Position numbers and translations under genes: made by a program
Source: a virus
Virus record (IMG/VR): IMGVR_UViG_3300010296_000015
Location: 1-42,961 of that record
DNA length: 42,961 nucleotides
Strand: one strand, 5' to 3'
Part shown: positions 1 to 42,961 of the stretch, in pieces
Layout of the letters: each line of letters begins with the position of its first letter
Numbering within the stretch: position 1 is the first letter of the stretch
Notes under the pieces: generated by a model
What the model was told of the DNA's origin: nothing
The model's database searches: none
What the model saw: the letters and a program-made list of their open reading frames with translations, nothing else

Positions 1-3000
1 CACGAACCAACCCTGACCAACAGTTGCCTGATACACGGTAGTACCCTGTGTCAGTTTACTGGCTTCACCAGTTGGGAAGTACGTTCTGATGTAGAAACGC
101 ATATTACGCGACCAACCCTCACCAACTTGATACTGCGATCTAATGATCGAGTTTTGGTTAGTTGTTGCGCTCTGTGCAATTTCGTTGGTGAACTTCAGCA
201 GGTTACCAGATGCAGTAAACAGGTACGCTTTGTCACTGTCGAATCTACCATCGGTGATAACAGAAGTACCCCAGTGGAACAACGACGGGATGTAAGACGG
301 AATACCCACGTTTTGGATCTCGTAACGTGCAGGCAAGTTACCAGATCTGAAGTATGCCTCGGTCAAGCGGTTGTTATGCTTGAACTCGTGGATGTACTTC
401 ACGTGACCATTCTGATCCTTGAATCCAAAGCGAATCTTACCAGCACCATACCAGGAGTAGTCCATATACGCCATCTGGATCTTAGTGATGTCCAGAATGA
501 AACCAGAAGGACCGCTACCGTCGCAGTTATCGAGGTTCCAGTCACCCTGAGGTGCCTTGGTATCGATAGTCTTGGTAAGAATAATGTTGGAAGCAGTAAT
601 ACCCTTATACTGCGGTTGAATAATAATCTGGTTATCGTTCACAACGCGAATCACCTTGTGAGACTGACCGCGAATAACAACATAATCATTTGCCGACAGC
701 TGTGAGATGAATGCAGTATCATCGCCATCAACCACGTTAGAACCACGTGTCACGGAAACGCGACCAGTAAGTTGAGTAGTGGAAGAACGACGGACACAAT
801 TCAGAATAGAACCATTGTACTCGAAGAACATACCGTTTTGGAAGTCGAACATACCGCAACGGACGTTGGAGTTACTCCAGGTAACCACGTGGTAACCAGT
901 GAAACCACCAGCAGCAGATGATGTAGGTTCTTGATCCAGAATATATGTGAAGGTAAATTCATCGTCAACTGTTGCAACGGTGAATGCACCGTTATAGGTG
1001 ATATCATTGGAGTCAACAACACGAATACTAGTACCAACCTCTAAGTTGTGAGGCAGCTTAGTTTCGACGATAACTCTGTGATACGTAACACCATCCACAT
1101 AGGGAGAGTAGAACATACGGATCGCAGGGTTCTTCGGACAGAAGTTGATAGCGAGAGAACACTGAATACCTTTACCAGACTGGTAACGGAAGTATCTACG
1201 TGTCTGTCTACAAATCTGACCATCAGGAGACTTCGAAGTACCGATCTCCATACCACCGTCAAATGGTCTGTGGAGGAAGTATCCATCGGGACGCACATAA
1301 ATTGCGGTATCGATGAAGTATTCGGTAGGACCAGCAGAATTGACACTACCTGTTGTGAAAGTAGCAGCATCCGCAAGCAGCAATTCCGTATCGTCTTTAA
1401 TTGCAGAAATTATAGTCTCTACAACTGTGAACTTATCAGCAGAGTTGTTATTGATATAACGGAAAGCATCACCCACTTTGAAGTAACGAGTGAAGTTGGT
1501 GTTCGTACCGCTAGCAATACGTGAACCAGTCTGCAATTCGATAGTACCATTACCAACCACACGACCGTCCATATTGGTATGGATCAGTTTTTGTAGAGGT
1601 GTTTGAGAACCACCAGAAGTGAACTGGACATTAGTTCCACTCAAAGCAGCAGTAAGAGTTTCTGCAAGCTTAATATGGTCTTGATCAACCACAATGATGA
1701 AGTAGTCACGGTTATCAACCAGACCACCAATGGTTGTACCACCAGCATCCTGATAGATCACGCGCTGACCAGTCTTCATAAAGTGATTTTCGATATTCAA
1801 TGTATGATCGGTAATATCAACCGCACCTCCAGCAGTGGAGTCGCGAGCATCGAATGTCTTCGTGGAAGGAACAATCTGGAACGGAACTTCGATAACCAGT
1901 TGCGTTTGATCCTTAACCGTGTCCACATTATATGCGCCATCTGTTGCACCAAATGCAGCTGTCTGGTTTTCAAACACTTGTGTGCCAGAACCACCAGAAG
2001 TGATGTCAATTTCTCCGCCAGGATATGAGAAAGACGGACTATTACCCAGAGTAAAACGGTCGTTAGAAACAACCTTCACATAATACTGAGTGCTAGGTGT
2101 CAGGTTACCAATTGCTGTACCAGCAGTGGTATAGAAGAGACGCTCGCCATTGGACAGGTTGTGGCTTTCGTAGTAGAAAGAGTTTCTAAGCGGGTTCGCA
2201 AAGATACCTGTCATACCATAAGTACCCTGAGCATCGATCAGACGATACGGAGAAGAACCTGTGGAAGACTTAATACGGAAGCGGTTGTTGTCAACCTTTT
2301 CCACATAAACAGTTGCTGGCAGAGACAGACTGGCAATGTTATCGTTATTGGAATAGTAACGAGGATCAGCACCAGAAATTCTGGTCATATTGATCTGATC
2401 GTTAGTGACAGCACCGTGGTTTTCCACATAGAAGGTGTCATCATCAGTAGAACGATCCTGAACAAGCATCAAGAATGCGTTACCATAATAATCATAGTTC
2501 CAGTTATAAACCCAGGAACCGTGACCTCTGTAGTATGCATTCCACCAGTCATAACCATAACGGAAATGGTATCCGTTACCGTGATCGAGAGAATAGTTAT
2601 TACGATATCTATTGGAACGATAGTGATCTCTGTCGTACAGAGGGTTCCAATTACCGTTACCTAGAGAAGTCTCAGACTCGGGCAGATAATCATTATAGTT
2701 CCAACCAGGGTTATAACCCCAAACGTGGTTACCGCCGTGATACCAGTTAAGGTTAAAACGACCATCGTAGTTAGAAGTGTTTAGATCACCACTGCCATTA
2801 TACTGACGACGATTCATCGTCAGGAAGTAAGTACGGTTCCACTGAGAGTTGGAGATACCACGGTTGCTGCTAACATCCGCAAAGTCGCGACCAGAGTGGG
2901 TAGCACCTTGGTTGTTAGACATCCAGCGATAACGCCAGTACCAGTCCCACCACGGCTTCTCGTCGGAAGTATACTTGTGAACCAGAGCAAAGTTGTGCTT

Positions 3001-4674
3001 ACCGAAGTTATAAGTAGCAGCAGCACCTTGCAGAGAACCAGCGTCATTGCGAAGGTTGATGATACCGTTACTACCAGGGTTGCCACCATCAGCAGCAGCA
3101 TAGCAAGCGTTAGACAGTTTGATAACTGCAGTACCGCCATCAGCAGAAGAGGTAGATTCAACACGGGTGTAGTACACACCGTTGCGCTGTAAGTTCTCAA
3201 TACAATAGTCACCAGCATTGGGGTAGTACAGCAGAGAATATCTGCTACGCATATAGTTTGCGTTAGTACCAGTCAATGTGATGGTGCTATTGTTATAGTC
3301 AATTTGAGAATCATCAACAGTCCACACAGCAGTAGGCTTGTGGTCATATGGTTGATACTCTGCCATATTTGGCGTGAGAGTACCAGAGAAGGTATTCTCA
3401 TAATCCACAACTGCACGACCGTCAGCAGCAGTTGCTGTGGTGTTGCCGATGGAAAGAATCTTAGGAGAAATCGTATTAACGAAGTACAGTGCTGTACCAT
3501 CGCTAAAACCATTCTCATAAGAAGTAGACAGAACAACCTTAGTTGAAGAAACAGGGTTGAACTGAATCTCAAAACCAACGCCAGTGTTACCTGCGTTAGC
3601 ATCATATGCATAGAGAGTTGCGGGAGTGTTTTCGGTAACGTAAATACGAACGTAGGCATCTGCACTACCTTCAGTACCGTTCACATACACACCATCTGTA
3701 TATGCAACACCACCACCGTGAATACCATCAGCTGTGGTAGAAACACGGAACGGGTGACCAATGTTGGTTGCACTATCCAACTTGAAGATGTACATACCGT
3801 TCTTATTGAGTTCGAACGGTGTGCCGCCAGGAATTGCTCCGTCAATAGCGAAGTAACTCTGACCGCCTGCTGTTTCAACGGTAACGTTATACTCGAAAGT
3901 ATCTGCAACAATACCTTTGTCAGTCTGCAGAGAAATTGCAGAACCTTCGTAGAATAGACCAGGAATAATAGATGTATAAGAACCCGCAACGTTTGCCGAG
4001 ATCGACTGAGTTGCTCGTGCTTTATACGTAAATGTGGTCGGAGTAGGAACAGACTGAATCAGGTAAGAACCTTCAGCAGTTGTTACTGCAAGACCAGTAA
4101 CCACAATAGGAACACCAGGAGTCAGAGAGTGCTCATAGAGAGTTGTGACTGTGATGGTGTCGGAATTAGCCTGTGTTAACACAGACTCGATATAAGGAAT
4201 CGTTGTATCCTGAGTACCAGAATACGTAGAAGGAATATTGTTAACAAGCTGAAGTGTCTCCCACTTCGTTGCCTGCGGACCATATTCAAAGTCCGTATCA
4301 ATCATTGTCTCAGGGTTAGACACTCTGAGTTTTGACACGGGGTCAACAAATGTTTCAGAGGGTTCAAACTCTGAGTGTTGATTTTCAACAAAGATCTGAA
4401 GTTGATCAGTCTCACTCATCGTACTGGTGTCAGTAGCGAGAGTAATAATAGTCTTTTCAAAATCCTCATTATAATCACAACCAGTACCATTAGCGGTAGT
4501 CTGGAAACCCTTAGTAGGGTCTGAGAAGTTATAAAGGATCTCGTTGATTGTGACGTTGGTAATGAGAAGAATTCTCTCCCCACTAACATTGTCATTAATT
4601 GTGACCGTACCACCCGTAAGAGTATTAGGGTCATACGGTACAAAGCTATAGTCAGTGACTAGTTTCTTTGCCAT
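1..4674 (-). CDS. Very large virion structural protein, 3' end beyond window
   Basis: The frame is open from an ATG at 4674 to the window edge, giving at least 1,558 codons with no stop; the C-terminus lies outside. I do not recognise a named family. The protein is rich in Thr, Ser, Asn, Gly and Val, with short beta-rich stretches of the kind seen in cyanophage fibre and baseplate proteins. Residues about 579-732 are strikingly different: 639-732 contain 17 Tyr, 8 Trp, 17 Asn and 12 Gly and no Lys. An AGGGA Shine-Dalgarno-like sequence lies shortly upstream of the start. The gene is the last visible member of the fibre block and is probably co-transcribed with the 75-residue gene before it. 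It could be a long tail fibre, a tail-tip adhesin or a baseplate appendage. Structural role likely, exact role unknown. Confidence 0.8.
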   Translation of the reverse strand, partial: MAKKLVTDYSFVPYDPNTLTGGTVTINDNVSGERILLITNVTINEILYNFSDPTKGFQTTANGTGCDYNEDFEKTIITLATDTSTMSETDQLQIFVENQHSEFEPSETFVDPVSKLRVSNPETMIDTDFEYGPQATKWETLQLVNNIPSTYSGTQDTTIPYIESVLTQANSDTITVTTLYEHSLTPGVPIVVTGLAVTTAEGSYLIQSVPTPTTFTYKARATQSISANVAGSYTSIIPGLFYEGSAISLQTDKGIVADTFEYNVTVETAGGQSYFAIDGAIPGGTPFELNKNGMYIFKLDSATNIGHPFRVSTTADGIHGGGVAYTDGVYVNGTEGSADAYVRIYVTENTPATLYAYDANAGNTGVGFEIQFNPVSSTKVVLSTSYENGFSDGTALYFVNTISPKILSIGNTTATAADGRAVVDYENTFSGTLTPNMAEYQPYDHKPTAVWTVDDSQIDYNNSTITLTGTNANYMRSRYSLLYYPNAGDYCIENLQRNGVYYTRVESTSSADGGTAVIKLSNACYAAADGGNPGSNGIINLRNDAGSLQGAAATYNFGKHNFALVHKYTSDEKPWWDWYWRYRWMSNNQGATHSGRDFADVSSNRGISNSQWNRTYFLTMNRRQYNGSGDLNTSNYDGRFNLNWYHGGNHVWGYNPGWNYNDYLPESETSLGNGNWNPLYDRDHYRSNRYRNNYSLDHGNGYHFRYGYDWWNAYYRGHGSWVYNWNYDYYGNAFLMLVQDRSTDDDTFYVENHGAVTNDQINMTRISGADPRYYSNNDNIASLSLPATVYVEKVDNNRFRIKSSTGSSPYRLIDAQGTYGMTGIFANPLRNSFYYESHNLSNGERLFYTTAGTAIGNLTPSTQYYVKVVSNDRFTLGNSPSFSYPGGEIDITSGGSGTQVFENQTAAFGATDGAYNVDTVKDQTQLVIEVPFQIVPSTKTFDARDSTAGGAVDITDHTLNIENHFMKTGQRVIYQDAGGTTIGGLVDNRDYFIIVVDQDHIKLAETLTAALSGTNVQFTSGGSQTPLQKLIHTNMDGRVVGNGTIELQTGSRIASGTNTNFTRYFKVGDAFRYINNNSADKFTVVETIISAIKDDTELLLADAATFTTGSVNSAGPTEYFIDTAIYVRPDGYFLHRPFDGGMEIGTSKSPDGQICRQTRRYFRYQSGKGIQCSLAINFCPKNPAIRMFYSPYVDGVTYHRVIVETKLPHNLEVGTSIRVVDSNDITYNGAFTVATVDDEFTFTYILDQEPTSSAAGGFTGYHVVTWSNSNVRCGMFDFQNGMFFEYNGSILNCVRRSSTTQLTGRVSVTRGSNVVDGDDTAFISQLSANDYVVIRGQSHKVIRVVNDNQIIIQPQYKGITASNIILTKTIDTKAPQGDWNLDNCDGSGPSGFILDITKIQMAYMDYSWYGAGKIRFGFKDQNGHVKYIHEFKHNNRLTEAYFRSGNLPARYEIQNVGIPSYIPSLFHWGTSVITDGRFDSDKAYLFTASGNLLKFTNEIAQSATTNQNSIIRSQYQVGEGWSRNMRFYIRTYFPTGEASKLTQGTTVYQATVGQGWFV

Positions 4675-4709
4675 TTTTAGTCCCTAGTTTTTTATTGTGA
4701 AAATGGAAG

Positions 4710-4937
4710 TCAGCCACCGAGTGCGATGGACAACGCAGCAATGGTTGATGTGATACCCACACCACCCACTTTGAATGTTTTATTAGTACCAGTAAGGTTC
4801 ACGTCGCCGCCGATGTCCAGGTTCCCAGTGATGTTTCCCGTAGCGATATTTCGCAGATTACGAGAGCCGTCAACGACTTCGGTGCCAGCGACGGATAAAC
4901 CGTTCTTAGCATTAAAATTGATGTTTGACGTTGCCAT
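4710..4937 (-). CDS. Small virion-associated protein, 75 aa
   Basis: A 75-residue protein, Gly/Asn/Thr-rich, with the alternating pattern of a short beta-structured fibre segment (a repeated N-I-T-G-N-L-D-I-G style). Its C-terminal IAALSIALGG resembles the end of the 217-residue fibre-like protein at 9594-10247 (ATALAIALG), suggesting a shared C-terminal anchor or trimerisation peptide. A perfect TATAAATA box lies 48 nt upstream and GGGAA precedes the ATG. It is followed after 35 nt by the very large structural gene and is probably transcribed with it. The function is not known; a small structural or fibre-assembly subunit is an inference from composition and context. Confidence 0.7.
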   Translation of the reverse strand: MATSNINFNAKNGLSVAGTEVVDGSRNLRNIATGNITGNLDIGGDVNLTGTNKTFKVGGVGITSTIAALSIALGG

Positions 4938-4985
4938 CGTGGTTCCCTTTCCCCCGATTGGTTTCGGATATAGGTTTTCAGGAAC

Positions 4986-4993
4986 TATTTATA
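4986..4993 (-). promoter_or_regulatory. T4-type late promoter box TATAAATA
   Basis: The minus strand reads TATAAATA exactly, the consensus -10 element of T4 late promoters. It sits 48 nt before the ATG at 4937 and just after the stop codon of the 389-residue gene, so it can drive the 75-residue gene and the very large structural gene. The match is seen directly; activity is inferred. Confidence 0.65.
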
Positions 4994-4997
4994 ACTA

Positions 4998-6167
4998 TTA
5001 CACATTCATTGTGAATCTAGTAAATTGAATGAAAGTCCCACTTGTACCAGTTGCTTTCACGAGAATATCACTGCCTACAAGCTCTACTTCAAACGTTGCT
5101 ACTGGATTGCCAGGATTTGTATGAACATCTCCAAACATTGTCACATATGCATTTGTACCATTATGTGTCACAATAATCTCGCTAGTAGAAACGTCACCAC
5201 CATAAGAAGCGTGCACCAGATACTTAGCGCCTCTCACATTTGTAGCGTTTAGAGTATCAAAAGTATCTGTAGCAGAAGCTGTGGTTGAAGAACCAGCGCT
5301 AATACCAGTATAGTCAGTAATATTAATGTGGTCGGTCGTATTTGTAGTTTCGATTCCGATGATTCCATCTGTAGTAATATTGCCAGTGACGCTAATAGTA
5401 TTTGATGCAACTACATCCGATAACAAATGAATAGAAGAAGGTCTCAACTCTAAAGTTGGGGTTGTTAAACCTCCTCTAGCAAAAGAAATATTGCTATTTC
5501 CAGTTTCAAATCTTGTGTATGCACCATCCTCTTTTACTCTCAGAGTATTATTAACGAAAATACCTTGAGACCCTTCTAACTGGATGCTACCAAGTAAAGA
5601 ACCAGCTGTAGATCTCAAAGAAAGATTGTTATCAGCACCAGTGATAAAAGATCTTGCTCCAGATAGACCCCAAGTAACAGAGTATGAAGGATCTAATTGT
5701 ATATCACCAGCAGAAACATTCAGTCTAGATGCTGGAGATGCACTACCGATACCAACAAAGTGATTGATTTCATCCACCACCAGTGTGGAACTATCAATAA
5801 CGATAGGACCATTAACGTTTAGACCACCCATCGTAAAAGTACCACCTTGATTCAGCTTGACCGCATTGATGGTACCATCGGAGGGTTCTCCGACATCAAT
5901 CGTATCGCCAATCACTAAACCGAAGAAATCGATACCAGGATTCGGTGGATCCGAGAATGTAATTTGATCGTTGTTGATTTGGTATGCAACGTTTGCTTCT
6001 TGAATAACACCACCAAGTGAGATGATAAGCTGCAAAGGCGAACCAGGGAAAATTACCTGACCACCAACACGCAAGTTAAAAGTAACTGCCACACCGTTGA
6101 ACTGTGCAGCAACGTCATCCAACTTACGGATATTACCAATTTTGGGTGCAACGCCTAAGTACGCCAT
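4998..6167 (-). CDS. Tail-fibre-like structural protein, 389 aa
   Basis: Residues 1-95 form a module also found at the start of the 457-residue protein: MAYLG, a QFNGV element, an F-x-L-R strand, and an S-L-G-G-V-I-Q-E element leading to I-T-F-S-D-P-P. The centre is Ser/Thr/Gly/Asn-rich with a GIGSASPASRLNV stretch of the type seen in trimeric phage fibres. Residues about 293-389 match the end of the 513-residue protein, with conserved DTF, GxKY, HxGT and a closing F-x-R/T-F pattern, and may be a distal receptor-contact domain. The gene follows the glycine-rich adhesin gene by 19 nt. A role as a fibre or short-tail appendage is inferred from this architecture. Confidence 0.8.
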   Translation of the reverse strand: MAYLGVAPKIGNIRKLDDVAAQFNGVAVTFNLRVGGQVIFPGSPLQLIISLGGVIQEANVAYQINNDQITFSDPPNPGIDFFGLVIGDTIDVGEPSDGTINAVKLNQGGTFTMGGLNVNGPIVIDSSTLVVDEINHFVGIGSASPASRLNVSAGDIQLDPSYSVTWGLSGARSFITGADNNLSLRSTAGSLLGSIQLEGSQGIFVNNTLRVKEDGAYTRFETGNSNISFARGGLTTPTLELRPSSIHLLSDVVASNTISVTGNITTDGIIGIETTNTTDHINITDYTGISAGSSTTASATDTFDTLNATNVRGAKYLVHASYGGDVSTSEIIVTHNGTNAYVTMFGDVHTNPGNPVATFEVELVGSDILVKATGTSGTFIQFTRFTMNV

Positions 6168-6186
6168 TTCCGTTTAAAATTATTTA

Positions 6187-7167
6187 TTAGGTGATAATGA
6201 ATTTCCCATCTGTGCCAGACTGACCAGCACCGCCACCCTGACCAGCAACACCCCTATCGGGATCTGCATTGTTGCCAGGAATAGCATTGTTTCCAGCGGA
6301 AGATGATCCAGCAATGATGCGAGTTTGATCTACAAAACTAGATCCACCACCACCGCCGTGACCATTGACATCACCACTACCGCCGCCACCGCCGCCGTAG
6401 TAACCAGCACCGCCACCACCGCCAGGATAAGTAAGGAGAGATCCTGCTCTACCTCCTGCTAGAGATGAACCATCCAGAGCATCGGTAAAACCAGCAAAAC
6501 CGCCAGCAGTTTGTGATCCTCCGCCACCTCCTCTTTGATCGAATAGTTGACCAATTTGACCGTTAGGACCACCGCCTGCACCACCAATTTGATCAGCACC
6601 AGCGCCCCCGCCACCAGCTGCAATCAGAAGAGCATTCGATTGAACAGCAGAATTTCTGAAGATACCTGTGTATCCTCCACCACAACCACCATATTCATTT
6701 CCCGAAAGACCACCCAAAGCACCACCACATTCTCCACCAGAAGTAATCTGTGCGGTTGCTCTAGGATCACCACCACCACCAACACAAATATAGTATTGTG
6801 CTGTAGAAAGAAGTTTTAAACCACCAGCTGTATAACCAGCACCGCCACCAATACCACCAGGGTTAGATCCTCCTGCTCCACCTGCACCCCACATAGTAAA
6901 TTGAACAGTGAAAACAGCATCGTTAGAAACAATCGTTTCTAAAATGAATTCTCCACGATTTAAAGTGAGTGGACCTTGGACATCGAGATTCCAATTGATA
7001 ATAGGATCACCATTTTGAGGTGTTACACGAATGGTGCGAACGGCTTCAAATGGAGTATTGCGAATCTTAGTGGTATCGTAAAAAGGACGCAAATGTCCTT
7101 CATCGGTCAAGTTGTCTAACCGACTTTCGTAATTTAAAGTTTTAAGACTACCGACACGAAAAGGCAT
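6187..7167 (-). CDS. Glycine-rich adhesin-like protein (Gly_rich domain)
   Basis: 326 residues. The first 90 or so residues are an ordinary mixed region (fibre attachment candidate). From about residue 92 the protein is dominated by glycine runs in the order typical of the Gly_rich family (the domain also present in ALK/LTK receptors): a WGAGGAGG start, a short strand ending in VGGGG, an IAAGGGGAG element, GGGGGSQTAGG, PGGGGGAGYYGGGGG and GGGGGSSFV. Such glycine tracts can form packed polyglycine-II helices, as known for the tip adhesin of some T4-like phages. It lies between two fibre genes and its start abuts the preceding stop (TAAATG). A receptor-binding tip is a reasonable inference; the receptor is unknown. 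Confidence 0.8.
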   Translation of the reverse strand: MPFRVGSLKTLNYESRLDNLTDEGHLRPFYDTTKIRNTPFEAVRTIRVTPQNGDPIINWNLDVQGPLTLNRGEFILETIVSNDAVFTVQFTMWGAGGAGGSNPGGIGGGAGYTAGGLKLLSTAQYYICVGGGGDPRATAQITSGGECGGALGGLSGNEYGGCGGGYTGIFRNSAVQSNALLIAAGGGGAGADQIGGAGGGPNGQIGQLFDQRGGGGGSQTAGGFAGFTDALDGSSLAGGRAGSLLTYPGGGGGAGYYGGGGGGSGDVNGHGGGGGSSFVDQTRIIAGSSSAGNNAIPGNNADPDRGVAGQGGGAGQSGTDGKFIIT

Positions 7168-7545
7168 TTACGACTCCTTATCACCAATAAGAATGATGGT
7201 GACTTTATTTGAGCTATCTGTCACACCATAAATGGCATCATTCTCATCTTCGAGAACAATGGGATAATTTAGTTCGACGTAAAATGTTTCACCAGAACTT
7301 AATTCTTGTCTAACAAATTGTTGGGGTTTAGTTGCAGCATCGATAGTATCGAGTGCACCAACATTATCTTCTGCAAGATATAAGTTGACGGTTTCTGTAG
7401 TAGTGTTGCCGTTAAAAACAACAAAACCTTTAAAATAAGTTTTTGTGTTGGCAGGATTTACATAAATCGTGCCAGGAGTACCCGATGGAATAAACTGAAT
7501 GTTTCTTCCACCTGTTCCTGATAATTTTCCTCTTGAGAGAGCCAT
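7168..7545 (-). CDS. Small structural protein, 125 aa
   Basis: A 125-residue beta-rich protein without signal peptide or membrane segment. The pattern of strands (TYFKGFVVFNGN, ETVNLYLAED, a GETFYVELNYPIVLEDE stretch and VTIILIG at the end) resembles small phage virion proteins that report a per-site value and error, and is loosely like the outer part of the 214-residue protein at 8943-9587. AGGAGG lies 12 nt before the ATG, a longer spacing than usual. Its stop codon touches the start of the glycine-rich adhesin gene, so the two are probably translated together. A fibre-associated or decoration role is inferred only from context. Confidence 0.7.
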   Translation of the reverse strand: MALSRGKLSGTGGRNIQFIPSGTPGTIYVNPANTKTYFKGFVVFNGNTTTETVNLYLAEDNVGALDTIDAATKPQQFVRQELSSGETFYVELNYPIVLEDENDAIYGVTDSSNKVTIILIGDKES

Positions 7546-7569
7546 TGTATACTGTATCCTCCTTGATAT

Positions 7570-8943
7570 TTAGCTGAACAACCAGATGTCCCGCATTTCA
7601 TTGCGGTCACTGAATTCCATATTTACGGTGCCATCAAGATTACTGCTAGAAACAACAAGGTTATAACCGATATCAGCAACTTGGGTAGCAGGGAAAATAA
7701 TATTCCCAAGGCGAATCCTGTTAGGTGTAGGACCACCAGGATCAGCTTGAATAGAAACGCCATTGATTGTGGCATTATTCAATGTTTGTAGATTAGTAGT
7801 ACCACTGCTTGCATCTGCTTTCAGCGAAATCGCATTGAACACAGTAGTTGCAAAATTGGGGTCATCCCCAAGTGCATTACTTAATTCTTGCAATGTATCG
7901 AGAGCGCCAGGAGCTTGTCCGATCAAGTCTGCAACTTCTTGGCGAACAAATGCTGTGGTAGCAATCTTTGTACTGTTATCATTCAAAGTCTGAGTGATAC
8001 CAGTGGAATTTCCAGAAATGTTAACAGTAGTTCTATCAGAAGGAGAACCAATAGAATTCTGTGTAGTAATATATCCTTGCCTTGCAACAAAAATATCTGT
8101 CTGCTGTCCACCAGAAGTGGTAGCAAACATATGGAAATCATCACCGTTCTGAACAATATCGGTGAAACCACCAGTATTGCTAGACTCCAATCTGATTGCG
8201 GGAAGAGTCTGAGCTTTTACTCTAAGACAGTTACTAGTAGCAGAAGCACCGTCAATGTCAACCTTATAACTAGGAGAGTAATTCCCAACGCCAATAGAAC
8301 CGTAGCAATCAATATCTCTAACATTGATATCATCAGTGCTTAGAAGTTCAACAGCACCAGATCTTCCGTAGAAAGAAGAAACAGCACTGGTAGGTCCGAC
8401 CAAGGACGAAGAGAAACCAATGTGAGTGACTTCGATGACCGATCCAATATCAGGAGCATCGTCAAAACGCAAAACTAGATTTTGTTGAACCAGAGTATAT
8501 GCATCTTTATGTTGCACCAGACCGTCAATAGTCACCAGAATCGCGTGCACATTCGGCGGTGCTTTCGACATTGTAAAGTCGGAATCAATACCGTTGGCAG
8601 TGAATGTCTCGGAGAAGATCTCCGAACGATCCATATTGTTGACTACAGAATTTTGTACTTGTCCAAAGAAAGTATCTCCTGTTTCGGGAGCTTCGGAGAA
8701 ATAAATTCTATCTCCCTGAACCCAGAAAGAACCAGGACCAGCTTGAGCACTAGCAGTGTTTGGTTGTTGCAGAACACCATTTAAACTGACTTGCAGTTGC
8801 ATCGACTGAGCAACTGTTACTACATCTCCGTTAGTAGTACGAAGCTCAAAGTTTGTGTCTACCCCGTTAAACTGAGACGAGATATCTTGGAGCTCCTGAA
8901 TTTTAGAAACATATGCTTCTGGATTAAGTCCAAGATATGCCAT
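7570..8943 (-). CDS. Tail-fibre protein, 457 aa
   Basis: Residues 1-100 carry the same N-terminal module as the 389-residue protein (MAYLG, QFNGV, a VSLNGVLQQPN element, IYFSEAP). A second copy follows at about 105-180 (FTANGIDSDF, VTIDGLVQHKDAY). Residues about 320-367 hold a signature shared by many phage tail fibres: IATTAFVRQEV, then AP-GALDTLQELSNALGDDPNF, which lies in the shaft of such fibres. The start overlaps the stop of the upstream gene (TGATG), consistent with coupled translation. The fibre assignment is well supported by the signature; which of the tail fibres it belongs to is not clear. Confidence 0.85.
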   Translation of the reverse strand: MAYLGLNPEAYVSKIQELQDISSQFNGVDTNFELRTTNGDVVTVAQSMQLQVSLNGVLQQPNTASAQAGPGSFWVQGDRIYFSEAPETGDTFFGQVQNSVVNNMDRSEIFSETFTANGIDSDFTMSKAPPNVHAILVTIDGLVQHKDAYTLVQQNLVLRFDDAPDIGSVIEVTHIGFSSSLVGPTSAVSSFYGRSGAVELLSTDDINVRDIDCYGSIGVGNYSPSYKVDIDGASATSNCLRVKAQTLPAIRLESSNTGGFTDIVQNGDDFHMFATTSGGQQTDIFVARQGYITTQNSIGSPSDRTTVNISGNSTGITQTLNDNSTKIATTAFVRQEVADLIGQAPGALDTLQELSNALGDDPNFATTVFNAISLKADASSGTTNLQTLNNATINGVSIQADPGGPTPNRIRLGNIIFPATQVADIGYNLVVSSSNLDGTVNMEFSDRNEMRDIWLFS

Positions 8944-9587
8944 CAGACTGAGACCTCCATAAAGCTAGCAATGCAATCCAATGCATTATTAGTGTCGCAA
9001 GAAATTACAATCTCATCTCCCAAACCAACATCAATTTTTTGCACAGAATCTCCGCTAGTGTGTGTTGTTGCGGTGCTCGATGCTTGTGCGCGATCGACGT
9101 TTAGAAGTTCGTTACCTGTACCTTGAAGAGATGTGACTTGCATAATCTCGTCATTGATTATGATATAATCTAAGGCATTAAATTTGGGACCAGTGTTATC
9201 ACTGACTTCAATTTGAGTAATGCCAGTACCAGTAATATCTGCTGCTAGTGTATCACTTACAGCTGGTGTAGAAAGACGATATCCATCAGCATCATACGAC
9301 AAAATGATCTTTTGCCCCTGCATAACTTCGAACGCAGATCCAGCAGGGATCGGTAGATTTTTTACGATGTATACATCATCTTTTGGGTATTGCGGATCAA
9401 TAGAATATGCTGGATATCTATTAATCTTAACCTCCGCCAAAACAGCAGTCTGAGTTGTATTGGACAAGTTACATCCAATGATCACAGTCTGCTTTTCCAC
9501 TTGGGTGCCTTGTAGTTCTACCGAGTAAATTGCGGTCTCGGTAGTTCCTACACCTGTCTTTGAAGTTGAGATAAATTTATTTGCCAT
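8943..9587 (-). CDS. Virion structural protein with inserted domain, 214 aa
   Basis: The outer parts (residues about 1-102 and 188-214) look like one small beta-sandwich protein: TVIIGCNLSN, LPIPAGSAFEV, GQKIIL, then GDEIVISCDTNNALDCIASFMEV. Between them, residues about 103-187 form a module with the pattern I-x-V-x-D, YIIINDEIMQVTS, L-N-V-D-R-A, T-T-H-T-S-G-D, which also occurs in the 3,660-residue protein. The simplest reading is a small head or fibre-associated protein into which this module was inserted. It lies between two fibre-like genes, 6 nt after the 217-residue gene, and overlaps the next gene by TGATG. Function inferred from context only. Confidence 0.75.
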   Translation of the reverse strand: MANKFISTSKTGVGTTETAIYSVELQGTQVEKQTVIIGCNLSNTTQTAVLAEVKINRYPAYSIDPQYPKDDVYIVKNLPIPAGSAFEVMQGQKIILSYDADGYRLSTPAVSDTLAADITGTGITQIEVSDNTGPKFNALDYIIINDEIMQVTSLQGTGNELLNVDRAQASSTATTHTSGDSVQKIDVGLGDEIVISCDTNNALDCIASFMEVSV

Positions 9588-9593
9588 TTGTTA

Positions 9594-10247
9594 TTAACCG
9601 AGAGCGATAGCAAGAGCAGTAGCATCAAGACCTGCTTCCACAGACACACCGACCTGGGCAGCAAGTGTATTCACCTCAACCTGCAATTCGTTGATCGCAT
9701 TAACAAGGTTTGCTTTGTTTTGTGTCGTGAGGTTTGTAAGATTTCCAATAGTGATATCTTTGATTTCGTTAATCGCAGAAACAATACTGGATTTAGAGAC
9801 AGTAGAAAGATTGGCAAGAACGCCAATGATAACGTCTTTCGTTTCGTTAAGTGCAGCAACTAAGCTGCTGTCATCAACAATATTTGCAGTTAATGTTGTG
9901 AGATCGCCAACATCAGAATCAAGTTCATTTATAGCATTTACAATGCTTGTTTTATCAACCGTTGTCAGTTGAGATAATGATTTGATGATAGTATCGACAA
10001 CATAGTTAACCGCTTCCACCACATCATCTTTATTTCCATTGGGAATTTCCGATGATAGATTCGCAATAGGACCAAGTTCTGTATCCAATTCGAGCAAACA
10101 ATCTGTGATAGTTTGAGCTACAAGATTATTTGCGACGGATTGGAGAACAATTTTACCAGAAAAATCACCAGCATCTGCGCCAATATCATTGATCTCCAGG
10201 CGCTGCTGTTCAAACGTATAATTTTTAGCTACGTTCCTTACAGTCAT
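9594..10247 (-). CDS. Fibre-like repeat protein, 217 aa
   Basis: From about residue 80 the protein consists of four or five imperfect repeats of 25-28 residues with the pattern L-x-x-L-T-T-x-x-K-x-S-I-V-N-A-I-N-E-L-x-x-x-V. This is the alpha-helical repeat found in many phage tail-fibre shafts and probably makes a trimeric coiled coil. The C-terminus ends ATALAIALG, like the 75-residue protein at 4710-4937. A TATAAATA box lies 34 nt upstream of the ATG, so it begins a late transcription unit with the next five genes. A fibre shaft or connector role is likely. Confidence 0.8.
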   Translation of the reverse strand: MTVRNVAKNYTFEQQRLEINDIGADAGDFSGKIVLQSVANNLVAQTITDCLLELDTELGPIANLSSEIPNGNKDDVVEAVNYVVDTIIKSLSQLTTVDKTSIVNAINELDSDVGDLTTLTANIVDDSSLVAALNETKDVIIGVLANLSTVSKSSIVSAINEIKDITIGNLTNLTTQNKANLVNAINELQVEVNTLAAQVGVSVEAGLDATALAIALG

Positions 10248-10281
10248 TATGGGTTCCCCATACGGATTAGTTATCTGAGTT

Positions 10282-10289
10282 TATTTATA
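10282..10289 (-). promoter_or_regulatory. T4-type late promoter box TATAAATA
   Basis: An exact minus-strand TATAAATA lies 34 nt before the ATG at 10247, directly beyond the stop of the 513-residue gene. It is well placed to start a late transcript covering the fibre genes down to about 4998. No nearby -35 box is needed for T4-type late promoters. Confidence 0.65.
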
Positions 10290-11831
10290 TCAGGATGTGA
10301 TAAGCGATCTGAAGTACTTAACTGTATTAGTAGCAAAAGATGGGGTGAAAATGACCTCAATATTTGCACCATTGTATTGTGCAGTAATAGTACCTAAAGC
10401 ACCCTGAGCAAGACCACCAGAAGTCATAGTGGCATATTCTTCGATAAAGATATCAGTGCCATCGTGCATAATCAAAACTTCTTTGGTTTGAATATACGAT
10501 CCAGATACAACCTGAACCACATATTTACCACTAAGATAATCTGTAGAAGTGAAGGTATCAAGGACAGCAGCTTGAACAGTCGCTGTCACGATTTGTCCAC
10601 AATCTTCACCGTGAATGCCGCGAGTTAAAACAAGCGAATCGCCTTGATCGTTGTAGCGAATTTTCTCGGCACCACCAAGAACAAATCCAATTTGATCCGA
10701 AGCGGGACGATAGAATCCATTATCTTGGTCCAGGTAGAAAGAAATACCAGGAATTGCAACTGTACCATCACCTGCACCAGTAAAACCAGACAGGTTAGTC
10801 AGACCATTACCATCGCCAACAAATGCTGATGCGCCAACGGTACCATTGACTTGGACAATTTGGGCAAGAGCATTATTAGGATCTTGACCAATACCAATTT
10901 TATTATTGGTCGGATCGACTTTAATGATAGGAACATTCGATCCAGATGGTTCAACTGTAACTACTGCGCCGTCGAATGTAACAGACGAATTAGCACCAGA
11001 AACACTGATAGAACCAGCTTCTAAATCTGCTATTAAAGTTCCTCTGTCAAAAACAAGATCGCCTGAAGTGGTACCAGTAAATGTACCAGTACCAATAGCA
11101 AATTTGTCTTCTGATTCGTCGTAACCAATAAACGCATTATCTTCGGTACCACGCTCAAAAACGATACCAGAGTCACCAGCTGGTGCACCAACAACACCAT
11201 TACCAAGTTCAATTAATTTATCGCCAATAATAGTGTTGGTAGTGGAAACTGTAGTTGTACCACCAAGAACTGTAAGTTCACCGTTGATGACAACGTTGTT
11301 GGCAACTTCTAAATCTTCTGTTGGATTTCCAACACCAATACCAACTTTTCCTTGTCCAGTAACGACTATAGCATCTGTCAGAGCATTAGGGGCGGAACCA
11401 CTAACACCCGATGCTTTTGTTGTTTTGAATCTAATGTAACCACCAGAGGCAGAACCTGTACTCGCACCACCAGCGATAACGAGATCCGATCCAGAAACAT
11501 CAATACCAACAACGTTCTCTCTGGAGAGTTTACCAGTAACGTTTAGAGTAGTTGCAACACTAATAGAGTTGAAACTAAAAGTTGCATTAGTGTCAATCTT
11601 TGGAGGAGTGATAGCACCATCGCGAATAACACTAGTGTCAATAGCTTCTTGACCAATACTAGTGCTAAGTTTTTGTGTTGTGATGGAGTTGTCTGCTAAC
11701 TTCAGGGTCGTGACAGCGCCATTACGGATAACAGATGTAGTGACCGCCTGGGTACCAACACCACTATCCAGTTTGGCGTCACTGACCAACCCATCATTTA
11801 AACCAGTTCTCCTGATTCGTGTAAGCGCCAT
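10290..11831 (-). CDS. Tail-fibre-like structural protein, 513 aa
   Basis: The N-terminus is a repeat-rich attachment region: LKLADNSITTQKL and similar elements with SVIRNGAVT and SVIRDGAIT copies in residues 35-75. The middle contains fibre-shaft motifs (GQGKVGIGVGNPTEDLEV, then DKLIELGNG) typical of phage trimeric fibres. The last 100 residues or so (about 410-513) match the C-terminal domain of the 389-residue protein, with DTF, GKY, T-K-E-V, HDGTD and a closing YFRSLIT. A TATAAATA box lies 24 nt upstream. Two proteins with the same tip but different shafts suggest exchangeable receptor-binding ends. Fibre assignment is strong; attachment site on the virion is not known. Confidence 0.82.
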   Translation of the reverse strand: MALTRIRRTGLNDGLVSDAKLDSGVGTQAVTTSVIRNGAVTTLKLADNSITTQKLSTSIGQEAIDTSVIRDGAITPPKIDTNATFSFNSISVATTLNVTGKLSRENVVGIDVSGSDLVIAGGASTGSASGGYIRFKTTKASGVSGSAPNALTDAIVVTGQGKVGIGVGNPTEDLEVANNVVINGELTVLGGTTTVSTTNTIIGDKLIELGNGVVGAPAGDSGIVFERGTEDNAFIGYDESEDKFAIGTGTFTGTTSGDLVFDRGTLIADLEAGSISVSGANSSVTFDGAVVTVEPSGSNVPIIKVDPTNNKIGIGQDPNNALAQIVQVNGTVGASAFVGDGNGLTNLSGFTGAGDGTVAIPGISFYLDQDNGFYRPASDQIGFVLGGAEKIRYNDQGDSLVLTRGIHGEDCGQIVTATVQAAVLDTFTSTDYLSGKYVVQVVSGSYIQTKEVLIMHDGTDIFIEEYATMTSGGLAQGALGTITAQYNGANIEVIFTPSFATNTVKYFRSLITS

Positions 11832-11855
11832 TTTTTAAACAGTTTCCTATGTGAG

Positions 11856-11863
11856 TATTTATA
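11856..11863 (-). promoter_or_regulatory. T4-type late promoter box TATAAATA
   Basis: An exact minus-strand TATAAATA lies 24 nt before the ATG at 11831, overlapping the stop codon of the small coiled-coil gene. It would start a late transcript for the 513-residue fibre gene. Confidence 0.6.
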
Positions 11864-12062
11864 GTTTTGAAATGAGCTCTTTCAAAAGACCCTTTATATC
11901 TGCTACATCTCTTTTGAGATCGGCAATTTCTCTATCGTAACTGAGGTTACGTTCTGCCATTGCTTTTTGTTTTTTGTATGCTTCAAAGGAGCTTTTATCG
12001 TGGTTGATAATCGCTCCTGTATCATCGCGATGATAATCAGTATGACCCTGCACTTTATTCAT
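11859..12062 (-). CDS. Small coiled-coil protein, 67 aa
   Basis: The start chosen is the ATG at 12062, which has AGAGG 5-6 nt upstream. An earlier in-frame ATG at 12104 overlaps the stop of the 2,749-residue gene (TGATG) and would add 14 residues. The protein opens with MNKVQGHTDYHRDDTGAIIN and ends in a heptad-rich helix from about residue 40 (EIADLKRDVADIKGLLKEL) that should form a coiled coil. I recall similar short proteins beside structural genes in marine T4-like phages, but no function is known. It may assist assembly of the neighbouring baseplate or fibre protein. Confidence 0.75.
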   Translation of the reverse strand: MNKVQGHTDYHRDDTGAIINHDKSSFEAYKKQKAMAERNLSYDREIADLKRDVADIKGLLKELISKL

Positions 12063-12103
12063 ATGTCCTCTAGACCAAAATTCGGAAATAATAATACTAA
12101 ACA

Positions 12104-15100
12104 TCAATATGTAGCAATGGCTCGAAGATCTCTGATTCTGGGAGGCATTGCAGGATTTCGTGACTTCATAACAACTTTGATTGCAAATGAGTTGAAATCT
12201 TTCAAACCACTGATAGTATAAGAATATTCCTTAAAGTCAGATTCCGATTCTGTAGTTGGTGAGAAGTTTGTGCCAGTAGAAGGAGATACAGAAACGTCAG
12301 GAGAACCATCTTCGTTGAAGTATGCCCAGTTGATCTCGTTGAAGAAGACCTGTTGCGAGGCACGCTTAGTTTTATACATCAATGTAATATCATCGATTTC
12401 CTGAAGAGCAGCAGTAATCTTGACGGTAATGCCATTACCAGGATTTTCCAGAGAAATTTCTTTGGTAACGTAGTTGGCAACATTAGAAGAATTCTTTAAT
12501 CTTTCGGATGTATATAAGAAACCGTATGCATCATACACTTCCTTAATTTCCATAGGAACATTGAAAGATTGGTTGATAACATCAAAACCATCTTGATATT
12601 CACCATTTCCAGGATTACCAACACCAAGCAAATCGCCATTCGCGAATAGCGAATCGTTAGATGTAAAGATCAAACGATAATTTTCTTGGTTCCAACGTGT
12701 TACTTTACCCGTCTTGGTATCACTATCATTCGCAATCAAATCATTGGGAGTGATATCAAATTGTGCGAGAGACAGATCACCAGCAATCTTCAGAGGTAAG
12801 GTGAAACCACTAGGAGCTCCAGATGTGGGGTTGGTGGTAACACCATCAAAGTTCCACTCTTGGTTATAAGTAGAGGAACCACTGAATACAGGTTCTTCAC
12901 CTAGAATAAAACCATCACCCTCAATAATTCTCACATACATTTCACCTGGCGAAGAAGCATTCCAGTAAGACAGAACGCCCTTAGTGCCAGAAGTTTTACC
13001 AGTGATAATTTGTCCTTTACCACCAGTAACTTCAAAAGCTTGCGCCGAACCAAGAGTTGCGGGTGTTCCTGCACTATCGATCAGTCTCATCACAACAGTC
13101 TTATAAACTTCAACTTGCTGAACTTTTCTTCCATATCTATCTTCATCGCCCATAGGAGACTCAACGCGGTTAGTGGTGAGAACAGCCTTAGGATTCTTAA
13201 GATTGATAATCGGAGAAAGATTCGGATTAGTTGTAGACAGAGTTGCCTGAACTGTCATCGACTTCTTATTATTCAATGTGCTGGCAAACAACTTCTCATT
13301 GAGTTTAGATGTAACAACACGCTGAGTTGGGAAGTAATATTCTTTGTTCAGAATAATAGGTACAAATTCTTCGAGAGAATAATCTGTAACTGTTTCTCTG
13401 CTGTCAATAGGTTTGATATTTGTAGTTTGAATTCTGGTTTCTAATGAGGTGTCGGGATAATCAAGAGCATCGATCTTAACCAAAGCTTTCTCGTATTTAA
13501 CTTGACCGAGAGCCATAGTATTGAGACCACCGCCAATAGCAGAACCACCAGCACTAGTAGGCATCGCAACAGTATAGAAATCAATGCCAGCATCGACAAT
13601 TGGGAGAATCTGATTATTCAGAGCAGTTGCAGAAAAACCACCAACACCAGATGCACTTTTGAGAGCAACATAAGATCCAGGATTCAGACCGTGATTCTTA
13701 TGGGTAATCTTAATAATCTTATTATTAGAACCAAATAGTTTGCTAGTAGTAGTGCTAGAACCAGATGCATCAGTTTCAATTGAATTAGTACCGATGTGCT
13801 CATAACCCATATCGGAATTAATCAGATTGATGACACCAGACTTTGTGGTATCAAACTGAGCACGATTTAACTCGAACTTGAGGTCTTCATACTGGTTCTC
13901 GGTCCAAAGATTGCTATTCTGACTCTTAAACAGAGAACCAAGCAGAGGTTGAGTAGTAACTGTAGAGTTACTATTAATCTCAGTTTCGCCAAGGCGAGAG
14001 ATGAATGTTTGGTACTGAGTGCTATTTGTTTCGATGATAAGAGCATATTCACGATCATTCTCCAGGTAAACGGGATACTTAAAGTGGAATTGTGTAGGAA
14101 CAAGTGCTTTTTCGTCAGTAGCAACACCCATTCTCACAGCTGGTTTGTTGTACTTAATGATTGCCCTTGCGGTAGCAAGTTGCGTTGCGCTAGAACTAAC
14201 GATAAGAACACTAGGAGGATTGGTATATTCATTGCCACCGAGAGTCGGATTAATTTCATATACCTTTTGATCTGTGATGCTAGGAATAGCAGTTGCGGTA
14301 ACGCCGCCAGGAAGTTGCGGAGATTCGATAGTAACAGTTGTAGAACCAGCATAACCATCACCAAGATCATCCATAACGATCTTCGAGACGTAACCCGAAT
14401 CTTGAACAATTTCCATCTTGATGATATCAGAACCAGATCTGCTGTTATTAGCAACAGTCAGTGATGTAATAACGAGTGGTTCTCCAGGAATAAACGTTTC
14501 CTTGTTATGATTGCTCAGAATCAGGGTATAAACTTGAGTTGTCGCAAGAGTAAATGTCTCGTTAACTTCTGGAACGGGGTTGTTCTGAGAATCAAGAACT
14601 GCTAAGAGAGGACCCTGAGCATTAGAAGTATCTCCTTCAATAATCTCATTTTTGATCAGAGTGTGAGAACTACTAGTAATAACACGAATATAAGTATTGG
14701 GATCAATAACTACTTCAGATCCAGGAAGAATATTCTTACTAGGTCTTCCAGCAATCGTATCCGAAATCTTGACAGAAATCGGGAGAGTGGCATCTTTTTG
14801 CGAGAAGTAAAGATTCAGAGAAGATGCAAATACACCACCAGTAAAACTTTCGACACGGAAGGTTTGTGCCAGAGGATCAACAACCGAAACTTCTGGATTC
14901 AGAATATTCTCAGTGAATTGAGTGCCATCAACTTTATCCCCATCTAGAACGTTCTCTACAGAAATAATGTCGTTGGGAGCAGTTTCCTTGATAGCAGTTG
15001 CATAGAAAGCAACGCTAGCAAAGGTCTCGGGGTGAGCACCATTAGTGGAGCTGCTAGTGAATTTGATTTTTTTGACACCCAGAGGGAATCTCAAACCAGG

Positions 15101-18100
15101 AGTAGTATCCCAATCAATGTTATCCAGTTTCTCTTCGTAAGCAGTACCCGTAACTGGTTTTCTGCCAGAAGGAATTAGAATAATACCAGTTGCATTGCCA
15201 GCATCATCAGTGACTAAAGGATCGCCCCAGAATCTCAGAGAAGATCCAGGTTGACCAGAATAATTGCGATCGGGAACCAAATAAGAAGAGATGTTAATGT
15301 TATCCAGGAAAGGATATAATTTTGTATTTGGTTTCATCTTACGCAGATGGAACTCAATATATTGCTCCTTGACGTATAAAGTCAAAGATGTGCTGATGGT
15401 CTTCTCACCAATAGTGGTGCTGCTTTGCTGAAGAGGAATTTCTGTGTTCTGAGATGCAATATTAGAAGAACTGGTAATCCTAGAAGAAATAACCTCGGAT
15501 GCAGAGTTATCTGGAGCATCGGAGCTTAAAGAGAAAACATTACTAAACTCTGAGTCGTTACCGAGCACAGAAATCTTGCTGACATCGTGAATTTGAGAAA
15601 GTGCAGTATCACCGTCTTCATAAACTTCCAGCGGATCTAATGTTTGGTTGTCATTGTTATTGAGAGCAGGTAAAGCATACTCATCAAACCAAGGATCGAT
15701 GTTGGGTGTGATTTCTGCAGATCCTTTAAATGCGAAGATCAGGAACGGATTGACAGCAACAGTATTTGTTGCGAATGTATTTTGAACTAAAACTGCTTCT
15801 GTGTAGGGCAGAGTTACAACACCATTGTTGACGACATAATTGGAAAGAAGTCTTGCTGTGGGTGCAGGATCGAGTTCTTCCAGAGAAACTGTAGTCTCTT
15901 TGGACTCAGGGCGAAGTGAACCACGAGTCAAGTCGAGAGCACAACGGTAATCGACACTGTTAATATTAGACAGAGCAAAATTCTCAAAATTATCAACTGC
16001 AAATCCAGACTTGAATTTATCGAGACCAGTGCCAGAATCTTTAATCTGCGTATTCATTGCAGATTGCTCAAGAACTGAAAGCATTGTGTATCTTTCAACA
16101 CGCTCAATTCTTTTCTCGAGCTTAGAGATATCGCGCATTGTAAAACGCTTATTCTCTACTGGGAAGACTTTGATTTTTCTGATATTGTCTGTAAATGCAG
16201 GAATATAAATCTTAAAAATCTTGATTGCTTCGTCGATAGTTTGTGCAGACTGCGGGTCATTAGAACCTGCACCTTTCTTAACGATAAAGTTACCATCTTT
16301 CTTCAGATAGACAGTATCGATTCTATCGACGTAGTATTCGTAATAGCACGCAAAAGTATAAGGAATAGATTTTGAAGATTCTGTATCAGCAGGAAGTGCG
16401 GCAGTAACACCACCTGATGTATAAACCTCAGATACATTAGAACCAGAATCCATTACGCTGGCATTCAGATAACCAGGAATTTGTGCTGATGTACCAACTA
16501 AAGGACGGAAATCAATCACGTCGGCAAGAGATTTCTTACCATAAACATTGGATGTGAAGACAGGAATGTCCTCATACGCCACACCATTTTCGTGTAGGTA
16601 AGAATCAGCAGCAAAGAAGTCACCTTCAGAGTGCTTAAAGTAATCAAAACCAATAACTAAGGTTCCTGTAGGAGTTCTAAAACCAGGCTTTCTTATGAGA
16701 GAAGCAGTGTCATACAAAGAATCTCTTTGACCATTATCAAACAGGAAGAAATTGGTAATATCAGTACCGCTGCTACCAAGAATGTTTCCATTTTCATCTA
16801 CTGTCGGAGCAACACCAGGAGTACCTTCATAAACATAACGCAACTTATAAACGTCAGAGTATGATTTGACTTGACCAGTAGGATCATCATAATCATCACC
16901 TCTTAGTGGGATGATTTCGTTATCCAAGTCAGATGCAATAGAAATTCTCTTATTTCCGACAGATGTTTTTAATTTTGGTTTTGCTTTTGATGTCTCGATG
17001 GTACAAGAAATCTTGAGCTTCATATCGGACAAGTTTAATGTGCCCGATTGATAGAAGTAACCAGCAGGAAGTTTGATATCAATAGAACCAGCATTATTTG
17101 TGCTATTGCCACTGGTAATTGAAATCATCGAAGAATCGATGTAGAGAATATCACCATCTCTGACAATCTCACCAGACGCACTACCATAACGTGTGGTAGT
17201 AGCACCCACATTATAAACTTCGATGACATAATCTCCTTGAGAGAAAGGAGCAAACTGCTGTTGACCGAAATCTAATTGTGCAGCAACGTTAATTTCATTT
17301 GTAGTACCATCAATCGTAACTGATTCGATGAACTGCCTTCTCGCATAGTATGTAATACCAGTATCAGTAGAGTCTGTTAAAATCGAAGCAATTTTAGAGT
17401 TAGGCAGAGGAAGAATCAAGCTTGATTTTCCTGCATTTGAAATCTTAGATCTAATTCTTGTAACAGTGTTAGAAGCAAATCCCTGTTGAAGACGTTGCTT
17501 TAAATAAATTCTACCAACAGAATCGGTGGAAGCATTGCAGGCAGATGCAACTTCATATCTGTAAGATCTACCATCGATAGTGATCTGAATCAAATCATCT
17601 ACTTTTAATTCATCTGCAGGACGAGCTGTGTAATTTGTCGCTTCAATATAATCGCAATCTGTACGACCAGAATACTGAAGATTGTTGCTAATAGTTTTAA
17701 ATTCGGTGTAATCAGTTTCCGCATACTGAATATCAGCAGTAAAGAACTTATTGGAAGCACCGTGCTGCATACCAATAGAACGGATATCTTCGGTACCGAA
17801 AGTTTGAATAACATCTTTAAACAGATGTGCTCTTACATAGGCATCAGGATCGCCAGCACTATGAACACCACCAACATCAATCACCTCAATTTTGGGAGGT
17901 AATGCAAATACATCAGTAATGTCTCTTCTACCAAGTTCTGTAAACTGAACAGAATGTACATAATCTTGCTGACCATTAATACCGTCAGTAGCAGTTTCTC
18001 TTCTGACAGTCAAATAGTTTCCGAGATACTGTCTATCAGCAATCTTAAGGTTCATCAGTTCGGAATAGTTTTCACCACCATAGGGAACTGTGAAGTGACT

Positions 18101-20353
18101 AATGCGACCTTCAACTGCAATAACAGCAGACTTGGCGCTATCATCCATATCATAGATTTCTTCACCTTCAACAAATTCACCAACAACCGAAGAAAGAACA
18201 ACTGTATTGGCGTGAGAAAGGGAAGCATTCTCGGGATCGTTCTGCCCAACAGAAAGACCACCCTCAACAACAGCTGTTGCACCAGAAATAGATCCCTTAA
18301 TATTAGAACCAGTTTCAAAATTATGATTACCTGTTAATGTAATTTTGGTAAACAGAATAGGATTGGTGTAACTAAAGGTAAAAGTTGTATCTTGCTGTGT
18401 GCTGCTAGCAAAAACGTTCTTAGTTTTATCAAAACCAGTAGGAAGTTTTGCGAATTTGGAGTCTCTAGCAATCGCTCTACCAATAATAGGATGAGTTGGA
18501 ACTGTGTAGTCCAGAATCATACCGTAGTAAACACTGCCGCTATTATTACCATACAGTGAGATGCCGTTTGCTGCGCCTCCACCAGCGCCTCCAAGCTTAA
18601 CGGGACCGTGAGACTGATAGGAAGCGTGAATGCTGTACAGCGCCTTAATCGGACCTCTCAGCACCAATTCGTGTACGATATCTGCAGTACCATCATTCAT
18701 ACCGTTGGGATCGGTATCTGATGCCCAGGGAACAACACTCTCTCCATCATCTTTGTTGAAAAGAACATTGAATCTAGACGCCACAACACTTACGGCATCA
18801 TAAGAAGTTCCATTGTAGTGATACAGAGTTCTGGACGTTCCAGTTCTCAGAGCTTCATAAACAATATCATTGGAGGGTGTAACAGATAGATCGAGAGGAT
18901 CACCGTTAATAGGATCGACACCAGGATAAACCCACACCGTCATCGTTGCGGAATCGGTGTTATAAGTTGTTCCTCTCAGATCTGCAGCTGCAAAAACTGC
19001 ATCATCAACACTATTTTTTGTGCCATTAGTGCCGAGATATGAATCAATAAACTTTCTATACAGATCAACTTTCTTGAAAGGTGTAGATTCGCCATCGCTA
19101 GTAGCACTGATGGGCACAGAACCAGAAACAGCACGAATACCGATTGTGGGTAAAGCAGTCGAATACAATCTTGTGTTGTCTCTTTTTTGCGTTTCTTTTG
19201 CTTTATCTACCTCAATATATTTGGTCTCGGTATTTTCTACTTCGTAACCACGGACATATGCCTTACCAGGACCAATGCCCATAACAAGTTTGTTAGAAGC
19301 TTCTATCTTAGAAAGACCATTTACGAGTCCATCTTCATCTTCAGAATAAAAACTTGTGCCTTTGTCGTTATAATATTCTTTGAGTTCGGCAATGAAGTTT
19401 TTAACAATATAGTCGCCAGACTCGTCATATGTTCTACGTGCCAGAATTTCTTCGATCTGACTTGGAGCAGTTTGCTTAATCTGCCTTTGAATTTTGCCTT
19501 GTTCCAGATAAACAAGTTGAACAAAATTTTTGTTCGACGGTGCAGTGATGTCGAATTTCTCAAGATTCAATTCAATCTTGAGGCGATGAGCACCAGGAGC
19601 AGAATAGTTAGAGTATCCCTGTGCGTTGTCTTTCAGAGACGGATCGTCTTCGGGAGTAACAATATATTCCGTAATTGTCCAACCAACTTTGTAGGAAGAG
19701 TTGGTGCTGTACTTGGAAAGAATTAGTGTTTGCTCAGCATTCTGAACAAAGTGACCATTGATAAAGTAAATACCTTTTTGGACATTGACCGCAGAACCAA
19801 ATCCCATAGCAGGACTGTCTGCTGGTTTGATGCCATCTGTACCAACAACCAGAGTAGGATCGTTATCGGTTGTGGGTGCTTCTAATTTAAGAGATTCGCC
19901 TTGTCTAAATCTAACGTCAGTATTATCAGAACCTGAACTGATATACTTAACAAAAATAGTGTCGGCATCTGTTGTGGTCTCGTAAGCGTGATTATCAACA
20001 AATGCCTTAACACCAGAAGTCTGACCGACAAGAATCTTGCCGACCAGCTGGGAAATATCATATTTAACGAAGTTAATTTCTCCGTTAATAGATTGAGCAA
20101 CCTGAGAGACGCTACTTAACTTGACATATTCGTAAGTGTCAGAGTATGAAACTTCACCAGGGATCACCATTTGACCCTGTTTGAACATACTATTACCAAC
20201 CTGCTCAACCTGATCCTGCAGCATAGACTGCAGTTGTGTCAACTCTCTCGCTTGGATCGAGTATCCAGGTCTGAACAGAATCCTATAGAAGTTTTTCCCC
20301 GCATCAAAGTCGTCGAAATACGGGGATCTATTCAGGTTAGTATTTTGTGGCAT
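12104..20353 (-). CDS. Giant virion structural protein, DUF4815-like, 2749 aa
   Basis: The N-terminus (NRSPYFDDFDAGKNFYRILF, then PGYSIQARELTQLQSMLQDQ) matches the start of the DUF4815 family of phage tail or baseplate proteins. Near residue 1,825 a second hallmark begins with VDPLAQTFRVESFTGGVF and continues to a PVYLENDREYALII element near residue 2,100. A Y-x-x-P-P-x-V-L-I module near 2,030 also occurs in the 3,660- and 894-residue proteins. The C-terminus has an YSYTISGLKDFNSFAIKVVM strand group. The gene sits immediately after gp8, where T4 carries gp9 and gp10, so a peripheral baseplate or fibre-mounting role is likely. No catalytic motif was seen. Its length is several times that of the T4 proteins it replaces. 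Confidence 0.88.
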   Translation of the reverse strand: MPQNTNLNRSPYFDDFDAGKNFYRILFRPGYSIQARELTQLQSMLQDQVEQVGNSMFKQGQMVIPGEVSYSDTYEYVKLSSVSQVAQSINGEINFVKYDISQLVGKILVGQTSGVKAFVDNHAYETTTDADTIFVKYISSGSDNTDVRFRQGESLKLEAPTTDNDPTLVVGTDGIKPADSPAMGFGSAVNVQKGIYFINGHFVQNAEQTLILSKYSTNSSYKVGWTITEYIVTPEDDPSLKDNAQGYSNYSAPGAHRLKIELNLEKFDITAPSNKNFVQLVYLEQGKIQRQIKQTAPSQIEEILARRTYDESGDYIVKNFIAELKEYYNDKGTSFYSEDEDGLVNGLSKIEASNKLVMGIGPGKAYVRGYEVENTETKYIEVDKAKETQKRDNTRLYSTALPTIGIRAVSGSVPISATSDGESTPFKKVDLYRKFIDSYLGTNGTKNSVDDAVFAAADLRGTTYNTDSATMTVWVYPGVDPINGDPLDLSVTPSNDIVYEALRTGTSRTLYHYNGTSYDAVSVVASRFNVLFNKDDGESVVPWASDTDPNGMNDGTADIVHELVLRGPIKALYSIHASYQSHGPVKLGGAGGGAANGISLYGNNSGSVYYGMILDYTVPTHPIIGRAIARDSKFAKLPTGFDKTKNVFASSTQQDTTFTFSYTNPILFTKITLTGNHNFETGSNIKGSISGATAVVEGGLSVGQNDPENASLSHANTVVLSSVVGEFVEGEEIYDMDDSAKSAVIAVEGRISHFTVPYGGENYSELMNLKIADRQYLGNYLTVRRETATDGINGQQDYVHSVQFTELGRRDITDVFALPPKIEVIDVGGVHSAGDPDAYVRAHLFKDVIQTFGTEDIRSIGMQHGASNKFFTADIQYAETDYTEFKTISNNLQYSGRTDCDYIEATNYTARPADELKVDDLIQITIDGRSYRYEVASACNASTDSVGRIYLKQRLQQGFASNTVTRIRSKISNAGKSSLILPLPNSKIASILTDSTDTGITYYARRQFIESVTIDGTTNEINVAAQLDFGQQQFAPFSQGDYVIEVYNVGATTTRYGSASGEIVRDGDILYIDSSMISITSGNSTNNAGSIDIKLPAGYFYQSGTLNLSDMKLKISCTIETSKAKPKLKTSVGNKRISIASDLDNEIIPLRGDDYDDPTGQVKSYSDVYKLRYVYEGTPGVAPTVDENGNILGSSGTDITNFFLFDNGQRDSLYDTASLIRKPGFRTPTGTLVIGFDYFKHSEGDFFAADSYLHENGVAYEDIPVFTSNVYGKKSLADVIDFRPLVGTSAQIPGYLNASVMDSGSNVSEVYTSGGVTAALPADTESSKSIPYTFACYYEYYVDRIDTVYLKKDGNFIVKKGAGSNDPQSAQTIDEAIKIFKIYIPAFTDNIRKIKVFPVENKRFTMRDISKLEKRIERVERYTMLSVLEQSAMNTQIKDSGTGLDKFKSGFAVDNFENFALSNINSVDYRCALDLTRGSLRPESKETTVSLEELDPAPTARLLSNYVVNNGVVTLPYTEAVLVQNTFATNTVAVNPFLIFAFKGSAEITPNIDPWFDEYALPALNNNDNQTLDPLEVYEDGDTALSQIHDVSKISVLGNDSEFSNVFSLSSDAPDNSASEVISSRITSSSNIASQNTEIPLQQSSTTIGEKTISTSLTLYVKEQYIEFHLRKMKPNTKLYPFLDNINISSYLVPDRNYSGQPGSSLRFWGDPLVTDDAGNATGIILIPSGRKPVTGTAYEEKLDNIDWDTTPGLRFPLGVKKIKFTSSSTNGAHPETFASVAFYATAIKETAPNDIISVENVLDGDKVDGTQFTENILNPEVSVVDPLAQTFRVESFTGGVFASSLNLYFSQKDATLPISVKISDTIAGRPSKNILPGSEVVIDPNTYIRVITSSSHTLIKNEIIEGDTSNAQGPLLAVLDSQNNPVPEVNETFTLATTQVYTLILSNHNKETFIPGEPLVITSLTVANNSRSGSDIIKMEIVQDSGYVSKIVMDDLGDGYAGSTTVTIESPQLPGGVTATAIPSITDQKVYEINPTLGGNEYTNPPSVLIVSSSATQLATARAIIKYNKPAVRMGVATDEKALVPTQFHFKYPVYLENDREYALIIETNSTQYQTFISRLGETEINSNSTVTTQPLLGSLFKSQNSNLWTENQYEDLKFELNRAQFDTTKSGVINLINSDMGYEHIGTNSIETDASGSSTTTSKLFGSNNKIIKITHKNHGLNPGSYVALKSASGVGGFSATALNNQILPIVDAGIDFYTVAMPTSAGGSAIGGGLNTMALGQVKYEKALVKIDALDYPDTSLETRIQTTNIKPIDSRETVTDYSLEEFVPIILNKEYYFPTQRVVTSKLNEKLFASTLNNKKSMTVQATLSTTNPNLSPIINLKNPKAVLTTNRVESPMGDEDRYGRKVQQVEVYKTVVMRLIDSAGTPATLGSAQAFEVTGGKGQIITGKTSGTKGVLSYWNASSPGEMYVRIIEGDGFILGEEPVFSGSSTYNQEWNFDGVTTNPTSGAPSGFTLPLKIAGDLSLAQFDITPNDLIANDSDTKTGKVTRWNQENYRLIFTSNDSLFANGDLLGVGNPGNGEYQDGFDVINQSFNVPMEIKEVYDAYGFLYTSERLKNSSNVANYVTKEISLENPGNGITVKITAALQEIDDITLMYKTKRASQQVFFNEINWAYFNEDGSPDVSVSPSTGTNFSPTTESESDFKEYSYTISGLKDFNSFAIKVVMKSRNPAMPPRIRDLRAIATY

Positions 20354-20372
20354 CTCTTAGGTCTCTTATGAA

Positions 20373-22193
20373 TTAGAACTCAACAACGAGCTTAATATCC
20401 TCAATCTGGTCAGAAGCACGAGAAATTGCACGACGGTTCTCAATGTAAATGATGTCGCCAGAATTTTTTTCGATCTCGGGATTAGCAAGACCGCTGGCAA
20501 AAATGACGCCACCGTCAGTCTGACCACCAGGGGTATTATATGTACTATTTACCGTAGCAGTAGAAAGGGATGTTCCACCAGAAACAGTATCAGAACCGTT
20601 ATCAAAAGCGTAAACAACACCGTTATGGGTGTGGCGATCAGGAGACTGGAAATACTTCAGGATGTTGTATGTAACACCATCCACAGTTCCTTTCCAGGAC
20701 ACAACAGTTGCTTTAGCAGTAACCGACTGACCGTTACCATCGGTGTAGGTCTGGGAAATTTCTTCATCCACGAAGAAATCACCAGAGGGGTTTTGAACCT
20801 TAAGTGCAGGAGTAGCACTCAGGTTATCTGCAGTAGCAAAGTCAGTAGAGTTATAGTTGTAAGGATCGCGCAGCAGACCAATACGACGGAAATCGTTATC
20901 AGTCGGGAAGTCGCCCTCACCTTCATCGTAGGTCAGGCGAGTGTTGATCATCACACGCTTACCACCCAGTTCTTCCACAGGATCGGCACCGTGACCACCT
21001 TGAGGGGGGATGATCACTTCCAGAGCGCCACCAGTAGCGTCACTGTTAGCGTCGATGTTGGAGGGCGTTGTCAGGGCAGCATCGCTAAACACATCATTCA
21101 GGTTGATGGAAGCATAGGTGTAACCTGTACCAGGAGCTTGCAGACTTGCTTCAACGATAGAACCAGAGTCAACAACCAGTTTTGCGATACCGCTAGAACC
21201 ATTACCCTGAATCGGGGTGTAGTAAGTACCAGCATCATAGTTGGTACCCGCATCGGTAACCAGAATGGTGTCGATAGCACCATCAACAGCAGAAGTAGTC
21301 ACTGCAGTTTCTTCCACAATAGGAAGGAAGTCAGTGGACAGGAACTTCAGCACACTATCAGTAGGGATAGTGTACATATACTTCCAAACGTACGGACGCT
21401 TACCATCAGTACGGAAACCAGGGTTACCAGGATCTTCGGGTTCGATAAAGATACCAGAGATCGATTGAACCTTGGTGGGTTCGGTCACAGCAACAACACC
21501 GTTAGGATCGGTAGGAGTTTGACCGTTGTAAATGCACTTAAACACTTCATAGCTGCTGTTCATCACATAGAATGTGGAAGCAAACAGAGAAGTAGAACCT
21601 GTCGCAGATGTCTTAGCGCTGGAATAATCAGGTTTGTACATATCGTACACAGTGTTAGCGCCAAAGTTATAACGCTTGACCACGAAGGTCACGTCATCTT
21701 TCTTAACACGTTTCAGCGAGATCATATCATCGAAGATCTCGAATTTCTCTTCTTGAGAGTCAAAAGGTTGTGTGGGAGTGTTCTCAGTACCAGTTCTCCA
21801 CACACCTGCTTTTGCAGTAGCGCCACTGGTATCACCAGTAACAGCAACACCAGGAACGAAATTGGAGTTTTGACCAGATGCGCCATTCACACCTGAGAGA
21901 AGGACCGAGTTCGGGAATACTTTCTCGACCGTACCATAAACGCTAGCGCCACCAGGATAAGAGGTACCCTGATAAACGATCTCGCCTACTTGGAAAGTAT
22001 TGTTGATTGCATACAATTCTAAGTATGCACGCCATTCTTGAGGGCGGCCAATAAAGAAGTACAGTCGAGTACGTTGGGTACCAGACTCAGCTGCCGTTTC
22101 CTCTGCAGGAGAAGCAGTGTCAGGTTCCGCCAGCGCCTCAACGAACTGCTGTGCATTATGAATTCTAAAAAGATCAGTGATAATTGCAGACAT
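20373..22193 (-). CDS. 8: Baseplate wedge subunit gp8
   Basis: 606 residues against 334 in T4. Similarity to T4 gp8 is visible at three places: RLYFFIGRPQEW near residue 45 (T4 has an FGRSEPW element), KRPYVWKYMYTIPTD near 260 (T4 YVWEYLFEIPPD), and the C-terminus, where GDIIYIENRRAISRASDQIE is followed by DIKLVVEF (T4 GEMIYMENRPPIIMAMDQTE, then a short beta end). gp8 is a dimeric part of the baseplate wedge. The extra length comes from Gly/Thr-rich insertions, including a TDAGTNYDAG module. A TATAAATA box lies 33 nt upstream. The order gp25, gp6, giant protein, gp8 agrees with T4 gene order 6-7-8. Confidence 0.9.
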   Translation of the reverse strand: MSAIITDLFRIHNAQQFVEALAEPDTASPAEETAAESGTQRTRLYFFIGRPQEWRAYLELYAINNTFQVGEIVYQGTSYPGGASVYGTVEKVFPNSVLLSGVNGASGQNSNFVPGVAVTGDTSGATAKAGVWRTGTENTPTQPFDSQEEKFEIFDDMISLKRVKKDDVTFVVKRYNFGANTVYDMYKPDYSSAKTSATGSTSLFASTFYVMNSSYEVFKCIYNGQTPTDPNGVVAVTEPTKVQSISGIFIEPEDPGNPGFRTDGKRPYVWKYMYTIPTDSVLKFLSTDFLPIVEETAVTTSAVDGAIDTILVTDAGTNYDAGTYYTPIQGNGSSGIAKLVVDSGSIVEASLQAPGTGYTYASINLNDVFSDAALTTPSNIDANSDATGGALEVIIPPQGGHGADPVEELGGKRVMINTRLTYDEGEGDFPTDNDFRRIGLLRDPYNYNSTDFATADNLSATPALKVQNPSGDFFVDEEISQTYTDGNGQSVTAKATVVSWKGTVDGVTYNILKYFQSPDRHTHNGVVYAFDNGSDTVSGGTSLSTATVNSTYNTPGGQTDGGVIFASGLANPEIEKNSGDIIYIENRRAISRASDQIEDIKLVVEF

Positions 22194-22226
22194 TGGATTT
22201 TCGTATACTGAGACTGGATCCGAGGT

Positions 22227-22234
22227 TATTTATA
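22227..22234 (-). promoter_or_regulatory. T4-type late promoter box TATAAATA
   Basis: An exact minus-strand TATAAATA lies 33 nt before the gp8 start at 22193 and just after the stop of the 3,660-residue gene. It would drive gp8 and probably the 2,749-residue gene 19 nt downstream. Confidence 0.65.
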
Positions 22235-22248
22235 TTTAGTTAGTTAAA

Positions 22249-25200
22249 TTAGAACTTGTTTGCAGATAAAACGTGGGAACCTGCTGGATAAGACTCAGCT
22301 GAGTCATCAAAGAAAACTCTTCTGACACCCCAAGAATCGAAATAGAAGGTGTCATAACCAGTTCTAAATTTGATGTAAGTGTTGGTAGTTTGAGCATTTG
22401 CAGGAAGGTTTATTGTCAAAATGTTCCAGTCATTGTAATTGTTATCTTGATCAGTGACAAAACCAAGAACCACCCAACCAGTAATCGAAGTCCAATACTC
22501 AATAACAAAAGATCCACCAAACACAGTACTATCCCCACCATTAGTACCAGTTCCACGAATAATTTCAAAACTGATAGTCGTATAAGAAGACATATTGAGA
22601 CCTTGGATAATCAATTCACGGTTGTGATAATTATTTGGACTAACTCTTCTGTCACCAAATGCCCAATATCTAGTGTTGCTAGCGAATCCAGCAGTAGTGA
22701 GATCGCTTCCATTACCAGTTCCACTACCACCATCAACTTCATAAACATTTGTTGTTTGATAAGTTATTTCGGTGTAGGGGTCATATCCGACTTCAACAAT
22801 GCCTTTAGGATTCGGACGAGTGCAACCAAGGAATCTATCCGAAGCTACGCCAGTGTAATTAATAATTTCGCGGGCATCTGGATCTGTATTACTTGCAAGA
22901 ATAAAGGAACCGCTTGTGGGGAATCCTCTAGTAGAGTTCACAAGAACAACATTAGATCCGTAAGGATTTGCCAGAACGGTACCCTTCACAGATGTGTAGA
23001 ATGCCAATTCAGATCCTTGCTGATAACGGAAGTAATTCTGATCACCTTCCGCATATACCTGCGAATTAGTAATTTCAGAATTTTCAAAATCTCCAATAGT
23101 GAGATTGGGATACAAGTTAGACCAGAACTCAATAGTCATATCTCCCATAACATAATTAATCTGTCTGCCAGAATAATCAGTGTAATAACCGTTCTGACCG
23201 ATAGTACCATTTGACTGAGGTTGAATCTCAAACTTCATAGACTCCAGAGAACCAATAGACAGTCCAAGAGATCCAGTGGTGAATGAATCAAAACCAATCA
23301 TATTGGGATTGTTGAAAGCTCTCCTTTCAACAGCACCAGCATTATATTGAACCTTAGTCTCGGTGTTCTTATACTTGGTGATGGCACAAGAAATGCCCTG
23401 AACACCACCAGTCATTTGAGACTGGAGGATTTCAGTTTGTTTGTGCTCAACATATACCTGCTCAGGTGCCAGATTGATGTAAATCTCGGGTTGAGGATGC
23501 ATCTCAAGTCCAAGATCAAGAATCTTCTGGATGATTACGCGACCATCATAATATTTCTTGACTTGATAGATGGGTGCGCCAGCATTACCGAACACCAAAT
23601 TTGTACCGATCGGCATATAGGAGTTGAGAATGCTCCATTGTGTCTGATCGCCACCTTTGAAGATGGTATTCAAATAAGAGGTAATTGGTAGATCGCTAAC
23701 TGTGGAATCGAGACGGGGAGGTTCGATACCGAAAGTTGTAAAGTTTTTGATAGAAAGGGGATCCTTGCGGATCACAAAATATCCTCTAGTAAATAGAATT
23801 TGAGGAGCAACTTTATATCCAGAACCAGTAGAAATTAGTTCGGTATCAACAACTTCGCCTCTAACAACAATTGCACTTGCTCTAGCACCACCACCAGTCG
23901 GAGAAGAAAGGGGATCGCCATTAGAATCGGTAACTGGGGATGATCTAAAGATCATCACAGGAGGTTCGCGATAATTTAAAGAAGATTGGAAATCTAATTG
24001 ATCGGAGTATAGAGAAGAAGAATAATCATAATGTCCAGGTTCATCGTTAGCACTAGCATTTCTAGGAACAAAAGATCCTCCTAAGAGATCTTCTCCTTTG
24101 TTCCAAATATTTGCTTGGTGCCACTCTCTATAAGACTCAAAGTAAGCAGAATTATCTCTTCTTGTGAGTACAATACTGTTAACACCACCAGCTTTAAGAA
24201 TCTGCAAACCAGTTGCATTTGTGCTGGGAACTTGATCGATGTAAATCTTTTCCCCAACACGGAATGTGCTGTAGTCGGGATCTGTATACGGTGCACCGTC
24301 AATATATTCACTGCGCAGTTCGATAGTTTTTCTGGAAAGAGAATAACTCTTAACCTCACCACTCCAAATCACAGGAGAATTGATATCATTCTGATCGGCA
24401 TACTGAACAACAATATCTCCAGGAAGGAATTCGACACCTTCTTGTCTACTAGAAGTCAGAGTGTGGAATCTAACCTCGGCATCAATTCTTGCGATTGCTT
24501 GAGCACCAGTACCCTCAATTTGACCAGAATAAGGACCAACGTTGAGGACAACTTCATATTCATATGATCTAAAGAAGGATGCCACTTCACCAGAAGTATC
24601 AGAATCATATCCAGATGTAACTAAAGCTTCACGAGCAGCACGAACAATACTGCGAGTATCTGCCTCACCATCAATTTGAATTAAATCACCAACACCAAGA
24701 CTGGATTTAATTCTATCTTGTCTGTTGAACAGTTTTTCGCGAAGTTGATCATTAACAGTCTCTTCAACATCAAGAATTTGTAGATCAATAACAGATGCAG
24801 TTGCTCCTCTATCTCTAGTAACACTTAAAGTGCCCCCATTCCAGTTCTCTTTCTGTGCAGTCACACCTTCCACGAACAGAACGTTCTGCTGTCCAGGAGT
24901 CCAAGACTGCTTATAGATTCTACCTCTAGCAAAAGAGTATGGATAGTTGTACTGTGTGCCAGTCACAGGTTCTGTTGAAACCCAACAATCTGCACCTTCC
25001 AACGGTAACAGGACTTGCTGATCAACTGTGAGTTTGAAGTATTTCTTGAATGTGCCAGGAGGTTCAATGTTGTAACCCAGAAGCACACGCTCAGGATCTA
25101 AACCGTAGAAGTAAAGAATGAAGCAAGCGGATCCAGTTGCGGGCGGTTCTGTAAATACAATGATATTGTCTTCGGAGCGATATGATTCGCGATTGACCTG

Positions 25201-28200
25201 CATCACACCATTCAGAATAATTATAACGTTCTGACTTCTTTCCGCATAGAAAGGAACACCATCTCTTTCCAATTCAAAAATAGTCTGTGCATCATTAAAC
25301 TGTGCTTCGATAGAGTCCAGTTTATAATACTTACCTTGTTTGAATCCAAAGAATTTCTGCTGGATACCAGGATTAATAGAAGAGACACTGGCAACATTTG
25401 CTGTAAGCAGAGAAGCTTCACTTTCAATAACCTCACCGCCAACAAAATCTTTCTTGGTCATTTCAACCTGAATCCTATTGGGATTCGGGAAATCTTGAGT
25501 AACAGAAAGCAAGTAGTTGTTGTTATTGTAAGCCGCTTCGTAAATAGTTGTTGTTACGATATTGAAAAGAGTGCTGATAGCAGACTCAACCTGAGCACAA
25601 TAAGGATTGCCAGTGTCTACAGTAATTGTAAGATCACGGGTAGGAGTTAATGTGCTGTATTCAATTGGCCAAATCTCGGGAAGAGTTCTGGGGACATTGC
25701 TTTCAAACGTTGATGGATTTTGAATTGCATCACCAACCAGATCCACCAAAGTATTGATACCAGACTCTACAACTGCGCACTCATTCGTTTCAACAGTAAT
25801 GCTGTTATCAAACACCTGAGTGACGCCGTGGGCACCAACTGGTGTGATAATGACGTTGCGAATGACATCAGCAGCGAGAGTTTTGACATTTGTGAATACT
25901 TCAAGGGTTTCTGTTATTTCGCCAGAGATATGCTCCAGAGCACCATTTCTATCAATGTAAAGCTCAGCAGCATCCCACACTCTATTATTTCCACCATATT
26001 TTAGGTTCCAAATAATAGCAGAAAGCATATCCTTAACATCATCGATACAATTCACACTACCATTAGGAATGCTAAATCCAGGATTTGCGTCGAGCATCAT
26101 CGCAACGGATTCTTCTGCAATGAAGTTTTTATTTGCTTCGAGTAGATTAGCCCCATCAATGAAGACATCAGAAACAGCATTTTGAGTATCATATGGGTCA
26201 TTCAAGTTTGCTCTTTGAGCAGCAGTAAGATTGTCAATACCAAACTTATTACGAAGTGCAAGGATAGTCATATCCTTAAAATACTTCATTGCCCACAGTG
26301 TTGCTTCGACTTCACCTTCAATATGCTTGAGATCTGAATCGCTAGCAGCAGGATCTACAAGATACTCTTTTGCAGCATCATAGGTATTACTGTTACCACC
26401 CAGCTGAAGGTCTCTTGCAATATTCCTGAGAACAGACTTAAGATCTGTAATACACTGGTTTCTACCTAGACCAGGATAGGAGAATCCATTTGCGGCGGAG
26501 AATTTACTAGTTGCATCTAAAATACCAACAGCTTCTTCTGCTAACACAGTACTATTTGATTCCAGAATATCAGCAGCATCCAAGAATCTGTGATCAACAA
26601 AGTAACGCTTGGCAACAATTTCACCACGTGCACCAGATGTCTGACCAACAACAAAATCATTAACTAAGAAATTAGTTGCATCGCCAATATCAAGTTCGAG
26701 AATCTTACCAACCTGTCTGGGAGGTTCTGTAAAAGAAATACCACCAGGAGTGCCAGGAATGAGATTATATGCAACATTAGGCTCTTGAATGACACCATCA
26801 AGAGAGATGAACATATGATCATCATTCAAAACTTCGATATCGAATGCAAAATCGGTAGTTGTACCATCAAACTGCGATGTAATGTTTGATGTTTCGAGCA
26901 TATAACGATCATTGTTCGAATTCTCTTGGAACTTGATCGATTTGCCATAGAAAGTCACGCCAGGGACGTAAATTCCTGTTGCAGGATCGACATACGGACC
27001 AAGGGGAGGTTCATTGAAAGTAATGGTCGAACCACTGATTGTATATGCAGTATCAGGATCTTGTAGAACACCATCAAGAGTAACCAACAACTGCTGCGCT
27101 TTGTATGGAGACAGAGGTTCGTTGATTTCTTTCTTGAATAGAGTAAATGTTGTTGTACCAGTAATTGTACCATCAACTTGTACCTGACCATCAAAATCAG
27201 GAGACAGAGCTAAGTCAAAAACTTCAATCTCTACATTATTACGCTCACTATAGTTTAGAGTACCCTTACCTCTTTGTTTTTGGAAAGAATCAACTCTAAC
27301 GTGGGATTGTGTAATCCTCGTAGACTTATGAGTAGTAATAACACCCAAAACGCCAGGTTCGATGATACTAATAACAGCACCAAAACCATTATCTTTAGTT
27401 CCAGACTGGGGAGTGTCAATTGTATCTGGTTGTTTGGCATTTCCAAAAGATTCAATTAGAACTTCGCCAAACAGGTTAAAACCTGCGGGGTGAGTGAACT
27501 TTTTAACAAAGTCTCTCCAATCGTTAATAGAAATGGTAGACTTGACAACATAAGAATAATCTTGGTAGTAAATACCATCTTGAATCTTCTGAGACACAGC
27601 AGATAGTTTGCTGCGGTCACTTTGATAACTACCAATCGATGTGCTAGTAGGACCGATCACTGGAGTGATCTTTGAAACATATATCTTTTGGATATCTGCG
27701 GTACTACGTAAAGCATCTCCTACGATGGGATATTTTTGTTCAAATTTGCCAGAAACATTCTTCAAGCGAAGAATATTCATTCCATTAACCCAGAAGTCAA
27801 CACGTGCTTGTGCAATAATATCCCCAACTTCATTTCTTTGAGTAACTAATTCACCATTCAAGAAAGCTCTTGCAGGGAAGTTTCTCAGAGTCATCACAAT
27901 AGGAGGATTGACCTGAGGAAGCAATGTGGGATCATTATTGAAATCTTTACCAGAAGAAATGATCTCGACAGTTGCCAATTTACCAATATCTTCACCGTGT
28001 GCATAGAGTTGCACATCAGACTCGTATAGTCTTAATGTAGTATTGGGACCATATCCAAAACCCTCATTTGTAGGCACAATACGACCAACAGCTCCTTGAG
28101 GAGACAACTCAACACGGAACTGAGCATTTGCACCTCCATCAGTATTTTCGAGAAGAACGATCGGTTTGGAATAATTCAATCCAGTATCAATAACTTCCAC

Positions 28201-31200
28201 AGAAGTAATTCGACCACTTTCGATCAGTGGTCTGAATGCCCCTCTGAAACGCTTATTGAGGAAAACTCCAGGAAGCTGTGGAGGAATTGTATAATTATTT
28301 CCACCACTAATAACCTTCACACTCTTAATACTACCAATAGCGTATAGAGAATCGGTATAGTATTGAACGTTGGTAAAACCTTCCTGTTGAGGAGCTTGCG
28401 GCAATCTGTATGCAAACTCATACTCATAACCATAGAAGACTGCGTGCTTTCCAGCAAACGGATCCTCGACAAGTGTAAAATATTGATCTTCCGAATCAAT
28501 TTGATTTAAAGGTTCTGCATAGTAAATTTTAGGCGGAACGTCTAAAATAGGAGTTTGCTCCCAATTGGTACCATCAATGGGAATACCATATCCCAATTGG
28601 AAAGACGTATAAGATCCATTGTTTCCAGGTTTTACGACAGATTCAAAAGATTGCAGGAGATATCTAGTTTTATAGACATTACTATAAAACTTGAGATAAC
28701 GATTGAGTAAAGATGCATCACTTGTGTCAAAGATATAACGATATGTTCTTTGAACATCTAAATGAAGATTTCTGAACCACTCTGTATCTCCGTCTTTACG
28801 GAATCTAAAACGAAGAGAAGTATCATCTACATTAGAAATAATTGCCTGTTTCGCAGGAACACTTTCGTCCACAAATATAGAAGAAGAATTAATTACTAAA
28901 TCCCCTTCATTGTCATAATAAACTGTCAGCTCTTGTGTAAGTGGATTGTAAGAATCGACATAAGCAGTGTTATTAGAGAAATTAATAACACTGTCCTTTG
29001 TAAATCTATATGTTCTAGTGACAAGATCAACGGCAATGTTATCTAAGTGATCTTTTACTTCTGTATTTTGATATCCTCTTTCGACAACAATAGTAGTGCC
29101 AGAAACAGAAGTAACTCTCATCAATTCTTCACTAATTTGAAGAATATCACCTTGAGAGATGCCAGTGGCATTATCTACTGTCAATACTGTTTCATTTTTT
29201 CCAAAACCAGCTGCATCAACAAAGAAAGTCGCTTTCTGACTATTGACATTTCCACCAAGTTGACCAACTTGGACGGTAATGATATCGCTATAGATATATC
29301 CTTCACCTTTAGATGCAATACTGAAAGATTCGACTCTTCCATTGGCATCTGTAGTGATATCTAAACTGCCAGCAGTAACAGCTCCACCAGCACCTCCAGA
29401 ACCAGTGTAAAACTCTACTGGAACGCTATTGAAAGTAGTAGAAGGTGTGAATCCATTTCCAGCACCAATTAAAGTGAGTCTAGAAAGACCAGAATCATTG
29501 ATAGTGGTAGATTTTACAATATCATTCAGTTTGATTGTATGATATTTTTTGGTTTCGACAAAATAACGTTGTGTTGCAATGCTAGCATCTGGTTCGACAG
29601 TAACAATAACCTCATCACCAACTGCAAGACCGTGCACCCTGTCCTTGGTTTTCAAAACAGCAATATTGTCTTCAATATCAAGTAGTTTGAATCCCTTGGA
29701 CAAAGATCTCACATTAACAATAATGGCGGAACTATTACCAAGAGTAATACCATCACCAACAGTAAAATATCCAAGATCTGTATATTGATCTCTAGGGAGA
29801 GTAATGACAGTAACACCATCTGTGTCTAAAGTTGTTAACTCCTGAGGATTTGCTAATTGAAGTTCTACAACAACAGTGTTTTTATCGAAAACGTTTCTGA
29901 GAACCTTACCAATCGCAGTTTCGTGTGCAACTCCAGAAGATTGCACTTGCAAAATAACTTCATCACCAACATCAGCAACGACAGTATTATTGAAAGTTAA
30001 GGTGTAAATTTCTGTAGCAGAATCAATAGTATCAGTTAAATTGAAATTTCCAGAAACATTCTTAACAACAAATCTATCATTCTCTTCAATTTGACCAATA
30101 ACTTGTGCCGTAGCACCAGTGTTTTGTTGAGTGATAACTGTTTCGTGATTTAAGAATAGTTGAGTATTTGTCGTAAAGTAATTATTTTTTGGAGAATTGC
30201 AAGATAGTGATTCAACTTCCTGACCTTGAATTTCATTAACCGCAGCAAATAATCCAAATCCGCTGTCATTAGTAGAATTGTCAACATAAATGACATCTTC
30301 ATTTGTGAAATTCTGAGAAGATCTATGAACTTCGACATTAGTGACAGGAGCATAATTAATACCACTAACTCTAGATGTCAAAAGCTCACCAGAGTTTTCG
30401 CTGGCATTCACACGGCGTCTACGAACTCTATTTGGTAGATCTCTTTGCTTAGACTTTAACTTCCAGTTTTCTTCAACTGGAACATTGTAAAATGATCTAC
30501 CAATAGAATATGGGAATACGGGCGTTTCATTTGCATCTGTAGTCATAAAATATGCATACACCCCATCTGGAAACTCGGGTGTAGTGCAAAAACGACCATT
30601 ATTGGCATCTAGATCTCCTAAACGCTCTTCGTATTCGTAATCATTGACAAAACGACCTAAAGAGTAGGTAGTCTCACTCGGAGAATCTGCTCCACGAGTA
30701 GATTTGATTTTCCAAGAAGATTGCATCCTCTTGATTGGCGGATTAGCAGATAAAATATCTTGATATGGATTTTCGTATCCAAAAGACCCATAAATCGGAT
30801 TTCCATCGTATGCCCATCCCAAAATGGGAGAATGCGACTTAACAGTCAGAGGGTTACCTTGACTATCAACATTATCCTGTCTTTGGATCTTTAAGGATGT
30901 GGGAGCAATGATATGTCCATATGCAAATCCATAATTTGGATCTGGAGAATTATAAACAACACCAGAAGAGTTACTGTTATCAACACCCTTCTCAAAGTAA
31001 GAATTGAACTGCCATCTTGTTAATACAGCTTCAGCACCAGCAACTCTATGCTTCGGAGCAAGCACTACAGTAGTTGTTGCTTCTCGATAATCAAAACCAC
31101 CAGAAAGTTTTGTGAATCCAGTAATTGTGCCAGTATTCTTATCAATTTGACAAGTGAATAGAGCTCCTTTACCTCTACCACTAGAATCGTAGATAAAAAC

Positions 31201-33231
31201 GTTAGGTTCTTCAGTATAATCTTGACCAGCATCAATAATCTGTGCTGCTTGATCTATTGTGAGGAAAATATTGTCGATTTGACCCTGTGAAATAATAACA
31301 GTAAAATCTCCACCGTTACCAGAGGTTATTGTCACATCTGGAGCAGTTGTATAACCAGATCCAGGATTTGTAATGTCGATACCTACAACTTCACCCAAAC
31401 CATTGATTCTAGCTTCTGCAGTTGCATTTCCCCCAATATAAACTTTGGGAGGAACAGTGTAACCTCTTCCAGGGTTAGTTATGTTGATAGATTCAATTTT
31501 GCCATAACTTAATGAAGTATCAGATTTATGATTGATCAGGGGAACGCCATTTACCAATACACCAACTTCAATGGCATCTGTTTCCTTTATTTCCGAAGCT
31601 TCAATCGGAGTTTTGGGAATAATCTTTAAATGCTGTTGATCTTGAGGAACTTTTGTGTTATCAAAAGGTCCAATAGCATAAGAAGGAAATCCAGAAGAAG
31701 CAATGTAGTAATTATCGTCATCTCTGTAAATTGCAGAGACATTAGAAAGCAATTTATCCTTGATACTACTACTGCCAGCATTAGTAGGATCAAATGCTGT
31801 TAATTTTGTAAAATTTTGATTGACAATCCATTCATTAGTCAGAGGAAGATCATCAAAGAACCCAGAAGAGGAGAACTCAACCATATTGTTGAGTGCGATA
31901 TATGGAATACCGCCATCTTCAACATCAAAGAAAGCTTCTGCCTGTTCGTCGTAGTCTAATCCAGCAGAACTATCTTTTTCCAATCCGTCGCTAGTAAGAC
32001 CAGCAACAAGACCATAGATTCTCAGTCCAACAGTTTTTAATAAACCATTATCGTCAATGTACTGTCCAGAAAGATTATTTTTTGTGAAACAACGAACGTT
32101 CTTCTTATGAGAGAACTTTCTCTTAGAAGATACATCTTTAACAGCTGCATCACGCTCCCCAATAATGAATTGAGTAGCAGTTTTAGTTGTGTAGGTGATT
32201 TCTTCTTCGCCAATGACTACACGACCATCTCTTTCGGGAAAACCGATAGTTGAGAACACATCAATACGATCTCCAGTACCAGCATTCTCGGAAAGAGCAT
32301 TCATCAAGAAAGAACGGCGTGCAATTGCAAAAATACCTTCTTTACTGCCAGGAGAAATTGTCAGAGTGTATAATCTGTCACCCTGATACGGTTCACCGAC
32401 GATGTTATCAATAATTGCCTTTGCTGGAGACAGTTCGGGGTTATAAGGATCGGGAGTTTGAACAATTTCGTTACCAACGATCTTTCTAATGTCGCCATTA
32501 ATGACTTCAACTAACAGAAGCTCTTTACTGTTCCAACCAGACTCCGAACTTTTGAAAACACTTTCTTTCGGATAGAAAATATCTGGTTTGACACTAAAAA
32601 GAATCTGAAAAATGAATTCCAGAGATTGTGGCGTACCCTTGACTTGATAAAAGTCTTTAATACGCTTAACAAGTAGATTTTTGTTACTCTGATCCCTCAG
32701 ATACTGATATGGAAAACCAGAAGTATATTGCTCTTCGTATTGCTTGATCAAACCCGCCAAAAGCAGGTTACTCAGGTTGCTAACCTCGGCAAATTTCTTG
32801 TGAACGTGAATATTACTGTTTACAAAGGTGATGTCGTTGTAAAGATCACCCAATTTAGTTTTTGCGCTATAACCTCTAACGCAATTTACAAATGTCGTAG
32901 CAGTTCTTCTTTCATACAGGAAAATTTCCTGATCAATCATCAATAAACCGTTCTTCTCGGGGAACCCGTCTGTTTTATCTACAATAATATTGATATTAGC
33001 ACTACCAAGACCAATCTCTTGTTCCAGAGAACAGGTTCTGACTAAAACTTCTGGCGAAAAAGTGTCAACATCCAAATATTTTTGGAAATTGTTGATAATA
33101 TCCTGAGGACCCTCACTAATGGAGATTGCCTCGTAATATTTCGACAGGAAATTAGTGACGAGGGGGTAATCCTCGACAATGAAATCTGGTAACTGATTCT
33201 CGATCAGTGCGGAAAGATTGGGACCTGCCAT
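22249..33231 (-). CDS. Giant baseplate/virion protein in gp7 position, 3660 aa
   Basis: Lies between gp6 and gp8, the T4 position of gp7 (1,032 residues). The start (LPDFIVEDYPLVTNFLSKYY) and an FYQVKGTPQSLEFIFQILF element near 190-210 resemble the N-terminal part of tail wedge proteins. Four copies of a GFPxxxG / EEI-x-Y / RG module lie near residues 78-125, 323-370, 1346-1391 and 3428-3478. Y-x-x-P-P-x-V-x-I modules occur near 590, 627 and 1640. A YHYH-type domain lies near 758-918 (HSPILGWAYDGNPIYG, then PVFPYSIG). Three GVxQ modules lie near 2040-2180 and 2634-2710. Two tandem helical copies occupy about 2211-2335 and 2346-2457. The last 160 residues look like a beta sandwich. Start is 3 nt after gp6. 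Structural role confident; the gp7 equivalence is inferred from synteny. Confidence 0.9.
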   Translation of the reverse strand: MAGPNLSALIENQLPDFIVEDYPLVTNFLSKYYEAISISEGPQDIINNFQKYLDVDTFSPEVLVRTCSLEQEIGLGSANINIIVDKTDGFPEKNGLLMIDQEIFLYERRTATTFVNCVRGYSAKTKLGDLYNDITFVNSNIHVHKKFAEVSNLSNLLLAGLIKQYEEQYTSGFPYQYLRDQSNKNLLVKRIKDFYQVKGTPQSLEFIFQILFSVKPDIFYPKESVFKSSESGWNSKELLLVEVINGDIRKIVGNEIVQTPDPYNPELSPAKAIIDNIVGEPYQGDRLYTLTISPGSKEGIFAIARRSFLMNALSENAGTGDRIDVFSTIGFPERDGRVVIGEEEITYTTKTATQFIIGERDAAVKDVSSKRKFSHKKNVRCFTKNNLSGQYIDDNGLLKTVGLRIYGLVAGLTSDGLEKDSSAGLDYDEQAEAFFDVEDGGIPYIALNNMVEFSSSGFFDDLPLTNEWIVNQNFTKLTAFDPTNAGSSSIKDKLLSNVSAIYRDDDNYYIASSGFPSYAIGPFDNTKVPQDQQHLKIIPKTPIEASEIKETDAIEVGVLVNGVPLINHKSDTSLSYGKIESINITNPGRGYTVPPKVYIGGNATAEARINGLGEVVGIDITNPGSGYTTAPDVTITSGNGGDFTVIISQGQIDNIFLTIDQAAQIIDAGQDYTEEPNVFIYDSSGRGKGALFTCQIDKNTGTITGFTKLSGGFDYREATTTVVLAPKHRVAGAEAVLTRWQFNSYFEKGVDNSNSSGVVYNSPDPNYGFAYGHIIAPTSLKIQRQDNVDSQGNPLTVKSHSPILGWAYDGNPIYGSFGYENPYQDILSANPPIKRMQSSWKIKSTRGADSPSETTYSLGRFVNDYEYEERLGDLDANNGRFCTTPEFPDGVYAYFMTTDANETPVFPYSIGRSFYNVPVEENWKLKSKQRDLPNRVRRRRVNASENSGELLTSRVSGINYAPVTNVEVHRSSQNFTNEDVIYVDNSTNDSGFGLFAAVNEIQGQEVESLSCNSPKNNYFTTNTQLFLNHETVITQQNTGATAQVIGQIEENDRFVVKNVSGNFNLTDTIDSATEIYTLTFNNTVVADVGDEVILQVQSSGVAHETAIGKVLRNVFDKNTVVVELQLANPQELTTLDTDGVTVITLPRDQYTDLGYFTVGDGITLGNSSAIIVNVRSLSKGFKLLDIEDNIAVLKTKDRVHGLAVGDEVIVTVEPDASIATQRYFVETKKYHTIKLNDIVKSTTINDSGLSRLTLIGAGNGFTPSTTFNSVPVEFYTGSGGAGGAVTAGSLDITTDANGRVESFSIASKGEGYIYSDIITVQVGQLGGNVNSQKATFFVDAAGFGKNETVLTVDNATGISQGDILQISEELMRVTSVSGTTIVVERGYQNTEVKDHLDNIAVDLVTRTYRFTKDSVINFSNNTAYVDSYNPLTQELTVYYDNEGDLVINSSSIFVDESVPAKQAIISNVDDTSLRFRFRKDGDTEWFRNLHLDVQRTYRYIFDTSDASLLNRYLKFYSNVYKTRYLLQSFESVVKPGNNGSYTSFQLGYGIPIDGTNWEQTPILDVPPKIYYAEPLNQIDSEDQYFTLVEDPFAGKHAVFYGYEYEFAYRLPQAPQQEGFTNVQYYTDSLYAIGSIKSVKVISGGNNYTIPPQLPGVFLNKRFRGAFRPLIESGRITSVEVIDTGLNYSKPIVLLENTDGGANAQFRVELSPQGAVGRIVPTNEGFGYGPNTTLRLYESDVQLYAHGEDIGKLATVEIISSGKDFNNDPTLLPQVNPPIVMTLRNFPARAFLNGELVTQRNEVGDIIAQARVDFWVNGMNILRLKNVSGKFEQKYPIVGDALRSTADIQKIYVSKITPVIGPTSTSIGSYQSDRSKLSAVSQKIQDGIYYQDYSYVVKSTISINDWRDFVKKFTHPAGFNLFGEVLIESFGNAKQPDTIDTPQSGTKDNGFGAVISIIEPGVLGVITTHKSTRITQSHVRVDSFQKQRGKGTLNYSERNNVEIEVFDLALSPDFDGQVQVDGTITGTTTFTLFKKEINEPLSPYKAQQLLVTLDGVLQDPDTAYTISGSTITFNEPPLGPYVDPATGIYVPGVTFYGKSIKFQENSNNDRYMLETSNITSQFDGTTTDFAFDIEVLNDDHMFISLDGVIQEPNVAYNLIPGTPGGISFTEPPRQVGKILELDIGDATNFLVNDFVVGQTSGARGEIVAKRYFVDHRFLDAADILESNSTVLAEEAVGILDATSKFSAANGFSYPGLGRNQCITDLKSVLRNIARDLQLGGNSNTYDAAKEYLVDPAASDSDLKHIEGEVEATLWAMKYFKDMTILALRNKFGIDNLTAAQRANLNDPYDTQNAVSDVFIDGANLLEANKNFIAEESVAMMLDANPGFSIPNGSVNCIDDVKDMLSAIIWNLKYGGNNRVWDAAELYIDRNGALEHISGEITETLEVFTNVKTLAADVIRNVIITPVGAHGVTQVFDNSITVETNECAVVESGINTLVDLVGDAIQNPSTFESNVPRTLPEIWPIEYSTLTPTRDLTITVDTGNPYCAQVESAISTLFNIVTTTIYEAAYNNNNYLLSVTQDFPNPNRIQVEMTKKDFVGGEVIESEASLLTANVASVSSINPGIQQKFFGFKQGKYYKLDSIEAQFNDAQTIFELERDGVPFYAERSQNVIIILNGVMQVNRESYRSEDNIIVFTEPPATGSACFILYFYGLDPERVLLGYNIEPPGTFKKYFKLTVDQQVLLPLEGADCWVSTEPVTGTQYNYPYSFARGRIYKQSWTPGQQNVLFVEGVTAQKENWNGGTLSVTRDRGATASVIDLQILDVEETVNDQLREKLFNRQDRIKSSLGVGDLIQIDGEADTRSIVRAAREALVTSGYDSDTSGEVASFFRSYEYEVVLNVGPYSGQIEGTGAQAIARIDAEVRFHTLTSSRQEGVEFLPGDIVVQYADQNDINSPVIWSGEVKSYSLSRKTIELRSEYIDGAPYTDPDYSTFRVGEKIYIDQVPSTNATGLQILKAGGVNSIVLTRRDNSAYFESYREWHQANIWNKGEDLLGGSFVPRNASANDEPGHYDYSSSLYSDQLDFQSSLNYREPPVMIFRSSPVTDSNGDPLSSPTGGGARASAIVVRGEVVDTELISTGSGYKVAPQILFTRGYFVIRKDPLSIKNFTTFGIEPPRLDSTVSDLPITSYLNTIFKGGDQTQWSILNSYMPIGTNLVFGNAGAPIYQVKKYYDGRVIIQKILDLGLEMHPQPEIYINLAPEQVYVEHKQTEILQSQMTGGVQGISCAITKYKNTETKVQYNAGAVERRAFNNPNMIGFDSFTTGSLGLSIGSLESMKFEIQPQSNGTIGQNGYYTDYSGRQINYVMGDMTIEFWSNLYPNLTIGDFENSEITNSQVYAEGDQNYFRYQQGSELAFYTSVKGTVLANPYGSNVVLVNSTRGFPTSGSFILASNTDPDAREIINYTGVASDRFLGCTRPNPKGIVEVGYDPYTEITYQTTNVYEVDGGSGTGNGSDLTTAGFASNTRYWAFGDRRVSPNNYHNRELIIQGLNMSSYTTISFEIIRGTGTNGGDSTVFGGSFVIEYWTSITGWVVLGFVTDQDNNYNDWNILTINLPANAQTTNTYIKFRTGYDTFYFDSWGVRRVFFDDSAESYPAGSHVLSANKF

Positions 33232-33234
33232 TTA

Positions 33235-35049
33235 TTAGATTAACGATTCTTTTTGAATGAGGAAAACGCTGCTTGTTAAGTCTAGACTTAAGTAAGCTTC
33301 ACGGAGAGCATTGATGTCTTTGTTTCTAGGCAAAACACGAAGTTCAATTCTTTCATCATCATAAGTACCCTTAATTATATTTAACCGATTTAACATTATC
33401 TCTCCACGGGCATAATCAACAGTTCCTTGCTGTTCATTCAAGACAAAACGGTTTTTCGTGGTGGCATCAATCTTATAAAGATAGACATTACCGACTTGAT
33501 CATCCGCCAAATAAACAACGTCACTTGGATAATCGGCAATAACAAATCCAGTGCTCTGAACAGCAGGAACATCACATCCACTCTTGATAATATTCTGATA
33601 ACAAATCTCATATTGAGTAACAGTGTTTAAGATAGGAATAAAATCTTTCCTGAGCTTAATATCTGTTTCGTTAGATGTAATAGAGTTGTCTGTTGCATCA
33701 ATAATTCCAACGATGCGACTATATTTGAATCTACCGTTGAATTTTTCTAAATCGGACGTTGCTCTATAAGAGGTCAGAGAAGAAATAATCTCTGCCTTAA
33801 GTTGGGAATCGTTGAGTGTAGTTTTAGATTGGTTGTAATAGACCTTAGAATCCAATTCGACATATGTAATCGACGGATCAACGATTTCTGGTGTCACAGA
33901 CACCACCGCATATTTTTTAAGTTCCGTCGAAATTAAGTTTTTGGTATATTGTGATAACTTAGTTGCAAAACTAGGTTTAATTACAATTTTGACTTTCCCA
34001 TACTCGGGTGGGTCAGCCTCTTCTCCACCAAAACAAATGATGTCAGCAATCGCAGGGTAAATATTACGGATAATGGATTCGTAGTCATCTGCGGTAACTG
34101 CTCTATTTTGCGAATTGAAAACTTTTGGAGCGTTTCTTTTAATACTGTCGATTGATTCAAGTTCTTCGCCTCCAGACGCTGCTGTAATCGTGGTTAAAGT
34201 GATCTCGGGGGAATAGTTATAGTTACCAACAGAATCTTGCAATACAGCGGCATATGTGAACACTCTGGCGGCATTTGCATCCGCTCCATTGGTCACAATA
34301 TAGGAGACTTCGATGTAGTTATTGGTTTGGAGCTTTTTACCTAAAACGCCATCGCCAAATATAATTTCATATCTCTCATCTTCGCCTTCTTGCAGGAAGA
34401 AAATGTTGGAGGTACCGTCATACCCGATAATATTATCTGCTAATCTGTATTCAACAAGATTAGTATTGTCTAATGTTTCCCTAACAGTAACTTTTAGTGT
34501 ACTGGTATCAATATTAGAGTTTCTTAAAATAAACCTTTGGGGAATTGCTGCATTGAAGGTGAAGTTCTCCTGAACATAATTTCCTTCCTTGATTTCAATC
34601 TCTTGAAATGTAGCAATATCATTCGAATCTAATCCAGAAACATAATCCTTTGCGGTAATAAAGGAATATGTGACACCATTGATTCTAGTTAAGAATTGGG
34701 ATCCTCTGGGAAGCTTAACTGTCTCAGGTACCTTGCTATCTGCAGAAAAATCAGCTTCAAGACTAAGAATTGCAGTAGGAGCAACAGTTGACTTGGGAAC
34801 ATACCCAATCTGCTTCGCCAGAGACACCACATTGTCTCTCAGAGTGGCGGATTGTAGAAATGCCTCATTGACCACCATATTGGCGTTAAACGCCGTGTAG
34901 TAGGTGTTATACGCGAGTACATCTAACAGGGTCGATAAAGTCGAACCTTCAAAGTCATAATCAGTAAAGTCGCTATTAGACCTCAGATACTCTTTGAGTG
35001 CCTGCTTTACCTGATCAAAATCTAAATTTGCAACCTGAATGTAGGACAT
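33235..35049 (-). CDS. 6: Baseplate wedge subunit gp6
   Basis: 604 residues against 660 in T4. The N-terminal block is diagnostic: DYDFEGSTLSTLLDVLAYNT, then NANMVVNEAFLQSATLRDNV and AKQIGYVPKS. gp6 dimers form the continuous inner ring that ties the six baseplate wedges together during sheath contraction. The C-terminal half includes EELESIDSIKRNAPKVFNSQ and an RAVTADDYESI element, both typical of this family and of J-like baseplate proteins. The start overlaps the gp25 stop by TAATG, implying coupled translation, and the 3,660-residue gene begins 3 nt after the stop. Confidence 0.95.
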   Translation of the reverse strand: MSYIQVANLDFDQVKQALKEYLRSNSDFTDYDFEGSTLSTLLDVLAYNTYYTAFNANMVVNEAFLQSATLRDNVVSLAKQIGYVPKSTVAPTAILSLEADFSADSKVPETVKLPRGSQFLTRINGVTYSFITAKDYVSGLDSNDIATFQEIEIKEGNYVQENFTFNAAIPQRFILRNSNIDTSTLKVTVRETLDNTNLVEYRLADNIIGYDGTSNIFFLQEGEDERYEIIFGDGVLGKKLQTNNYIEVSYIVTNGADANAARVFTYAAVLQDSVGNYNYSPEITLTTITAASGGEELESIDSIKRNAPKVFNSQNRAVTADDYESIIRNIYPAIADIICFGGEEADPPEYGKVKIVIKPSFATKLSQYTKNLISTELKKYAVVSVTPEIVDPSITYVELDSKVYYNQSKTTLNDSQLKAEIISSLTSYRATSDLEKFNGRFKYSRIVGIIDATDNSITSNETDIKLRKDFIPILNTVTQYEICYQNIIKSGCDVPAVQSTGFVIADYPSDVVYLADDQVGNVYLYKIDATTKNRFVLNEQQGTVDYARGEIMLNRLNIIKGTYDDERIELRVLPRNKDINALREAYLSLDLTSSVFLIQKESLI

Positions 35050-35447
35050 TATCGAGTTCTCTCTAAGAAGAATTCTACTTCGCGTACTTGAACGTCTGTT
35101 TCAATGCCAATGATCTCGAACGAGATGGCAACATCAAATCCATTGTTGTCGTAATTTGCATCAACGTCAGCACGAAGCAACTTAACTCTTGGTTCGTACT
35201 TTGTAATTACATATTCAATCTCTTCTTGGATTAAAGATGCGGTAGCAGCATCTAGGGGTTCAAAGAGAAGTTCTGGAATATTACTACCCAGATCAGGCTT
35301 AAAGAATCTTTCGCCTTTACGGGTCATAATAATGTTATACAATGCCCTCTTCACCGCAGCTTCACCTGTGGTGCTGAGAATGTCTTTAGTTATTGGATTG
35401 ATACCCAATGAGATGGATAAATCCTTAAAATTGACCTCTCTGGGCAT
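35049..35447 (-). CDS. 25: Baseplate wedge protein gp25
   Basis: 132 residues, exactly the size of T4 gp25. It carries the GPW/gp25 family core: AVKRALYNIIMTRKGERFF followed by PDLGSNIPELLFEPLD, and a C-terminal strand group beginning VAISFEIIG. gp25 is the wedge protein that contacts the tube-sheath start and has relatives in contractile machines such as type VI secretion. It overlaps gp6 (TAATG) and lies 27 nt after the 52-residue gene. In T4 gene 25 is elsewhere; placing it next to gp6 is the usual cyanophage arrangement as I know it. Confidence 0.95.
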   Translation of the reverse strand: MPREVNFKDLSISLGINPITKDILSTTGEAAVKRALYNIIMTRKGERFFKPDLGSNIPELLFEPLDAATASLIQEEIEYVITKYEPRVKLLRADVDANYDNNGFDVAISFEIIGIETDVQVREVEFFLERTR

Positions 35448-35474
35448 TGTAGTTAGGGATCTTTACTATGTATA

Positions 35475-35633
35475 TTAAGATTCAAACCATTCTGTGTAGT
35501 CTGGTTGTATAATCTGATGTTTTTTAGTTTTTTTACTTAAAAGTAAGTCACTTCTTGGATCGGTAATGAGAACCTTTCCAGTTTTAATAAATTCAGTGCC
35601 ATAATCTACTGGTGTGTTCCTAGGAATCGCCAT
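35475..35633 (-). CDS. Small protein upstream of gp25, 52 aa
   Basis: Short reading frame starting MAIPRNTPVDYGTEFIKTGK and ending in IIQPDYTEWFES. An ideal AGGAG lies 5 nt before the ATG, giving strong support for a real gene. The centre is basic (SKKTKKH), the end acidic and aromatic. No domain recognised. The leader contains two hairpins and a CATAAATA box, and the gene is the first one after the terminator at 35702, so it probably opens the baseplate transcript (gp25, gp6 and the giant protein). It may be a structural or assembly partner of the wedge; that is context only. Confidence 0.75.
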   Translation of the reverse strand: MAIPRNTPVDYGTEFIKTGKVLITDPRSDLLLSKKTKKHQIIQPDYTEWFES

Positions 35634-35637
35634 TTTC

Positions 35638-35658
35638 TCTCCTATAATTTACAGGAGA
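35638..35658 (-). promoter_or_regulatory. Hairpin covering the ribosome binding site
   Basis: On the minus strand TCTCCT (35658-35653) pairs with AGGAGA (35643-35638) across a 9-nt loop. The second arm is the Shine-Dalgarno sequence of the 52-residue gene, so the structure could hide the ribosome binding site. Pairing is seen in sequence; regulation is inferred. Confidence 0.5.
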
Positions 35659-35665
35659 ACTTTTT

Positions 35666-35683
35666 ACGGGGTTACTATCCCGT
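35666..35683 (-). promoter_or_regulatory. Possible 5'-end hairpin of the baseplate transcript
   Basis: ACGGG and CCCGT arms of 5 bp with an 8-nt loop. Its first base falls about where transcription from the CATAAATA box at 35689-35696 should begin, so it could cap the 5' end of the mRNA. No U-tract follows, so it is unlikely to be a terminator. Confidence 0.4.
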
Positions 35684-35688
35684 GCATT

Positions 35689-35696
35689 TATTTATG
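35689..35696 (-). promoter_or_regulatory. Late promoter-like box CATAAATA
   Basis: The minus strand reads CATAAATA, one change from the T4 late box, 55 nt before the ATG at 35633 and 6 nt beyond the poly-T tract of the terminator. The position between a terminator and a long baseplate operon supports promoter function. Confidence 0.5.
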
Positions 35697-35701
35697 GGTA
35701 G

Positions 35702-35726
35702 AAAAAAAGGGCGTTCACACGCCCTT
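35702..35726 (-). terminator. Intrinsic terminator after the 170-aa gene
   Basis: Minus strand AAGGGCGT, loop GTGA, ACGCCCTT, then more T residues: an 8-bp GC-rich stem with a U-tract. The TGA stop codon of the upstream gene forms the loop, so translation ends inside the terminator hairpin. A clear intrinsic terminator separating the spike-tip gene cluster from the baseplate operon. Confidence 0.85.
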
Positions 35727-36227
35727 CCAATGATTATTAGGTCGTTCCCACCAAAAATGGAGGTCTTCCGAGTTGTTGTCGTAAATTCTACCAACAATAT
35801 CACTGTGGAAGTTACTATGAACGTTTTCGTACATTGCTAGAGTTGTAAATCCGCACTCTGGAGCAATATTTTTGAGCTCATTAGTAATCCAAGTGTAATT
35901 TCCACCTCTAATTACGCCCGCTTCGATCAATACGAAGTGTTTCCACATCCATTTCCACTCTAAAAGTCGATCTCTGAACTCGAAAATGTAACCATCCGCA
36001 GGTTCATCGGGAAATGGAACGTTTACAGACTCAATATTGAAAATTTCACCGTCTACAGTCAACCAGTGAGACAATAATTGAGTGATAATTGAGGAATAGT
36101 CGGGAGAAACGCACAAAAAACACGTATCTTTAGGATTCCACCTCAAATTTGCCATTTGAATGCGGTACGCTAACTCTTCGGTAAGAGCTAATTCAGTGTC
36201 ACGGGAGACGTACAGAAGTTTTTTCAT
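35715..36227 (-). CDS. Unrecognised protein, possibly PRTase-like, 170 aa
   Basis: The ATG at 36227 is chosen because MKKLLYVSRDTELALTEELA reads as a normal alpha/beta fold start; ATGs at 36236 and 36266 are alternatives that would extend it by 3 or 13 residues. It overlaps the end of the 59-residue gene. A buried strand-loop element, HFVLIEAGVIRGGNYTWI near residue 100, resembles the nucleotide-binding loop of phosphoribosyltransferase-like folds, but the acidic pair of real enzymes is not clear and I would not call an activity. The end is aromatic (FWWERPNNHWKGV). The gene ends in an intrinsic terminator. Role in a structural cluster unknown; it may be a non-structural passenger. Confidence 0.75.
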   Translation of the reverse strand: MKKLLYVSRDTELALTEELAYRIQMANLRWNPKDTCFLCVSPDYSSIITQLLSHWLTVDGEIFNIESVNVPFPDEPADGYIFEFRDRLLEWKWMWKHFVLIEAGVIRGGNYTWITNELKNIAPECGFTTLAMYENVHSNFHSDIVGRIYDNNSEDLHFWWERPNNHWKGV

Positions 36228-36378
36228 CGACTTCATAAGTTGGTGGGTGAAATGCACAGTATTCATTGAATGTGATCTTCATTTCTTTGTTAGAGAGACC
36301 ACAATTTACAGCTGCTTTCGGCAAATTCCACTTTGCCGAGAACAGCATCTCCATTGATTTGCGTGTTTCTGGTCTCAT
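36199..36378 (-). CDS. Small protein with possible helix-turn-helix, 59 aa
   Basis: Starts with MRPETRKSMEMLFSAKWNL and carries a helix-turn-helix-like stretch from about residue 13 to 40 (KAAVNCGLSNKEMKITFNEY) followed by HPPTYE. Short proteins of this type are scattered through marine T4-like phages, as I recall, without known function. Its ATG overlaps the stop of the basic 45-residue gene (ATGA), and AGGG lies 4 nt upstream of the start. Its 3' end overlaps the start of the 170-residue gene by 29 nt, so three genes are packed with two overlaps. DNA binding is a possibility only. Confidence 0.7.
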   Translation of the reverse strand: MRPETRKSMEMLFSAKWNLPKAAVNCGLSNKEMKITFNEYCAFHPPTYEVDEKTSVRLP

Positions 36379-36512
36379 CGACCCTGACCACGATAACGCT
36401 TCTTGCGACCATTACGAGCACTTGCACCTAAGTGAGTGTTCTTAGACTTACCTTGACGAGTTTTCTTGGGGGAAGAAGGCTTGTAGTTAGAAGTTTTTCC
36501 GTAGAGTGCCAT
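36375..36512 (-). CDS. Very basic 45-aa peptide
   Basis: 45 residues with 8 Lys, 6 Arg and no Asp or Glu (net about +14). Begins MALYGKTSNYKP and ends RNGRKKRYRGQGR. No SD is obvious; it follows the PAAR gene stop by 6 nt. The ATGA overlap with the next gene supports its reality. The composition is that of a nucleic-acid-binding peptide (condensing, ribosomal or RNA-binding type), but no fold is visible. It might bind DNA or act in assembly. Confidence 0.72.
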   Translation of the reverse strand: MALYGKTSNYKPSSPKKTRQGKSKNTHLGASARNGRKKRYRGQGR

Positions 36513-36518
36513 AATTAA

Positions 36519-37091
36519 TTAGTTAGAACAGAGAGTTTCGGAGTTATCTCCTGGTGAAGATCCATTTGGACCTTGTTTGCCCTGTGCACCAGGACCACCA
36601 GCACCGCCAATTGTAGGAAATCCTAAGGTAAAAAGACCAGCAAGAGCTCCAGCAGCAGCGGCAGCAGCGGCAAGAGCAGCAATTGCACTTCCGCCATTAC
36701 ATAATAGCACAGTTGGGGACCCTACGGCAATAACTGATCCGCAACCAACCGAATCTGCAATACCACCAATCGGTTTTCTTACCGCACAAACCTTTGGAGC
36801 AAGTGCTGCTAAGATTGCTTCTGTCTCAGGATCACCTGTTTTGAACGCTGGGAGTGGAACAGCTGGTGCACCAACACCTCCCATAACAGTTGCACACGCT
36901 GCAGCAACGGTTCCAGGGTGGCACATAGGGTTATCACCACAAGGTTTGCAGTGAACAATTCTAATGTCTCCCGTAGAAAGTGGTTGAACCTTGTTGACAA
37001 GTACGTTTGTGATCTGTGCAGGAGCAAAATTTGCGGGTGGCCAACAAGCGTGACCAGAACAAACGCCAGTTTGTAGTGCTAGAGCGGGCAT
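36519..37091 (-). CDS. 5.4: PAAR-type spike-tip protein (gp5.4-like) with Gly-X-Y tail
   Basis: 190 residues; T4 gp5.4 has 97. Cys/His residues cluster at 11-16 (C11, H14, C16), 47-58 (H47, C48, C51, C57, H58) and 66, with TGDIRIVHC and a PTVLLCNGG strand, consistent with a metal-binding PAAR cone that caps the central spike and pierces the envelope. Two extra elements follow: a hydrophobic Ala-rich helix at about 136-158, and six consecutive Gly-X-Y triplets at 162-179 that look collagen-like. The gene lies 1 nt after the 894-residue gene (TAA then A then ATG), the T4 5/5.4 neighbourhood. Confidence 0.85.
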   Translation of the reverse strand: MPALALQTGVCSGHACWPPANFAPAQITNVLVNKVQPLSTGDIRIVHCKPCGDNPMCHPGTVAAACATVMGGVGAPAVPLPAFKTGDPETEAILAALAPKVCAVRKPIGGIADSVGCGSVIAVGSPTVLLCNGGSAIAALAAAAAAAGALAGLFTLGFPTIGGAGGPGAQGKQGPNGSSPGDNSETLCSN

Positions 37092-37092
37092 T

Positions 37093-39777
37093 TTATACGT
37101 ATTTGTGCAAAAATGTGTGGTCGTTGCGTAAATGCTGGAGAATTTCTGTCTCTTTTCTGCCTCTAATCATATTTAGAAGCGTAACACTACCGTCTTCATT
37201 GAGCTCTTTGCCATCATAATGCGCAATTTCGCGAGAATCTTGGTACTCATACGCAGAACCACCTTCATTTCCGAGGAAAAGACGCGCTCTTGCAGTCGCA
37301 GTCACGGTATTTGGAGCAGTAAACACCAAATCTGCCGCACTCAAAGACACATCTGATGGATAAATCATCTGAATTGCCGCTGCAGTGTTGATTTCATAGG
37401 TTCCAGCTGCTACAACGTTGGACATTACAAGGGTATTTGTGAGCAAATCAATGCTAGAGATGGTCAATCCAGCGGTATCTAGACCTTGAATGACCATTCC
37501 TGCCTCAACATCGTCTATAGTTGTATCAAAATTGAACTGATCAATGTGTACACTAGTTGTACCATCAGCAGTAACGGACATAGCAACGCCAGGAACAAGG
37601 CGCAAAACTTCGTTGTACCCAAGTCCACTGCCAGGAGAAGTGATTCTGATACCAACAAATAGCTTCTCGTAGTCATCCATTACCACATTGTATATGGTTT
37701 TGTTACCAGCAATCAAATCTCCAGTACCAGTGACAACAGGATCTGGTGGACTGATGGATACATCTGGTTCTTGGACATAACCAGAACCACGTTTTTCAAT
37801 ATCAAAACCAACTACACGACCTCCAGATACCTGTGGGTGAACAACAGGAAGCGTTCCATTCTCCAAATCTGGTTCGCTAAACGTGACAGTCGGATCATTT
37901 AAGTATCCAAAACCAATATTGATAGCTTGCATTTCGGAAATGCCCCTACCAACAATCTCATAATTGTTCAATTCAACATAACCATACTCAGGAAATTCCT
38001 TGGCGTCATAATCAAACACAATCATTTGTTCATCAGAAGGGTTTATAAACTCTTTGATCTCTGCAACTTCAACCTCTCCACTAGGATTACCCTGGTTTTC
38101 CACAACCTCTTTTAAGTTGTCGCGGTGAGTTGACCAGTTCGACTCTACTGTGTGGTTGGTATTAAAGGTTTTGACAATTGTCATACCATAAGTGGGGTTA
38201 GGAAGCTGTTGCTCAGTTTCAGTGGTAGTTTCCTCACCTGTTTCGGGATCTGTAGTAGTTTCCGAAACAAGACCTGTATAATATGGTGTTGTACAAACCC
38301 AAGTACCAGTAATTGTATATGAAAAAACTTTTTCACCATCACTGTGTGGTTTATAGTTAAACACACTCCATTTGATCTTTTCGCCTGGAGGTGGAACAGA
38401 TCTAAAGGAATGAGTACACCATTCTTGCTGAATTTCGATATATGAATTTGAGGGTACAATTGTACCAATGTCATTCATTGCTCGATCCATAAAGTCAGTT
38501 GCCGCAATTGCATAATCAAATGCAGTTCCCACAGAACAGAAGTACGTCTTTGACTTCCTATACATCTCGCTGCTATCTTGATATGCTGGTTCAAGCTTCT
38601 TATCAGTAATCTCTTCAGTGTCAACGGTATTATTAATAATATCGTAATAATGTTCTTCTACATTAGCAGGTTCGGTTAATGCTTCTACTTTCTCTTTAAA
38701 ATCTTTGGCGGACTCAAAAAATCCACAGGCAGTCGTATTGAAGAAGTTGTTCGCTGCAACCTTAAGGTCATTCTCCAATTTAACGTTCTTTTTATTTGTA
38801 AGCTTTAATGGATCACCAGTCTGTTCTTTTGTAAGTGTTGCTTCTCTACCTAATAAAGGTTCCGCCCTATAGACACCAGTATTGACAGAAATAGGCCAAG
38901 TTGATTCCCTACTGCAAGCAATCTCAGTTGCTCCCCATACATCTTGATGAGCAGCTGCAACACTATCGGTAAAATCTCCCAATAAGCATTCAACGTTACT
39001 ACCTTCACCAAACATTTTATCCCATCCAGGATTACTGTCAGGGTACTCGGCAATCGGTCCACAAACGTCCAGGAGGGTGTCGCATTTAGGTGCTAGGTAC
39101 TTCGTGTAGCAAACCTTCTTAGGATAGGCATAGAACCCGCTCAGAGACCCTATAATGACATTCTGTGTTGCGATATTACCAGGACCCGTATTTGGTAATC
39201 CAGTTGTCGGATCAGTACCATAGTCAATCGGCAGTCCTGTATCAGGATCCGTACCTAGATCTAAAATACCTGTAGTATCTTGCCACCCTGCAATACAATC
39301 GGCGGTCGCCCCGCTATCAGACCCTGTAACTGTTCCACCAGGGAAATTACCAGATGCTGAACCTTCCTCAAACTCGATAATATGCAGAGCATTGCTTTCA
39401 CGATACTGGTGCCAGTCTTTAACAATTGCTGTGCCACCCTCACTACTCGTAACAGTCTCCCCAGGTTTGAAAGCTGCTGAAGGATTACGCACTGAACAAC
39501 GCTCGGTATTGCTATCGCAAACCCACATCGTATAATATTGCTCTTCCCCAGTAACTTCAATACTGACTGGGATGTACACTTGACAATTGTCATCCTCACC
39601 TTGAGAACCTAATGGCACCAATTCAAACAAATACTCGAAGTAATTTTCATCCTCATTAGAACCTAAAGAAGGTACACCCTCTGTCAAAAAGAAAAACCTC
39701 CCCCCTCCAAACGGTGACCCGTAGGGGGAAGATATAACTAGTCCTTCTTCTGGTCCTGCTCCTTGGTGATTTGACAT
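37093..39777 (-). CDS. Cys-rich structural protein in gp5 position, 894 aa
   Basis: It precedes the PAAR tip gene, where T4 has gene 5 (hub spike lysozyme). I see no lysozyme motif and no clear OB-fold, so gp5 equivalence is only positional. The N-terminal 500 residues contain more than a dozen Cys (for example WVCDSNTERC and KKVCYTKYLAPKC); the rest has none. Two DPxTGLP repeats lie near residue 180-200, and a DPETGEETTTETEQQ linker near 515. Near 640-690 are two copies of a G-x-G-Y-x-x-x-P-x-V-x-I module shared with the giant wedge protein. The C-terminus ends MIRGRKETEILQHLRNDHTF. The start overlaps the previous stop (TAATG). Structural role likely; a hub-associated role is inferred. Confidence 0.82.
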   Translation of the reverse strand: MSNHQGAGPEEGLVISSPYGSPFGGGRFFFLTEGVPSLGSNEDENYFEYLFELVPLGSQGEDDNCQVYIPVSIEVTGEEQYYTMWVCDSNTERCSVRNPSAAFKPGETVTSSEGGTAIVKDWHQYRESNALHIIEFEEGSASGNFPGGTVTGSDSGATADCIAGWQDTTGILDLGTDPDTGLPIDYGTDPTTGLPNTGPGNIATQNVIIGSLSGFYAYPKKVCYTKYLAPKCDTLLDVCGPIAEYPDSNPGWDKMFGEGSNVECLLGDFTDSVAAAHQDVWGATEIACSRESTWPISVNTGVYRAEPLLGREATLTKEQTGDPLKLTNKKNVKLENDLKVAANNFFNTTACGFFESAKDFKEKVEALTEPANVEEHYYDIINNTVDTEEITDKKLEPAYQDSSEMYRKSKTYFCSVGTAFDYAIAATDFMDRAMNDIGTIVPSNSYIEIQQEWCTHSFRSVPPPGEKIKWSVFNYKPHSDGEKVFSYTITGTWVCTTPYYTGLVSETTTDPETGEETTTETEQQLPNPTYGMTIVKTFNTNHTVESNWSTHRDNLKEVVENQGNPSGEVEVAEIKEFINPSDEQMIVFDYDAKEFPEYGYVELNNYEIVGRGISEMQAINIGFGYLNDPTVTFSEPDLENGTLPVVHPQVSGGRVVGFDIEKRGSGYVQEPDVSISPPDPVVTGTGDLIAGNKTIYNVVMDDYEKLFVGIRITSPGSGLGYNEVLRLVPGVAMSVTADGTTSVHIDQFNFDTTIDDVEAGMVIQGLDTAGLTISSIDLLTNTLVMSNVVAAGTYEINTAAAIQMIYPSDVSLSAADLVFTAPNTVTATARARLFLGNEGGSAYEYQDSREIAHYDGKELNEDGSVTLLNMIRGRKETEILQHLRNDHTFLHKYV

Positions 39778-39998
39778 TACATTCCGAGTTCTTGTCTAAG
39801 CTCAATCGCTAATAACCTACTTTCTACATCATCCAAATACGTCGCTAACTTTTCGTGTTGCGTACGCCCTGGACGACGGTACATAAAATTCAACGAAGTT
39901 GGAACCTTTTGTAATTCCTCTTCTAAATGTGCTACTCGCTCCTCTAAAGCTTTCACATATTCTTCAATTGTTAGGGTTGACTTTGACGACTCTTGCAT
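39777..39998 (-). CDS. Coiled-coil protein, 73 aa
   Basis: Heptad-like helix at residues 8-32 (TIEEYVKALEERVAHLEEEL) and a second near 47-70 (ATYLDDVESRLLAIEL), joined by a PTSLNFMYRRPGR linker: a helical hairpin or dimer. No SD is visible at 39998 and the start overlaps the upstream gene by 35 nt. The stop overlaps the next start (TAATG), consistent with coupled translation. Possibly an assembly chaperone or scaffold for the 894-residue protein; this is inference from size, coiled coil and position. Confidence 0.72.
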   Translation of the reverse strand: MQESSKSTLTIEEYVKALEERVAHLEEELQKVPTSLNFMYRRPGRTQHEKLATYLDDVESRLLAIELRQELGM

Positions 39999-40173
39999 TT
40001 GGTTTCGTTTTTTGGATGGTACTCAGGTTCTTCTCTGCGGTTTCCAAAGACCTGAAATGATGGGCACTATCAGGATCAGAACTCCACTTGGAATCCTTTG
40101 TCCAATATATCATACCCTTCACAAAATTTCCATTGTGGGGCGCTGCAATCGTCCAATACTCTTTACGTGCCAT
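39964..40173 (-). CDS. Unknown small protein, 69 aa, first gene of operon
   Basis: 69 residues beginning MARKEYWTIAAPHNGNFVKG with a Lys-rich end (TKPNARVVKVNPNN). No domain recognised. AAGG lies about 12 nt upstream, a weak site. It is the first gene after the 179-base non-coding region carrying a CTAAATA box and appears to lead the operon that continues to the spike-tip protein. Confidence 0.65.
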   Translation of the reverse strand: MARKEYWTIAAPHNGNFVKGMIYWTKDSKWSSDPDSAHHFRSLETAEKNLSTIQKTKPNARVVKVNPNN

Positions 40174-40229
40174 ATCGAAAAAACCTTAAGGGGCGAAAAA
40201 TTCTAGAAAAAAATTTTTTGTTCTTTAGA

Positions 40230-40236
40230 TATTTAG
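40230..40236 (-). promoter_or_regulatory. Late promoter-like box CTAAATA
   Basis: Minus-strand CTAAATA within ATCTAAATATC lies 56 nt before the ATG at 40173. It differs from TATAAATA but is the best candidate to start the structural operon, in the only sizeable non-coding stretch of the window (40174-40352). A 12-nt palindrome AAAAAATTTTTT also lies in this leader; I see no function for it. Confidence 0.35.
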
Positions 40237-40287
40237 ATGTCGAAAATGGTTCGTTATAGATTGCGCTTGGCGAATTCTCTATACAAA

Positions 40288-40320
40288 CGCCCCCCCTTAA
40301 TTAACAGTCAAGAGGGGGCG
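40288..40320 (-). terminator. GC-rich hairpin after the 75-aa gene
   Basis: CGCCCCC (40320-40314 on the minus strand) pairs with GGGGGCG (40294-40288) across a 19-nt loop containing TTAATTAA, followed by TTTG. It follows the stop of the 75-residue gene at 40353 and marks the end of the small-gene block. The U-tract is short, so this is a weaker terminator candidate than the one at 35702. Confidence 0.5.
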
Positions 40321-40352
40321 CTGTCTTATACTAACTGTGAGGTGAGTTAGTG

Positions 40353-40580
40353 TTACTTAGTGGCAACACCAAAGACTAGATCAGCGATGGCGTTAGTGTT
40401 AGCATCAGAGCGGCACCAGCGAATCGGTTCGCCTTGGTTGGGGCAGCGCCAGATGATGCACTCCTCGCCCCACGCTTGTGCCAGGCGGAAGGCGTGGTTG
40501 ATGTCGGTTGCCCAGTCGCAACCCCACTGATCGAAGGATGACCAGGAGGCGGGTTGGACAGCGAAGGAAGCGGTGAGCAT
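40353..40580 (-). CDS. Unknown early-type small protein, 75 aa
   Basis: 75 residues: Trp- and Cys-containing (Cys 21, 41, 46 and 56), with DWATDINHAFRLAQAWGEEC followed by WRCPNQGEPIRWCRS. No domain recognised. There is no SD; the leader has CAAAC 8 nt before the ATG as in the neighbouring small genes. The last of the small-gene group, ending in the hairpin at 40288-40320. Function unknown; an early host-takeover role is possible only from context. Confidence 0.72.
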   Translation of the reverse strand: MLTASFAVQPASWSSFDQWGCDWATDINHAFRLAQAWGEECIIWRCPNQGEPIRWCRSDANTNAIADLVFGVATK

Positions 40581-40603
40581 TGGTCGTTTGCGTTGATGTG
40601 ATT

Positions 40604-40644
40604 AGTCTACAGGGTCAGGCGGCGATGGCAGACCCCATATGGAC
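40604..40644 (-). promoter_or_regulatory. Weak copy of the repeated early promoter cassette
   Basis: GTCCAT box at 40639-40644 and a -10-like TAGACT at 40604-40609, 29 nt apart, then a 23-nt leader to the ATG at 40580 with CAAAC. One base shorter and with a poorer -10 than the five good copies, and the box lies within the upstream gene. Confidence 0.45.
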
Positions 40645-40785
40645 AGTCTGCAGATTGACCTCTGCCCAATCGTATTCTTGCCTCAGTTCATCACGCTTGG
40701 CAATGGCGGCAGACTTGCAGTCCCACAGGGAGCAGTGGTCGTCGCTCTCGTAGAAATCGCCAGCGGTGACAACGTAGACTTGCAT
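40615..40785 (-). CDS. Unknown early-type small protein, 56 aa
   Basis: Starts MQVYVVTAGDFYESDDH, then DCKSAAIAKRDELRQEYDWA. The MxVYVVT opening followed by an Ala-rich helix recalls small phage proteins of a strand-helix-strand type, but I cannot name the family. A weak similarity in layout to the 55-residue protein at 42602-42769 (VYV, Tyr-Glu-Ser, later EY/EF) is visible and may be ancient duplication. No SD; CAAAC lies 6 nt before the ATG. Function unknown. Confidence 0.68.
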   Translation of the reverse strand: MQVYVVTAGDFYESDDHCSLWDCKSAAIAKRDELRQEYDWAEVNLQTVHMGSAIAA

Positions 40786-40808
40786 CGGTTCGTTTGTGTG
40801 TTGAGAGT

Positions 40809-40814
40809 ATCCTA
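40809..40814 (-). promoter_or_regulatory. -10-like box of a degenerate cassette
   Basis: TAGGAT on the minus strand, 23 nt before the ATG at 40785, with the CAAAC-containing leader seen in other copies. There is no GTCCAC box 30 nt upstream, where a coding region lies, so this copy is the least convincing of the seven. Confidence 0.35.
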
Positions 40815-40827
40815 GACGGTCTGCCGC

Positions 40828-40995
40828 TCAGTCGCGGTCGCTGATGTTCCAGACTCCCCACTGTCCACCATTGGCGTGAGCGTCGCGGGTCTCGATTGCC
40901 TGCAGACGCTGGGCGCTGGTGTACTGACTCCAGAGGGAGAGGTCGGTGCTAGCGTAGCAGTCGTTCCAGATCTGGTTCGCTTGATCGATGGTCAT
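40828..40995 (-). CDS. Unknown early-type small protein, 55 aa
   Basis: 55 residues starting MTIDQANQIWNDCYASTDLS. The start at 40995 is chosen because it lies 22 nt after the TACAAT -10 box; an in-frame ATG at 41019 overlaps that box and could not be on the transcript. A helix with AQRLQAIETRDAHA precedes a GGQWGVWN end. No domain recognised. The gene follows the nuclease-like gene through a full promoter cassette and has CAAAC in its leader. Confidence 0.7.
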   Translation of the reverse strand: MTIDQANQIWNDCYASTDLSLWSQYTSAQRLQAIETRDAHANGGQWGVWNISDRD

Positions 40996-41017
40996 TTGCT
41001 TTGTTTGAACTGAGGTC

Positions 41018-41059
41018 ATTGTAGACCCCAGGAGGGGGGGTCTGGGGTATGTAGTGGAC
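41018..41059 (-). promoter_or_regulatory. Early promoter cassette with stem-loop, copy E
   Basis: GTCCAC box (41054-41059) and TACAAT (41018-41023) are exactly 30 nt apart. Between them, ACCCCAG and CTGGGGT form a perfect 7-bp stem with a 10-nt loop. The leader to the ATG at 40995 is 22 nt with CAAAC and no SD. No TTGACA is seen at the usual -35 distance. Confidence 0.72.
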
Positions 41060-41072
41060 AGTCCCTGAGCTG

Positions 41073-41588
41073 TCACACCAGGCGACGCCCGTGCTTCTTG
41101 ATCTCACCAGCAGAGAGGGTGACCCCGATGCGGGGGTCCTTTGCTTTGCCGTTGCGCTTGGTGGCATACTGCTTCTGTGCCTTGGGCAGCAGCAGGGAAA
41201 GCACGGTGTCAGAATCCAGAACCCAGACCTCTGCCACGTCGCTGCCCTCATAGCGAGCGTAGAAGTGCTGGGGGTAGCACCCGATCTTATGCTCGATCAA
41301 GTATGCTTCCTGATCCTCCCAGGTGGGTTGCACGCTGATGCCGTTATAGGTGGCGCTGATCGTCTTGCCAATGGTGCTCTTGTATTCTACAGGGGTGCCA
41401 TCGGGCAGGTAGGCATCGGCACCGCTGTAGGTATCAGCGACGGTGTGCCCCAGCAGGCACGCCATATGGATCTCACGAGACCGAGCATAGGACATCGGGT
41501 CGCCTGCGTTCATCTCCTCTGCTGCAGCATAGAGAGCAGCGAAGGCGTCTAGGTAGCGTTGCTGGGCAGTGGTGAGGGTCGCTTGCAT
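41073..41588 (-). CDS. Candidate PD-(D/E)XK nuclease-like protein, 171 aa
   Basis: The start at 41588 lies 21 nt after the TATAAT box; an earlier in-frame ATG at 41633 lies upstream of that box. The protein contains SREIHMACLLG (possible Glu-bearing helix), then GADAYLPDGTPVEYKSTIG, which fits the D ... ExK active-site arrangement of restriction-type nucleases (Asp in GAD, Glu-Tyr-Lys). The later QHFYARYEGSDVAEVWVLDS stretch fits the beta strands after the core. The C-terminus is basic (KKHGRRLV). The fold and site are inferred from pattern only; degradation of host DNA would be a reasonable early role. Larger than its neighbours and with the same promoter cassette. Confidence 0.65.
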   Translation of the reverse strand: MQATLTTAQQRYLDAFAALYAAAEEMNAGDPMSYARSREIHMACLLGHTVADTYSGADAYLPDGTPVEYKSTIGKTISATYNGISVQPTWEDQEAYLIEHKIGCYPQHFYARYEGSDVAEVWVLDSDTVLSLLLPKAQKQYATKRNGKAKDPRIGVTLSAGEIKKHGRRLV

Positions 41589-41609
41589 TGGTTGTTTGCT
41601 GTTGAGACT

Positions 41610-41651
41610 ATTATAGGCACAGGGTGGGGGCATCCCTGCCCCCTGGTGGAC
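41610..41651 (-). promoter_or_regulatory. Early promoter cassette with stem-loop, copy D
   Basis: GTCCAC (41646-41651) and TATAAT (41610-41615) are exactly 30 nt apart. Between them GGGGGCAGGGATGCCCCC forms a perfect 7-bp stem with a GGGA tetraloop, and CCCTGTGCC touches the -10 box. The leader to the ATG at 41588 is 21 nt with CAAAC. Confidence 0.75.
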
Positions 41652-41654
41652 AGT

Positions 41655-41867
41655 TCAGAGATCGGACAGCATCTCATCCAGAGCAGCGGTGTCGATCCTA
41701 CCATCCATCCAGCGAGCACCGTCAGGGGTCATCTGCCCCCACATCATCTCCAGACGGGGGATGAGGCGATCATAGGAGTCGTAACGCTGGGCGACCTTGT
41801 AGGTCGTCTCATCGTTTTGGATCCACAGGGCGACATTCCAGGTCTCCCAGTTTGCCCATCCGTTCAT
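41655..41867 (-). CDS. NYETWNV-type small protein, 70 aa
   Basis: Begins MNGWANWETWNVALWIQNDE, a close match to the NYETWNVALWINNDE signature of a small-protein family frequent in cyanophages and some archaeal and bacterial genomes (listed, to my recollection, as DUF7249). The family core TPDGxxWxDxxID is also present (TPDGARWMDGRIDTAAL). Function unknown. The start at 41867 is preferred over ATGs at 41900 and 41909, which overlap or lie upstream of the -10 box. GGAG lies 9 nt upstream, so this gene is the only one of the group with an SD-like site. Confidence 0.8.
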   Translation of the reverse strand: MNGWANWETWNVALWIQNDETTYKVAQRYDSYDRLIPRLEMMWGQMTPDGARWMDGRIDTAALDEMLSDL

Positions 41868-41898
41868 CGTTTGATCTCCGTTTGTTTGGTATGCAACC

Positions 41899-41940
41899 AT
41901 TATAGGCACGGGTCAGACCCGTTTGGTGACAGCTGTGGAC
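41899..41940 (-). promoter_or_regulatory. Early promoter cassette with stem-loop, copy C
   Basis: GTCCAC (41935-41940) and TATAAT (41899-41904) are exactly 30 nt apart. Between them ACGGGT, CTG and ACCCGT form a hairpin, followed by GTGCC before the -10 box. The leader to the ATG at 41867 is 31 nt, longer than in other copies, with two CAAAC motifs and a GGAG. Confidence 0.72.
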
Positions 41941-41943
41941 AGT

Positions 41944-42147
41944 TCAGCGATTGTCATAGGGACCGCCTAGGGGGCGAGCAGTCTCGGGTTTAATGATCGA
42001 AGCAACAGACCGCAGACCGTTACTAGCAGACAACTGAACACCCTCACGAACCTCACCGTTAGCGACGACCACACCAGCAGCGAAGGCGGCACCATAGGAC
42101 AGAATCTTGAGCATAGGAAGGCGGCGAAGGGACTTGTGCAGTTTCAT
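41944..42147 (-). CDS. Small membrane-anchored protein, 67 aa
   Basis: A positively charged start (MKLHKSLRRLPMLK) is followed by one hydrophobic segment at about residues 14-30 (ILSYGAAFAAGVVVANG) and a polar tail. This predicts a single-pass inner-membrane or thylakoid-membrane protein; the positive start suggests the N-terminus inside. The stop lies just upstream of the GTCCAC box of copy C. It starts 9 nt after the stop of the acidic 64-residue gene, so it appears to be transcribed with it. It might act on the host membrane, but no holin features beyond one helix are seen. Confidence 0.65.
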   Translation of the reverse strand: MKLHKSLRRLPMLKILSYGAAFAAGVVVANGEVREGVQLSASNGLRSVASIIKPETARPLGGPYDNR

Positions 42148-42156
42148 TGTAGCAGA

Positions 42157-42351
42157 TCAGAGGGCGCTTTCGATCGCCGCTAGGATGGCGGCAGGGTCAT
42201 CCATATCACTGCTCACGTCGTCACGATCAAACAATGCATCCTCAATCAGAGAATCCAGAGCATCATCACGATCGAAAGAATCAGAATCGAAGTTCATTGT
42301 CCAGGCGTTGTTTGAAGAGGGAGAGTAGAACGTAGACTGAGAGAATGCCAT
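42157..42351 (-). CDS. Very acidic small protein, 64 aa
   Basis: The ATG at 42351 overlaps the stop of the previous gene (TGATG), so coupled translation is likely; an ATG at 42297 (CAAAC about 15 nt upstream) is an alternative that removes 18 residues. Residues 20-55 are dominated by Asp, with two FDRDD copies (FDRDDALDSLIEDAL and FDRDDVSSDMDDP). The acidic, repeat-like layout recalls DNA-mimic or inhibitor proteins encoded by phages, but that is speculation. A helical C-terminus (AAILAAIESAL) follows. Confidence 0.65.
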   Translation of the reverse strand: MAFSQSTFYSPSSNNAWTMNFDSDSFDRDDALDSLIEDALFDRDDVSSDMDDPAAILAAIESAL

Positions 42352-42524
42352 CAGTAGTTGTTGTGGTAATCGTAGTGTTGTTCTAGGATGCACCACTCAG
42401 CATTGCTGAGATAGCACCAACCGCATTGATCTAGAACCCAGTCTACAGTTTCAATGAAGGAAGGTTGCATCTCATTGATGAAACATCCGAGGGATTCGAG
42501 ACAAGAACCGAAGGGGTCACTCAT
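42351..42524 (-). CDS. Unknown early-type small protein, 57 aa
   Basis: Starts MSDPFGSCLESLGCFINEMQ and has five Cys (8, 14, 34, 37, 45) with a C-x-x-x-x-x-C and a CGWC pair, suggesting a possible metal or disulfide site. No domain recognised. The start at 42524 lies 22 nt after the TATAAT box; an in-frame ATG at 42548 overlaps that box. Its leader is nearly identical to that of the 55-residue gene at 40995. Confidence 0.7.
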   Translation of the reverse strand: MSDPFGSCLESLGCFINEMQPSFIETVDWVLDQCGWCYLSNAEWCILEQHYDYHNNY

Positions 42525-42546
42525 TGCGTTTGTTTGAACTGAAGTC

Positions 42547-42588
42547 ATTATAGGCACAGGGTGGAGGGGATTGGGGGCATCAGTGGAC
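42547..42588 (-). promoter_or_regulatory. Early promoter cassette, copy B
   Basis: GTCCAC (42583-42588) and TATAAT (42547-42552) are exactly 30 nt apart; CCCTGTGCC touches the -10 box. A G-rich tract before the GTCCAC box can pair with CCCCC after it, placing the box in a hairpin loop, unlike other copies. Leader 22 nt to the ATG at 42524, with CAAAC and no SD. Confidence 0.72.
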
Positions 42589-42601
42589 ACCCCCTAGACT
42601 G

Positions 42602-42769
42602 TCACACACCGCCGTTGGTGTAGTCTCCCAGGATCATACCGTTCTGGCGGACCTGAGCGTATCCGAACTCCTCGGACAGATCAAGGCACAGCATCCAGGC
42701 ACGATCGAGATCAGAGGTGGACTCGGACTCGTAGGGAGCAGAGGGGACGTAGACTTCGAAGCGGTTCAT
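42602..42769 (-). CDS. Unknown early-type small protein, 55 aa
   Basis: Starts MNRFEVYVPSAPYESESTSD with a helix (DRAWMLCLDLSEEFGYA) and a Gly-Asn end (DYTNGGV). The start at 42769 is 21 nt after TATAAT; an in-frame ATG at 42784 would give a nearly leaderless mRNA and lies where transcription should begin. Function unknown. It is weakly reminiscent of the 56-residue protein at 40615-40785. Confidence 0.7.
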   Translation of the reverse strand: MNRFEVYVPSAPYESESTSDLDRAWMLCLDLSEEFGYAQVRQNGMILGDYTNGGV

Positions 42770-42790
42770 CGTTTGATTGTTCATACAGAC

Positions 42791-42832
42791 ATTATAAGCA
42801 CAGGGGGTGCCCCTCAGGGGGCAACAGTGGAC
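42791..42832 (-). promoter_or_regulatory. Early promoter cassette with stem-loop, copy A
   Basis: GTCCAC (42827-42832) and TATAAT (42791-42796) are exactly 30 nt apart. GCCCCCTGAGGGGC (42822-42809) forms a 5-bp stem, and its loop holds the TGA stop of the upstream gene. CCCTGTGCT touches the -10 box. Leader 21 nt to the ATG at 42769, with CAAAC. Confidence 0.72.
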
Positions 42833-42961
42833 ACTTCCGAAGCTGGCACACGGGTCACGGTGAGGCGCTTCCATCCTTCGATACGATAGTAACGGATCTC
42901 CTCAATGATGGAGTTCACCACGTTGTTGTGCTGGCGCTCCATCCCCTTAGCGGTGGTTGCC
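42814..42961 (-). CDS. C-terminal part of a gene cut by the window edge
   Basis: An open frame enters from the right edge and ends at a TGA at 42814-42816. The visible 48 residues include MERQHNNVVNSIIEE, then YYRIEGWKRLTV and a VPASEVSTVAP end, a basic helix-strand pattern. The gene reads through the GTCCAC box of copy A and stops in the loop of its stem-loop, so the cassette overlaps a coding end. The start is outside, or could be the ATG at 42942. No domain recognised. Confidence 0.6.
   Translation of the reverse strand, partial: ATTAKGMERQHNNVVNSIIEEIRYYRIEGWKRLTVTRVPASEVSTVAP

Follow-up and report, generated by a model that had tools for sequence, protein, structure and literature searches.

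Cyanomyoviruses have no recognisable versions of the T4 genes wac, g10, g11, g12, g34, g35 and g37, and virion proteins of unassigned function have been proposed to replace some of the missing T4 proteins (PMC2984593). When phage S-PM2d coexisted with Synechococcus, a mutation in S-PM2d175 reached 100% in all replicates, and this gene belongs to a contiguous gene block potentially encoding adhesin components (PMC9910659). The adhesin remark concerns S-PM2d175, a neighbour of S-PM2d173, which is the relative of the protein described here; the two lie two genes apart, in the same same-strand run of three virion-type genes. S-PM2d173/S-PM2p175 (T4-GC 863), S-RSM4_036 and S-RIM32 gp046 are 1,095–1,108 aa long and share with the protein described here an N-terminal region of ~250 residues and a C-terminal region of ~670 residues, which in S-PM2d173 come almost directly one after the other. 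Database records name this family "virion structural protein", and S-RSM4_036 carries a remark there on its similarity to an S-PM2 structural protein.

The member studied here is encoded at one end of the window, by which we mean the whole stretch of 42,961 nucleotides analysed from the IMG/VR viral record IMGVR_UViG_3300010296_000015. Its gene occupies the minus strand from position 4674 down to 1, where the reading frame runs off the contig end; read on the plus strand, 1–4674 contains many stop codons. The contig end cuts off the 3' end of the gene, leaving the first 1,558 of ~1,792 residues, and complete relatives have 1,792–1,794 aa. The initial annotation had located the protein correctly at 1–4674, and the strand and the truncation are now added to it. 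The protein matches the profile of phrog_5838 with E=1e-158 (E=7.5e-186 for a relative), a family that PHROGs places in the category "head and packaging", not tail. From this match and the ends shared with S-PM2d173, we assign the protein to the family of S-PM2d173 and T4-GC 863, the "virion structural protein" of T4-like cyanophages. The earlier description of a fibre-type protein is supported, as a virion protein of fibre or adhesin type. The features of the gene, all on the minus strand and listed from the N-terminal side, are as follows.

1 to 4674, minus strand: large virion structural protein, of the adhesin type known from T4-like cyanophages, matching phrog_5838 and related to S-PM2d173 (T4-GC 863)
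3898 to 4674, minus strand: N-terminal region, residues 1–259, common to 46 phage records, nearly all from Synechococcus phages or cyanophages
1303 to 3897, minus strand: lineage-specific middle, residues ~260–1124, with the aromatic-rich block inside it; absent from S-PM2d173
2953 to 3000, minus strand: conserved N-side edge of the block, KHNFALVHKYTSDEKP, residues 559–574, from the alignment; proposed to be a strand bordering the domain
2470 to 2952, minus strand: putative Tyr/Trp/Asn/Gly/Arg-rich domain, residues ~575–735, from composition and the alignment of relatives
2479 to 2760, minus strand: core of the Tyr/Trp/Asn/Gly-rich block, residues 639–732, from residue counts
2440 to 2475, minus strand: conserved C-side edge of the block, NAFLMLVQDRST, residues ~734–745, from the alignment
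1 to 1302, minus strand: conserved C-terminal region, from residue ~1125, truncated, with 41–50% identity to the S-RSM4, S-RIM32 and S-BM3 relatives

Comparison with cultured cyanophages revealed a protein with shared ends and a variable middle. The complete relative L016 aligned with S-PM2d173 at 44–45% identity over the N part and the main C part and had the same C-terminal end; the final ISW[ST]E[SA]QA is common to S-PM2d173, S-RSM4_036, S-RIM32 gp046 and the family of the window protein. These three cultured relatives lack the ~870-aa middle (residues ~260–1124), and the block with it. S-BM3 SBM3_00190 (2,087 aa), S-CAM1 SXBG_00214 (1,673 aa) and the protein of ctQRb9 (1,736 aa), a Manatee Spring phage in which it is annotated as a virion structural protein, have the same ends and large middles of their own, which share at most generic repeats with the window protein and in which not even a profile of the block found a match. 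Because the cultured relatives share both ends but have either no middle or one of their own, we place the block in a lineage-specific middle. A sequence search of the PDB with the C-terminal region gave no real match. Elsewhere in the middle, residues ~300–378 (window ~3540–3780, minus strand) form a GHPFRVSTTADGIHGGG...TLYAYDA stretch, which we presume resembles a cupredoxin-like module that many virion proteins of cyanophages contain. The S-BM3 relative (L002, protein at 6001–12264) has a moderately Tyr/Trp-rich stretch of its own at residues ~1166–1260 (Y+W 16/94), unrelated in sequence to the block.

The genomic setting points to the same group of phages. The window encodes gp25-like, gp6-like and further baseplate wedge proteins, and in L016 genes resembling gp13, gp14, gp15 and the small terminase gene lie downstream of the parent gene, the gp13/14/15/16-like ones directly so; in S-BM3 and S-CAM1 the gene is likewise directly upstream of gp13. 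A 187-kb contig that carries the block has both psbA and psbD, evidence that comes from this relative and not from the window itself, and the phage DNA closest to that of the 187-kb relative is a Synechococcus-phage psbD. At 39800–42961 the window has a G+C content of up to 0.60, compared with ~0.41 elsewhere, and only short ORFs; parts of this end match 46 phage records at the DNA level, all of them Synechococcus phages or cyanophages. From its own baseplate genes, the gp13/14/15/16-like genes of L016 and the photosynthesis genes of the 187-kb relative, we assign the virus to the T4-like cyanomyoviruses. Its host is most probably of the Synechococcus type, since the high-G+C end resembles Synechococcus phages and cyanophages and the 187-kb relative has psbA and psbD. 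Three other minus-strand genes of the window encode a glycine-rich fibre-type protein (6187–7167; Pfam ALK/LTK glycine-rich domain, E=7.7e-11), a very large baseplate-region protein of 2,749 aa (12104–20353) and an even larger baseplate-region protein of 3,660 aa (22249–33231), along whose length many different phage virion families match. The protein of phage DSL-LC01 that holds a relative of the parent protein is also annotated with an ALK/LTK glycine-rich domain.

The composition of the block is exceptional both within its protein and beyond it. Residues 639–732 contain, exactly as counted in the initial annotation, 17 Tyr, 17 Asn, 12 Gly, 8 Trp, 7 Arg and 6 His out of 94, and no Lys. Among 94-residue windows of the parent protein, this is the maximum of Y+W+N (42/94), and Y+W alone peaks at 25/94 at residues 636–729, compared with maxima that averaged 14.3 and did not exceed 21 in 2,000 whole-protein shuffles. 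The other proteins of the window reach a Y+W peak of at most 13/94, and in 170 ORFs of at least 150 aa from all fetched loci, windows at 24–26/94 came from the block only, the next value being 16. The core was correctly delimited at first, but the full unusual unit is longer, at residues ~575–735, from WWDWYWRYRW to DYYGNAFL, with NFALVHKY and NAFLMLVQD at its flanks. This unit has 41 aromatic residues out of 161, no Lys and 14 I/L/V/M. Of eight aromatic spacings tried, pairs at i,i+4 stood out in the window protein (19 compared with ~10 expected, below 1/2,000), an enrichment that was weaker in some relatives (about 0.001–0.05) and that would fit a folded domain.

A scan of IMG/VR with a 205-residue query demonstrated the block in 21 other viral contigs, at 63–87% identity over 205 aa, and in 21/21 it was in frame and in the same parent protein. 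Searches of IMG/VR with the block alone, a check proposed in the initial annotation, with the C-terminal half of the block, and with the sequence flanking it or lying downstream retrieved essentially the same ~21–23 contigs, and no relative without the block between otherwise matching flanks was seen in these scans. The relatives share the odd composition, rather than having a normal one in this region. An artefact, whether a frameshift, an assembly error or a hypermutated region, would be suggested by the odd composition alone; the recurrence of the same frame in 21 contigs with constrained codons makes it a negligible prospect and bears out the earlier statement that the reading frame is genuine. 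We rejected a frameshift on the in-frame recurrence and a dN/dS of ~0.1, and a diversity-generating retroelement target on that same ratio and on a search of nine carrier contigs, the 187-kb record and some fragments included, in which no reverse transcriptase (RVT_1) was found.

Beyond these contigs the block had no detectable relatives. It gave no match in a tblastn search of 50,697 records of cultured phages (E up to 10), and its profile gave none in the whole records of eight phages with relatives of the parent protein. A pattern scan of the genomes of 84,980 species of bacteria and archaea returned 505 pattern matches and, within the reach of such a scan, 0 relatives. No family match was found in PHROGs or among PDB sequences, and the block of 15 members gave no convincing match in Pfam (best E 1.3), so that no known domain accounts for the composition; nor did any known carbohydrate-binding module or lectin family match by profile in Pfam or by sequence search of the PDB. 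The parent family is already known, and what appears to be a domain within it is absent from every library searched.

To describe the evolutionary pressures on the block, we compared its columns and substitution rates with those of its surroundings. The alignment of 15 sequences (A1) contained invariant positions, occupied by Trp, Tyr, Gly, Pro, Asp or Arg. Aromatic columns kept an aromatic residue in 95% of sequences, and W and G columns were ~0.91 identical (column statistics leaving out one relative, L020, whose row is out of register), while charged and Asn columns were more variable than the aromatic ones. Length was near-constant, with a single gap-bearing column, a single-residue indel, among the aligned relatives. 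The block is under purifying selection: dN/dS was ~0.1, most pairs falling at about 0.07–0.2, similar to the flanks and the rest of the protein, with one very close pair uninformative and some dS values saturated. Mean p-distance was 0.272 in the block compared with 0.194 and 0.205 in the flanks, making it, at a modest level, the fastest-evolving stretch of the parent protein. The question of whether the block is conserved or hypervariable can therefore be answered as neither hypervariable nor invariant. Because block and flank distances correlate (0.66–0.78), we conclude that the block has for the most part been passed on together with its surroundings.

These observations bear directly on the suggestion that the block is a disordered, sticky, amyloid-like or phase-separating low-complexity tract. 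Its Y/N/G/R-rich composition resembles prion-like sequences, and the initial annotation had likened it to adhesive or amyloid-like low-complexity sequence. However, no tandem repeats were found in the block, only one single-residue indel has occurred, dN/dS is ~0.1, and individual W/Y/G/P/D/R positions are invariant across 15 sequences. We consider such a tract very improbable, and a low-complexity or prion-like tract was rejected on position conservation, near-constant length and the lack of repeats. Position-specific conservation, near-constant length and the low dN/dS instead suggest a folded domain. AlphaFold2 gave a pLDDT of 32.1 for residues 430–870 and of 26.9 for the block with short flanks, from 15–16 similar sequences; shallow alignments often give low-confidence AlphaFold2 models, and the word "folded" is used here on the strength of conservation.

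We give about an even chance to the possibility that the block is a folded, lineage-specific, ~160-residue receptor-contact domain, probably glycan-binding, in an adhesin- or fibre-type virion protein. We prefer this reading because of the composition, the lineage restriction, the faster change under purifying selection, and the literature on adhesins and missing T4 genes; contact with a receptor and a glycan ligand are roles that we infer. Aromatic residues together with Asn, Arg, His and Asp are a composition typical of sugar-binding sites, and the densely packed sugar-binding surface put forward in the initial annotation is a plausible function. The composition is also like that of glycan-binding phage fibre tips and carbohydrate-binding modules, although in sequence the block is related to none of the models tested. 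In general terms, the T4 gp37 needle is likewise a receptor-binding, aromatic-containing fibre part of a T4-like phage; it carries GxHxH metal-binding motifs, of which none was found in the full-length relative L009, and it lies at the end of its protein, whereas the block lies mid-protein.

In such a protein, the two ends would form a conserved scaffold common to cultured Synechococcus phages, with the N-terminal part (residues 1–259) probably attaching to the virion, and the extra middle would be an added string of modules. On the N-terminal side of the block would lie a domain whose end reads ...GIINL..YNFGKHNFALVHKY, and on its C-terminal side beta-repeat-like units that start with ...DDTFYVENHGAVTND. 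Having few aliphatics and no Lys, the domain formed by the block would probably pack through Trp/Tyr rings and Gly/Asn-rich turns, and Tyr, Trp, Asn, Arg and His side chains could be presented as a host-contact surface. The most likely ligand would be a cyanobacterial envelope glycan, either LPS O-antigen or another surface polysaccharide. Hypervariability is frequent in those phage tips that are most exposed for receptor contact, and the fact that the block is not hypervariable counts against such a role, as do the "head and packaging" category of the parent family in PHROGs and the published adhesin remark being about a gene next to S-PM2d173.

Ranked next, and rather unlikely in our judgement, is a purely structural role, in which an aromatic-packed domain or shaft insert stiffens the fibre or joins subunits with no host contact. 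Near-invariant Trp/Tyr/Gly columns and few aliphatics suggest just such an aromatic core, the block has the same dN/dS as the protein around it, and its length is near-constant; however, it evolves faster than any other stretch of the protein, has an exceptional polar content and is absent from the relatives in cultured cyanophages. Among the aromatics there are invariant D, E, R and H residues, some of which could also serve an enzyme acting on host surface polysaccharide, of the depolymerase or deacetylase type that is frequent in tail fibres, but no enzyme family matched in Pfam, PHROGs or the PDB and we regard this as improbable.

In T4-like cyanophages of the sea, few of the proteins that recognise Synechococcus and Prochlorococcus are established, because T4 tail-fibre genes cannot be recognised in them. 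The block offers a tangible starting point: a conserved and unusual putative domain, the size of a module, that can be expressed on its own and that belongs to a candidate adhesin from viruses not yet cultured. It may tentatively be the first member seen of a new domain family with its own fold, aromatic-cored, aliphatic-poor and Asn/Gly-rich, through which this marine cyanophage lineage would recognise a cyanobacterial surface polysaccharide. A domain folded in the suggested way would be an unusual natural example of construction mainly on Tyr and Trp, and not on aliphatic packing.
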